Positions 1-64,000 of a stretch of DNA of 64,000 bases are shown piece by piece. The stretch covers positions 5,803,089 to 5,867,088 of the forward strand of contig CM026431.1 in NCBI GenBank assembly GCA_014871385.1, in the 5' to 3' direction. The notes below the pieces were generated by a model. That model searched no databases. It was not told the DNA's origin and saw only the letters and a list, made by a program, of their open reading frames with translations. The stretch comes from Ceratodon purpureus. Its lineage: Eukaryota; Streptophyta; Bryopsida; Pseudoditrichales; Ditrichaceae. How positions within the stretch are numbered: position 1 is the first letter of the stretch; each line of letters begins with the position of its first letter. The translations under genes and the position numbers were made by a program.

Positions 1-92
1 TTCAAAGTCAAATTATACAACATATGAAAGCATATAAAATATGTGCTCAATAAAATAAGGTGATTTTTGAAGGGCTCCAATAATGTACGTAC

Positions 93-324
93 CATGTCCG
101 AAGTGGAAGATAATGATGCTACCCGGATCTCCTTGGCCACATACAAACTTAGCCTTGGTACAATAGTGTGGTGCAAGGTCAGGAAGAAGGGCCACAACAT
201 GCTTACTAACCTCCCATAAATCATTTGAATTGCCATTGAGTATTTTAGAATAGACAAAATTTTGTTCTTTTGGACTCTCAATTACTTCATGAGTGGGCTC
301 TTCTACAACTTTAATCAATGTCAT
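93..324 (-). CDS. Bet v 1 / PR-10-like protein, first exon (partial)
   Basis: This is the first exon of a minus-strand gene that runs off the left edge. It encodes about 77 residues from the ATG whose complement is at 322-324. The pattern is a beta strand with EVIESPKE, a helix segment, and then KFVCGQGDPGSIIIFHFG. The G-x-P-G-S-I turn and the flanking strands match the N-terminal half of the Bet v 1 / START-like fold, which binds small hydrophobic ligands in a cavity. The exon ends at a GTACGT donor (intron begins at 92). An upstream in-frame ATG at 351 is possible, but MTLIKVVEE fits the family start better. The C-terminal half lies outside the window, so intactness cannot be judged. Confidence 0.55.
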
Positions 325-2527
325 AGTGAAAAAATGAAAGAAGATATGCAAGTATGCGAATATACAAATAAATAATAAACAATAAAGTCAATTATACTAT
401 CTTCTTTCCAAATCACTTAGAAATAAAAAATATATATGATCTTCTTTGTGATCAACTCCTTAAGCCTTTATATATTTTATTATCAACTTTACTTTTATCT
501 TATGCTTTTGCTTTCATAGAAATATGATTATTCTAAGCAATCTAAAGTAAAAGTTTTTATTTTATTTTATTTACTTATTTTACATTATTTATTTTACTAT
601 GAGGAACTTGGCAACAAAAGTTGACACGAGACCTAATTCTTGTATCAATTAGAGCATGCAAAGCTCTGCCAGGACGGTATTCTTTGCAATGTTGTAGATA
701 TATAGATGATAGAAGGGCCTATTGAACTCTCCAGCCTGCAAATTAAAATCCTCACTATTCTATAAGAAGTTGTGCTTGAAAATGAAGATTTACCCGCAAA
801 TATTGTAGTACCATAGCAGGTTTGTCAAAAATAATTCTTAAAAAAAAAGTAAAAATTAGAAAATTTATGAAGAAAAAAATGTAATAAAGTAATTTTTGTA
901 ATATTTTTTTATTTCTAAGCTATTTAAGGTCATTTTTATTGATTGTTCAAAAAAAATAAAAATTCATTTGCTAGGTGACAAACATGCTATAGTGTTACGG
1001 TAGTTGACGAATAATCTATGCTATATGATGTAAATGTTTACAAAACAATTGTGAAGGGCAGTTTTAGGGCCTTTAATTTGTTATGATTTTTCTAAATTAA
1101 AGTATTAAGTTAATCTCTTTGAACAATTGGGATCATTAAAGGATTAAGTTAATTTCTCTGAACCTGTGAGATCATTGAGGGATTAAGTTTTTCTCCATTA
1201 CAAATGCATGATGGTCACCACCATTAGAAGTGTGGCAATACTTACTAAAATGATTCCCACCGAGCTGCACCTGGGATTAATTATTTTCTCAGCTTGGTTA
1301 AGGTAGCAGGACCAGTTGGCGCCTGGGTTGTATTTTTGTCCCATATTGTTTGGAAGTTGTGTGTCAGAAACCAACCAGCTTGGTTTCAGAAAGTGTCCAA
1401 ACTTGTTCTAATTCCGCCCATGCTTGGAAAAGTTGAGAACTTTTGATTGGTTCAAATTGGTGCACAAGCTCTCTATTTTCATAATCCAACCTCTCACAAA
1501 CACCATGACTCTATGATCGGTTATTGGCCACTCTAAAACTTCAGATTTAAAAAATTCAAAGAAAATTTAAAAAATGCTAAAAAAATATTCCTTTTTTGAG
1601 GATGCCTTTGCAATAGCTTAGCGGAGCATCCAAAAATTGTAATTTTTTTCTTTCACAAGTCTAAGTACGCAAACCTGAAATTTGGGTGGGAATAGGTCCC
1701 ACTACCTTAAGCTCGTTGCCTTCCTAATCAAGGTGATCACTGCTCTTGCAGTGCTCCCACCAAGCCGCCTCTTAAGCTTTGCACCTCTCACTGCGGCTCT
1801 GCTCACGCCCTCACATGCCTCGCTCAACCGCCATCAATAACTACTACTAGCAAACTTAACGCCCCTCACTTGCTACTTCAAGTAACTTAGCAGTTGGGTG
1901 AATCATTAGGGTCACAAAAGACAAGAAAAAGTGAGCTTTTCCACATTCTCCATGAGTGAAGGGCGACACTTCATGAGTGAAGAACGGCATGTTCTCTAGT
2001 AGTGCACACAACATAGAGACACATAAGGTTGATTGCCACTGCCCGAGAACCGATCCGTGAACCAATCATTCCTAATTCCTAGATTGCAAAAAAAGATGTA
2101 CCTCATTTGTACATATGAGCATGTGATCGGAATTGGGTCATAGGTTACTTTGCACTTTAAAATTCTGAAAAAAATTGAGAAAATGCATATTTTCTATTGC
2201 ATTTTTTCCCAATCCTTCTAAACCCTATTTCGAAGCCTCTCATGTAATTTTTTTCAGAATTTACCAGTACTCAAAATACCCTAAACTAAGCTCTGCTTGG
2301 CTCGGTTTGCAGGTTGTTGCTTTGTCACATTTTAATGAAATTTTAACACCTTGTTTCCAAAAAAAAATACCCTAAACTGCTTAAGTGGTTGGTTTTAGGA
2401 CAATCAACCTAACTCACATACACACTAGACACAGACACAGCCACAGACACTGATACATATTACAGACACACAAGATACAGACAGAGACTGTGGGAGATAG
2501 TTCTAGCACGGCAGTGCGCAGACAGGG
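325..2527. other. AT-rich intergenic DNA
   Basis: No gene is supported here. The sequence is AT-rich with many A/T runs. The segments around 1552-1592 and 2360-2400 resemble others near 30.5 kb and 60.1 kb, so old dispersed repeats are likely. A CA-rich stretch (about 2415-2480) lies just before the coproporphyrinogen oxidase start and is probably its 5' leader or promoter. Confidence 0.5.
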
Positions 2528-5407
2528 ATGGCCACCATGGTGGGCATCACTTCGCACACAAGCTCCTTGCTTGCGCCCAACGCTTGCAACAATTCCCTAG
2601 TCTCGTCCTCTGGCACTCTCCCTGCCTTCTGCACCTTGCACCATCCTCGTCTTCTTCCTGCTCTCCGCATTGCCAGCCTTCCAAGGCACCACTTTGCGTC
2701 ATGTGGTGGAAGTGTTGTGACTAGAGCTTCACTCAGGATGTCAGCTGTGGAGTCTGCTGCTCCACCAGCTGCTGCGTTCACCCAGGAGGGGTTTGAGGCG
2801 TTTCTGGTGAATTTGCAGAGCTCGATTTGTGATGAGGTAGGTTTGGTTTTGGTGTTGGTGGTGGGAGTGGGTGGATAGGCTTTGGATAGGGTGGTGTGAA
2901 GTGGTTGGGGGACGCAATGCTGCTTCGGGTGTTTTGGAATTTGAAATCGTTTTTTTGGTGTTGTGAAGTTTTGCGTCATTGTTTGGTGAAATTTGGGTCT
3001 AAAGATTTTTGTTTTCAATGACTGGATTTTGACGTTAATCGCGTTTTGTGTTTTTGATTCCTTGGTTAAGAATTTTTACATGTGCGGGGTTTGTTGCTAT
3101 GGCATTACTGTGTTGCAATGCAGGCAGCAGCTGCAGATGGGAGTGGGAAAGTATTTGGGTTTGATAAATGGCAGCGAGGGGAAGATGCATCCAATGGGTA
3201 AAGAGCTCGGAGACCTTCTTTTGGAACAATGAATTCGCTTCATTCTCGATTCTCTTTTTCGAGATGTTGATGGGACTCATTACATTCGACAGTTTTCTAC
3301 GAAAGCAAAGTATCACCTCGTTTGAAATGATGACAATTTGTAAATGGGCTCTTTAGGTATGGTATTACGCGGGTCTTGGAAGGTGGGGATCTATTGGAGA
3401 AGGCAGCAGCGAATGTGTCTATAGTGCGGGGTCATTTGTCTGAAGCTAGGGCTAAGGCAGGTACGAACACCCTTACCTAATTTTCATCTCCTATTTAAAT
3501 AGAGACATCTTGACATGAGAAGCTGAGAATTTTGGGGAGCAACAGAATTATGGTTGACGAGGATTTAATCGTACCAAGAGTTAAAGAGACTACTTCATGC
3601 TGGTCGAGAAAGTTTGTCCTGAATGGTGTGCTGTTTCATACTTTGAACACAATCCAAAAATATTTGGAAGCGATTCTTTGCCAATTGACATGTGTTTTAA
3701 TGATCTGCTGTTCTACCAAGCGAATATAATGACATCTTACCACTGATAAGTCTTTCCTTGTTTTTTGCTTCCTGATAAGCTTGATACGTGTCTCAATAAT
3801 TTTGGGACTGTCGATTGAAATGAGTACATATCGGCACTTAATTCGCCGAGGCAGTGGTTTACGGTTCTAATTTTCTTCTTGCCTGTGACAGGCAATGAGT
3901 GCACGGGGACGGGGTGTTGACGCTGGGGCATCCTACTTTGCAGGGGCACTCTCGCTTGTTTTTCATCCTTGTAGTCCTTATGTTCCTACCTTCAGATCAG
4001 ACATCCGCTACTTTGCGGTGTGTCCTCCTATCACTCTTTCATGTTACATCATCTTCGCATTTAGTAGAGTTTTATGTCCAGAAGTTTATATTTCGCTGCA
4101 TTGCTCCCATGTGCACCTGCCAACTGGAAAGTACAAACTCAGTGTTCTCATTGTTGACGGAAATTTATACAAATCCCAAATACACGATAGTACCTGGATT
4201 TTCTTGTATGCACAGGTCAATCAGATGTTTGCCTGATTGAGGTTCTTTGCATATGTGGCAGGTCGAGGGATGCCAAGGTTGGTTTGGAGGGGGCGCGGAT
4301 CTTACTCCATGCTGTAATCACTCTTCTCCGTTCGTGTTTTATCCTGACTTAAAATGGTATTGATGTAAGGAATTCATATATAGATGTCATTGGGTGTGAA
4401 GAGCGTGAGAAAATTGATTTGTCGTTAATTTGTCGCTAATTTGTGTTGTAATAAATCTGAGAGGTTGGTTCTCACATGGTCATGTGCTTCTGCCTGTAAT
4501 TGGGACCTTCTGAAGTATTTAATCTTGGAATTATTCAATGTGCCTTTCTGTTCGTGGCAGATCTGTTTGAGGAGGATGCAAGAAGGTTTCACACGTTTTA
4601 TAAGTCCATTTGTGATAAATACTCATCCAATCTTTACGAACAAAGCAAGGCAGCGTGTGATGCGTATTTTTATATTCCAGCTCGCAAAGAACACCGTGGA
4701 ACAGGGGGAATCTTCTTCGATGACCTGGAATCTTTTCAGAAGAATGGTGACCATATAGAGGTACTACCTACTGATTAGCTCTCATTTCTGGGTGCTCTAC
4801 ACAGCATAGGTTGGCAGAAGTGAAATGCTGGTAATTAGAATCTGAATGAGTGGTATTTGCTTCCTCTTGGCAAGAATGTAAGAGTATGTTTTATGCCACT
4901 TCGGTAGTTTCATATCTCTCTCCTCATTGTCCGTCTGTGAATTTCCCATGTGTTCCAGAAAGAGCCAGTCACAGACGCGGTCTTTTCCTTCGTAAAGGAT
5001 GTTGCCGAAGGCTTTATGCCGAGCTATCTACCCATAGCAAATTTAAGGCGAACGCTAGCGTATGGTGAGGCAGAGAGGCAATGGCAATTGCTTCGTCGTG
5101 GGCGGTATTTGGAGTTCAATTTACTCTACGACCGTGGAGTGAAGTTTGGATTAGATGGCGGCCGCATTGAATCCATCATGGTCTCAGGTAACTTCTTCAT
5201 TCCAGAATTATGTTCAATAAGAGCAAGCCAACATTTCTTCATTAGTGCAGAAACTGTGGCTTACTGGAGCTTTTGGAATCTGACGCTCATGTTTCGTCCT
5301 CTGCAGCACCACCTCTAGTGGCCTGGAAGTACGACATTGTTCCAGAAGCAGGGTCCCGTGAAGCCGAACTCCTCAAAATCCTTCAAAAGCCTAGGTCATG
5401 GACGTAG
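2528..5407 (+). CDS. CPOX: Coproporphyrinogen III oxidase, oxygen-dependent (HemF type), plastid precursor
   Basis: This enzyme oxidatively decarboxylates coproporphyrinogen III to protoporphyrinogen IX in haem and chlorophyll synthesis. Eight exons fit in phase: 2528-2836, 3124-3197, 3357-3456, 3892-4017, 4262-4313, 4561-4760, 4959-5187 and 5307-5407, giving 396 residues. The first ~70 residues are Ser/Ala/Arg-rich and look like a plastid transit peptide. Family motifs follow in order: [97 protein letters not shown] and [10 protein letters not shown]. These include the acidic and His/Arg residues of the active-site pocket. Intron 3 appears to use a GC donor (AAG|GCAGGT); the nearby GT four bases later would break the frame. 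The PYVPTFRSD form differs from the PxAPTLHFNYRYFE form I recall for seed-plant plastid enzymes, so it may be a second CPOX lineage. I am confident of the family. Confidence 0.93.
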
Positions 5408-7587
5408 TGTATACCCGCCATTATAACAAACCGGAATGAATTGCAGTGGCTTGTGGGACTATTAGCGAGTCATCAGTATTCAACGTGGGCATCATCTCTG
5501 TATCCAAAACCCTGCCGTCGTGGAATCTGCCATTGTGAATCACCCAGGAGACCAAAACCTTTATCCAGCTAGAAGAAGCAGTCATGAGCTGATGTGGTGG
5601 GCACACACACTGGGCTCTTTCTTCGGACGTCTGTTCTCTTCATGACGAGGAGAAACTCTCCTTGTCTGTCACCGTTATCCTCTCCATTATCGATGCCTCT
5701 AATTGAGTACCACGGTTGTTAGAGATATGATTTTGGAGAATTGAATTCGCAATCCTCCGAATAGCATTTTGAATCACATGTGTGAGAGTCGCTGAATCTT
5801 CGGTGTGAGTTCAGGCCAAGCTCCCTGAACAATGTATTTTTCTCTCGTCTTGAGCAAACTAAGGATCCAGAGATGGCCCACTCGACCCAGTTCCATACGT
5901 ACCTTATCTTGACTCACTTACCTACACCTGTGTTGGCACTGTTGACTAACTGGGATCGTATCAAATCGCTATCGCAGATCGAGAAAGAAAGGATAAGCTT
6001 CTGAACGGTTGAGTACAGAAGTAAACCGCCGAGAGTCCACCTTTTAAGTCTACTACATGAAAATGTATTCTCCGGTACAGTTCACTGTTGCTTACTTTGA
6101 CCGAAGGCTGATCAGCCCGGTCACATCAATATTCCCTGTTGCAATCCCTTCAAGGTTTGATGTTTACACCGGCAAATCCTGCTTCCGCTTCCTGCAGATT
6201 TTCTCCCATTCCTTGACGTGAACAGAATGCACGATCTGCTGGTTGAGATCACCATAGTGAATGCCATTGTTCAGGGAGCCAATTTTTTAAGTCACCTATT
6301 CATTGCACAGGTACTCCCTGGATGCCAAAACATTCTAAGAAGATGCAGCTCGCGATAAGCAATCATCACACCATCATCTCCCACGTCACCAGATCACATT
6401 CCACATCACATACCACAATCACTGTGGGTTGCACGACACCAACGTATGATGAAAACTCGCAGATTTGATTCCATAATTTGATGCCATAACAATGCATAAC
6501 ATTTTATATCTCATATCTCAATGCATCATGCACACACACTGAATGTCGTGAGCGCACATCTTCACTTCTTCATCACAATAACGTCGTCTATCAATGCCAC
6601 CGATGACCGGATTTTCACCAAATTGCAATGCACGAACAACCAAGGTCGGAACTATTTCCCGGGTATGGCATAGTCCGGGTACCTTCACAAGCCCACGTTT
6701 CGTCCGAAGCTGAAAGACGAGAGCCATCTTTTCACAAATGATAGGCACTCAGAAGTCACGTCTTTGATGAGCATTTCCCATTTTGTCACAAAATTATTAT
6801 GGCATCACCCGGCGGTTTCTGCGAGAGTACACAACAGAAGTGAGTGCCAGAATTCAACGTCCAGTCCCAAGTCCCACCTGTGACCAGCATCGTCTTTGCA
6901 GCTCATTTGCCCTCTTGCATGTAGATCATATCCTTTTTTATGTCCAGGGTTTACTTTGAGAGCAGATGCTAGAGATGTAGAGGTTTGATGTAGGTGAGAG
7001 GTGAGAGGTGAGAGCTGGGTTTACTGATGTGAATTCGCATGGATTGCAGAGAGTGCATTTCTGTGGAGTCTTGACATGGTCTTCTTCAAGGTGGGTTGCC
7101 ATACTTTCCTTGGAAGCCAGAGTAGCTGTTGGCACATTTGAAAAGAGAAAAGTGTGAGAAGGTTTGCGAGGAGCACTTTGATGTGAGGAAGCAATTTGGG
7201 TTCTGCGACATACCAAGAAGTGGGAGCAAGAAAGGGGTGAAGGTGGGGTTTGCAGGGAAGATAGAGCAGGGGAGATCATCTTGGGGTTTTCTGTAGAGTT
7301 TGCCACATCCTGGAAGCGGTGGGGTTGACGCCGTGGTGATGAGTCTGGTTAGCTATGGCATCCGAACGGCTATGTTTGTAGAGCGGGGATAAACCCTAAT
7401 GTGGGTTTCGTGATCTTGGGAGGGTTGTCATTCTTGGAGTTTGTTTGCCTTGGAGGGTTTAGCAGGATGTTGATTTATGGGGTGCATGCTAGTTGCAGCA
7501 GCAGGGTGGTGTTGTTATCGCTTCGATACCATCTCAGCAGAGATGATAAGGCAGCGATGGGAGAGGTTAATTAGGTGGAGGTAGCAT
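5408..7587. other. Intergenic region; CPOX 3' UTR and trihelix upstream sequence
   Basis: The first few hundred bases are probably the CPOX 3' UTR. No conserved protein or RNA is recognisable. Short open frames near 6518-6748 and 6938-7306 (minus) have compositions that look random. The last ~300 bases are likely the promoter and 5' leader of the trihelix gene. Confidence 0.45.
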
Positions 7588-8985
7588 ATGAGTTGCCTCG
7601 AGGGAGAGGGAGAGGAGCGTAGCCGTGTTGTGGGTTCAGTGGAGGTAGCGGGGTGGGGTTTGGGAGCCCAGCGGGGAGAGATGGAGGGGGAGCGAGATGC
7701 AACGATGGCAATCAACACGCCGGAGGAGTTGGACGAAGGTGTGCGGGAGAAGCTGTCGGCGTCGCCCAAGGCGAAGCGGATTGCGAGCCCGCGGTGGTCC
7801 AAGCATGAAACTCTCGTCATGATCGAAGCCAAGCGGAAGCACGAGCTTGAGCTGCAGAAGGCCAATGGGCTCAAAGGGAGACCGCAGCTCACAGACTTCA
7901 ACAAGTGGGACCTGGTTTCGGCGTCGTGTCGCGCTGTGGGGATTGACCGAGACGGGAAAATGTGTCGAAAGCGGTGGTTCAATCTGCTCACCGAGTTTAA
8001 GAAAATCCGTGACTGGTGCAAAACCAACCGGGTTGAGGACTTCTGGAACATGTCGGGGGATGAGAGGAGGGAGAAGAAGCTGCCTACTGGGTTTGACCAA
8101 GAGGTTTATCAGGCCATGGAATCGTTTGACAACCCCGGGGGATTGCCGGATGCATTTGAGGGTGGGACTCCTCGTGGTACCACAGACGATGGGCTCTTTT
8201 CGGAGATCGACCAGGATGTGCAACCCGTGGAGGATGTTCAGCATCTGGATAATGGGGCGATTCCTCTGCAAGCAAGGCCTGTGGAACATGGTGCTGGGAA
8301 TGGGTTCAGATTGCCGCCTGTTGCACCAAAACCACTGCTTCTCGCAGGTATGTGCTTTTCTGGCCAACGAACTTTAATTCTAATTTGTTTTTCTTAATTA
8401 TTTTGCCGCATTGGTTAGGATTGTGTATGATTCTATACTATCAGGGTTTGTTCAGAATGTCGGGATTGTTAAGAACCAGATCAAGGGTGGGGCAAACAGA
8501 TGTCTTGCCCGTGAAAGGAATGTGTTGGGCTTCTCCCTATTCTATTGGTTCGGCTGTACATTTTGTTTGGATAGATTACCAACAAGTAGCTGTTCATTCT
8601 CTTGGACTAAAGTCACGGACTTCGATGTTTTTTCATTCAATCTCACTGTCGAGATTCCTCTTGTGGTGCAGGGATATCACCAGAACGGCCAAGAAATTTT
8701 AAGAAGCGAAAGCTTCCAAGTGCTCCACCGATTGCTGAAGAAGCTGAACCAAAAGATCCCTATATTGCCATGTTAGAAACCACCAGCAGAACCTTGCAAG
8801 CCGCCTTTACGGAAAGCATGCAAGCTCAGATTAAGATGTACAGCCGCACTGTGCATGCTCAGATAGAAGCCCAGAAGCAGGAGAATGAATTAGAGAGAGC
8901 GTTGCGTAAGGAGCAGGGTGATAAGCTGATTGGAGTATTGACCACATTAGTCGAAACATTGTCTAAAATCGCTGAGAAGTTGTAA
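7588..8985 (+). CDS. Trihelix (SANT/Myb-like) transcription factor, ASR3-like
   Basis: Two exons (7588-8347 and 8672-8985, joined in phase by G|GG) encode 357 residues. The trihelix DNA-binding domain spans about residues 68-170. It starts with PRWSKHETLVMIEAKRKHE and continues with KWDLVSASCRAVGIDRDGKMCRKRWFNL, TEFKKIRDW, FWNMSGDERREKKLP and FDQEVYQAMES. Conserved Trp residues sit in the predicted helices, and the RREKKLP-FDxEVY ending is typical of the ASR3/SH4-like branch, whose members act as nuclear regulators, often repressors. The C-terminus is a charged helix rich in Glu, Gln and Lys (HAQIEAQKQENELERALRK) and is a probable coiled coil for dimerisation. The start is uncertain: in-frame ATGs at 7588 and 7681 both precede the domain, and the Gly-rich leader may be untranslated. 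Confidence 0.85.
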
Positions 8986-10026
8986 TGGATAGCTCCAGCC
9001 AGCGTCTCTGTGCGAGGATACGCGAGCCGGTCCAATGAGAAGCTTGTAACTTGAGGAAATGCTGAAAGCATGGGGAGCATCATGTGGAGCACAAGGGCGA
9101 GATGATCCAGCAGGTTCAAATTCTCAATCAAACAGTGGTCTCCAGTTTTCTCCAGGAGGTTTTGCCAGTGAGAAGTCTCTTATGTAACCTTCAGGCCTGA
9201 TTGTGAAAGTGGAAAGGGAAGACTGCAACATTTCTTGTAACATATAGATTAGGATGTTAGATGCTCGTTGTCAATTACTATGTCCAGTAAGATGACTGCA
9301 GCTCGATTGAGCTTTAATACACTGTACAGCTAATTTAAGCAGAACTGTTTTGCACTACTAATGGCCTTGGTAGTTCCTCTTTCAGATTTGTAGTTGAGAT
9401 GATGGTTGCCTTGTCCTGTAGTCTTGTTTTCAATCTTGTCATTCTGCAGTGAGAATTTTAGTGAGTAAATAGCCAGCTTCAGGACTGGCTTTTCATGTGC
9501 GCTTGTAAAGAGCCTGAAATATGTACTTGAGAACTGCGTCAGCTCTTGCTGTGTATAGTGCCGTGTTGTCTGCACAGGACTAGACATTGTGACCGTATGT
9601 TGATCTTCAGCAGGTAGCTTGTCCACTGGCGTGCCTATTGTGTTTGTTTCAAGAATCCAACCTGTGTCAATTCGACCCAATATGGTGGGCGCCTGAAATG
9701 GTTCCCTGCTATTCAACGTAAGATGGTTGGATAGTGATAGATCCGAAATCTAACTCTGCTACAGTCTTCAATCTCGATTATGACCGGGAGACACATAAGA
9801 TTATCATGGCCATTTTCGGTGCTCCTACTATCCACATGTTTACCACTTTTATTTTGCATCTTAACAATTCATAATTTATTCATGTCAACACCAAAAAATA
9901 TGAAATCACTTGGGTTGAACTCCACTTCCAAATGCCAACAAGTTATCCTCACGGCTATCTAGTTTTCTAATGTGAGAATCTGCTTCCTCAAGCCAGAGAA
10001 GAAACCTCAACCTTAATGTAGATTGA
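8986..10026. other. Trihelix 3' UTR and intergenic DNA
   Basis: The first ~300 bases are probably the trihelix 3' UTR. No further gene is supported. Confidence 0.45.
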
Positions 10027-10260
10027 AAGTGTACAAGAAACAAATTCTTCATTAATCACATTAACTGCCGATCTTTCGGTTGGTAACACTTGTCAGAGTT
10101 GAAGTGTAGAAGAAACAAACTCTTCATTCACACAACAAATCGCCGATTCTTTCGGTTGGTCGGAGTGGGTCAGAGTTCAACTCCAGAAGCAACAAACTCT
10201 TCACTCGCAACAATTTTCCGATCCTTTCTGGTGGCAGTTGGTCAGATCTGGTCGGAGTTC
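10027..10260 (+). repeat. Degenerate tandem repeat, three units of 75-82 bp
   Basis: Three consecutive units start at 10027, 10102 and 10179. Each has the order: AAGTGTA/AACTCCA-GAAG, AACAAA-TCTTCA, a CCGAT-TTTC-GGT block, and GGTCAGA at the end. A fourth partial unit begins at about 10261. It lies upstream of the lipase-like gene and is followed by an A/C-rich low-complexity tract (about 10417-10490). Confidence 0.65.
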
Positions 10261-10961
10261 TTCATTGCAAGAAACAATACTTTTAGAGGGAAACGTCCTA
10301 GACGGAAACACCTACAATATTGGTCCTGGAACCTAATTCTGTCCAATCATAACATGCACAACCCCCTTGAGCTCACCTGTACTCTTCCAATTGGACCAAA
10401 AATCTCCTTGCTCCAAAAAAACAAAAACAAAAAAACAAAAAAAAAAAAACCAAAAAACCAAAATACAAAAAACAAAAAACCAAAACGAGAACAGCGAATT
10501 GTCATGACAGACCTTCTGGAAACTGTTGCAAACAGTCACCTGGAGGTGAGCAATTCAAACCCGAAACCGGCAGAACCGATATCATCTTTCCAAGCCACAG
10601 ATTGCAAGTTGCAAAATGTAACGATCTCGAAGATAACGTCAAGAAAAAATAATGGGTATCCGGTGAACAGCATCGAAAGAGAAAGGAAGTGCTTGTGGAA
10701 GTGCACATATCAGTGGGAGGTCACACTGATTGCGTTGCGTCAGTTTCGAGGGACCTGCCTCGCAGTGCCATGTATACCCACACAGTGACACTCGCTCCCC
10801 CAAGTGTTGCCCATCGAGCCCACCAGCATCCCAGGCTTGCACCTCGGGATCGTCCTTCATCTGGCATAACAATCTCTTGCTCCCGAGGTCGTACTCGTTC
10901 TGCAACGCAGCCTCGTCTAGAGGAGCTTTCATGGAGTGAGAGTGAGCCGTTGCCTTTCAGA

Positions 10962-13900
10962 ATGTCGGAGCCGGGGAGGAGGAATTCACTCAGCTCTCGA
11001 TTCTCCAGAAAGTTCAGCAGTAGCAGCAGGCGGGGCGATGGGAAGGTGGAGGGTAAGCTGGAGGATGCTGTGGAGAATGTCGAGCAGGATGAGAGCGGGC
11101 CCAGCCAATTGACGGTTGGGGCATCCAACCCTGAGCATGTGGTCTTCCTGGTGAACGGAATATGGGGGAGGTACGTGCTAGCAGTTTTAAGATGTCCTTT
11201 TTATCTGATCAGATGCGTTAATCTGCAATTTTGGAGCTGCTTGTTTTCGTTGGAATATGTTGTACCATGAGGTTCATGTGGGTTTGGGATGTTTTGCGTT
11301 TTACATGAGAATTGCATCTTTGACTGGGGAAGCACGTTGAGGGTTTCAGCTTAACCCTCAGCTCGACAGGCTGAATTGAACTGGTGATCGGGTGTATGCA
11401 GTGTAAAGAATTGGATCTTTGCTGTCAAGGTGTTGAAGAAGCAGCTTGGGGACAAAGTGGTTATTCACTGTTCGTTGTTTTTCCCGTCCTCGTTTTTTTT
11501 TTTTTTTGGGTGTTTTTTTTTTTTTTTTTGTGTAAGAAATAGTGGTTTAGTTTCTTCCTTCTAGCGTACATGTAGTTTTGTTTTCTATGTAAATGCCCAT
11601 TCCTGAGGCTTGGAATGAAATGTTGATTTAGGTATTGTTTTTGAGATTCTCAGGTAGTAGTGCCAATGGAGGCTTGAAGACCCACGCTGGGGTTGATGTC
11701 ATGGGAGAGCGTCTCGCTAAGGAGGTGGGGGCTCAAACCACTTAGTAGAAAGGGGCCTTTGGGGCAAGTTCTTGAACATTGCAGTGCTTTTTCAAATAGC
11801 AGCTGAATCAGTTTGTTGCTTGGAATATGAGGAACAGCTTAGAGGGAACTGGCGTTTCCTATACTGACTCTTTGCACTAACAAATTTTAGGTCATGGAAG
11901 TTATTGAAAAAAATCCTGGTGTAACTAAGATTTCTTTCGTGGGTCACTCACTTGGGGGCTTGATTTCACGATATGCAATCGGCCTGTTGTACGCTCCTCC
12001 AGGTAATAAAATTCCTAATTTTCTTCCTTTCCCCTCAGCAATCTCTGGGATTTTGTGGTCCTACTTACTGTTGAGGGTTGCAGTTTTCCTTGTTCCAATG
12101 TAGGTGTTGCAGATATACGATTCCCGTAGTTTAGAAGTTATTTGGAAAAGTCTATGGGTCCGATGCTTTTAGAGCACACTCCTTCCTGGCCATGTGGATA
12201 TTCTGATGATAGTACAGTCGGTTTGATTCACAGCGATGTTTGTGCAGGTGGACGCATGCTTCTGCAAATGGGGGAAAATTCCTCAACTTCTGATAGTGAA
12301 GCTGGAGCGAGCGGTAGAGACCACACTGGAGCTCCATTGAAGACGACCATTGAAGGGCTTGAACAAGACACTATTGCAGGCTTAATTCCGGTCAATTTTA
12401 TTACACTCGCTACACCTCATCTAGGGTGCAGAGGAAATAATCACGTGAGTGTGATTCCTGTGGACTTGTTTTTCCAGCTTAGAAATATTGGCTTCACACA
12501 GCAGTAAGATAAATGAAAATCTTTCAAACAGGTTTGAATCCAGGCACAGATATCGTAGTGGTTATGCACGAGCAATCGAGGAAGAGCATTTGAATAAAAT
12601 GTTCTCTTGTTGTGCAGTTGCCCTTCTTGTTTGGAAGAGCTGTGCTTGAGTGGGCAGCTCCTCTCGTCTCACCTCTTATTATAGGACCAACTGGAAAGCA
12701 CTTATTCCTGGCTGATGGTAATAAAAACCGTCAACCTCTTCTGGAGCGTATGGTCAAAGATTGTGAAGAAGGCAAATTCCTGTGAGCATCTCTCTTCTTT
12801 TAGCTATACTTCCCTGATCAATTTCAAACTCGTTCTTTTAAAATTAATATTGGAATTACACGATGTAAATCCATTTCAAACGGCATTGTCGCTTGAACTA
12901 CCAAATAGTGACGGTTTAGGGTTTTGAATGTTAGGGTATTGAGTTTTCACAGAGCTTGTTTATACGATGAAGTTTCAAAATTTGAGCTTCGTTAGCTGAA
13001 GCTGGGATATTTGTCTATGATCGTGCAGATCAGCCTTGAGATGCTTTAAAAGACGGGTAGCCTACGCAAATGTTTGCCACGATCGTATCCATTTCCTAGA
13101 TAGCCAATTGAAGATCTGTTATGTTTCTTAAGAAAGTGGTTGACGTGGCTCTGACCTGATTTTTTTCTAATTGTGATTTTTACCTTTTAAATCTAGGGTT
13201 TGCCTCATTGATTATCAAGCTTTTAGCCATAGCGATGAGCTAGAAGCATCGGTGTAATGGTCTATGCAGGCGAGAGCTTTAGGATTTTTATTTCCAAGCA
13301 ATTTTCTTTGGGATGTAGATGGTCTTAACTGTTTCAAAGGCATGGTTGGCTGGCGTACAGCGTCAATCCGAAAAGCATCAGAAATGCCGGAGGTAAGTCA
13401 TGTTTGTTGCCTAGTTCAGTGAGAAAACGTATTTTACTCTCTCATTATTCGGAGTGTAAAGCAGTCTTTCTTCGAATCCTCATATATGTGAATTACTGTG
13501 CTTGTTTGTATCGAAACAGCCTCTAGAGGAACCCGAAGAATCACAGAAAGAGCGTCTGAAGGGTTACAAGTACATTGTTCGTGAGGAAGATGCACCTTTG
13601 GCGGACAAAAACTCTTCTGAACCCAAAGACGTCGCTGCTTTAGACGATATTGAAGGTGAGCTCTTCCTAAGCTACAGATGCTCTAAGGCAGAACCTATTT
13701 AGAGTACTAGATGAACGTCCAGAGAGTTACCACATATTCCCAATTCAAATAAAGGCTCAGTGAGTTTCTTATGAATCATTGAAGATGAAAGTCACAGTGA
13801 CCGACGTTTAAGAATAAATTCCTGCTTAATCCACCATTCATCGAATGGGCTCAAAATCCATGCCCTTACAGTGGTGTTGTAATGTGGGTGACGTTTGCAA

Positions 13901-14550
13901 TGCTCATTGTGTCACATGGTGGTTTTTTGAAAGTTCATTAATAGAAATAAGCACTTCAAGGCTTGTTGGATATAGGACATCGTTCGGTATTGGATCCTCA
14001 GTTTAGGTGATAAAATTTGCACAACATGTCATTTTTTTTATTGGTTTGGATGATTGACCTTAACCGGTACGTGTACTATGACAGAGGTAATGGTAGCTGG
14101 TCTTCAACAAGTTCCATGGCATAGAGTTGATGTGAATTTCTCAAAAAATGATACTTTATATGAGGCTCACAACTTAATTCAGGTACAAATCCTACCTGAA
14201 TTTTACAAATTCGACCTGAACACAGGTAGTTTGAATTTATGAGTGCACTACGTCTAATGGACGAGTCGGTTAATTGGAGTTTCCGATTCTTAGAGTTTAC
14301 TGAAGATAGAGTTGTGCGTGATTCTTTGTTGAACCACGCTGTACATGCACTTCAGTATCATATGCAAGTATATTTCTATCTCTACGCATGGCAAACGTGG
14401 ACCTGAAACATTTTTCCTCCTCAGCAATTCATCATCTTCCTCGACTGAAAGCTGCTTTCTTTGCAGGTAAAAAATGAGTCATGGCATAGCCAAGGAGAAT
14501 CTGTCATTCGCCATGTCATAGACAACTATTTTATTAAGGGTGAAGAATAG
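10962..14550 (+). CDS. DUF676 putative serine esterase / lipase-like alpha/beta hydrolase
   Basis: Eleven exons fit in phase: 10962-11170, 11402-11469, 11654-11724, 11891-12002, 12248-12444, 12618-12781, 13029-13084, 13340-13392, 13520-13655, 14085-14182 and 14467-14550, giving about 415 residues. The first ~55 residues are Ser/Arg-rich and probably disordered. The fold begins with EHVVFLVNGIWGSVKNW. The nucleophile elbow is FVGHSLGGLISRYAIG in exon 4, with the catalytic Ser in GHSLGG. Other family blocks are TIAGLIPVNFITLATPHLGCRG, LPFLFGRAVLE, LFLADGNKNRQPLLERM, FKRRVAYANV and MVGWRTASIR, ending with WHRVDVNF and SVIRHVIDNYF. In relatives I recall D-H-M/I-V-GWRT; here exon 8 reads R-M-V-GWRT, so the expected catalytic His may be displaced or a boundary may be slightly off. 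Exon 2's donor (CT|GTTCGT) is weak. The substrate is unknown; relatives resemble yeast ROG1-type lipid hydrolases. Confidence 0.85.
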
Positions 14551-17511
14551 GTGGCTCGACGTCTCAATGGGTGTAAGTGTAACTTGTTCTGAGGTTTGCT
14601 CCGGGGGCTTGTGGAGGAGCGGAGACTCTCGGGGTTTCCAAAGGTGAGTCCCTGCCGGGTCCCTGATTGTTCACACTACACGTTATTTTTTGGTGTACAA
14701 ACTATCATTCAACCATTGGTAGGCGTGCAAGGAGTAGAGAAGACGGCCGCGTTATGAAACAACGGCCCTCCTCCCTTGAGGCGTTATCTATCAAGCGGAG
14801 CAACAAGGGTTAGACTATTAAGGCATGGGTTTGTCCTGAGGCCTTGAAGTCTTACGATTTGAAACAATGATAGGGGAACTCAGATTAACCTCATTGATTG
14901 TTGGGTTGTATAGCCTCAATTAATTCCTACTTTAAATAATAATAAAGAAAGATCAAACTGATTGAATAGAACAAGTTCATCTAATAGCAGAGATTTGAAT
15001 ATTACTTTTTAAATTTGTTCATTCTTGCAACAAGAAGTTTTGAACTAATGTAGTTGTAATCTTTTATGCACGTTGCAAGGAACTTTTATGTTTGTGTTAT
15101 GTGTGGAGTATGTAGCAATTCTAAGTTCTACGTAGTTTTTAAGCTCTTATGTTGTATCTAAAAAATGATATTTGATCTAATAATTTCACTCTTAATAAAT
15201 TAGTTGTCTTAAAAAATTGAGTATCGTATCATTGTAGAATCAACTCTAAGTTCTTTAATCCAATGTTCAATTCTATATTTTAAGGTGATTTGGTTTATTG
15301 TGGTAAAAATAAAACTTACTTCATACATGAATATTACTTGTTAGGATTTTTATAGTGCTAAATTTGCTTTATGTTGGAAAATGAAGCTAAAATCTTTATA
15401 TAAAGCAAGCATCATCTTTATAAAAGTCCTAATCAAGCATCATTATTATGTAAAGTTGTTAAAATCATTTATAAATCTATCAAGGAATTGAGATTATAGT
15501 TGTTATTACAATTATTTGAAAATTCACCCATTATCTCTTTCATTATCTCACGTCATTGTTCTATCTTTCACACTTATTTATATTAGAGCACATAGCACAC
15601 TTCACTTATTGAAACTCTTACTCAAATACCATAATGTTTACTCACTTCATTGGAACACATGTTTCAGTATAAGCATTCTGGGTCACGTACACAAAACTAG
15701 CACCTAAATCCAGATGGGTTTTTAATAACTCCATTAGAAGTTGAATCCCCTTATGTAACCGTAAAATGAGTAGTTTCAGAGAGGAGCTTGGAAGTCGCAT
15801 ACATTATACAAACAAGCTCTGAATTAAGCTTCCTGATCGATCGAAACAATCACATGCATCCTGGATTTTGACGAAGTTCTTGTGTCGTCTCGATGACATT
15901 TCTGTGCATCTCAACACAATCCCCGTCTTCTCGACAACTTCGTTGTTCATGTTACAGTGTACACGGTATTATTACATCGAATCATTGACCACATTTCTCA
16001 AGTGTGCCGTGGCAAGTGTTACCTGAGGTAATACAGACAACAATATTGTGGAGGTAGTGATGAACTCAGTCGGCGAATTCGTCAAACTAGCCTGCTTGCA
16101 TGGATGGCATCTGCCTTCATGTCTGCTCATGGAATCATTTGGATGTGATTAGTGTCTGTCGTTTTCAGAAGACTCCTCGAGTCCTCCGTCGCCCCGACTT
16201 TGAGTAGGTTGGGTTTGCATTCGATCTCATTCTTTGCAATCGAAGTTTGGTTTGTGGAATTACAATGGAAAAGGAAAAAGAATCATTGACTCGTTGTCCT
16301 GGCATTGAAATTAGTTGTCCAACAATCCTCGAGTACTGTGCGACTGATCCCTTCATTGCGTGTCTGATCGAACGGTCTTCTCCCGAACTCGAGATCCAAC
16401 CTGGGATCCACCTTGTTTCAAGGCCCGGGGTTCTGGTCAACACTTGATACTGTTGTAGGAACGCGGTGTCCAAGATTGAAATCATAATTATTAATGCTTT
16501 TTACTCAGCGAGGTTCCGTGTGTAGACGCTAAAAGCATGGTTTCAATTTCCTTTTCGAGTCTTGAGATGCTCACTGGCGGTAATGTGAATTACTGGAGGC
16601 ATGGAGCTTGCAGGTTCTCGACTTACAGCTGTTATCATGTGGAGGTGCAGCTGATCGAGCAAACTTCAAGTGCCTTTTTGGGTGTGATCTGTCTATTTGG
16701 CAGTGTATTTGTGGTGATATGGGAAACGTTGCCTTGTCTGTGCACACTCTGTGTTTGTGGGCTTGTGAAGGCAAATTAATCCGGTTGAATTGACGAGGTT
16801 ATAATTATGTAGCAATTTGTTGATCAATTTCCAAGTTACATGCATTGTAGGAAAATTTCATGATGTGAACCTGGGTTGGCAACTTCCTGTTTAGAATGGC
16901 TGAACTTTCTAAATCTTTTCTGATCCCTTCTAACACTTGATAGTTTGTTCTTGAATTCAAAAGGAAGTATCTATGTGTAGCTTAGAAAGAGGCCATTGAA
17001 TTGCAATCTGCACGTCGTTGCATAACAAGACTAGTTCATGATGATGTTCACCTTGTCCTGCCACTTTTTGATTTTTTGTAGATCCAAATTTCCATTACTC
17101 TTGAAACTTGATCGAAAAGCAGTGCGCTCATAATTGGTGTAATCATCGAGACATCGTAACTAGAAAGCCCTAGACCCTAAATCTCTTGATCATGGTGTTC
17201 TTCAAATATCATCAGAAGCTCAGCCTCTAGAGACCGACCGTGTTCAGGGCACATATTCAACCACGCCAGCCAATCTCGTCAATGTCTAGGCCATGGCTTA
17301 GCAAAGAGCTAGTTAGGCATGTAATTATTCTCGAACGCAGACTAACTCTGCGCACAAACGGTACTTGAGATATCTGAACTGATAGCTGATATAGTTTCTC
17401 AATGCTTGACAAACTAGGATTGACATTTTCCAAGCTCGCCGTGCAGATTCTGATAGTACCTACACAACTTGTCGATTCGATACTCCATCTTGAGCTCATT
17501 CGGACTCGGTC
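14551..17511. other. AT-rich intergenic DNA
   Basis: The proximal part is the lipase 3' UTR. From 14900 to 15700 the sequence is strongly AT-rich without coding character. Around 16150-16800 it is more balanced in composition, with overlapping short open frames on both strands and no family I recognise. I see no tRNA or rRNA. Confidence 0.4.
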
Positions 17512-19103
17512 ATGGGGATTAGTTGGACAAGGATAATTGCAGGTCAGTTGCTTGCAGTCCTCTTTGTCTCCGCTCTCCAGACGTGTTTAGCAAGAAGAGA
17601 CCCCAATCTTACGCTTCTCACATCACCTGGAATAGTGGGAGTGTGGAACCGCTCCGAATACTCAGCTTCACAATTTCGAAATGATAGCCTGGTACGATAC
17701 TTTGATATCTGGCCAGAATTCGAGAATGCAACCGGCGTCCGGTTCAAATATTACTGTGAAGATCCTGAGAAGGGGAACTTGTCACTCAGCAATTTCACTT
17801 ATAGCTCAACTGAAGGTCAGTTGGAACCCAGGCCTTACTACGATCTAGGTGTAGTGGAATTATATCAGCCCTACTGGAAGAACTGGCTATTCTGGAAAGT
17901 TGACATGAACAGGATATCATATTCCATCAACTGCGAGTACAACGACTTACACGACCTTTATGTTTACAGGTAACGAAAACTTTGCCTTATGCTTGTTTCA
18001 TGTTTTTTAAGTCATTTCTGCTTTCCTTGCATGATGATTCCCACATTGATTTTCGCATGTGACGAAATGGCTTCCACTTTCATATTCCTAATCGGTCAAG
18101 TTCCTGTAATTATAACCATTATCGGCTCTAATCGGAGTTGAAATAATTTGCTTTGACATGCAGATTCTGGCACATGTCGGTGTCTCAGGGCTTCCTCGCT
18201 TTTATGGTGATGCAGGGAATTGTCATGTTGATTGTTTTTGTGACGGTGACCATCAAGTGGCGTGGATGGGAGAAGTGGAAATGTTGGTTCCGGCCATGGA
18301 GCCGGGACTGGGAGCATTTCTTTTCGGAGCTTATACATCTAGGTCTTATAGTGGAGGTGGGCTACAGTTTGATGGAAGGAGTTGGGCATAGCGACCCTCG
18401 CTCATGGCGTGCCTCGGTAATCTACAACACAGGGGTAGTGTATACTTGGTTGACGTGGATTACGGTGATGTCTTCTGTATTCCGTCAGATTACAGATGGC
18501 TGGAATAGTCGGACGGAGGCTGCAAGATTGAAGGAACGTATTAATGCCAATTTCTCTGGGAGAGGAAAATTGCAATCATTGGAAGACATCACGGACGACT
18601 GGCGGTGGCAGCGGGTGTTCGGGCAACTTGCAACCGTTGTACTCGTGAGTACATACTTAACTTTCGTAGATGATGCGTCAGGTCCAGGAGGTGTAATGGA
18701 CCAGATGGTGGGGTTGATATTGGCAGCAGCTATTGTGGCAAACATATGGTCATTGTTGGTCGCTGCCATTATTTTGTTCCGGTGCACTCGGATTCTTGTA
18801 CAGGCGGGAAAAGTGAACTGCCAAAAGATCCATGATAGAGATCCGACATATGGAGATCATTTGTGCCATCTAAACTGCATGTTGCGAGGGGAAGAACTGA
18901 CAAACGGAGATTCACACCATCCAAGCGATGTCCAGGGCACTGAAGAGCCGTCGAACGGAGACGTTGCGCACCATCCAAGGGATGTCCAGGGTGAAGATCC
19001 CGCAAATGGAGATATACTTTGTGTAAGCGAGGACCAGGAAAGGGAACTGGCAAACAGATTCCAGCCTGCTCACAATACAATCTCGCCTCCAGAAGTTGTA
19101 TGA
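17512..19103 (+). CDS. Multi-pass membrane protein with glycosylated N-terminal ectodomain, family not recognised
   Basis: Two exons (17512-17969 and 18164-19103, joined AG|A) encode 465 residues. Residues 1-27 (ISWTRIIAGQLLAVLFVSAL) look like a signal peptide. An ectodomain of about 130 residues follows with several N-glycosylation sequons (NLT, NRS, NDS, NAT, NLS, NFT) and many aromatic residues. Five hydrophobic segments are then visible: FLAFMVMQGIVMLIVFVTV, ELIHLGLIVEVGYSLM, YNTGVVYTWLTWITVMSSVF, GQLATVVLVSTYLTFV and GLILAAAIVANIWSLLVAAI. The C-terminal tail after CTRILVQAGKVNC is hydrophilic and contains about three degenerate copies of a motif with NGD followed by HHPxDVQG. The topology suggests a plasma- or endomembrane protein with an extracellular N-terminus. 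I do not recognise a Pfam family, so function is left open. Confidence 0.75.
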
Positions 19104-20388
19104 GCATCACTGCCTGTTGCAATTTCATTGCCGGCACTCTACCCTCCCATGAATTTCCTTGCAGAATTGTATATTTTGCATATTCGATCCAGCAGAACGT
19201 GTTCTGCACCCACATCCGAGTTGTTACATCCATTGCCAGTTGTATGAGATACTCTGCAATTTAGATTGGAAGGAGAATGTGGTCGCCCTACATTCACTAA
19301 TTGCTTTTGCCAAAGATTCATCGTCAAATTTCCTAGAAGTGGCCGATGGCAACATATATAAAGCAGAGCATTGCCGGGGGTGGGAACTATTTCTAATGAA
19401 TCTAGGAATTATCCCACCACCAACCGCTGTACTATGCCATCTCTTTGTTAGCATTTGTAAGGTACCTTCTGGACTATTTGGCAGTACGAGGTATAACTCT
19501 CGCTATTAGATTGTCCTCTTTTTCTTTAATGGTGTTGGAGTGATCACTTCGTTTAGCTCCTGCACTTCTGCTAAATCTTTTCAGAAAACAAAATGGGAAG
19601 TGCCTTGGTAAAAAAAAATGATTATGCCGATAAAGATAGATTATTTCTTATCAGCTTGAGCAAAATGGCCAACACTCATCGAGTCATCGGGAGCTGCAGT
19701 GCTGCACCGCCTAACTGCTCATGATATTTGATGCTTCATTTTGATAAATTAGATAAAGATAGCATCATTGACTCCTGCAAAGTAAACTGAGACTCCCCCG
19801 ACGGACTCATTCAGACTTGTACATACTTTTACAGACAAATAGCGGAGGCTTCTGGAGATTTGGAAGAACACTTGGTCAGACTTCCAAAACCTTCGGGGTG
19901 CTTCAAGAGTACTACAGTATCCTTGGCGAGAGCATTCCCCTGAGTTGGAGAAATCTCAGGTAATTAACTTAGTACATATTCTGCTCTTCTAGCTAGTCAA
20001 GCTTCTCCCTAGAATTCAGGCATGAGCGGCTTCCAAATCACCCTCGCTGTAATCCCGTTGAAATGTAATGTCTCGTTCTCTGATCTTCAACTTGCAAGTC
20101 AAGTTGTATTTTCAGCGGATAGGTGCCATTAAAGCAGATGCTTTTTCAGTCCGCGGTGTAAGTTGTAATCGTCGCTTCATCTTATAACCGTAGCCTGATC
20201 ACCTTCAACTAGAGATTTCGAAGATGTGAGCATTATAAATCAAAAAATTAGCCGTCATTTATCTAGTCGGCATCATCGAGCGTGGTGCTTCTACCCTGGA
20301 GCTAGCAGTGACCTTGGTCTTGTTCCTGGGTGATCCTTGGCAAGTTGGCCGGTTGTATGCAGTCGACAGAAATAGGGAGGCTTATTTT
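19104..20388. other. Intergenic DNA, 3' of membrane-protein gene
   Basis: This stretch is probably 3' UTR and then unremarkable intergenic sequence. Short open frames at 19019-19509 have no coding character. Confidence 0.4.
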
Positions 20389-20489
20389 TAGGTGTAAAAG
20401 CCATATTTACAGGATATATATACCACTCATTCTGGCGGTATAAGTTGCACCAATCCAACACCCATTCCCAAATATGGCTTTTACACCTA
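20389..20489. mobile_element. Small foldback element with perfect 20-bp inverted repeats (Tc1/Stowaway-like MITE or hairpin RNA locus)
   Basis: TAGGTGTAAAAGCCATATTT (20389-20408) is repeated as a perfect reverse complement at 20470-20489 with a 61-bp spacer. The outermost bases are TA on both sides. A TA target duplication with an 18-bp terminal inverted repeat beginning GGTGTAAAAG would fit a very short mariner-type MITE of 97 bp. The long perfect arms could alternatively form a small-RNA hairpin. The spacer itself does not pair extensively. Confidence 0.5.
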
Positions 20490-21168
20490 GTCCAACTTCC
20501 TAGATGATGCATTTTTACGAATGGGTCAATCCTGTTTCTAAGATTCTACTTTGTGCATTAGATACTCATGAAATAAGTTTCAAGATGTCAATTTGTTCAT
20601 GAAACGGAACATGAAAATCTTCTTCAAGTTCATAGATGACTTGCTTTGTATTTTTCAAACCTGTCTGTTCATAAGTTCATATTTCCATATGTAGCAAAAT
20701 ACATTTCATTGACGTTCTCTTGTGCCCAAAGAGGAAGAGTAAAGTGGATTCTTAGCCCCCGAAAAGATAATAGAAAGAGGTTCTACCACCATAAGTTACG
20801 GAATGACATTGGAGACAAAAAAGCTTATAACGAAGGCAGATAAACCATGAATGGATTCTGTGATTAGCAGTGAACCAGAAGTCAACGAGTTTCCATTCCG
20901 GGCAGACTTGGCTTGCGGAGGAAAATACGATTCGTTCACCCAAATTAGAGCTCTGCAACTTTTATGAGCTCCAGGCCCCACCTGATTTTATTCGCCAACT
21001 CCACTGTCCAGGGGTAGAATACAGTGGCATGTAGCCAAAGTTCGGCCCACCTGGACTGATACACTGTAGCTCATGATTTATTCCAAGCACCTGAGGCCGT
21101 ATACGGTATGGGGTAGGTGTATTGTGTCAGCAGCGCTTTTGTTTTGTTTCTGGTGCTACTCTGTGGCG

Positions 21169-21840
21169 GAGCAAACCAGTGTTGGTCGGGTATCATGATT
21201 TAGAGATACCAGCCGGTTCCAAGTAATAGAGATTCTTTAGAATCCAAGAGAGGGCGGGTGCATGGTATTTGAAAATCTAATTTTTTAAAATCATGAACAA
21301 TATCAATCTAAATTTTTCCTGTGCTTAATAGCAAAATATCAATAGCGCAATATCACCACAGCTAATACCAGGGCACTATGCACACGGGTATGGTATTAAA
21401 AATCACTCATACAAAAATCACTCAAAAATCACTCAAAAATTATTCAAAAATCACTCATACACCAAACAAAAAACTCATACACCAAACAAAAAACTCTCAG
21501 GGCATCTATCTGAGACTACACTGTTGAACAGAATTGGTCATTTATATGTTGACTACACTCAGGGCATCTATCTGTTGACTACACTCACTCTAACAAACCC
21601 TACCTTGCACATCGTACCTTCACACAGAGAATCCAAATCTCAATACCAATGAAGCCAGTTCGAAATCACCGCAGTCGGGTACACAATGCAGTATGGTGGA
21701 GACGTAGTGAGGGGCAACATGCATAAACCCTGCTTTCACGCCCATGCACATAAGCCTGTATCGGTTCCGTGAGACCCTGTATATATTTACTATTGATACC
21801 CGGCTAAACCCTCTATACCCGACCAACACTAGAGCAAACC
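21169..21840. mobile_element. Non-autonomous Mutator-like (MULE) element, ~654 bp, with 9-bp target duplication
   Basis: The direct repeat GAGCAAACC occurs at 21169-21177 and 21832-21840. Just inside lie perfect 16-bp terminal inverted repeats, AGTGTTGGTCGGGTAT (21178-21193) and its reverse complement (21815-21830). Imperfect similarity extends further inward (GCCGG and GATACC blocks). A 9-bp target duplication is the hallmark of Mutator-like elements. One extra A separates the right TIR from its repeat. The interior carries short tandem duplications at about 21415-21500 (CACTCATACACCAAACAAA twice) and a GGGCATCTATCTG duplication at about 21500-21570. No transposase is present. Confidence 0.6.
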
Positions 21841-22905
21841 GAAGAGGCTTTACGAAGCGTTCAGTTGAGATTTGAGTTGCTTTTTGAGGTGCTTTTTGAT
21901 GGAGATTTTTGAGGTGATTTTAACCTGAGGTCGCTCATGTTGAGTTGTGGAGAAAAATACTCAGGTATGGTTGTATAAAGGGAGAGCGTTTTTCAATCAA
22001 TGGTGCCCCTTGTAGACTTGGGTGAAGTTGACCTACATTATTATTATTTAGTTCATCTAATCACTTTAAATTATAAGAGATTATCTTTTTCTAAGATCTT
22101 AGTATCTAAGAAAAGTGGTTTTACTTCCATCTTGATGTCTACAGATCCTTAGTATCAACCCCTAAAGGCCCTTGGTGTTATGTAGCCAAAATTGCCAAAA
22201 ACATACCTTACTGATAGAAACCTATTGTCTTCTAAATTTAGATATGAAATTGAATATTTAATTATAGGATCTTGTAATCGCCTTATTCAAAAAGGTGTAT
22301 ACCAATCTTGAGGACAATCCACTTTACTGATTGCGAGAATATAACATTTGAAGTCACTGCAATGGTTTTTTTTGATAGTGCCCTGAGATTATACCTAAGT
22401 TTTAATACCCAAAAACTATACTTTGCAAGCACAATTGATCCATTGAGGATCATCAATTCCTTTAGGTATGGAGTATGGTATAAGCTCACAAAGTTTGAGC
22501 CTCATACGTGCGTGGAAAAGAGAATAAATCCTTGATTTTGTGAAAAGGTGTGTGCTGAAATTGCCTTATATTCTCCAAAATTAAAACTACTTAAAGGGTA
22601 AACTTCAAATGTCCAATTGGAAATCCAAATGGTAAATATGTTGAAGTCAATGAAGGAAAGAACCACAAAAAAATTTCAACACAATCAGAGTAGATCTCAA
22701 ATTTCTAGAATTTTTTAAAGTGTAAATTGTATATTTCTCTTTTATTTCAAAGGCCAATTTTGGTAAAAGGTGGTCATGTCGATGGACCCCTACCACGTTA
22801 TAGATAATTTATGAAATTTATGAAATTTGGATAAAAAATGGATTTTAGATGAAAATAAGCTCTAGATGGAAATTATCATTTGGATGAAAAAAAGCATCAG
22901 CCTCT
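21841..22905. other. AT-rich intergenic DNA
   Basis: No gene is seen. The right part (about 22800-22900) contains repeated TTGGATGAAAA and AGATGGAAA-type motifs, which continue on the far side of the inserted MITE at 23338-23420. Confidence 0.4.
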
Positions 22906-23338
22906 TTAGAGCATCTCTACTGGTGGTCCATAAGCCGGGCTCTACATTCAAGGCTTGACACGGTTTGTAAGTGTGATTGCGTGGAGGCAGTTTGAAGTCC
23001 TGCAGCACTGTTCCACCAACATCAGTGCGTTATCCACGTGGCGTTCTCTTGCAGTGACTGCTGCTCACTTACGCTGTCGGTACATCGGATTGTCAACAAG
23101 AACAGTGTTCATAGCCGCATCTGCCAAAACACAGCTCACCCTGCAAGCTCCGCAAGCCGCGAGAATCACGTCCGAGGGCCCTTGCTTGCCACTGGAGGTT
23201 GCAGAGTCCGGGTGTAAATATAACGGGGCCTCAATCCTGAATATGCGCTTTGGAGCACCGGTGCAACATTGTTCAGCCTACAGCCCCTCAAAATTTACTT
23301 GTTTGAAGGCTTGTTGACCACCGATGCGGATGCTTTTA
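22906..23338. mobile_element. PIF/Harbinger-like MITE, 427 bp, TTA target duplication
   Basis: The element spans 22909-23335, flanked by TTA at 22906-22908 and 23336-23338. The left end is GAGCATCTCTACTGGTGGTC; the right end reads, inverted, A-AGCATCxxxxxxGGTGGTC, so the terminal repeats match at AGCATC and GGTGGTC with a mismatched middle. GAGCATCTC-type ends and a TWA target site are typical of plant PIF/Harbinger MITEs. The interior is visibly more GC-rich than the surrounding AT-rich DNA. A 120-codon open frame inside it (22955-23317) shows no transposase motif and is probably incidental. Confidence 0.6.
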
Positions 23339-25473
23339 GATGGAAGCCGCTAGTTAGATGAAAAATTTCTATTGGATGAAAACTATTATGAATGTATATG
23401 GATGAAAAAAGATTGGACGCATCATTTTGCAAGTGCCCACCCTTTGAAAATTCGTCTTGTCACTTTCTCCCGTATTGAATGACAGGCAACTTGGGCAGAA
23501 AATGGGAGATTTCCATTGGTTATTGACTGCCCAGATTTAGAGCAGATTCTTCTAAATTTCATAACTTTTGCATCGTAACTCCAAATGTTTTGAAACTTGA
23601 GCCATTGAAAAACTACGGTTAAAAGTTACATAGATTAAAATTTCAGAAAATAATAAAATTTTGAAACCTTATAATAGCCTGCCTAGAAGAATTGCGACCA
23701 TAATATGGACTTAAAGGTCTTTAGGGGTTAAAAGACTCAAAGGTACATTGATGGATTATAATATCCATTTCAACTACTTTTCATGTATGATCTTTGGTTG
23801 AAAAGCATTAAAACCAAGGCTTAAAAATCTTAATTGAGTTTATTAAATTTATTTACCTCTAAATCAACAATCCTTAGCGGCAACAATTTAATTGAAAAAT
23901 TTTAAACGAAATTGAAAATTTTCATTTCGCTAAATTTAACTAAGTTGAATTAGGCTCTGTCAAAGTGTGTTTTTTATAAATCTAGGCAAGTCTATTTCTT
24001 CCATATCTATGCAATTCCTTCCAACTTTTATTGCAAAATAAAAAAAACTCTAGAATTCAATGAGGTACCATTGTTTTGAAAACCCTCTTGTAACAAAGAA
24101 CAATATTATACTAACATAAATACATATGACAACCGACAATATTTATAACGGCTTGACTAATAACTGTTTTTATAAAAAAATTGTGGTATAATTAATTGAA
24201 ATATGATGAAATTTTAATGAAAATATTTGAATATACTTCTGAAATATAGATGATCAAATTCATCCAATGCTTATCGAATCTTCTGAAGTACAATATCTGA
24301 TAAAATCTAAAAGTAAAATTTTTAAATGTGGACGAGCCTTTAAAGAGTGGTAGAAGATGTTTAATTCTTTGACCTTATTTAACAAATAACCAATTTTCAT
24401 AGCTTTGAAAATATTATAGTTGAAGGTAGCATCAACACAAGTACTAAGATAAACTAGCTTATTCATGAACACCTACCTATTTCCGGTCACTTTGAATTAT
24501 GAGAAAATCATAAAAATTCAACAAATCATGTAGACAGTATTGTATACTTATTGACCACAAAAGTCTATATTCAGAAATAGGCATATCCACATTAAACATC
24601 TAAAAATCCACAACTTATTCTAAACATCTAAAAGTTTATAATTCAAATGATATCTAAAAAATACATCATAAAATACATTGAAGTTATTTTTTGCAAACAT
24701 TATTTAATAAAAAATAGTTCGTTTCCCAACATGATACGTGCTAATCATTTTAATTACTTAAATGCTGGGGAATAGGCTGGTTTACCTTAGCAATTTCTTT
24801 CCGGAAGGCTTGCCAGTCCTGAGCCTCGCCTTGAGCCCAATCGAAATGGCGCGACCCACGCTACAGTGCAATCCGGAATGGTTTGCTTCAGTCCCTTGCT
24901 TCCTCACTCACATGCCACATGATGCACCATTGCCTTCTCCTCCTCCTCGTACGTCACTCTCTGCCTCGCTTTCCCTTGCTATGCTCTTCTCTTGTCATGC
25001 TCATCATCTACCTCTCATATTCTACAACAAATTATTGTTGCCCGAATCATCATTATCATCATCATCTTGCCAACTTTCTCTCTCTCTCAACATGATCATC
25101 ACACATCAACTTCTCACATGAGGATCAACAGCTGCCAGATGCCATTCACCTCTTCCAGGTGATCCAAGCCGTACAGGATTGTTTTCTTTGGAGGGTATGC
25201 CAAGTTACTTCAATATGTACATGTGTATTACTTTCTAGATGGTGTTGTTTGTGCGTGAGTTTCTAGTTTGTCGAAACCCTAGTTTGTAGTTTAGAATTTT
25301 TGTTGCTACTGGGGTGATCAGATTGATAGAGGTGGAGGGTTTTTCTTTTCAAGTGCAGAGTGAGTTGGTATGGGTTGGTTGTTTTTTTGTTGAATTGGGT
25401 TTATGACCGATTAGCAGGAAGGGAGAATTGGAGAGATTTGCAGATTAGGGCAAGTGGGTGGTTGATGGTGGAG
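23339..25473. other. AT-rich intergenic DNA and upstream region of the PMEI-like gene
   Basis: From 23340 to 24750 the sequence is very AT-rich with no coding signal. From about 24880 to 25100 it is rich in CTC/CTT pyrimidine tracts, which is common in plant 5' leaders and promoters. This, with the following ~370 bases, probably contains the promoter and leader of the PMEI-like gene. Confidence 0.45.
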
Positions 25474-26106
25474 ATGGATAAGTGTTACACCTTGGTGTGC
25501 GTTGTAGTGTTTCTAGGGTCTATAATTCATGGATTCACAGTGGGTGTTAGGAATGGGAATAGAATTGGGAGCAAGGTGGGGGTGGAGAATATTACCTTAG
25601 CTAGTGAGGGTTCCCTCTCGGACAGGAGCGGGGTCACCAGGCAGTCTTTGAGAATTTCAGAAACTGAAGCGAACTCTACATTTGGGTTTATAGTGCTCCA
25701 AACTGGGCCGGATCCTGCCATTACTGCTGCTATGGATAATTGTGTAAAAGCCCTAAAGCAGTCCACGGAGCAGGTGGAAGCTGTGGCAGCTGCGTTCGAG
25801 TCATTTGATGCGACCGCTCAGGGACAGGCTTTCGATGACTTCAGAGCACAGATGAACGCCGCCGTGGAAATATCCAGGTCGTGCTTCAAGGATTGTTTTG
25901 TGGAGCTCAGTTTTGACGACTGGGAAGCTGTACGCCAGCTGCAATCGGTCTGTGCCAGACAGTTGCAGAGTCATATTCAGGTGTGGGTGGACGCTGAGGA
26001 GCTGTATTCGCAGTATCTTGACCTGGAGTTCAATAGAGCTCAAATTACTAGAAGTACGTCGTGGTGGAGTACATCGTCAAACTCGTCCGATGTATCAGAA
26101 CCCTAA
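25474..26106 (+). CDS. PMEI-domain protein, PME-derived paralog lacking the catalytic domain
   Basis: This intronless frame encodes 210 residues from the chosen ATG at 25474. That start gives MDKCYTLV followed by a hydrophobic segment, aligning with the N-terminus of the neighbouring pectinesterase (MGKCCCLV plus hydrophobic segment). In-frame ATGs at 25360 and 25465 are alternatives. Homology to the pro-region of the pectinesterase continues: GFIVLQTGPDPAITAAMDNC against DYVMFLNGTNPNVTAAVEVC, then QVEAVAAAFESFDATAQGQAFDDFRAQMNAAVEI. The protein stops where the PME catalytic domain would begin. The second disulfide pair of the PMEI bundle is kept (DNC and RSC), but the N-terminal C-x8-C hairpin pair is absent. 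PMEI domains inhibit pectin methylesterases in the apoplast or during secretion. Whether this one is active is unknown. Confidence 0.75.
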   Translation: MDKCYTLVCVVVFLGSIIHGFTVGVRNGNRIGSKVGVENITLASEGSLSDRSGVTRQSLRISETEANSTFGFIVLQTGPDPAITAAMDNCVKALKQSTEQVEAVAAAFESFDATAQGQAFDDFRAQMNAAVEISRSCFKDCFVELSFDDWEAVRQLQSVCARQLQSHIQVWVDAEELYSQYLDLEFNRAQITRSTSWWSTSSNSSDVSEP

Positions 26107-27737
26107 TTTCTGAGTTAAAGGATTAGAATTGAGGGAGAGAATTCACCCTCTTCATGTGAAATACTTCTCTTCTCAAGGCCAGTTTACACTTTAATGCAGG
26201 GATCGCATCTCAATAATAACAGATGCAGAAGCAGCCATGAGCCTCATCTAGGGTATCTTGAAGGCTCTTTCTAGTTCGTTTTAGCACGGCAACCGGGGTT
26301 GCATTTCCGTGTAATCGAGTCTTGAGGTGTAACTAAATTGGTTTTGTTACAACTGCCATGTAATAAGATTACAGATCCGCACTCAGTAATTCTTCTACTA
26401 TCTGTGCAGGTTGTCTAGCTAGTGCTGGCAGATATAGACCTCACTCTTTGAAGCTTCGTAGCAAGTCAGAATTCAATTTAGGAGAAGGTATTAGAAAATA
26501 GGTAGACATCAGTGCAGTAACCTAATTTTTTTAGTTTTCAACTAGTCACTCGGTATAATTAGTCTGTAAGAAAAATTGCTATCAACTTCAGTAAACTTCA
26601 AGCGCTCCTTAACCAGTGTGAAGCATCGCCTTCACTGACAGACACACATCCCTGATGTCGTCTTCCACTAAATGTGTAATGCTTTGTAGATCAGCAATTC
26701 AGCATCAATCTACCAATCCTCAGTAGTACTAGTGAACAAGCGAGTGCTAGTACGAGGTGTACAGTGCAACAAGCCATACATAACAAACCGTGTGCAGTAT
26801 TCTCATGTACAGCAGTATGCTTCATTTGTAGCGGTCACGGGGAAGTTTGGACGGATTACCCTCACATCAAGAAATTCTCAGCAAATTTTTTGTTACCCAA
26901 AGGAATTAGACGTAACGACCCAGTTACCGAACAGTAATCCGTCCAAAGTTCCCTGTGGTTTAGCACCGTAGGGGTGTCTGTATTTGGGCAAGAGTTACGC
27001 CTTAAAACACTGAGGCCATTATTGCTAATTTGCTATGTCTCAATGCAGAGGAGGAAACACTCCGGAGTCGGGCACCGCCTGACCAGGCTGGCAACCACAT
27101 CCACCTGAGCACAAATTCAAGGCCCTCCAAAGGTGATGGAATATTCACTCCAAAGTCTTAAATGCACTAAATATACACTTCACTGAGGACCAGTTCTCAT
27201 CCTCCTTCTACTTGCCCATGTTTTCAACAGTGGGCAACTTCCCATGAGACCCTGATCACCTCCCACTGGCAGTACTGGTTCTTCTTCGAAAATTCTCGGA
27301 GGCCACTGTAGCCTTGTGGGTGTTGGGACGTAGTCGTCGTTATCAAGCCAGGACGTGCACAACTCGTCGCCCAATCAACACGCCTACGCGCAGCAGCCAG
27401 CTCTAGTTTGTCAGTGGCACTAGGCTCAAAGCGCGTCTCCGCTCAACACTTTCCAGCTTCTCACAGGGCTTGCGAAGTGCTCCCACCTTCTCCAGGACCC
27501 ACTACAAAAGACCATCTTCACTTCTCCGGTCCTCATCAAGGTTACTAGCTTCTCTTCTCTTCAACTGCAATTATTGGTGACTCTTCGCTTCTTCACTCTT
27601 CTTCTACTAAGATTTGGAACCAGGATTGCAGGATTTGGACCTGAGTACTGACGGAGACCTGTAAAGGAGCACCTTTTTGGCAAGGATACACTGAGTGAGA
27701 TACACGGTTTGACAGAGGTTTGGGGCGGCACTTCACG
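26107..27737. other. Intergenic region between PMEI-like and pectinesterase genes
   Basis: The first part is the PMEI-like 3' UTR. No further gene is seen. The last few hundred bases, with CT-rich tracts near 27480-27600, are probably the pectinesterase promoter and 5' leader. Confidence 0.45.
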
Positions 27738-29617
27738 ATGGGGAAGTGTTGTTGCTTGGTGTTCATTTTAATTGTAGCTATGGTGATTGTGGGAGTGTCA
27801 ATTGGCGTCCCACTTGCTGTCAAGAAGGCCAAAGAGACGGCGAACAACGTGAAGCAGGGCGCTGCCGACGCCGCTTGTCAGGCGACTTCGTATCCAGCGA
27901 CTTGCAACCAGACTCTTGCGGGAGGGAATTACACAGCGGACTCGAAAGGGATGACGAAGATGTCTTTGATGAGTGCAGACACGGGCGTCAATAATACTTT
28001 GGACTACGTTATGTTCCTGAATGGGACGAATCCCAACGTCACTGCTGCGGTGGAGGTGTGCGTGGAAGTCCTGGGGCTGTCGCAGGAGCAGATTGAAGCA
28101 GCTGCGGCCGCACTTGATTCTTTGAACGCGACCACTCGGCAGCAGGCAATGGATGACATCAAGGCGTGGATGAGCGCCGCTATGGAACTGCACACCACTT
28201 GCATTGATGCGTTTTACGATGTTAGTCCTGGGGATTGGCAGTCGCTCCAGCAGCACTCTAACCACACCGACCAGCTGTTCAGCAATGCTCTGGCTTTCAT
28301 CAACGCCATGGCTGCCTACGGAGACGACATCACGCAGTGGAAGCCCACAGGGTTCAGCTTGCCCAGCAGTGTGGATCTGTCCGACTTGTCCGGTTTGCAC
28401 ATTCCCCCAATTCCTGGCTTTGGCAACCGAAGGCTGCTCTCGTCACGAAGTGACTGGGTGAGTGAATCGGACAGTCTTCCTGCTTGGATGGACACCCAAA
28501 CGCAGCGCCATCTCTTGCAAACTACCTCGTATGATGTCGTCGTGGCGCAAGATGGGACAGGGAACTTCAAGACGATTCAGGCAGCCGTGGATGCGCATAA
28601 GGTGAACAATCAACGATTGGTGATATATGTCAAGGCAGGGATTTATAACGAGCAGGTGACTGTGCCGAAGAAAGCGAAGTTCTTGACAATCATTGGAGAC
28701 GGCGACTCTACTGTTATCACGGGGAGCAGGAACGTGGCGTTGATGAAGGGGATGACTACCTTCAAATCCGCAACTCTAAGTATGCTCCTCGAAAATCCTC
28801 TTGAATTGCGTTCTGTTTTCCATAGTTCTGCAATTTGATGTTCTGATGACCCACTTGATTTTTCATTTTTTAGCTGATACTAGACTACTCCTCCGAGCTG
28901 AATTCTGATGATTTTCGTTGTTCTTGTCCTGCAGTTGTCCAAGGGGAAGGATTCATTGGCAAGTCATTCAGAGTGGAGAACACTGCTGGAGCAGCTGGCC
29001 ACCAGGCCTGCGCGTATCGTGGGACGGCCGACAAGCTTGCCTTCCAAAGCGTGACATTCGACAGTTTTCAGGACACCTTGTATGCACACTCGTTCCGTCA
29101 ATTCTTCCGTGAGTGCACCATCCGCGGCACAGTGGACTTCATGTTTGGAAATGCGGCCGCCTCCTTCCAAAACTGCAACATCGTGGCGAAGAAGACGACT
29201 CTGCTTGGACAGCAGAACACGTACTCGGCACAGGGAAGGACGGATCCCCATCAAAGTACGGGCCTCGCGTACCAGAACTGCACCTTTGACGGAGAGGCCT
29301 CTTTGAAGAGCAATACCACATATTACAAGACGTTTCTGGGCCGGCCATGGAAGGCTTACTCAGTGTGCGTGATTATGAAGTCGCAGCTGATGGCCCATAT
29401 CGATCCCACGGGATGGTTGCCATGGAACGCAAGCACCTTCGGGTTGTACACTTCGTACTTCGCAGAGTATGCGAACACCGGTGCGGGCTCCAGCCTCAAC
29501 CAGAGAGTGACGTGGTCGCACCCGATCACTTCCGCCAGTATTGCGAACAAGTACCAGGCAAACAGTTTTGTGCAGGCGAGCAGTTGGGTGAGCGTTCCGT
29601 TGTCAACTACGTTGTAG
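27738..29617 (+). CDS. Pectinesterase (pectin methylesterase) with PMEI pro-domain
   Basis: Two exons (27738-28779 and 28935-29617, joined A|TT) encode 574 residues. The enzyme demethylesterifies homogalacturonan in the cell wall. Residues 4-30 are a hydrophobic signal anchor. The PMEI pro-domain (about 47-200) has the first Cys pair in CQATSYPATC and a second pair later. A linker follows with RRLL and RHLL, the usual subtilase (S1P) processing sites of group 2 PMEs. The catalytic beta-helix (about 262-574) carries GIYNE, HQACAYRG (the QAVALR position), FQDTLYAHSFRQFFREC, GTVDFMFGNA and FLGRPW. The two catalytic Asp residues, the Gln residues and the Arg of LGRPW are therefore present. The ATG at 27738 was chosen; the preceding in-frame codons lack an ATG. 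The gene appears intact and sits 1.6 kb downstream of its PMEI-only paralog. Confidence 0.95.
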
Positions 29618-32227
29618 AATCAATGAGCTTTGATGCTCTTGGGATTAGGAATGGGGACACCAGCACTGTAGGGGTTTAGTTTAATAGGTGAACAGGAGCA
29701 GGGGCTGCACAACGCAGCAATTTGCGGACCACATTGGTCACGTTCACAAAATTGGTGTAAAAGATGAAACATGTATCATAGAAATTCAGAAATCTTTGTT
29801 GCTGTCTGGCAGAATTGTTCATACAAAAGTTTTCCTCCAATAAAGCTGTAAAGGCAAAAACGAAGGAGATCTTCATACAAACTTGTCGATTAGTGCTGTG
29901 CCTGAGTTTGTGTGTTTTAAATGACCGGTACGGTGCTGAGAAAAGCAGGCATTGTAGGATTTACGAGGACACTACGTTAGATTTTCACGCTCAGGATACT
30001 AGAGAAAATGGACAGGAAGGTTGTCGTGTTGCATGTCAGATTAAATGCAAAATTCCAAAGATAATGAGCACCTTTCTGAACGCATTGCTGAGTCCAGCAG
30101 TAAAGAATGGAAATATCGTGTGTCAGGAGTGAGGTTTGCATCAGTCATGAAGTCTGCATAGACAGAAATTACCGTTCAGAAGAGATACAGGTCAGGTTCA
30201 ATCATAATCCAATTGATGAGCTTCTATTCGAGTCGGTACGACAGTCCTGCTTACTAGTGAAGAAATTGGAATGAAGATGGAGTTAGAGTGAACCAATATG
30301 CACTTTGGTAGGAGCACCAATATTTGGGATGGGAAGGATCAATTGTTGTGCCCAGGTGCACCAATAATTGGGAGTGGCATATATTTCAACAAGTGGCAGC
30401 ATAGAAGTAGCTCAAATCAACATCACTCCTTCGTCGTTTATGGTCCACTTCAAGTGATTTTGGTAACTTCACAGTATCAATTTCAAGAATTTTTAGACTT
30501 TTAAAAATTCACAAAAAATTTAATATAATTCTAAAAAAATTGAGTTCGTACAATCCATATTCCCTGAGTGCCCAACCTTCATGTGTTTCTTTTACTCTAT
30601 ATGCAATTTAACCAACCGAAACGCTCCAGAAATGACGGTTTCAGGTGCTGCTACTTTCACCACCCACACACGCGAGATGCTGGCTCATTCATGTTAATGA
30701 ATATTATATTTCAGCCTGCCATGAACAATTCAACCCGAGAAAACCTTCAAGCTGCGAGTAGAAAAATTTGCGGAGAAGCCAACCTTTCCACTGCTCATTC
30801 AGGTGAAGGAGTAGTTAATCCCATTGAATCCAGGACCTAGGTCCATATTCGTCCACTTTTGGAATCAACTACAAACCTTTTTCCCTCAGAGTCACTGTCT
30901 TGGCAAGCAGGACCAATTGGAGTGGCAACAATGCCTCGTAGCAGCACCCTGGGAGGCTATTCAGACAGAAAAGAAATGCAAAGTTTGGGAAGCACATGAT
31001 AGCGAAGTCGCTCTCCCAAAAAAATTCTAATGCATGCCTGCTGGGATGATTCCCAGATAGGGGCTTTCGTTGATTTCAAGATTCTAATATGGATAGTTAT
31101 AACTGGATGTCAAGAACTTCAACTCCTTCACATCACGTGTTCAGGTACAAGATTGTGGTAAAAAAGATTCAACAATTTTGTTATGAGACGATGTGGAACA
31201 CCACTCCTTAACCCACTTTGCTGCCACTGTCAAAGCTTTCAGCAGCTGACTTCCAGAAAGTGGGAGGTTTCTCATAGATGGCATCCATCTAAGGTAGCAG
31301 TACCTTAACCTGCCAGAATAAGGATTTTGGGAACCTGGGAGTGCAAAGAGCATGAAGTGAAATCATGAATGTGTTAGCAAATTGGAGAGGAAGTGCTTGG
31401 TCTTGGAATCAGAATTTTTGGAGGTAAGAGCAATTTTACACAAATTTTTGAAGTGAAGGTGTTGTAGACACCTATTCATAACTCTAGGCTTACCCAAAAG
31501 AGACAGAAGAAACATATGGACAAAACTTGTTAATGCTTCCATCTCATTGGTTCCATCTCATTGATTCTAGTGAAATTTCAATACACTTATGTTCAAGTTT
31601 AGGTTCACAAGGAGGCACTTTCTGGTCAAATTGTAGCTGGCAGGAATGGGTTGCTGGCAGGAATGGGTACTGCTACCTTAGTCCTTAAAAATGAAATTCA
31701 TAGAGGGGATAAGAAGTGAATTTTCTATGTTTCATTTCATGTTGAAACGATTCACCAAGAAAAATTAAACTTTTTGTCTAAAAAATGTTCTTAAAAAATT
31801 AACTCATAGAATTTATGCAATCAACAAATAAAGAAAAATCACCACCATTAAAGTGCCACATTCTAAACCGTTACAAGATTTACCAGTATATTGTCAATGT
31901 CTTTTTGTAATGAAATTTAAAGAGAATTTGAATTTTGAAAAATCATAAAAAATTATTAGTGACAGCAATCATAGATCTACCCTTCCAGATATGATCTAAA
32001 TTTTGTAATCTACAACTTCAATTCCAACATATAAACTTAAAAATTTTCCTTCCATTTATATTTCATAATGCATGTTTGCAATTATACAAATCTGGAGAAG
32101 GGTAGAATCCTTTGGTAGAATCCATTAGGGCGTGTTAAGACATCCGTATTTTAGACACACAAAACTGTCGGAAGAGAATGTTATGGTTCCAGAGAACGTC
32201 TAAAAAAACAACGTGCCTGATATGACT
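29618..32227. other. Intergenic region with probable old repeats
   Basis: No gene is supported. The segment near 30500-30545 resembles 1552-1592. A short direct repeat GCTGGCAGGAATGGGTT/A occurs twice in a row near 31637-31670. Elsewhere the sequence is AT-rich and non-coding. Confidence 0.4.
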
Positions 32228-34663
32228 TTATTTCCTTCTAATGCGAATCTTCAGAAACATTTTTGCCTTATCACCAGGAAGCTTCAAACCTTCTGGCAGA
32301 CGAAGCAATACATCATAATCTCCAACTTCTGAGAAGGCGCTTTCCAACACCATATTTTCTTCATGCAATTCAACTCCCAACTGTCTCTTCACCTGGGCAC
32401 AATATATTCAACAAATAAGCAAACGATGCTCCAAATTAGATGCAATACTAGCAATCGATGGGTCCATTTAGAATTTAAAGTTTAGTTGCTTATGCAACTG
32501 ATAAACACTACAAAAGGAATATACCTCCTCAAGAATATCAGACTTCGTGACGAGCTTCAGAAGGGTCGTCTTCATACCCACATCCCTCCTAAGAACCTGG
32601 AAAATCAAACAACCCTTAAGAACTTCCTGAAATCATAATTAAAAATATGCTCCCACGACTAATATGGCAATCTGGCAACGTGCACATCCCCACGATACCA
32701 GAATCGAAACACATGCTACTCGCAGAATCTCTCATCAAGTAAATCTAGCTCAGATGTCTAGCTACATTCAGGACCAATTTCCTAAAGTTAAACTCACATG
32801 AGGATGATTTGGATATATTACGATAAAAAGACAAAGTGATCATAAGGGCATACCACGCGGCCTTTTGCTAAACGACGAAGAACAACATCAACAGCTTTCA
32901 TTCTCTCTTCCTCTGTTTCTTCCTTGACCTCCACTTTCTCAACAGTGTCTTCAATCTGCGATCCTGCTTGCTGCAGCCTCCACATGATAAGTGAGCTGAT
33001 TTTCAGCAATATTAAGAAAATTCATAGGAAAACAAAGTTTAGCTCTCAAAGAATTCTTAAATTCAACGACGTCAACTCAGAATGATTAGAGTGTGCAAGC
33101 CTATGCACAGTGTGAATACTCTATGAAACTCAAAAAAACATTCATCCTACTTGAAACAGAACAAACAAGACTCACCTTAATTTGATTCTGAACCATCAAA
33201 ACGAATTTGTCAATTGCAGGCAATGCCAGCATATTCGGAATCAAACGGTTTCGAGCATAACCAGGTGCCACGCTCACAATCTGTCCCGGCTTTCCCAACC
33301 TCTCAATAGGCTGCACCAGAGACCCACAAGAATTCTTTCAGTACAGGCAAAATTTAATAAAGCAGCTTCAGAAAAAACTCTGATTTAGAGTGGTTTAAGA
33401 TCAATTAGTGACTAGAATTGGAGTGCTTGGGAAACGCTGAGTATCTCGTAACGAAAAACAATACTCATTTGCTTCTAAAGGCTTGCATGTGAGGATCCAC
33501 AAGCGAAACAAAACTGTAAGCGAGAAATGCTGCTTACACTAGTGAGTATGACTTTATGTTTTGTATGGGTACGAATATGTCGTACTCCACTCCCAACTTC
33601 AAAATTTTGTACATGTCTCTGCTCATGAACTCCCCAGCATCTGCTTAGCACAAAAGCAATTAACCAAATTAAGATCCAGAATCTGCATGCCTTGCCTTGG
33701 AAATCGCATAGAAAACGTCGAATGAATGTATCACGATCAACGATGGAAATTATGGAAACTCAGTTGAAATCGTTAAACACCGTTTGAAGTACGGATATCA
33801 CAGAAAATGTACAACTTAGCCAGGTAAATGATTCGTAAACCGAGCTCGAAACATGCAAGTAGAAAGTAGCAGTTAACAGACATGGTTTTGAGCAATTTAC
33901 ATTCTGAAATAATCGAATCAGATAGAAGTGACACAAAACGTGCTCGATTAATTATTCTATAGCAAGTGCGTTCTGCCAGCAGAGAATCTCGAGAAAGAAG
34001 CACCAAAAAGACACGAAGAGAGCGTCGAAAAACAGTCTCAAACGACCGATGACAAGGTAATCTACTAAACCCTAGAACCTAAACCCTCTCATGATACAAC
34101 TCGAAAATTCCAGCAGCTGAAAAATGTTGCCATCGAAACGCACCAAAATAGGTTATCCAAAGCACATCATTGAAAATGCCAAGCACGTTCATGTACCAAG
34201 CCACAAAATATCAAAAATCTAGGAAAAAAACACCCGAAAATCTCCCAACCACATTCTCAACCTTAAACCCTAAACCCTAACCCAGTCGCAAACTAACACG
34301 TAATTATTCACAACCTCACATTCTGATCCACACTCACCAAAAAACACCAAAACTAATGTAATGCCATCTCCTAACCACCAAATTACACCCCCGATCCACA
34401 CTGAAAAGGCGACGCCATAATGCGACATCTCGAGCACCCTCGTAAATAAACTCGCAACCACCTGATCACCACCTCCAAATAATCAACACACAGAACAACA
34501 GATACTGAAGACGCCGAGAGTGTAATCAAACGCACCGATCGTGTTCGAAACCAGTGGTGAGAGAGCGAGCGAATTGGAGCGAGGACGAGTCGCGGCAGAG
34601 AGCGGCAGCGGAGGAGCGAGACTGCTGCAGCAACCGGCGAAGGGCGCCCGTGGAGAGCGCCAT
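32228..34663 (-). CDS. Mitochondrial large-subunit ribosomal protein bL9
   Basis: Six minus-strand exons fit in phase: 34663-34536, 33640-33538, 33310-33176, 32970-32854, 32596-32525 and 32392-32228, giving 239 residues. The N-terminus (MALSTGALRRLLQQSRSS) is Arg/Ser-rich without acidic residues, as expected of a mitochondrial presequence. The N-terminal L9 domain is KHKVILTSPIERLGKPGQIVSVAPGYARN-RLIPNMLALP, with the GxxVxVxxGYARNxLIP signature that binds 23S rRNA. A charged middle segment (QIEDTVEKVEVKEETEEE) corresponds to the long linker helix. The C-terminal domain ends in GDYDVLLRLPEGLKLP and IRIRRK. The small exon at 33538-33640 was placed because it supplies the KVILT strand and restores phase at both ends. 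It resembles the plant 'ribosomal protein L9/RNase H1' proteins more than plastid RPL9. Confidence 0.88.
34264..34282. repeat. Short telomere-like motif run in bL9m intron 1
   Basis: AAACCCTAAACCCTAACCC lies in the first intron of the bL9m gene. AAACCCTAG occurs again at 34067-34075. These are plant telomere-type (TTTAGGG) units, here probably acting as telo-box-like intronic motifs rather than a true interstitial telomere. Confidence 0.5.
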
Positions 34664-34695
34664 TGTGAGCTCACTCCGGGCGTGCAGGCGAGCAC

Positions 34696-34705
34696 TAGGG
34701 TTTAG
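34696..34705 (-). promoter_or_regulatory. telo-box upstream of bL9m start
   Basis: On the minus strand CTAAACCCTA lies about 33 bases before the bL9m ATG. The AAACCCTA telo-box is a known promoter and leader element of plant ribosomal-protein and translation-factor genes, so its presence here supports the gene call. A function here is inferred, not shown. Confidence 0.55.
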
Positions 34706-36104
34706 TGGCGATGGCGAAGCTCACGCCATAACCGCTCTGATTTTTCAGCAACGAAGGCCACCGTCTTTGCATGAGTGAGAGCTCGCGAAGCCTCCGCCTT
34801 CTTCTGCTTTGCGAGGTTTAGGACTGATGAGAAACTGTACGTTCATCTTTGCTTTCATCCTCCTGGGGAGGGTTTCTAACTTTCTAGCTCACAGTTTGGA
34901 CGGATGAGAAACTACGATGACTTATTGTGTTCATGAAACCTAGAGAGAGAAGACCGACAGGTTGATTTGAGGTTTTCTCTTTTGTTGATTTCTCTGTGGT
35001 CATTCGGATCCAGTGTGGTAAAATAGAGAAGGGTATTTCCGTGAGTTTATGCATCTAGGCATGTTTTCCAAGGTAGAATCTGTTGAGAAAAAAGCTTTGA
35101 AATTTGGATCCTCCTCTAAAATATTTTTTTCAGATAATTTTTTGAGAAAAAACTGAAATTTTTAGGTAATTCTGAAAGTAGAACTTGTAGACTACTATAA
35201 TAGTGAGTAGAGTAGAGTATTCTGTCATTAGTAGAAATCCAATGAAGACATTACAAGTGTGCAAGATTCTCCTAGAAAAAACCAAAAAATTAAAACTTAA
35301 TGATGGAATTTGGATGATGGTATGTTGCTTTCTGGAGTAATCCTAGGACATGAATTGGAAAAATACTCTTATTTACCTTACATTGGTTTGAAGTGTTTGT
35401 GCTTGCAATTTGTAGTCTTAGATTCTTGATATCAATTCTTGAAGAGTCGCAGCGGCCCTAGTTTGATTCTTCCATTATATGGCTTTTGAATGGTTTGCAG
35501 TCTAAGATGGGTTTGCTTATTGTTTGTTGGTGAAGTGTGGGAGAAAGGCTTGTGTGGCCTTTAGTACTATGTGCTATTATTTGATTGGACGTTATCTATA
35601 TGAACATACTATTTATGAGGATATATAGTTGTCAATGATATATTCAATCAAGTTTCTATGACTTTAAGTGCGTTGATCTTACGGACGTGTCTTCTCACAT
35701 AGGTGCGGGAGGAGGGTTATGTGTTTGTATTGATATATATGGTTTCAGTTTGTGATTACATTTATGGTTACGTTTCATATGATTTTTGGCTCTTTCGTAG
35801 TGTTGGAGGATGTACAATGTGGGTGATTCAAATTTATTGATAGAAGCAATTATAACTTTAAAAAAGGAATAATATGGTGTACTTTATATATGGATTTCTC
35901 TTGCAAATAGATGCCAAAACCAACCTAGGAAATTGAATCCTAACCAAAAAAAATCATATCTATCACACAAAAGCTCTTAATTATAGGAAGAAATAATATG
36001 GCATTCTGAGCTGATTCAGTCATTTCATTCCACAAGTGTTAACAGTGTCCACAGAAGCTTCACAACGTAATAAGAAGAATCCTACTCAACAATCAATCCT
36101 CCGC
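34706..36104. other. Intergenic region between bL9m 5' end and fructosamine-3-kinase 3' end
   Basis: The first ~150 bases are probably bL9m promoter. The rest is AT-rich without coding signal. The final ~100 bases are probably the FN3K 3' UTR. Confidence 0.4.
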
Positions 36105-38405
36105 TCAGCGTGCCACAGCGAGATAGCTATCTATTATAGAAGTGCAGGAGCCACGGTATCCTGATCCGAAAAGGTTGTAATGGTTGAGATAGTGGTACAA
36201 TTTGTACAGCTCTGTTCGCTGCTCAAATCCAGGGAGTTTTGGCATTACCTGTAATTCAGAAACAAGCATCAGCAACTTCAATGGAAAATTTTAGGAAAAA
36301 AAAAAAAAAAAAACACCAAATGAAGCAGCAGGAATTTAGTTAAGTTTTTAATCTCTTCTTGCAATAAGACACACATAATGTACTCCCGTCAAAAAAAAAA
36401 AATCAAGTGAGGTCTCTAGAGAACTGAGCTTTACTATTGTGTAACATATATGTCCATTTCACACATATTCTAAGGAAAGGCAGCCAGTTCGCACCTTGAA
36501 GTAAGCGTCATAGAAAGCAGGCCCAAATCCTGCACACCATGACATTCCAAACTCCGCTTCGTTGTGTCCATCTGCGGTCACAGGAAGACGACATGTGGTT
36601 CCTCTAAGCAATCGCCTTAACATCTTGAACATTGCGTCTCCGTAGCAGATCGTACATTGTTCACGAAATTCACAGTGGGAATCAACTAAAAAGGAGTGAT
36701 TAGGTTGCGAAATTTAGCCCGAACTCACAATAACATGCAGGATCGAGTATGACAGGAGCTCCATTTGTATCCGTGGCAACATTGCCGCTCCACAGGTCGC
36801 CATGTAATAAACACGGTTGTACGTTATCAAGGTCCTTCATCAAGACAGGTAACCTTTCCAAAAGCCGCTGCCCTGTCAAACCCGGAAATTATTACAGTAC
36901 TCAATGAAACGCTTCCGCATGGAGAAATTGCATCACCAGGAAAGTACCTTCACCATCTTCGGCTGTCACAACGTTAAGAAAATGATATAATACAAGATTC
37001 AGCTGGTAAGTCATCTCACCCTTTGCATAGAGATCATTGTCGCGATATGTATCTTTTATAAGCTGCAGCTGAAATCCAAGACGGTGGTCGCGGAAGAAGG
37101 TAATCCAGTCGCCGGTCCAGGGATTCTTTTGTGGTGTACTGAATATCAATGAACCCCATCAGGACACCGTTTGTATCTTCAAGTTTTCCAATAGAATTTT
37201 GAAAACAATGATTATCAAACTCACTGATCTTGTATGACTGAAAAAGTCTCTAGAATTTGGCATATAGGATGAGAGTAAAGTATGTTAAGAGACCTGCCAA
37301 TCGTGTTATCTACATCAAACCCAAAGCCTTTTTCTGATGAACTCGCCTTGTGCATTTCTCCCAGTTGCCTACCAAGCTCTGTCTGTAACAGAACCATACA
37401 ACCCTCAATTTACTTCACAACTTAGTTATCTTCATCGTCAGATATGAACAAAAGCCTATACATCACATAATGCTCGAACTACAGGGGCCCACACGTACCT
37501 GATTTCCTCTAGATGAGCCCATTTCAATGAACTCCATAATGATGAACGACCCTCTTGAGTGTGACGATAACGGACCAACCTACATCAACCACCACAGCTT
37601 TTTGTCAAAAACAATTTGTGGTCCTGAATTCAGAAGAAGAATAACTTCGGTGAAAAAGACCAGCGTGGATCAAACCTGAAATTCACTAAACCGTGACACT
37701 GACCGACTTTCGAGCACTAGGGTCCATAGTTTCATATGTGTAATGGCATGCTCACCTTCAGAGGCTTCGGAACACGAATCGTGCCAGTCGCATGCATGGC
37801 ATTCAAGCCGGCCGCTTCAGCTTCAAACATAGACGGCCCTGTATTCCTGCGCCAATCAGCCTTCTCCAATGACATCATTAACCACATTGAATTCTCTAAA
37901 TCCAAATCGCATATGGAATCGCATATTGACTGATAATAATCAATGCCATGTAAAACTCCATCCACCAACAAGACCAAGCAAACACATAATTTCCACAGTA
38001 ACTAAACCATGGTGGCTTTACCTGTTCGACTTCACGAAAAACGAACCCGCGTCCGTGTCGTACCGAGTGGCAGTGCTGATGCAACCCCCTCCCACCGGCG
38101 ACGTGCGGAGGATCTTCGTCGCACCTCCCTCGCCCATCATCCAGTCCAGCACTGGGTCACTCTCCGCCACTGCCACCCAAAAGATCATCACGACTTAGGT
38201 CATGCCATGTCCTACATTCAGAAACCAACTCACTATCTTCTCCTAATTGACCGCAATTAGCTAAGAGAAGTGCCAACTTACTGATCTTCAAACGCAAGGC
38301 GGGTGTACGAGACGCAAAAGCGCGCGAGGAGGGTCGCACCACGACGGGATTGCAAGCGAAGAAAGGTGAGCGAGACGAAGCTGTGAGACCCACAGCAGCT
38401 GCCAT
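36105..38405 (-). CDS. FN3K: Fructosamine-3-kinase (FN3K family), plastid precursor
   Basis: This protein-repair kinase phosphorylates fructosamine adducts on glycated proteins so that they decompose. Nine minus-strand exons fit in phase: 38405-38282, 38169-38022, 37846-37756, 37579-37499, 37382-37294, 37138-37020, 36872-36729, 36571-36495 and 36248-36105, giving 338 residues. The first ~40 residues (Ser/Arg/Ala-rich) look like a plastid transit peptide. Motifs: P-loop [26 protein letters not shown], containing the Cys known in plant FN3K as a redox-sensitive residue; [50 protein letters not shown]; the catalytic loop [11 protein letters not shown]; metal-binding [20 protein letters not shown]; and a C-terminal [15 protein letters not shown]. 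No key residue is missing. It appears complete and functional. Confidence 0.94.
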
Positions 38406-39594
38406 AGCTCAATCCTGAAAAGGCCAATCTTCACCTAAACTCCAGAACTCTCACAAACTCGAAATGGGTTCACGAACCACAGAACTGCATCAACCAACGC
38501 AATCAGACATCATCAAATCACACCTGGACACAACCAAATCCTAATTCCAAACCACACACCGCAACATCGAACCCTCTCCTGCACAGTGGACACCAGAGAC
38601 ATGATGAATTCAAGAGACAGTCACCATGATATCTGCATGTGCATGAAATTCACAAAAAAACTAGACTTTGATTGATAATAATACAATGACAAGATGGTGA
38701 ACCTGCTGCAGTGAAGTTCCAAAACTAAATGAAAATCTTCAGACGAAGCGGAACTTACAGAAGCTGCAAAGGGATTGAGTACATAAACCCGTCACAAGAA
38801 TGATCGCCAGGAATGATCTGAGTCAGGACTACATTTGAATCTACAGACGATGAATTTCTTAGATTTGTTGGTTTGACAGCTTTAGGTTCTGGTGGCTCTT
38901 AAAGGGTAGAGGAGAGGAAATACCAGAGGATCGCTTTTCAGGTGTCGTTTACACAATCAGACGAGTTCCCGTGACCGCAGAGAGGGTGTATTCGCACATC
39001 CTGCTGACAGGAGCAGGCACAAGTAAAGCCCTTCCCCCCTTGGAAATTTTTGTTTTACTTCATTGATAGTTCGTATGGTGTGGGATGGTTGCACTTACCA
39101 CACTAGCTTGGTGAGCACAAGAGAGCGATGCAAATCTAACTTTCCTGCCCACGAAACATAAGTCCCTATCAGGATGAGATGGCTGTGGAAAATGCAATCC
39201 TACCTGCGCAGAAGTTCGTCCAGGGAGCAGTTCCTTGCCAAAAATCCCATACTCCCTGCGCCTGCATACAGAAAGTGTGAACCAACCCAGTGTCCAGAGC
39301 TGATACGTGAACGAAATCACACAATCTGATATGAGAACGAACATCCAAATCCGTATCCATTTCAAGTTGTGTTTTTCTTGCACAAATCAGATATACATCT
39401 TTAGGTCCTGGTAGAGGCTGTCACTTTCGGACTAGAAAGCTTCAATTAAATGTTAATCGTAATTCAGTTTGTTCGAAAAAGTGATACATTTTTTTATACT
39501 AATTCGCAACTTTATAGGGTTGAAGCATCAAGAGCCTGCCAATCGGAGATTTTACTCCTCCCCGTGGTGAAGCCGTACCGTGGGTCCCACTGCA
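38406..39594. other. Upstream region of FN3K and intergenic DNA before the split tRNA
   Basis: This contains the FN3K promoter region on its left. No other gene is seen; short open frames around 39060-39383 look incidental. Confidence 0.4.
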
Positions 39595-39621
39595 GGGCAC
39601 TTGGTCTAGTGGTATGATTCT
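39595..39621 (+). pseudogene. tRNA-Pro(UGG) 5' half, severed by the LINE
   Basis: GGGCACT (39595-39601) is a seven-base acceptor strand, followed by TG and GTCTAGTGGTATGATTCT, the D arm of a plant tRNA-Pro. Its acceptor pairs perfectly with AGTGCCC at 51282-51288 on the far side of the LINE, showing that the two pieces were once one gene. The A box TGGTCTAGTGG is intact at 39602-39612. The fragment runs straight into a T tract at the element's left end, which would act as a Pol III terminator. Confidence 0.9.
39603..39621. repeat. Target site duplication, left copy (19 bp)
   Basis: GGTCTAGTGGTATGATTCT is identical to 51226-51244. It lies in the D arm and the start of the anticodon stem of the tRNA-Pro gene. 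Confidence 0.92.
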
Positions 39622-40140
39622 TTTTTTTTCATGATTCAGCTTCCCCCCAAAACTTGAAACGCTCCGTAATTCCCGGGCGCACGGAATCTTCCGCCGCCGG
39701 AAATTAGGTCACGATTTTTCTAAGTGATGTGCATGACTTTAGCTATAATATCGTCTGTTAGCGAGGTGATTATCCCTCAGGGATCACGCTCATTCAAAAT
39801 TCAGTCACTTCCAAGCAGTATCGAGAGAGAGTGATTACGTTTTGTTAGGACAGGCAGTGAGGATGCTTTAGATTACTCCGCTTTTGCGACAGTAGACCAG
39901 AGCAGCAGAATCTCCGACCGATGTTATACGAGTAGAGTATGCGATACGAGTGTAGAAGCTTTTGGGATTATTAGAGAAGTTTAGTGAAGCCGCCAGAGAT
40001 TATTAGTGTATTAACACTAATACTTTCCTTAACCAGTTCACTCAGGACCAAGGGGGTGTTTCCACAGTGTTGGTTTGGTTCACCACCTGCGTTGGGAGTT
40101 AACAGTAGATACGTGTAGTTACCAAGGTAGAGCTTCCGAG
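39622..40140 (+). other. LINE 5' leader / internal promoter region
   Basis: About 520 bases precede ORF1. It begins with T8 directly after the target duplication and has no long plus-strand ORF before the ORF1 start at 40141. A LINE must carry its own promoter here, but I recognise no specific box. Confidence 0.6.
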
Positions 40141-43100
40141 ATGAAAGAGACTTGGGAAGCGTCACCAGAGAATCTCAGCATGCAAGGACGACCGATGGAG
40201 CCGGCTCAAGTGGAGGTAGAGCCGGAGAAAGTCGATCGGGTTTACCTGGAGGCTTACCGACAGGCGAGGAAAGAACCGCGATTCATATCGGCGGTAGGAG
40301 ACATCTTCGCCGACATCATGGACGAAGTAAGATTTGAAAGGCAGGAGGTAGCGCTCAGTCTGGAGAGTGGCAACAGGCCACTACCGCGATCACGTCTGCG
40401 GTGGGAGGAAGATGCGGGCCTCCGCCTACTTCAACAACTACCAAGATCGGCGGTGCCGCCAGTTATTCAGGCCAGGAGCTACCTAGACAACCTGGCTAAT
40501 TACCACTCTTACATGAAGGAGCAGCAACGCCTACCTTCAAGAGGACGGCGCTTGGGACCTAGCGACTTCACTACGGTTCAGGCTTTTCTCTCAACACTAC
40601 CGGACGATTACATGGACGACCCCATAGACACGTCTAGGAAGGCCAGAATGTTTGAAGAAGCGCGGGCCGAATACCAGATAGTAATGGCGCCTCAGGGAGG
40701 GTACCCGGAGGCAAGAGACCCTTTACAGCCGGGGGACTTTCTCGGACTGGCCTGCGCTGCAGAGGGCGCTCCCGTAAGTCTCCAACAGCTCCCGGAGGGC
40801 GGTCAGCTCCCGCGTATCAACACAACAACAAACACATCGTCAACACCAGGATTAACTCCAGAATCAGCAAGAACAGACATGGATACATCGTCTTTGCCTC
40901 AGACCCCGTTAGCCGGCGGGATCAACCTCGACGATTTAGGTAAGTGCCGAACCAATACTGAAAAACAATTGACAGACTCTAACACTACTTGCACTCCTAG
41001 AGAGGAAGAGGTTTCACAGGTTCCAGAGAAGAGCAATACCATACCTGACAGTACGCCCGAGGAGCACGGAGGCGAGATAGAGCCGACACAGATCAACCTC
41101 TCGGCAGACCTGCTAGCCGCGATCAAACTCAGCCTCACACACGCCGACACACACGTCCTCATCGGACATGTCCAGGGAGTGAACCCTAACCATCATGAGT
41201 TATTTGATTGGGCTCGTGATACTTTACATGAAACGTTTGAGTCTCTTGTACTTAAAGGCCAGGGCTTCTTTGAGGCCCAGTTCTCCTCTGCGGTGGGTAG
41301 GATAGAGGCGCTCACAAAAACCTCCTATGCGTATCAAGGGAAACCAGTCTTTTTTAAGATCTGGTCACCACATTTCACCCCAGAAACATTCAAGGACAAG
41401 GACAAGGACCCGGCTCCTGAACTCCGATATCCCATCTGGATGCAAATCGTTGGACTTCCTGGTATCCTCCGCAATGAGCAATTCCTCAGGGAAGTGGCCA
41501 GCCAGCTTGCGGAGGTCATCACCATTGAGGACTCCAACCTATATCGAGCCAGAGTTTCAGGACCACGGATTCGGATCCTGATTTCTAACCTGGCCGACAT
41601 GCCAAAGAAGATAACACTTCCTCGACTGGATGGCCCAGGGGTGGTGACGTACAAAGTGGACTATAGTGGACTTCCAAACCAATGTAGCCGATGTAGGTCC
41701 TGGGATCACATGGTGAGCAACTGTACAAGACTCCGAATACAAGATATCCGACAGAAAGGGGGGGGCGCGAAAAAGAATCCAAACACAGCCACTACTCCGG
41801 TCCCCAAAGCAACCAACAACACACCGAAGAGCAACAACAGCCAGAAAACAACCTCATCCCATAAAACGGCAACGAATAGGGATTTGGAAAAAGGAAAAAC
41901 ACAGGCAGACACGGCCTCAACATCCGAGGCTCAAGGCAACACACAAAGCCTCCCTCAAGCATCCACAACACCAGCCATTCAGCCGGAGAAACCTATCCCT
42001 AACCCGAGTACCCATCAAACAGAGAAATCTCCCAACAGAATGGTCACAGCAGAACCTACCTCCAAGGGGACCGATACTCCCCAAACTCAAAGGAGGGCAT
42101 CCCCAACAGAAGATCAGGACACTCCAATGGAAAACAACGATGCCCCAGAGGAACCACATGCCCTACTCCCAGAAAATGTGCCCTTACCCGAATCGGACAA
42201 CGAGGGGGAGGAGTCGGAGACGGAGACCCTGGCACAAACCCCGATAACGAAGGAAGAGGAGGAACAAGTAGCAAGCAACGGGCTGGCCTTAATTATCAAC
42301 AACTCGGCCTCCCCTAGTCAACCAGAACAACAAGGAACCCCCAGGTCGACACCAGATACAGACGGAGGAAATCAAACACCGACCCGGATGACCTCAGAAG
42401 AACCCGACTATCAGGTAAACACCCATTTCATTTGGAACTCTACTCCTTGGGGTGGGACAGCTCTAGGAGATGTTAACCATGACTCAACAAGTTCAGAAAC
42501 CACATCGACTAGTGTGCCTACTGCATCGCAACAAGATCCAGCAGCAGCAGCAGCAAGCCCACACAACTACGTATGGAACCAGGGCAAGCATAATGCCAAA
42601 GGAAAAGGAAAAGGAAAAGGAAAAGCAAAAAGAGCCACTCAAGAGTTGCCGGCCCCGGAAGGAGAAACAACAACAACAGCGACGAAGAGGACTTACCGGT
42701 CATCGGACCTGTCCAGCAGGTTCCTTGCGACGATTGGCATCAGCAACATACCGGAGACCGCAACACTCCGAGGGACCGTCATACCGGTTTTCTATCGGTA
42801 TGAAGGTAAGATTGGCTGTTATTCCTTTTTGTGTCAACGGAAGAATTATTACAATAGGCCGCTCTGTTACATACCCGTCACAGAGCTGTCCATTGTAGGC
42901 AACCAAAACCCCGGTACTATCTTTACCCGACAACAATTAGTGAACGACGTTCACTTGGAACTGGAAAAACTTGTTAGCAATTACAACGAACATACGCACG
43001 CGCTAACCAGTTGGGACAACGCCCTATGGTGTTACTACTGGACGGTGATTGATCAGAACACACATGTGGTTCGAATCATCCCCCTGCTCAGAACCGAAGG

Positions 43101-43401
43101 AGCGGAGATGAGACTTACCAAACCCGGCAAATACTCTTGGAAGGTATTGCCTATGATCCTCGCTGACACGATCCGGGAAGACCCGGAGCCGCGTCTTGTT
43201 TACCACCAGAGTGTCGCCAATAGCTGGGATGCAATACTGGGGGCTGAGGCCCCAGAGTATTCCCCTCAATCTCCCCAAAAACCAGTCCTCAAGAAAGCCT
43301 GCACATTCCATAGGAATGTGCCTGCCGAAGAAGACATTCTTGACTCCGCTCAGCCGGAGAGTCCCACCCCTGTCGCCCCCCTAGATGGTGGTGATACCTA
43401 A
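40141..43401 (+). CDS. LINE ORF1 protein (DUF4283 and CCHC zinc knuckle)
   Basis: This is the nucleic-acid-binding ORF1 of the LINE, 1086 residues from the first ATG (40141); the frame is open from 40075 but without an ATG. Domains: an uncharacterised folded N-terminal region (about residues 30-210, rich in charged helices); a Ser/Thr-rich linker; a DUF4283-type RNA-binding region (about 335-510: HVLIGHVQGVNPNHHELFDW, FFKIWSPHF, PIWMQIVGLP); and a CX2CX4HX4C knuckle (CSRCRSWDHMVSNC, about 515-528). A long Thr/Pro/Gln-rich disordered tract follows, then a Lys-Gly run (GKGKGKGKAK, encoded by a GGAAAA-type microsatellite near 42599-42627) and a further folded domain (about 850-1040). Plant L1 ORF1 proteins are usually about half this length. 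The stop overlaps the start of ORF2 by 17 bases. Confidence 0.88.
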   Translation: MKETWEASPENLSMQGRPMEPAQVEVEPEKVDRVYLEAYRQARKEPRFISAVGDIFADIMDEVRFERQEVALSLESGNRPLPRSRLRWEEDAGLRLLQQLPRSAVPPVIQARSYLDNLANYHSYMKEQQRLPSRGRRLGPSDFTTVQAFLSTLPDDYMDDPIDTSRKARMFEEARAEYQIVMAPQGGYPEARDPLQPGDFLGLACAAEGAPVSLQQLPEGGQLPRINTTTNTSSTPGLTPESARTDMDTSSLPQTPLAGGINLDDLGKCRTNTEKQLTDSNTTCTPREEEVSQVPEKSNTIPDSTPEEHGGEIEPTQINLSADLLAAIKLSLTHADTHVLIGHVQGVNPNHHELFDWARDTLHETFESLVLKGQGFFEAQFSSAVGRIEALTKTSYAYQGKPVFFKIWSPHFTPETFKDKDKDPAPELRYPIWMQIVGLPGILRNEQFLREVASQLAEVITIEDSNLYRARVSGPRIRILISNLADMPKKITLPRLDGPGVVTYKVDYSGLPNQCSRCRSWDHMVSNCTRLRIQDIRQKGGGAKKNPNTATTPVPKATNNTPKSNNSQKTTSSHKTATNRDLEKGKTQADTASTSEAQGNTQSLPQASTTPAIQPEKPIPNPSTHQTEKSPNRMVTAEPTSKGTDTPQTQRRASPTEDQDTPMENNDAPEEPHALLPENVPLPESDNEGEESETETLAQTPITKEEEEQVASNGLALIINNSASPSQPEQQGTPRSTPDTDGGNQTPTRMTSEEPDYQVNTHFIWNSTPWGGTALGDVNHDSTSSETTSTSVPTASQQDPAAAAASPHNYVWNQGKHNAKGKGKGKGKAKRATQELPAPEGETTTTATKRTYRSSDLSSRFLATIGISNIPETATLRGTVIPVFYRYEGKIGCYSFLCQRKNYYNRPLCYIPVTELSIVGNQNPGTIFTRQQLVNDVHLELEKLVSNYNEHTHALTSWDNALWCYYWTVIDQNTHVVRIIPLLRTEGAEMRLTKPGKYSWKVLPMILADTIREDPEPRLVYHQSVANSWDAILGAEAPEYSPQSPQKPVLKKACTFHRNVPAEEDILDSAQPESPTPVAPLDGGDT

Positions 43402-46400
43402 ATTAACCATGGCCACCCAAAATGTCAGTTGCCTAGGACAAGGCACTGACGGCGTTTGGAAACGCCACGCAATCAGAGACCACTTTAGGCATCTCAATCC
43501 GAGACCGGACATCTTACTGTTACAAGAACATAAATTCTCAGCAAAGGACTGTGAACGCAAAACATCACAGTTAGATTATATGGGTGGCCCTTCCTTCTGG
43601 AATGAGGCCATCTATAATGTAACGAAGAATCGACACAAAGCGGGTACAGCGATACTCCTTTCTAAACGACTAACCTCGTTAGTCAAACAATCAGGTATAA
43701 TTGTGCCTGGTAGAGTGCAATTTGTTACCTTACAACTGAATGCTCATCTTCTGATGGGAGTAATGTGTATTTATGGTTGTAACAAAACCCCGGATAGAGC
43801 TAAGTTATGGGAAGCCATAGCTCAAGCCCCGTTACCACAGGCACACTGGGTCCTCGCAGGCGACTTCAACAACATAGAAAGCCTGGAGGATAAGATTGGA
43901 GGCAGACCAACAACCGGTATGCGGCCATTAGAACAGGCTCATTGGCATGCGTTGCTAATGAAATTCAACCTTTCAGATATGTTCCTCATGCCAGAATTTA
44001 GACATCTTACTAAAAAGAAATTCACCTGGGACAACGGCCTAAAAGGGCCGACACGAGTAGCCACCCGAATAGATCGTATTTACTGCGATCTGACACTGCA
44101 AGCGATAGGAGGCCATTGCGGGGTCTGGCCAACCTTCCGACGCCTCTCTGATCATGCGCCTTACTTTGTGAAGTGGCATGACAGAGATGTCAAAACCCAG
44201 AGTCACCTGCATTTCAACAGGTACCTGTTAGAGACTGATGAGGGTCGGGATATGCTTGGGAAAGCATGGACTGACAGCATAGAGTCCATTCCGGATAGAT
44301 CCTGGCAGGCTAAGATAGCAGCAGCCCTAGAGTCGGTCAAACTGTCAAGTGATGAATACACCAAGAACAGATCGACGAAGTGGCAAGAAACATACGACAA
44401 GGAAATACAGGAAATCCTCGAGGCGGAAGAATACCTCCACACGCACTGGGAGGACGCGGCCACCCGAGACCGAATAGAGAAGGCACAGTCCAAGCTTCAC
44501 GACATCAGGAAAGCGAGATTGGACAAGAGGGTAAACGCCACAGCAGCTAAGTGGACCCGGGTGGGAGATCGCTGCACGCGGGAGTTCTTCGAGTCTTACA
44601 AGGAAAAAAGAAAAAACAACAAAATTAAAGAACTCATCAATCAGGGCAAGGTCCTCCGCACTCAAAAGGACCTCTCCCAGTATGCGACACAGTTTTACAA
44701 GGATCTCTATACGGCTGACCCAGTGGTGGAGGCTAACGAAGCAGCTCGAGCGGTGTGCCTTGCCAGTGTTCCAGCAGTAGTATCAGAGGAGCAAAACATC
44801 GAGCTAACAGCACCCATAGACCTGGAGGAACTTCATCATGCAGTAATGGAGCTGCCCACGCACAAAACACCAGGAAAGGATGGAGTGCCGACAGAATTCT
44901 TCCAGGTTCTCTGGACAACAGTAGGCGAACACTTACTGGCCTTCACAGAGGAAGTTTTTCAATCTGGAGAGTTGGAAGTGCATCTGAACACAGGACTGAT
45001 AACCCTCATTCCGAAGACACAGGAAATAGCATACCTCACAAACTTTCGGCCTATTACCCTGCTTCCGGCCATCTACAAAATCCTAGCCAAGGTACTGGCC
45101 CTTAGAATGACCAGAAATCTCACGGAATGGATAGTTCCCTCGCAATCTGGTTTTGTACCAGGGAGATGTATATTCGACAATATCTACCTGGCTTACGAGA
45201 CCTTATCATGGGGAGAGGAGAGTGACCAACCATTGGTCATGATGCTCCTCGACTTCGAGAAAGCATATGACAGGCTGAGTTGGACCTTTTTAGAAGCGGC
45301 AATGTCAAAGATGGGATTTGACAATACCTGGATCAAGATGGTGCGCTCGCTCTATGCGTCCGGCCGTTCCAGTGTGCTTGTCAACGGTATTGCCGGGGAA
45401 GAGTTCCAAATTCAGAGGAGTGTCAGGCAAGGGTGCCCCCTAGCACCCTACCTGTTCTTAATCGCAGCGAACGTGCTAGCTATGATGCTTCAAGACCCGC
45501 AATACGAAGTCAAAGGGATTGTACTGCCCAACGGAGACCAGGTCTGCTCCTCACAATTTGCGGACGACACGAACCTCATGCTGCACGGCACGAAGGACAA
45601 CCTAATCAGAGCCATGAGGGTCCTGGACCTTTATTGCGAAGGCTCCGGATCCAAACTGAATCTGAAGAAAACTAAAGCAATCTGGGCCAGCGATGACAAA
45701 CGAGAGTGGGAATGGGGGGAAGAGCTCGGAGTGGTCTGGGTTCCGACAGGTACCTCTGTCAGATATCTGGGATTCCCGCTTGGTTTCAAACTCCCACTTG
45801 AGGAATTGGACAACGCGCTACTGCTCAAAATCAGGAATGGAATCAGAAAATGGAGCGAGAAGTTCCTATCCCTAGCGGGACGAACATTGATTGTCAACCA
45901 GGTCATACTGGCCTCAGTATGGTACCTAGCAAGCTGCGCTATATTTTCTAAGACAGCATTACAAAAAACGACAGCGATAGTCAGGGATTACCTGTGGAGT
46001 GGGAAGGCCTCAAAGAAGACCAGGGCTAAACTCCGCTGGACGGTAGCCCAAATACCTATTAGCAAAGGTGGAATTAAGGTCATTGACCCCGGAGCGCAGA
46101 CAAGGGCCCTACTCTCTAAGCTAATGACGAGGGGACTCTGTCCAGACAGAGAACCTTGGAAGGCGTTCATTAAATACAGAGTAGGTCAGATTAACCTTAC
46201 CAAGAATGGACAGTGGCCAGCGTCACAAAGGTGGATGACCCAGCGAACGAAACATCTCAACATCCCGGGGACATCGCTCTGGAAAGGAATTTTAGAAAGC
46301 TGGAGTACACTGCAATCAGGAATCGAGCAAGAACCCCCGCACACAGAAGCAGAGATTAGAAGGGAACCCCTATTTGGGAACAGACTCCTCACATCAACAC

Positions 46401-49051
46401 AAGGACAGCAGTGGGGGCTCAATAGCAAACACAGGTACAAAAGCTGGGCTCAAAAAGGATACAATACCGTAGGGGACATCTGGCACACAGAGAAGCAGAA
46501 GTGGAGATTGCCAAGCGAAATGCGGAAACAGATTGGAGCACACAGAGCAACAATGAAGTCACATCGCAGGCCCCTAATACGGAGTATCCCATGGAAGCCA
46601 AAACAGGAAGCCCCACGGATGAATGAATGGGTTTCTGAAAAGCAACAAGACAAGATGGAGTACGTTTATCACATCCAGGCATGCATCAGGGGGGTGCGTT
46701 GGGCAAAGATTTACAAGATACAGGCCAACGATAGACTGATAGAACATCTCGAAGGCATTACAGAGCTCCCCAACAGAAAATATCAGGAGGTACGAGTAGT
46801 TACCCGGAAAGGAGTCAACGGACCCTTCGAAGACTACAACCCATCGGAATCGCCAGAGGCAGGTAGAACCCTCTGGCTCTGGGAGAGAAACTTCCTCAAA
46901 GATATGGACTGGGATCCAAAACAGTGGTCCTGGAAACCATTCTCAGGAGCACCCAGGCTCAAATTCTTCCAATACACGGTAAAGAGGGGATACAGGATCC
47001 ATCTGGAAAATAACAATGAAATAATGTGGTTTAAGCAGGCAATGAAGGATTTGGGCTATGCCAATAGAGAGCAAACCACATTTTTTCAGAGGTTATGGCA
47101 CCAATGGAAACCACGCAAGATAGCAATGATGAACTGGCTCACCCTAGCAGGTGGCCTCCCCACGGGGTCATGGAGGAAGAAGATAGGCGGGGAGGGCCAC
47201 TGCCGTATCTGCAATGACAGCAGTATCGAGGACACGATACAACATTCGTTAGTGGATTGCCCGCATCTCAGAATTATATGGACCAGGTTCCAGGCGTTAA
47301 GGCAATCCTCTACTCTCGAAACCTACTGCGAGAACTGGCCAGACCACATAACAGGAGGAGTGGATCCTCCGGGATCAGAACCCATCCACGAGAGCTACAA
47401 GTGGGATACGGCGGGCAGAACGAGGGTAGACCTCAACACCCCGTGGGACCTACTGAGGTCAGCTCTCCTATGGAACATTTGGTGTCAAAGATGTGCTTTC
47501 GAGATACGACAAGAGAACTTCCACCCGGGACTAGCCTTATACCAGGCATGGCGGACAGTGATATATATAGGCATGGAAGCATTTCGGGACATCAGGAGAT
47601 ATCCAAGGAAAGAAGATAAAAAACACGAGATGGAAGAAATATTTTATCAAATTTGGACACAGGACGGGATATTCAGCAAGATCCAGGGTACGAAGCTACA
47701 GTGGCACCTATTGCCACCAGCAGTGTACCTCCCGCAAGGGATGGCCTCACATATCCCCCAGTCACACCACATTCCGACAGAGGAAGACGAAGAACCCCGG
47801 GACGCCTGTGAAGCAGAGAGAAGAGCAGAACAAGTCCTTCAGGAAGCCATACAGGAGCTCTTTCGACAGTCTTCAAACCAGCCTAGGGCGTATCGCCCGG
47901 CACAAGGAAGACGACAAAGATCCACATACAAACAACTTGTATGTAGAAGCAGTACGACAACTCGCCCAACACAGGCTGAGTGTTCCGCGGAAGGCGGCAG
48001 ACGGCCCAGGCGAAGGAATGCTCAGACAAAAAGTAACACCACCCTCAGTATCTTCTGCACCCCGGCTGCTCCAAAGACGGGGGGGAAAAAACAACAGAGG
48101 AAACGGGAGCCAAAAAAGAAGAAAATACATCACACAGGGTTCTCCAACCCGGCAGTAGAAAAACAGAAACAACGTGAAGAGAGGACCTTAAAGCGCCAAC
48201 AGGAGAGGGAAGGGAAAGGTATGGATGGTGCTGCAGACACAAGAGGACCTTCAGGCACGGGTGGAGGTAGAGGCAAGGATAGGGGGAAAGCCCCAATGTA
48301 TCCTCAAGGTGATGGAGCGTCGACCAGCAGACCAAAACCAACCAGTAGACCCAAGATGAAGGCTTACAAGAAACACAGACAACCAGAAGGGCCAGCTCAA
48401 AAGACAGAAGAAGCAGCGAACACGAGAACGAAACCAGTAAGCAGACCTAAGATGAAAGCTTACAAGTCACATCCGAAGCAAAGGAGACCAGATCAGACTC
48501 AACCAGCAGGAACGGGGATCAGAGGGGGGCAGGAAGGAGTAGGGCCGAGTCTTGGCGCAAGACATAACGAGGAAGAAGATACAGGACTTGGCAACAGTCA
48601 CACCGAGAATGGGCAGGGTGTAGAGAATCCATTTGCGGTACCTCATAGCAGAAGTAAACCAACAGCCAGACCAAAACAAAAAACATATAAAAGAAAACCA
48701 GTGGAGCCAAAGGAGGGAGAGGATGATAGTCAGCAGGATGAAGTACCTCTACAGGCGAGGGAGGTTAGAGTCGGGGGACCAAGGCTGCGCAATCCTCTAG
48801 GACATTACACAGCAGGCGGAGTCTACCCTGCACCTCCGTCGCCCTCCACAAGAGACAGAGAACAACAACAGGTCAGTAACTTCATGTCGCACTGTGGACT
48901 TTGCAACTTGGGAGAACATATCATAGATATACCAAACCATACACCATTCACTCCAAGGTTTGAGAACGAGAGAACGGAAGAGTGGTGGGCAGCGGAGGAA
49001 AGGTTGCGAGAAATACAGGAAGAGATGGAGAAACATAGCCAACAAAGATGA
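43385..49051 (+). CDS. LINE ORF2 protein: APE endonuclease, reverse transcriptase, zf-RVT, long C-terminal extension
   Basis: This 1888-residue enzyme performs target-primed reverse transcription. The APE-type endonuclease occupies about residues 10-260, with catalytic Glu48 in LLLQEH, GDFNN around Asp160, RIDRIY, and SDH at 255-257. The reverse transcriptase (about 480-780) has LITLIPK, FRPITLL, GFVPGRCIFDNIYLA, LDFEKAYDRLSW, RQGCPLAPYLF and the catalytic FADD at 725-728. The zf-RVT zinc domain is near 1272 (HCRICNDSS, HSLVDCPH). I see no RNase H motif. Beyond about 1480 is an extension of ~400 residues that I do not know from plant L1. It is Lys/Arg-rich, holds three copies of a [S/A]RPKxKxYK motif, and ends with CGLCNLGEH-IIDIPNH, a possible C-C-H-H zinc site. 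A second ATG at 43409 (MATQNVSC) could be the true start. All key catalytic residues are present. Confidence 0.93.
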   Translation: MVVIPKLTMATQNVSCLGQGTDGVWKRHAIRDHFRHLNPRPDILLLQEHKFSAKDCERKTSQLDYMGGPSFWNEAIYNVTKNRHKAGTAILLSKRLTSLVKQSGIIVPGRVQFVTLQLNAHLLMGVMCIYGCNKTPDRAKLWEAIAQAPLPQAHWVLAGDFNNIESLEDKIGGRPTTGMRPLEQAHWHALLMKFNLSDMFLMPEFRHLTKKKFTWDNGLKGPTRVATRIDRIYCDLTLQAIGGHCGVWPTFRRLSDHAPYFVKWHDRDVKTQSHLHFNRYLLETDEGRDMLGKAWTDSIESIPDRSWQAKIAAALESVKLSSDEYTKNRSTKWQETYDKEIQEILEAEEYLHTHWEDAATRDRIEKAQSKLHDIRKARLDKRVNATAAKWTRVGDRCTREFFESYKEKRKNNKIKELINQGKVLRTQKDLSQYATQFYKDLYTADPVVEANEAARAVCLASVPAVVSEEQNIELTAPIDLEELHHAVMELPTHKTPGKDGVPTEFFQVLWTTVGEHLLAFTEEVFQSGELEVHLNTGLITLIPKTQEIAYLTNFRPITLLPAIYKILAKVLALRMTRNLTEWIVPSQSGFVPGRCIFDNIYLAYETLSWGEESDQPLVMMLLDFEKAYDRLSWTFLEAAMSKMGFDNTWIKMVRSLYASGRSSVLVNGIAGEEFQIQRSVRQGCPLAPYLFLIAANVLAMMLQDPQYEVKGIVLPNGDQVCSSQFADDTNLMLHGTKDNLIRAMRVLDLYCEGSGSKLNLKKTKAIWASDDKREWEWGEELGVVWVPTGTSVRYLGFPLGFKLPLEELDNALLLKIRNGIRKWSEKFLSLAGRTLIVNQVILASVWYLASCAIFSKTALQKTTAIVRDYLWSGKASKKTRAKLRWTVAQIPISKGGIKVIDPGAQTRALLSKLMTRGLCPDREPWKAFIKYRVGQINLTKNGQWPASQRWMTQRTKHLNIPGTSLWKGILESWSTLQSGIEQEPPHTEAEIRREPLFGNRLLTSTQGQQWGLNSKHRYKSWAQKGYNTVGDIWHTEKQKWRLPSEMRKQIGAHRATMKSHRRPLIRSIPWKPKQEAPRMNEWVSEKQQDKMEYVYHIQACIRGVRWAKIYKIQANDRLIEHLEGITELPNRKYQEVRVVTRKGVNGPFEDYNPSESPEAGRTLWLWERNFLKDMDWDPKQWSWKPFSGAPRLKFFQYTVKRGYRIHLENNNEIMWFKQAMKDLGYANREQTTFFQRLWHQWKPRKIAMMNWLTLAGGLPTGSWRKKIGGEGHCRICNDSSIEDTIQHSLVDCPHLRIIWTRFQALRQSSTLETYCENWPDHITGGVDPPGSEPIHESYKWDTAGRTRVDLNTPWDLLRSALLWNIWCQRCAFEIRQENFHPGLALYQAWRTVIYIGMEAFRDIRRYPRKEDKKHEMEEIFYQIWTQDGIFSKIQGTKLQWHLLPPAVYLPQGMASHIPQSHHIPTEEDEEPRDACEAERRAEQVLQEAIQELFRQSSNQPRAYRPAQGRRQRSTYKQLVCRSSTTTRPTQAECSAEGGRRPRRRNAQTKSNTTLSIFCTPAAPKTGGKKQQRKREPKKKKIHHTGFSNPAVEKQKQREERTLKRQQEREGKGMDGAADTRGPSGTGGGRGKDRGKAPMYPQGDGASTSRPKPTSRPKMKAYKKHRQPEGPAQKTEEAANTRTKPVSRPKMKAYKSHPKQRRPDQTQPAGTGIRGGQEGVGPSLGARHNEEEDTGLGNSHTENGQGVENPFAVPHSRSKPTARPKQKTYKRKPVEPKEGEDDSQQDEVPLQAREVRVGGPRLRNPLGHYTAGGVYPAPPSPSTRDREQQQVSNFMSHCGLCNLGEHIIDIPNHTPFTPRFENERTEEWWAAEERLREIQEEMEKHSQQR

Positions 49052-49295
49052 AACAATCCGGGCAACAACAAAAGGCCACAAAACGAGTAAGAAGAAAGCG
49101 CGAGTCGCTGTGGGCAAGAAACAGGGGAGGGAGGGAGACACGGGGATATGGGGCTGAGCCGGGGCTGGAGGTGGTTTCCCCGCTGAGAGAAAAAAGAGAG
49201 AGAAGCAGACAGAGAGAAAAAAAAGAGAGAGGACAGGATAGGCTCACCTCCCACGCGGCTGGAGCAGGACAGCGGCAACACGAGACACACAGGAG

Positions 49296-49314
49296 CCCCC
49301 CCCCCCCCCCCCCC
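49296..49314. repeat. Poly(C) tract, 19 C
   Basis: This is an uninterrupted C run in the LINE 3' region. Its length is prone to sequencing and assembly error. Confidence 0.8.
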
Positions 49315-49627
49315 AGAACAACACATCAAACCCCAAACCCCATGACAACAACAACAACACAGGACAGGCAGGTGCTCATCTAGTACATCGTATAGAAACC
49401 CTAGATTAGCGCAACCAGGTCCCACGTACAGTAGACGGCAACCGCTTGACCCTGACTCAAGCTCCTAGAGGTCAGGTAGAGTAGAAACATCAGGTTTGAG
49501 TCTTCTCATTTAGAATATTCAAAAGATTACAGAGTCAGCCATGAGGCTTAGTCTTTCCGCGGTGTCTCTCTCCTCTCCCCCATATGTGGGGTACTCTATG
49601 TATCCGCACATGGGCCGGAAAAGTAGT

Positions 49628-49651
49628 AAAAAAAAAAAAAAAAAAAAAAAA
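49628..49651. repeat. Internal poly(A) tract, 24 A
   Basis: This lies 577 bases after the ORF2 stop. It could be a former 3' end of the LINE or a template-encoded tract. A purine-rich GAGAGAAAAAGAGAGGG segment follows. Confidence 0.8.
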
Positions 49652-49726
49652 GAGAGAAAAAGAGAGGGATCGCCCCGTCGGTAACAAGGGCTAACCTAGG
49701 CTCTCTAAGTACTAAGTCAAACTTGC

Positions 49727-50347
49727 TTAGTCGGAGTCGCGGGTGGTGAAGGAATTATAGGCACTGCCGAGACTGGAATCGTCGGAGGCAGGTGAGAGAT
49801 ACCCTCCAAGGCGGTAACGTATCACTTCCCGTCCGGAAGCGGTCTCGGAGTACTCTTCCTCTTCGGCCACGGATTCTCCATCGTCATCGGCTTTGGAAGC
49901 ACTCACGTCTGCAGCAAGACAGGATACCCCTCCGGCCATGGGGACTTTGTGGAAGAAGGCAGGATAGGGCAAAGAGAGGGGGTTGTCCTCAGAGGGAACA
50001 TCTTTAGCAGGGACAGTTGGAGCTTTGACAGGAGGGACCGGCGCAGGGTCTTCGGCCTGGGTGGGTGGTGCCTTTTCGGCGGCATCACTCACATAGATTG
50101 GATCCGCAACGCTGGTGCCATGAGAAAGCAGCTCATGCTGGGCTCGCAAGAAGGACACAAAGGGAATACCTGAAGCAACTCCGAGCAAAAGTATCTCACT
50201 CCGGATCTCCTTGGTCCATGTTAACTCGTTCGAAAGGCTCAGAAGTTGAGATATTGCGGGGATATCGGGATAGACTTCAGCGGTGGAAGACTGGCGAAGA
50301 TACACTTGATACAACCAGCGCAGGAGTAAGGTCCGATCGGTCTCCAT
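49727..50347 (-). CDS. Antisense ORF in the LINE 3' region, 206 aa, unknown
   Basis: This open frame on the strand opposite the LINE starts with METDRTLLLRWLYQVYL. The first ~90 residues look folded, with hydrophobic/charged helical periodicity (ISQLLSLSNELTWTKEIRSEILLLG). A Pro/Ala/Val-rich linker (about 90-125) and an acidic, Ser-rich C-terminus (GESVAEEEEYSETASG) follow. This ordered-then-acidic arrangement is more protein-like than a random frame. I recognise no family. It could be an accessory LINE gene, part of a second element inserted in minus orientation, or fortuitous. Confidence 0.4.
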   Translation of the reverse strand: METDRTLLLRWLYQVYLRQSSTAEVYPDIPAISQLLSLSNELTWTKEIRSEILLLGVASGIPFVSFLRAQHELLSHGTSVADPIYVSDAAEKAPPTQAEDPAPVPPVKAPTVPAKDVPSEDNPLSLPYPAFFHKVPMAGGVSCLAADVSASKADDDGESVAEEEEYSETASGREVIRYRLGGYLSPASDDSSLGSAYNSFTTRDSD

Positions 50348-51058
50348 GACGACAGGATTGGCACAAGAGCTCTACGAAAGCAGGGGCAGAAGACTGAGCT
50401 GAGAAGGAGCACAACATCGGAGAAAGAGAGAAGGCAATCTATACCAGCCACAGGAGCCGCGGAGGAGACGCAGACAACCAGAGGATGAAGATTCACCTCA
50501 ATCGGAAACAATTCAAGGGTCACATATACAACCAGGTGCGATGGGACGGGAAAAGTAATGAAGGAGCCCAGAACGCCGGCACTGATCTTCTTCGAAGGAT
50601 CTACAACGATTCGAGAAATCAAGGCCATCATACTCCAGGATTCAGCTGAATTCAAGACAAGCGTAAGGACGAGCATTACAAGAGAAATTCAACGGGAGTC
50701 GCGATACTCCGAGATTACAACACCAGCAGGAAGAACGGGAAGGAAAGCCTTAGCAGGAGAAGGGCTTCAAGCGAAACGAAGACCCGGGGGGGAAAAGGGT
50801 GCTTCGCAGGAAAATTGACAGAATCGAGAAGATCGGGGTTGCAGCTGCGCGTAGGGCAAGGTTAACTTAGCAAGTCCCTTGGGGGACAACCTTGATCCCC
50901 TCACCATTCATTGTTGCATGATTTTGGTTTTGATTTCGCTGGATTAGTATCGAGTCCGGGATATCTCTAGCATTCATAGCACAGATTTGTATCATTAGGT
51001 TTATTCATTGCAGATGTACTTTGTCTTCGAGTGGTTCGCTTCAGGGGCAGTTAAGTCC

Positions 51059-51218
51059 CAGACCAGATAGTTTGTCTGAAAACCGGAAGGGGGTGACCCC
51101 CTCCAGACCGTGACAGGGGAACTTTAAAGTTCTCCAGAAAGTAAAAGCTACGCTTTACTTGGCAGACCGGGTAACTCCGGTCTGTCTGTATCCGATTTAC
51201 TTATTAACCCCGGTGGGG
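51059..51218 (+). other. Run of stem-loops at the LINE 3' end
   Basis: Consecutive hairpins visible by eye: CAGAC/GTCTG (51059-51078); GG-GGGGG/CCCCC-CC with a TGA loop (51085-51104); GGGGAAC/GTTCTCC with a TTTAAA loop (51116-51135); AAGTAAA-GC/GCTTTACTT with a TAC loop (51139-51160); a perfect 8-bp CAGACCGG/CCGGTCTG (51163-51184); and CCCC/GGGG (51208-51218). The element ends seven bases later. Such a structured tail resembles the 3' ends recognised by 'stringent' LINE reverse transcriptases. Confidence 0.7.
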
Positions 51219-51225
51219 ATTTCAC

Positions 51226-51244
51226 GGTCTAGTGGTATGATTCT
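51226..51244. repeat. Target site duplication, right copy (19 bp)
   Basis: This is identical to 39603-39621. It is preceded by C instead of the T found on the left, so the A box here reads CGGTCTAGTGG. Confidence 0.92.
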
Positions 51245-51289
51245 CGCTTTGGGTGCGAGAGGTCGCGAGTTCGATTCTCGCAGTGCCCC
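51226..51289 (+). tRNA. tRNA-Pro(UGG) 3' part, gene interrupted by the LINE
   Basis: The D arm comes from the duplication. Then come the anticodon stem CTCGC/GCGAG with loop TTTGGGT (anticodon TGG), the variable AGGTC, the T arm GCGAG-TTCGATT-CTCGC, acceptor strand AGTGCCC (51282-51288) and discriminator C. The B box (GAGTTCGATTC) is intact and a T5 Pol III terminator lies at 51299-51303. Its native 5' acceptor GGGCACT is 11.6 kb away at 39595. The LINE end offers GGGGATT (51215-51221), which could pair with six of the seven acceptor positions but with three extra linker bases. It is probably a non-functional remnant, though a gene finder may call it whole. Confidence 0.85.
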
Positions 51290-51298
51290 TAAGAAGTA

Positions 51299-51303
51299 TT
51301 TTT
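51299..51303 (+). terminator. Pol III T5 terminator of the tRNA-Pro gene
   Basis: TTTTT lies ten bases past the tRNA 3' end, the usual position for Pol III termination. Confidence 0.6.
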
Positions 51304-54300
51304 GAACATTGTGTCTCGTTTAGATGGAATTCGGAGAGCTCTCATTGCGCACTTGAACTGGATTTCTTTGATTTAGCACATTCCATTTTGTGGTAGAGAA
51401 TGATTTACTCCTACGTCTTCAGAGATATAATTTGACCAGTGAGTGCCAGAGACCAGAGAGATTGAGTCCACTTTGAGCAACAGGAGGTCAAAGTCCTGAG
51501 GTTTTGGAACCCGTTACTCTAGTAACCTACCGAGTTCTGACTAGGAGGCCCAGGCCCCACATTACTGTGTGTCATCAGCCCTCGTATCATGCGATTCAGG
51601 TCTCAAGACTCATGTCATCTCATGCCACTGTGTGTCATGCAGGTTTTCGGCACAAGACTTGCTTATTTCAGACGAACATATCTAGTCCAGCCTGCATGTC
51701 CAGTTTGTCATTTGCAAGGGTCAGGATTACTGTTCCTGAGCTGGGTTAAAGCCTACTGGGTCAATAATAACGGGACTTGGCATAATATAAATATCAAAAT
51801 TCAATTCAGGGCAGCTAGGGCAGGTTTGAATGCTGTAAGATATATCATTGCTCAGTTGCCTCTGAGATTAAAATCCTATCACTCACTTCTGGGGTCACGA
51901 GCCAATCATACAATCTTTCATGATTTCAGTTGTTCAAATGTTTATTTTCATCCATTCTTTTCAACTAAGACCTTATAATATATGTTATAAAGTGAGATGT
52001 GATTCGTATCTATAAACTCATATAATAATATTGGCACCATTTGGACTATGCCTTTCGATGATTGTTACTCCAAACATTTTGCTCATATTTTTTTCCATGT
52101 AGGTAACTAAGTTGGGCACCTCCATGCAGAATATTGAAGACTTATTTTGATTTTTTGGCCTTCATGCAAATTATTTTCCAAAAGCAGGTACAAAATCGTC
52201 AGCATGGTAAAACTTAAATAACATTAAATATTTTTGGTTTGGAAAAAAAGTGAACGGTGAAATATTACATCCATGAGTTTGTAAATTTCGGAAGAAAACA
52301 AAATTGAAAAATTACTAAATCTCAAATTTTGACAATTTTTGAAAGGAAATATTGTAAAATTACAAAAAACTTTGAAGCTTGTTCATGTAATTTTTGGAAG
52401 CTGCCCTTGTAAAATTGGTAAACTTTTTGGCTTGGGTCATTTTGGATTTTGAGTAATAATTTAGTAATGAATATACTTTTTAGAAAAAATGAAAAAAAAA
52501 CCTAATTTTAAACTTCCCGTTTTGGACTTGAAACCTAAAATTTCTAGATGAAGGTTCTAAAATTGGAATTTGACTTTGAAAATTTTACCACGTATACTTT
52601 ACGGTAAAGGGAGCATCCAATAAAAATCTTAGGGAAAATATTACTTTTAACCTCTTCAACTAGGCTGCCCGAAATAGCAAAAACCCAAATCGGGTTTCCT
52701 AGACCTTTAGGGGTAACGTTAAACTTGAAAATTTGGACTCTCGTTAGACAGTCCCCGCCCGTCAAGGCTCACCTTTTACATAATTACTGGCAAGGATTCC
52801 TACATTGATTTAAACAAGAAATCTCTTTATGGAATTTTTCTTTCTTTGATAATAACAAAACTTCCCCAAAATATCCTGAGGTGGCCTAATAATAGCTAAG
52901 TTTTACTAAAAGTTTTATTAATTAAAAAAAAAAAACATTCTTAATTTTTTCCAATTTGTTCATTTTCTTTTGTTGGAATTGTTTTTGGGGGTCCAGGTAC
53001 GGTTGGGGTATTACCTTCAGTTGCACCTTCTGAGTCACTCATATGCAACACAGGAATCAGCTAGAGTGAGGGAACCCTGTAACTAACATGACTTAGACTG
53101 GTTGGCGGTGTGAAGCTGAGCATTTCCATTGAAAGCAATATCAACATCACCAAAAATTGTGTGACTTGCACATTGTGCATGACTACAGTATACATCAGTG
53201 CATGACATTCTGCTCCCATATCCTCTAGCCACATACTGTAGTAGGGTCACGTAACAATCTCAACTTTGGCATGTGTATAGTATATTAGATGTCATGAATT
53301 GAACGGTATTATACACAGGACATATATTGCTATGCCATGCCATGCCATTTCGATGTCAAAGTTCAATCTTATCATAATGAATTATTATTAGTTTTTAAAA
53401 GAAGAAGAAGAAAAGAAAAGAAAGAGTTTCAACTCCAAAAAAAATTAAAATCACGTAATATTTGTTCACTAATAGCAATATTTCCATAGAAAATATTATT
53501 CTATTGATATAATACTACATTCATTTTTTGAATGATGGAAAAATGATTTCCATTCTGATTATTTCGAAAATAAATTTTATGAAGTTGTCATATTATTCAT
53601 TCATATTTTAAAAAACCTTGTACACAATGATGGAGACAAACAAATGTTAAACATTCAAAAATAGAAAATTAGACATATTTTCACTTCAATTGTCATCTAG
53701 CTTTATTTTGTATGTTTGGTGAATTTGCTTTAGTCTATCTAAAAATATATGTAACACAAGATTAAAAAATGATAATTAAAAGTCATCCTAGTAGTCCAGC
53801 TGAATTTTATTTAAATCTGTGATTAGGAGCATCCTGTTATTTAAATATTGACAAGTGTAGTTAACACTCATTGAAAAAACCCAAAATTATGTGTGAACAG
53901 GTCACAATCCCAAAACCATCTGTACGATCCTCCTCAATTCAAAAACTGGATTTTAAAAAGCATATTCCCCACAGATACTGCTTTCGAAAAGATTTCCAAT
54001 TCTCCACTTCCATGATGATCAAACGCCCCTGCACTAATTGGGATAAACAGTGCAGCAACCTTCACTCACCGGCATAAAATTATCACCCCTAAACTCCATT
54101 TCACAGCGCCAGCTGGGACGCCACCATCACCCCCCCTATTCATGAACCACACATGTCCCCAGCTTGGACCCAGCCCCAACAATTATTCTGCCCAATATTA
54201 GGCCACCCTCGACCCACAATACACCCGTTACCACCCACATCCCCAAATCCCCCCAACCCAAACCACATCCCAAACTCCACCTACGTCACCAGATAACCGA

Positions 54301-54922
54301 ACATAATATCGTAACCGAGGTCTTCAACGAGATCCAAAAATACCGAGCGAGGTTCTGAAAGAGGCCGAGATCCCGTATTTAGGTCCCGAAAGAGACCGAG
54401 GTCCCCATCTGAGGGGCGAGGGGAAGGGAAACGGAGGCATGATTGGGGGCGAGAGGGGAGAGAGGCAGGGGCAGAACTCGACGGAGTCGCGGTGGAGCCG
54501 GGGCGGGGGAGAGGGAGGACGCGCAAACTGTGTGTTGGTTGCAGAGGAGGCACCAAGCTAGAGCTCGCTCGCGTGCCAAGTGCCAGGACGGTGCCCGCCA
54601 TCGTCACGAACCTTCGACCCAGCCCTGACTCCGCTTCCGACTTCGTTGCGGATCACCTCTAGCTCCAGCGTCCAGCCGGACTCACTAGTTCTGCGCGTTC
54701 AGTGCGTCAGTCAGTGATCGGTTGCAGCGTGTGTGTGTGTTTAGGTGGGTTGATCGTGGATCGGGGAGGACGTTGCGCCTCAGCATTGCGGGGTTGCATG
54801 GCTGGTGTTGGACTCGCGGATCAAGTTGGCGCCTCGGGGAGCTTCGGGGCTTTCGAGAGGTTGTGAGTTTCGTCTGGTGGGCTGTCAAGCTTGCTCCGAA
54901 TTGGGTTTGCGTTCGGTAATCG
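51304..54922. other. Intergenic DNA and 5' leader of the ANTH gene
   Basis: From 51900 to 54000 the sequence is strongly AT-rich with no gene seen. A GAA/AAAG-rich microsatellite-like tract lies at about 53395-53430. From about 54100 base composition turns C/G-rich, marking the promoter and untranslated leader of the ANTH-domain gene, whose first exon ends at 54925. Confidence 0.45.
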
Positions 54923-57884
54923 ATGGTACGTTGCTTTCTTCTCTTGGGATGAGATGTGGGAGGGGTTGTGTTTGGTGGTGTAGTTATGTGAGTAGTTAGC
55001 GTCTTGTTGTTGGTTTGCGACTAAGAGTATGGTAGTGTTGAGGGTGAGGGGGGTTTATTTTTAGTTGTGCATGTGGGTAGAGTAGGGTGGCGGTTTTTTG
55101 GGATGGTTGGGTAGGCCAGAGAGTTCGGGAGGTCAGTGCTTTTGAATTCGTAGAGGAGCATTTCGTTTGGCTAGTTTGTTGAGTAGATCGGATGAAGAGG
55201 AGGTAATTTTTGACCACAGGGGTGGTAGCTGGTTAGTGACGTTTTTGCTTTCTGTGTGTGGTGATGGGGGATGTATGACGTGAGTTTTAGGCCGTGCTCT
55301 ATTGTATGTGGTGGAGAGTTGTGAGTGAAGTATGAGTTGATCGAACAATTGGCCTTGTCTTGTTCGGGGTTGAGGTTGCCGCTGCCGTTGGTCTTTTGTC
55401 TTAGGACGCGGTTTTGTAAGAAGGATCGGGATGTCTTTTGTGGAAATTTGTGTGGTGATTTCTAGCTTTTGTTCGGTTTCCAGTCTGGTTTCTGCGTGTT
55501 GGTTTTGCAAGTTTGGATGGCAGTGGGTGGAGTTGTTTATTTTGTTAACGCGCTTTTTCGTTCAATTAGGTTTAGTTTCTGTTGCATTGTCTGGATCTGG
55601 TAGCCATGAAAGGGATGTGGGGATAATGTACTGGAAAAGTAGGAGTGTCGGGTGTGTCATTTTTTCCAACAGATTTTGTGGATTTCTAACTGAACGAGCT
55701 CATTGTGTGCAGGCAATCGCACCTAAGAAGATTAGAAAAGCAATTGGTGGTCTGAAGGACCAGACCAGCATCGGTATTGCAAAAGTAGGGGTAGGTGGTA
55801 CCAAAGCACCGGACCTCGACGTTGCCCTTGTGAAGGCAACGAGCCATGACGATTTCTTCGACGAGAAACATGTTTCAGAAATCTTGCACCTTACTGCATA
55901 CTCCCGTGGCTACGTGAATGCATGCGTCACCAGTTTGTCTAAGAGGTTGTACAAGACACGCGATTGGCATGTGGCATTGAAAAGTCTCATGCTCACGCAC
56001 CGTCTTCTCCGTGATGGCGATCCCAGCTTCGAAGATGAATTGATTCATACCTCTCGAAACGGTCGGCGCATTCTCAACCTCTCAGACTTCAAGGATGAAA
56101 CGCATTCTAATGCGTGGGATTACTCTACATTTGTTCGCACTTATGGGTTTTACCTCAACGACCGCCTAGATTGTGCAGTACAATTCACAGGCAAGAGTAA
56201 ACCCCGTCGGAGTAGGGGTGGCGAGAGAGGCGGAGATAGAGGCAGCGAGAGAGGCGGAGATAGAGGCAGCGAGAGAGGTGGAGATAGAGGCAGTTATAGG
56301 GGTAGAACTGCATACAGCAAGTCTCCTGTGAGGACGACTTACAAAGACTTACCGGGTGCCACAAGCCGGGGTTCCCGCGCTCGCTCTCCTGATGCGCGTG
56401 GTTATGCATACAGTGACGACCGCCGGCATAGTAACTATGACGGTGGGCTGTCGCCACGGTATGGGGACAGGTCTCGCCGCAGAGATGATTGGGACGAGAA
56501 GAAAGAGGAAGATGTTGATGACAATGTGCCCATCAAGGAGATGGCCGTCAAGCAGCTCTTGGAGAAGATGCCCGCTATGCAGAGACTGATGGAACGGGTG
56601 ATCAATTGTCGACCCGCAGGTGTGGCAAAGACAAACCGCTTGGTTCAGCATGCGCTGTACCCCGTCATCAAGGAGAGCATTCAGCTCCACAGGGATATCT
56701 CAGATGGTTGTGCTGTTCTTCTTGAGCATTTCTTTGATATGGAGCAGAAAGAGAGGGTTAAGGCCTTCGAAATCTACTACACGTACTCCAAGCAAGGCGA
56801 TCAGCTACACGAGTTTTTCAAATTGTGCAAGCATCATGGCGTAGGTCGATCTTCCGAGTACATTGAAATCGAGCCTGTGCCCCAGGAGCAGCTGGACAAT
56901 CTGGAGGATTACTTGAGGTCGAATGCTCCTAATCGCAATAAGAGTAAAAGCCCTGAGCCCGAGCCTCTGCAGATTGAGTACAGACCAGAGACACCTGAGC
57001 GAGAGCCGGAGCCTGAACCTCGCGCTTTCACACCTGAGCCTGCACCGGCTCCCGTGGAAGAACCTCCTGCCTTCGTCGCTGAACCAGAGCCGGCTCCGCC
57101 TCGGCAAACGGAAGGAGGTAGATTTAACTGCCCAATTTATACCCTTTTTCAGTTGGGATTCCGTTTTTGTGTCTGTTCTCATCGATCTCTTACTCACGCC
57201 AGATATTATTATCTTGTTGTTGCAGATTTATTGGACCTTGATAAGGCAACAATCTCGGCCGATGACCATAGTGACCGACTTGCTCTTGCGCTTTTCTCGA
57301 CTTCAACCTCAACGACAACCACTAATTGGGAATCTTTCAATTCGCCAGAAGACGAACAGAATGCTCTTCAACTTGCCAATGCCTCGGAAGGTAAAGCTGG
57401 TTGGGAACTCGCTTTAGTGTCGTCTGTGACTAATATATCGAAGCCAATGCCTGCCAACAGACCACTGGCTGGTGGGTTTGATCCTTTGCTCTTGGACAGC
57501 ATGTATAGCCAGGGTGAGGTTCTGCAGAAGCAGGCTGTATCTGCTGTTCCGGCAGGGAGTGCAAGCAGCGTGGCAATTCCAAACCGACCTGCTAGTGCTT
57601 TCCTCGCTTTGCCTGCTCCTCCTGGTGGAATGCCACTGGCAGTGAACGGGGAGGATCCGTTCGCAGCTTCAGCCGTTGTTCCCCCTCCTGCATATGTGCA
57701 GATGGCAGATCTTGCTACTAAGCGGGAGTTGTTGACGCAAGAGCAGGTTATGTGGCAGCGGTATCAGATGGAAGGCATGCGGGGTGAAGCTGGGTTCCAG
57801 AAGCTATTCAACAACCCTTACGCAGGCATGCCTGCTCCGACTCCCATGATGTACCAGAACCCTTACCAGGTCGGTATGCCGTAG
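54923..57884 (+). CDS. ANTH-domain clathrin assembly protein (AP180/CALM family, PICALM-like)
   Basis: Three coding exons: 54923-54925 (only the ATG), 55713-57117 and 57226-57884, giving 688 residues. The protein recruits clathrin and cargo at PIP2-rich membranes during endocytosis. The ANTH domain (about residues 1-150) starts MAIAPKKIRKAIGGLKDQTSIGIAKV, the Lys-rich PIP2-binding motif, followed by FFDEKHVSEIL, WHVALKSLMLTHRLLRDGD and FVRTYGFYLNDRLD. An Arg-Gly-rich insert (about 155-200) contains repeated GGDRGSER units. A second helical part of the fold (MQRLMERVINCRP, EHFFDMEQKERVKAFEIYYTY) follows. The tail has Glu-Pro-rich repeats and endocytic motifs: GDLLDL at the second junction, FDPLLL, and NPY twice near the end. 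The first exon was placed because ATG|GTACGT joins exactly to GCAATCGCACCT. An open frame runs upstream of exon 2 inside the intron, but it does not give the family N-terminus. Confidence 0.94.
56216..56297 (+). repeat. In-frame 24-bp tandem repeat in the ANTH gene
   Basis: Units of GGCGGAGATAGAGGCAGCGAG plus AGA, about three copies with few changes, encode repeated Gly-Gly-Asp-Arg-Gly-Ser-Glu-Arg. The copies are nearly identical at DNA level, suggesting recent expansion within the coding exon. Confidence 0.75.
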
Positions 57885-58864
57885 GAGCCTCTTATTTGTA
57901 GCTTACTGATGGTGGCACCTCGTTAGCGGTACCCCTTTTTGCTCAGATTGTAAACAGTGATTCTTTTATTAACTTAAATGATGATTTTGCGTGTTGGAGA
58001 AGGAAAGGCGCCTGTCTTTCGTCGCTTCCCTTTATCGCTCCTCTTTAGTCGATTAACATACTTGCATCAAGTGTAACTTGTATTGCCTGGATTGTTGATG
58101 CATTTGAACAACATTCTTTAGCAATAAAATATCCACGCATCTTGTGAATGATACTCAACAGGGACTAAGGGTGCTGATATGTGGTATGCATTGTATATTT
58201 GCGGCATTATGATTATCGAATAGCTGCCTTTATGGCTTATTGCACTGAAAAGGTCATGTGCCAATGTCTTGTGTATGATCCAAGGGAGTCGATCAAGCAA
58301 TCCCTTTTCCTGATCAAGCAGTCTCAATTTTTGAATGTTAATTTGTTTCTGTTTTCGACATCTACATTAAATAGAATGTTGAATTGTGAGATAAGAATCA
58401 GTCACCTTAATCCTCCAGTGAATCCACTGACAAATGTTTGGATACTCTTTAGTCTAGTACCATTCTTTCATCGAATGTTGGCCTATGACCCCACAGAAAA
58501 ACCCAGAAACGCCGTCCCGATCAGTGAGTAGTCTCTTCCAGATGTTAGTGCATTGATCAGCATCTCGGATGTGAGAGTAGGAAAACCTTTCAGATATGGA
58601 AGTCAGATAGCAACTTCTGAAAAATGGTATACATCAAACGAGAGCTTTTGCAACTGCCACAGCATTTATCACTAGTTTTCAAAACTATGCAGTCGTTGCA
58701 AACCAGTATTTTTGTCAAATGAAAATAAAAATGCGAGGAAACTAAAGGATGTTTCAAATCATGTTCTGTTATGTATTTGTCTGTACGCAAGTCCAAATGT
58801 GCTCTCATTTTCATGGAGATAAATGTAAGGAGAAAAAAATTGTCCGGATCGACATCAGCCTTCT
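57885..58864. other. ANTH gene 3' UTR and intergenic DNA
   Basis: The first ~250 bases are probably 3' UTR. No gene is seen in the rest. Confidence 0.4.
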
Positions 58865-59797
58865 TCAACATCGCTTCGTCTCCACAAACTTCAGAGCCTT
58901 GGTGCTGTCGAAAGAACCTCCTGCTACCATAACTGCAGTAACTGCAAGTCCACTTTCTGCAATTGCAATGCTTCGTCCTATGATTCCAGAAAAATCCACG
59001 TGCTCTATTGTTGGCCCCTCTGCCTGTCAATGCACACACCCTGCCCCCAAATCATGGCAAACCAAAACATATATCACGTCATCACATTCCCAAGAACCAC
59101 AAATCAAATCATAGACAGCTAAAACATTCACGGATCTTGGCCAGCTAAATACCACTGTAAACCAGTGTGGTGGTAATGTAATACGCATTGAGCAACTCAC
59201 CTCTCAGACCATTGAAAACTAGATCACAGTAGCAACAAGCCATGGGAATTAGGAATTCAAAGAGCTTAGATGGTGTCGCAAAGCTTACCAGGTGAAGTCT
59301 CGGTACTGTAAACATGGGTTTCCTACGTTGCAGACACGAAATTGAGTGACGCCCTCGGCAAGTCCCACGGCTCGTTCCCCTGCTACTTAGCTGCAAAGCC
59401 CGGAGTGGCAACTAAACAAAGGCATCTCACTAAGGCATAGATTATGTGTACATAAATACCCAAATTGTCTACATTATATTTCAAATAATATGGATTTATT
59501 TTTTAATTAATCTACTAAATGTGAAGTATTACTTTGGCAATGAACCTTGAAAACTGCCAGTGAGTGCTGAAAATTCCGCTGTTGCTGACTGACAGAAGTA
59601 TTACCTCGGTATCAGTTGAGAGAGTTGTGTATGTACTTGTAGTGAAACTCGCTGTGAAAGCCAGAACTCTCGGCCCATCACCGAACTTTGACGACCTGGA
59701 GTCTGTTTCTTGTGGCACAGCAGTAAGGTAGACATACCTAAAACCACCAGCACCCTCAAGAACCAACCTGCAGGTCTCCCCATAACCGCAATTGAAA
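58865..59797 (-). other. Possible minus-strand gene or gene remnant, three exon-like segments
   Basis: Three segments have protein-like frames with splice consensus. 59797-59605 follows a CAG acceptor and ends at GAG|GTAATA. 59382-59289 follows TAG and ends at CTG|GTAAGC. 59023-58865 follows CAG and ends at a stop. One frame of the middle segment reads GLAEGVTQFRVCNVGNPC, and the last segment reads SGIIGRSIAI; both faintly recall the GLxPGxHGFHVH and SIIGRxVVVH stretches of Cu/Zn superoxide dismutase, but with the metal-binding His replaced. The frame that keeps splice phase through all three segments is not the one giving that middle motif. I cannot decide between a diverged gene, a remnant and chance. 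Confidence 0.25.
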
Positions 59798-61475
59798 CTG
59801 GCCAATCACAAGCTAGAACTAGCATTGTCAAACCACTCAATTCAAACTGGCCAATCAAAACACTCAAAAAGCTGGTGGTTTTGGGTCGGATCATGAGTGA
59901 AAATTAGTACTAGCTAGGTGTGACAATGGAAAAAGTCTTCAGATCAGTTTTGGGTCTCCAAGTTCTTTTGCCTTTGAAGATTAGTACCTATTTGTGTATT
60001 GGGAAAAAAAATTGAAAAAATTTGCATTCTCTGAGAAACCTATTTTTCTATACGTGAAAAATTATACCCCAAAAATAACCCTGAAAAAAAAGGCTCAAAA
60101 TCCTTAAGTTGGTGGTTTTAGGTGTCTCTACCTTAGATCATGAGTCTCTACCTTAGAACATGACATAAGCGGTGAACCATGAGCGCTCATCGCTCATGGT
60201 ATATATCTAATTTTAGTAATTATTTCCATAATTTCCTAGGTAAACTTTCGGATCACATGTTTGGGTAAACATAGGAATGCATGTGTGCAATCATCAAAAT
60301 TTTAAAGTATCCAAAGTATATTGGTGATCTATAGTTGGAAAGGAGTCCTTGCCCTTGAAAGTTTTTGGAGGAATTGGTAACAATTGGAGGAACTATTACC
60401 GATTCCTATAAATCTTCTCGAGGAGAAGGACTCCTTCTCCACTAGTGTATATGAATATGAGATAAAATAAGTATAAAATATATTGAATCTAGATGATAAA
60501 AATTAATAGGGATGATTTTTGATTGGCAAAAATCCAATCAAATCCAAGTTGTACAAATTGCCAATGCATATTCTAATGCTAAATCAAACTAATCCACGAT
60601 TGTTTGATGTATTTCCAAACTATATTATTCTAACCAAGCTAGTGCATCTTTGTCTAAATTTCTAGGTGTAACTCTTTTTGTAATAAACCCTAAGTGTAAT
60701 AGGACCAATTTCATTGAAGGTCCAAACAAGCTGGCAAATAAAGTTACCCTTGACCATACATTCCATGAGTTGATGTAGAATGTTGTAAAGGTGCATATAA
60801 AGGATCACCTTCTTTCTGCCTCGGCCAATGATACTTGTCTTCATTGATACAAAATCAAGGCAAGAACATGTTGCAACTCTTCTATTGTTACTTCCGAGAA
60901 TTGATTCTGAGCAATTGATTCATTGATACAAAATCAAGGCAAAACCATGGTGCAATATCTCCTATTGTTACTTCCTAGAATTGATTCTTAGCAATTGATT
61001 TGATAATGTAAATTGTAAAAACATAGTCATAACCATGATAGAAGACCTTCATAGTTTTGACCACTGTGCATTTAGTGGTCCTTGATTTGTTAAATTTTGC
61101 TATATGCTAAGGTGATGGCTTCGCAACATTCTTGAACTTTTTATCTACCTATATAATTGGTCTATAGTCCCAAGATGAATCATGACTTTGGTGACTTGGA
61201 ACATTGTTAGGATTCCTTTCAAAATAGATAGGATCACTGCAACAAAATGGATCAAATGAACTTTGCCGACAATTTTTCTAAGCACTACCATACTCCTTAG
61301 AGCCATCAATGCCACGATTGGATATCCAAAACTTTAATCTAATTTGAAGTCAACAGATTTTACCACTCTGTCACTTTTGGTCTATAATAAAGTCGTTCCA
61401 CTCATAACATGCCTAAGATTAAGCACATTGGAATATGCATGATATACTTAAAACAACTTTTCATTACGAGAAAAA
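59798..61475. other. AT-rich intergenic DNA
   Basis: No gene is seen. The segment 60085-60125 resembles 2360-2400 at the other end of the window. The ~79-bp tandem duplication lies within this interval. Confidence 0.4.
60841..60999. repeat. Tandem duplication, two ~79-bp units
   Basis: Units start at 60841 and 60920, each beginning TCATTGATACAAAATCAAGG and continuing with matching CTATTGTTACTTCC and GAATTGATTCT blocks. They differ at scattered positions. Confidence 0.75.
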
Positions 61476-61906
61476 CGAGGTCACGAACGGGCCTTTGAAA
61501 CTGGCACTTGAGAAAGAAAGAAAAAAAGGTGCTTGTGCACTTTTGACGGTGGCACCAATGGTGCCACCGTTGCGGGCGTGGGGGTTTGAACCAATCACCT
61601 CGAGGAAGCGCGTATAGGATGATTTGCTACAGCGTCAGCGTTGACAGCAAGCAGAACTGCTGCGCACAGATTCCAAGCCTTGAAGCTTGTGTCAATAGGG
61701 ATATTCGGCATCGTATTAAAGGAAGGAGTTACACTTTAGCACAATCTAAATATTCAACCATTCAACCTGAGCTAGGTCAGCGCCAATGAGCACTCCTCTT
61801 AACTGTGGGGGCAGCATTTCTGGCATCTATTGCCAATAGTAGAGGGGCCTTTGGGCAGCCGGTTTACTTAAACCGGGCTATCTTAGAGGGCCCTTTTGTG
61901 AGGTCA
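61476..61906. mobile_element. Probable non-autonomous hAT-like element, ~416 bp
   Basis: The segment 61484-61899 is visibly more GC-rich than its AT-rich surroundings. It is flanked by CGAGGTCA (61476-61483) and TGAGGTCA (61899-61906 counting the shared edge base), seven of eight identical. The ends CGAACGGGCCT and, inverted, CAAAAGGGCCC match at about 8 of 11 positions. An 8-bp duplication and C-rich GGGCC ends fit hAT elements. Inside are two strong hairpins: an 11-bp stem at 61546-61570 (ACGGTGGCACC, AAT loop) and one at 61857-61879 (AGCC-GGTTTA). No transposase is seen. Confidence 0.4.
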
Positions 61907-64000
61907 TTTTTTCCCTAATGCATCACACATCTCTCTAACTTTGAAGGACAAAACCATATTTGCTTTTGCTCAATGCTATCGGAATTGGATTTTCTTTGAA
62001 TCCTAATAATTATTAGTGTTGTAGTAGATCACAACTTTGTATTTGGCCATGCAAGCATTGCATCTCTATCCTTCACTGTTATAACCCTCCGTTGGTCTTT
62101 GCACTAGGATGATATGCATTCAATATGCCAATCTAATGGATTATTGTATGACAGAGTCTTGAACAAAAATGCCTTAGCGATTCACCACAACATCCACAAC
62201 TGGCTTGATATTGGAAGAGTTTGTGCTAGACTTTGGAGTACATTTCAAGCCACAACTTTGTATTAGTGTCATATATTTTTCTAATTTAAAAACAATAGAA
62301 TCAACTCAATTGTGCCAATATGAGTCATCATCATTACCAAAAGAAAGATTCAACTTTTGCTTGGCCAAACCAAGAATGGAATGAGGTTCAAGATAAAGAA
62401 CACGCAAATTCAAACCTACATCAATACCGACGATTTGAGAAATTTTTATTGGATTAATGTTTTGCATAGCAAAATATAGCTTCAAAACATTCCTACTTAG
62501 ATTTGACCCGTTAAAGTGGCGCTCGAGGAAATTGTGGAATTGTATAGATTGCAACGACGATTTATGATAATCATCAAGTGTAGTATGATAGAGGTTTACC
62601 AAGGAAGATTAGTAAAAAAATACAAGTGTTGGGGGGGGGGGGGGGGATTGAAAATTACACAAAATATAGATAGAAAAAAGAAAGAAATAAAGTCATTAAA
62701 TTCCAAAGGATGGTAAAAAAATTCACATTATAAAGTAGTTCCACATCAATGAGGATATATTAGGGTAAAAGGAAACTTGTTTAATGACTTTAACATTCTG
62801 GTAATAAGGTCATTCCATATAGAATAGGAGAAATTAGATTAAAATTGGGAAAATTAAAATTTACTGAAAGCATTGTCTTTGCATAGATCATGGATAAATA
62901 TGGCAAATTAACTTGTATGTCGGATATATGTGGTCTCTAGTAATGGTAATAGGAATGCAAGAAGTTTATCCAATCATTGTGTTTCTTTAATGAGCCCTGG
63001 ACAACAACACCAAAAGGTAATAGTTTAAAGGTAGACCTTGATTGCGGCTAATGCAACATCAACCACAAATTTAGTACATGACTTTGCATTGTCGTAACAG
63101 AGTTTGATTGGACTCGTAGTAGCTTGGGCTTTATGAGTTGTTTGGTGTGTTATTTAAGAGTCGTGCTCTAATGGAATTGACATGTGTGTTCATTGCCATC
63201 CAACTTCTTTTTTGGATTTCCAAAACTAAAAATGACTATCACATAATTAAAGTTTGTTTGAGCCAAGTCAACCATGAAATTTGAGCCAAGTCAACCATGA
63301 AACCCTTGAAGTTAACATTTTTCACACAAGGTTTATCTAAAATATTCAACATGGACAACCACATTTGTTCTTTTGCCTGGACCGTCTGTAATTGCAAATT
63401 ACAAACAGAAATGGTCATTGCTTTGCAATAGTCAAGAACTTAAATGTAGATTTCAATAGTGATTCATTTCTTTACTCTTTTAGTGTGGCCAAACATAACC
63501 GACTCATTCTTCAAGTTATTACCAAGCAATATGTTCTTAATAAAATCCACTTCCTTCTAACACCACATATTAACATCTTGAAAAGATGAAGTAGATTTTC
63601 ACCGTGTTCCAAGAAAGACATTGTCATAAATGTAGTCGTATCTAGATGCCTTCTTCAACTTCAAAATGTTGTCAATATAACCACTTTGGTCATAGTATCT
63701 TTTCGCTTCAACAATTATATTTCAAATACTTTGTGTACTCAGCTTTTTCCGCTTATCAATTGCTTGCTTCAATTTGTTATTCCTAAGCTTTCTTCCATCG
63801 CTATTCTTCCCTACTAGGCCTTTTAGAAACAACTCTCGAGTAAGAGGCATTTTAATTACCATGGCTTTGTGTGGTGTTCGAGCTACCTAGGTTAAAATCT
63901 CATCATGGATCAAATCCAACGCTTCTTAGCACTCTCCTTTAACCCCTAAGTGCCCATGAAAGCCGAAATGGCTTTTTGTTGTTTCGGTCAGTCTAGATAA
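61907..64000. other. AT-rich DNA to the window end
   Basis: No gene is supported. There is a G16 run at 62631-62646 and a 22-bp tandem pair (TTGAGCCAAGTCAACCATGA, twice) at about 63257-63301. Several stretches with dense short ORFs on the minus strand near 63600-63900 could be a decayed transposon, but I recognise no domain. Confidence 0.4.

What the first reader, a model, noticed from the sequence alone, without database searches (positions are those of the whole stretch)
39595..51289. LINE inserted precisely inside a tRNA-Pro(UGG) gene
The sequence shows a tRNA 5' half (39595-39621) and 3' part (51226-51289) separated by 11.6 kb. Their acceptor strands GGGCACT and AGTGCCC are perfectly complementary, and they share an exact 19-bp duplication covering most of the A box. 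tRNA-associated non-LTR elements are well known in amoebozoans (Dictyostelium TRE), but those insert beside tRNA genes. I do not know of a plant L1-type LINE with an insertion inside the tRNA body. One copy cannot prove targeting, but tRNA genes are tiny targets. If repeated elsewhere, this would be a tRNA-specific plant LINE.
Basis: partly seen in the sequence, partly recalled or inferred. Interest (0 to 1): 0.9.

Follow-up and report, generated by a model that had tools for sequence, protein, structure and literature searches.

The report
Moss LINE inside a tRNA gene
An intact 11.6-kb jumping gene of the plant L1 type sits exactly inside a proline tRNA gene of a moss, and its structured RNA end is completed by the first letters of that tRNA, which suggests, but from one copy does not prove, that it aims for this site.

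Summary
A tRNA-Pro(UGG) gene of a moss (a flanking gene is 95% identical to Ceratodon purpureus) is split by an 11,604-bp LINE (39622-51225), flanked by an exact 19-bp duplication; joining the flanks restores a tRNA-Pro. Both ORFs are open: ORF1 has DUF4283; ORF2 has an L1-type endonuclease, RT and zf-RVT. The RT tree puts it among green-plant L1 elements. New here: the 3' end has no poly(A) but a strong multi-hairpin fold (z -6.4), closed by a 9-bp stem whose outer five pairs use the first five target bases (GGTCT). Among all 4096 possible downstream 6-mers the real one ranks third for stabilising this fold; none of 400 control positions gains as much. The deduced nick (TAGACC/AAGT) is not T-rich. 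I read this as a sequence-specific LINE. This is inferred from one copy: the host assembly could not be searched, so chance insertion is not excluded. LINEs specific for tRNA genes are reported outside the L1 clade (NeSL-1_TV, LIN15_SM, LIN25_SM); I found no plant L1 example.

The parts
39595..39621 (+). 5' piece of the tRNA-Pro(UGG) gene: acceptor 5' strand GGGCACT, T8, then the first copy of the 19-bp duplication
39603..39621 (+). target-site duplication, left copy, GGTCTAGTGGTATGATTCT
   Evidence: D2, 100% identical
39622..51225 (+). LINE insert, 11,604 bp, 5' end to the left
39622..39637 (+). 5' junction: T8 (T9 counting the last base of the duplication), C, then ATGATTC, a repeat of the end of the tRNA half; weakly above chance
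40141..43401 (+). ORF1 from its first ATG, 1086 aa: DUF4283 and a C-rich knuckle-like stretch (CSRCRSWDHMVSNC)
43385..49051 (+). ORF2, 1888 aa: APE-type endonuclease (res 26-257), reverse transcriptase (542-798), zf-RVT (1227-1299), long basic C-terminal extension with three RPK-x-K repeats and a last CxxC...H motif; overlaps the end of ORF1
49052..51225 (+). 3' UTR, 2.17 kb, no terminal poly(A)
51105..51230 (+). 3'-terminal RNA fold closed by AGACCGTGA (51105-51113) with TCACGGTCT (51222-51230); bases 51226-51230 belong to the tRNA/duplication. Strong inner hairpins 51116-51135, about 51139-51160 and 51161-51186
51226..51244 (+). target-site duplication, right copy
51226..51289 (+). 3' piece of the tRNA-Pro(UGG) gene: D arm, anticodon arm (TGG), T arm, acceptor 3' strand AGTGCCC, discriminator C

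Best explanation
This is a recently inserted, probably intact, sequence-specific LINE of the plant L1 clade that uses the D-arm region of tRNA-Pro(UGG) genes as its target. Proposed mechanism: the ORF2 endonuclease nicks the bottom strand within the tRNA gene at 5'-TAGACC/AAGTG-3'. The freed ...AGACC-3' end pairs with GGUCU at, or just past, the end of the element RNA, which is otherwise held in a multi-hairpin 3' structure. Reverse transcription starts there without a poly(A) tail. The top strand is cut 19 bp further on, giving the 19-bp duplication. Shown: the tRNA split, duplication, open ORFs, lack of terminal poly(A), the predicted fold and its completion by the target. Inferred: the order of events, that the RNA carries the target bases (because its source copy sat in the same site), and that other copies share this site.
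For: Exact 19-bp duplication and restored tRNA. Both ORFs open. The match to L1 ORF2p runs over endonuclease and RT, res 22-878, E 2e-54. No poly(A) at the 3' end; RNA 51085-51231 folds at -69.7 kcal/mol, z -6.41, 0 of 200 shuffles as good. The closing stem has 4 pairs in the element and 5 using target bases. In 20,000 draws of random window targets the fraction doing as well was 0.0008 (about 0.001 after allowing for draws skipped inside the element but kept in the denominator), and 0.0015 of 20,000 random genomic junctions. Target GGTCTA ranks 3 of 4096 6-mers for stabilising the last 126 nt of the element (-56.2 against -44.2 kcal/mol without target). 0 of 400 control positions gained 12 kcal/mol. 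The primer end TAGACC has no T in its last four bases, unlike the TTTT/A of L1 (PMC3649969, passages). AGACC occurs 3 times in the last 250 nt, against 0.23 expected. R2 gives a precedent for 3' homology annealing to the nicked bottom strand (PMC10499050, passages).
Against: One copy only; no second insertion of the family was seen. The structure tests were chosen after the stem was noticed. The 5' end shows only a weak target echo (ATGATTC; 0.021 and 0.0105 in two nulls), no known RNA family and no more structure than shuffles (183 of 200 fold at least as well). Relatives with readable DNA (a sister lineage) show no tRNA: 0 tRNAs in 20 loci by ARAGORN, 0 Rfam matches in 18; 6 of 20 show an A-rich 3' end. 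Plant L1 elements with structured, stringently recognised 3' ends are described without mention of target specificity in the passages I saw (PMC3747384).
Confidence: 0.6

Rival explanations
1. Chance: an ordinary plant L1 with a structured 3' end, not target-specific, that happened to land in a tRNA gene.
For: Only one copy is known. Among many LINE insertions a few must hit tRNA genes by chance (reasoning, not computed). The sister lineage shows no tRNA association in the loci scanned. Plant L1s with stringent 3' stem-loops are described (PMC3747384, passages).
Against: The element's terminal RNA fold is completed by exactly the target's first five bases (rank 3 of 4096; 0 of 400 controls). 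The nick is not T-rich. There is no poly(A).
Confidence: 0.25
2. Microhomology only: the element RNA itself ends in ...CACGGUCU and primes wherever a nick exposes AGACC-3'. The site is then chosen by about 5-6 bases, not by the tRNA gene, and tRNA-Pro is one of many genomic matches.
For: The same stem data. L1 priming is known to depend most on the last four primer bases (PMC3649969, passages).
Against: AGACC is frequent (58 in 64 kb on the + strand), so landing inside a tRNA would again be chance. Not separable from the main reading with one copy.
Confidence: 0.11
3. Nested or reversed insertion: the T8 run at the left end is the poly(A) tail of a minus-strand insertion (another element, or an antisense transcript), and the LINE sits inside or is carried along.
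For: Read on the minus strand, A8 directly precedes the duplication. An internal A24 run at 49628-49651 could be the end of a nested L1.
Against: No exact repeat of 8 bp or more links the 80 bases at and after the internal A-run (49640-49719) to the 5' region 39600-40200. The 19-bp duplication brackets the whole 11.6 kb. ORF1 and ORF2 lie in the + orientation with a structured + strand 3' end.
Confidence: 0.04

Closest known systems
Plant L1-clade LINEs (DUF4283 ORF1, APE endonuclease, RT, zf-RVT)
   Same: Domain set and RT tree position next to fern-associated (inferred) and Chara elements
   Different: No terminal poly(A); long ORF2 (1888 aa) with basic C-terminal repeats, a feature shared with its closest relatives; insertion inside a tRNA gene
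NeSL-1_TV (tRNA-Pro), LIN15_SM (tRNA-Arg), LIN25_SM (tRNA-Glu)
   Same: Non-LTR elements reported as specific for tRNA genes, one of them for tRNA-Pro (PMC4640811, section 10 read)
   Different: Treated there with the restriction-like-endonuclease clades (the position of NeSL-1_TV is not well supported there); LIN families are from planaria, and the NeSL-1_TV host is recalled as Trichomonas. This one has an APE-type endonuclease and an L1-type RT in a moss
R2 (28S rDNA)
   Same: Structured 3' UTR recognised by the protein, and 3' homology able to anneal to the nicked bottom strand (PMC10499050, passages)
   Different: Different endonuclease, target and clade; the R2 sequence match is to the RT region only
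Dictyostelid TRE5, TRE3, NLTR-A, NLTR-B
   Same: Non-LTR elements tied to tRNA genes
   Different: They insert beside tRNA genes (TRE5 and NLTR-B about 50 bp upstream, NLTR-A 2-6 bp upstream, TRE3 about 100 bp downstream), not inside (PMC5006619, passages)
Dada DNA transposons; Dewa
   Same: Dada inserts at fixed sites inside tRNA genes; [quoted passage not shown]
   Different: Dada is a DDE DNA transposon; Dewa is not inside the tRNA body

Membership tests
Plant L1-clade LINE | ORF1 with DUF4283; ORF2 with APE endonuclease, RT, zf-RVT | tested here: met
   DUF4283 1.3e-08, RVT_1 2.4e-29, zf-RVT 6.2e-09, Exo_endo_phos 1.5e-08
Plant L1-clade LINE | RT groups with green-lineage L1 elements | tested here: met
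   27-row clade 100/98; joined to a fern-associated clade at 99/97, then Chara at 95/88 (midpoint root); 66 of 88 candidate rows used (54 of 68 proteins, 12 of 20 loci; the rest had no match over more than 300 aa of the RT query)
Plant L1-clade LINE | 3' poly(A) tail (usual in flowering plants) | tested here: not met
   right end ...GGGGATTTCAC; [quoted passage not shown]
Target-specific LINE | Independent copies at the same position of the same gene | not tested
   The genome search did not answer in 25 attempts; no other copy in the window
Target-specific LINE | Element end matched to its target sequence | tested here: met
   (tests devised after the stem was seen)
NeSL / R2 type (restriction-like endonuclease) | RLE instead of APE | tested here: not met
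   APE-type N-terminal endonuclease
Dictyostelid TRE type | Insertion at a set distance outside the tRNA | tested here: not met
   insertion within the tRNA body
tRNA-targeting Dada DNA transposon | DDE transposase, no RT | tested here: not met
   reverse transcriptase present; no transposase among the matches listed for the two element ORFs

The most novel reading that the evidence does not exclude
A plant L1-clade lineage has switched from poly(A)-primed insertion to sequence-specific insertion inside tRNA-Pro genes, with an RNA 3' end whose fold includes the tRNA's own D-arm bases, convergent with R2- and NeSL-type elements.
Probability: 0.55. Interest if true: 0.8.

Novelty: new variant of a known kind. 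Interest (0 to 1): 0.62.

Why it matters
If confirmed, this would be a plant L1-clade LINE with strict specificity for a tRNA gene body, showing that target specificity arose inside an APE-endonuclease lineage of land plants. It would give a testable case of how a LINE replaces poly(A) priming with target-matched RNA ends. It also points to a possible natural site-specific insertion machine that works in plants, with a multicopy target likely to tolerate loss of single copies.

Tried and rejected
Nested L1 ending at the internal A-run 49628-49651: no matching duplication at the 5' side. Ribozyme at the 5' end (R2-like): no Rfam match up to E 5 except an lncRNA model at E 3.7, far below its gathering score; the 5' end is not more structured than shuffles (z +1.29). 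Known RNA family at the 3' end: only the tRNA. A tRNA rebuilt by the element end: acceptor pairing is poor. More copies in the window: none. Relatives in viral contigs: none confirmed in two protein scans (37 and 23 stretches matched a pattern, 0 encode a relative); 0 matches for the 3'-junction pattern. The species' own other copies in the protein collection: best identity 44%. ORF1: one partial relative, P0189, 40% over 21%. Literature: the listings of searches (25 of 32 papers shown; 15 of 27; 0 papers; 15 of 141) showed no plant LINE specific for tRNA genes; the held library lacks most subscription papers. Priming literature: search 74. Passages of PMC10886601 and PMC8869645 were also seen and added no plant LINE. 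One notebook entry says the A-rich motif is in 6 of 19 loci and places the A-run at 49629-49652; searches show 6 of 20 and 49628-49651.
Full report
WHAT IS THERE. The window holds a tRNA-Pro(UGG) gene cut in two by 11,604 bp. The left piece is 39595-39621 and the right piece 51226-51289; both carry the exact 19-mer GGTCTAGTGGTATGATTCT. Joining the flanks in a script gives a complete cloverleaf, which ARAGORN calls tRNA-Pro(tgg). In the filled locus only the right piece is called, with a poorly paired acceptor made from element bases, and Rfam matches it only from model position 9. The gene is therefore disrupted. Its A box (recalled consensus) is complete in the left piece, which lacks the B box, while the right piece keeps the B box and all but the first base of the A box.

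HOST. A neighbouring ANTH-domain protein (55374-57881) is 95% identical over 86% of the query to a Ceratodon purpureus protein; two unnamed proteins follow (71 and 66%), then named Sphagnum hits at 47-60% (120 of 386 hits listed). The window is thus from a moss in or near Ceratodon (taxonomy: Ditrichaceae). The species itself is not named by any tool.

THE ELEMENT. ORF1 (first ATG 40141, end 43401) has DUF4283. ORF2 (43385-49051, 1888 aa) has an APE-type endonuclease, a reverse transcriptase and zf-RVT. By sequence it matches human L1 ORF2p over residues 22-878 (E 2e-54), but R2 proteins only over the RT region (best E 2e-14). In the L1 alignment the GDFN, ID and SDH blocks of the endonuclease and FADD of the RT are kept; that these are catalytic is recalled. 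The long C-terminal extension has three RPK-x-K repeats; 13 of the 14 relatives I looked at carry a related R-x-K-x-K/R-C-x-F-G-P-like repeat, most of them RPK.

RELATIVES. A protein search gave 67 hits; 26 proteins without organism name (P0002-P0027, from ENA, JGI and a third source labelled lgn) align at 39-44% identity over 57-100% of the query. The RT tree (66 rows) puts the window element with all 26 in one clade (100/98). It joins, at 99/97, a clade of 11 contigs from a Trichormus MAG plus P0028, then Chara braunii at 95/88, with angiosperm L1s outside under a midpoint root. Trichormus is recalled as the cyanobiont of the fern Azolla, so I take the MAG's 18 LINE contigs (L001-L013, L015-L019) as fern contamination; this is inference. 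Of 20 loci scanned, 6 show a shared 3' motif TAACTAATGA followed by an A-rich tail; the motif is absent from the window. None of the 20 has a tRNA by ARAGORN, and none of the 18 has an Rfam match. Many of these contigs are short and may not reach an element end. As far as it can be seen, the sister lineage looks like ordinary A-tailed L1.

THE 3' END. The window element does not end in poly(A) but in ...CCCCGGTGGGGATTTCAC. The RNA 51085-51231 folds at -69.7 kcal/mol, z -6.41, with 0 of 200 shuffles as stable. Several hairpins are closed by a 9-bp stem, AGACCGTGA (51105-51113) with TCACGGTCT (51222-51230). The last five bases of the 3' arm, GGTCT, lie beyond the element in the duplicated tRNA. 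Three tests bear on this. First, only 0.0008 of 20,000 draws of random window targets (about 0.001 after correcting for draws skipped inside the element but left in the denominator) and 0.0015 of 20,000 random genomic junctions give a stem this long on both sides; a stem reaching 5 bases into the target with any element part occurs in 0.016 (about 0.02 corrected). Second, with the last 126 nt fixed, the real target 6-mer ranks third of 4096 and adds 12 kcal/mol; with a 226-nt tail none of 600 random 6-mers does as well. Third, at 400 control positions none gains 12 kcal/mol from its real next six bases (largest gain 9.5), and at one of the 400 none of 150 random 6-mers was as stable as the real one. 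These tests were devised after the stem was seen.

THE 5' END. After T9 (one T belongs to the duplication) comes CATGATTCAGC, repeating ATGATTC from the end of the tRNA half. This is weak: 2.1% of random draws (about 2.6% corrected as above) and 1.05% of shuffles do as well. The 5' end is no more structured than shuffles and shows no ribozyme family.

HOW IT PROBABLY WORKS. For an element in + orientation the first nick must lie on the bottom strand at the left edge of the duplication, 5'-TAGACC/AAGTG-3'. That end has no T-tract, unlike the TTTT/A used by L1 (PMC3649969, passages). Its AGACC can pair with GGUCU at the end of the element RNA if the RNA ends in, or reads through into, target sequence. 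R2 offers the model of a structured 3' UTR with optional 3' homology annealing to the nicked strand (PMC10499050, passages). So the best reading is a sequence-specific LINE whose source copy was also flanked by GGTCT, most simply by tRNA-Pro. The nick position follows from the duplication; the pairing, the read-through and the specificity are inferences.

WHAT IS NOT SHOWN. No second copy was seen. Chance insertion of a stringent-type plant L1, a kind described in PMC3747384 (passages), and priming by five-base microhomology remain open.

COMPARISON. tRNA-gene-specific non-LTR elements are known: NeSL-1_TV for tRNA-Pro, LIN15_SM for tRNA-Arg and LIN25_SM for tRNA-Glu (PMC4640811, section 10 and passages). 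Dictyostelid elements insert beside tRNA genes (PMC5006619, passages). Dada DNA transposons insert inside tRNA genes, and Dewa is listed for a tRNA-Leu spacer (PMC3706591, passages). I found no plant L1-clade case in the listings of searches. The element works like a target-specific LINE at its 3' end and is by descent a plant L1; membership among target-specific LINEs needs a second copy.

Noticed in passing
window 43385-49051 (ORF2 residues about 1650-1775): Three RPK-x-K repeats (SRPKMKAYK, SRPKMKAYK, ARPKQKTYK) and a terminal CxxC...H motif in the C-terminal extension; 13 of 14 relatives checked carry RPKxKCxFGP-like repeats. A possible nucleic-acid-binding tail of this LINE clade.
   Followed up: partly
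L001-L013, L015-L019 (whole loci): 18 contigs of a GTDB 'uncultured Trichormus' MAG encode plant L1-like LINEs: likely fern (Azolla) contamination of a cyanobacterial bin (the Azolla link is recalled).
   Followed up: partly
L014 606-2948: A contig in a Streptococcus UBA6071 MAG encodes a LINE closest to flowering-plant elements (Lolium, Vitis, Aegilops): likely plant contamination.
   Followed up: no
window 49296-49314 and 49628-49651: A C19 run and an A24 run in the 3' UTR; the A-run is not followed by a duplication of the 5' flank.
   Followed up: yes
window 51060-51064, 51105-51109, 51164-51168: AGACC, the bottom-strand sequence of the target at the nick, occurs three times in the last 250 nt of the element against 0.23 expected; one copy lies in a hairpin of its own.
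   Followed up: partly
window 27699-29614 and 7585-8394: A pectinesterase gene with PMEI domain and a Myb/SANT-like DNA-binding domain: ordinary plant genes.
   Followed up: no
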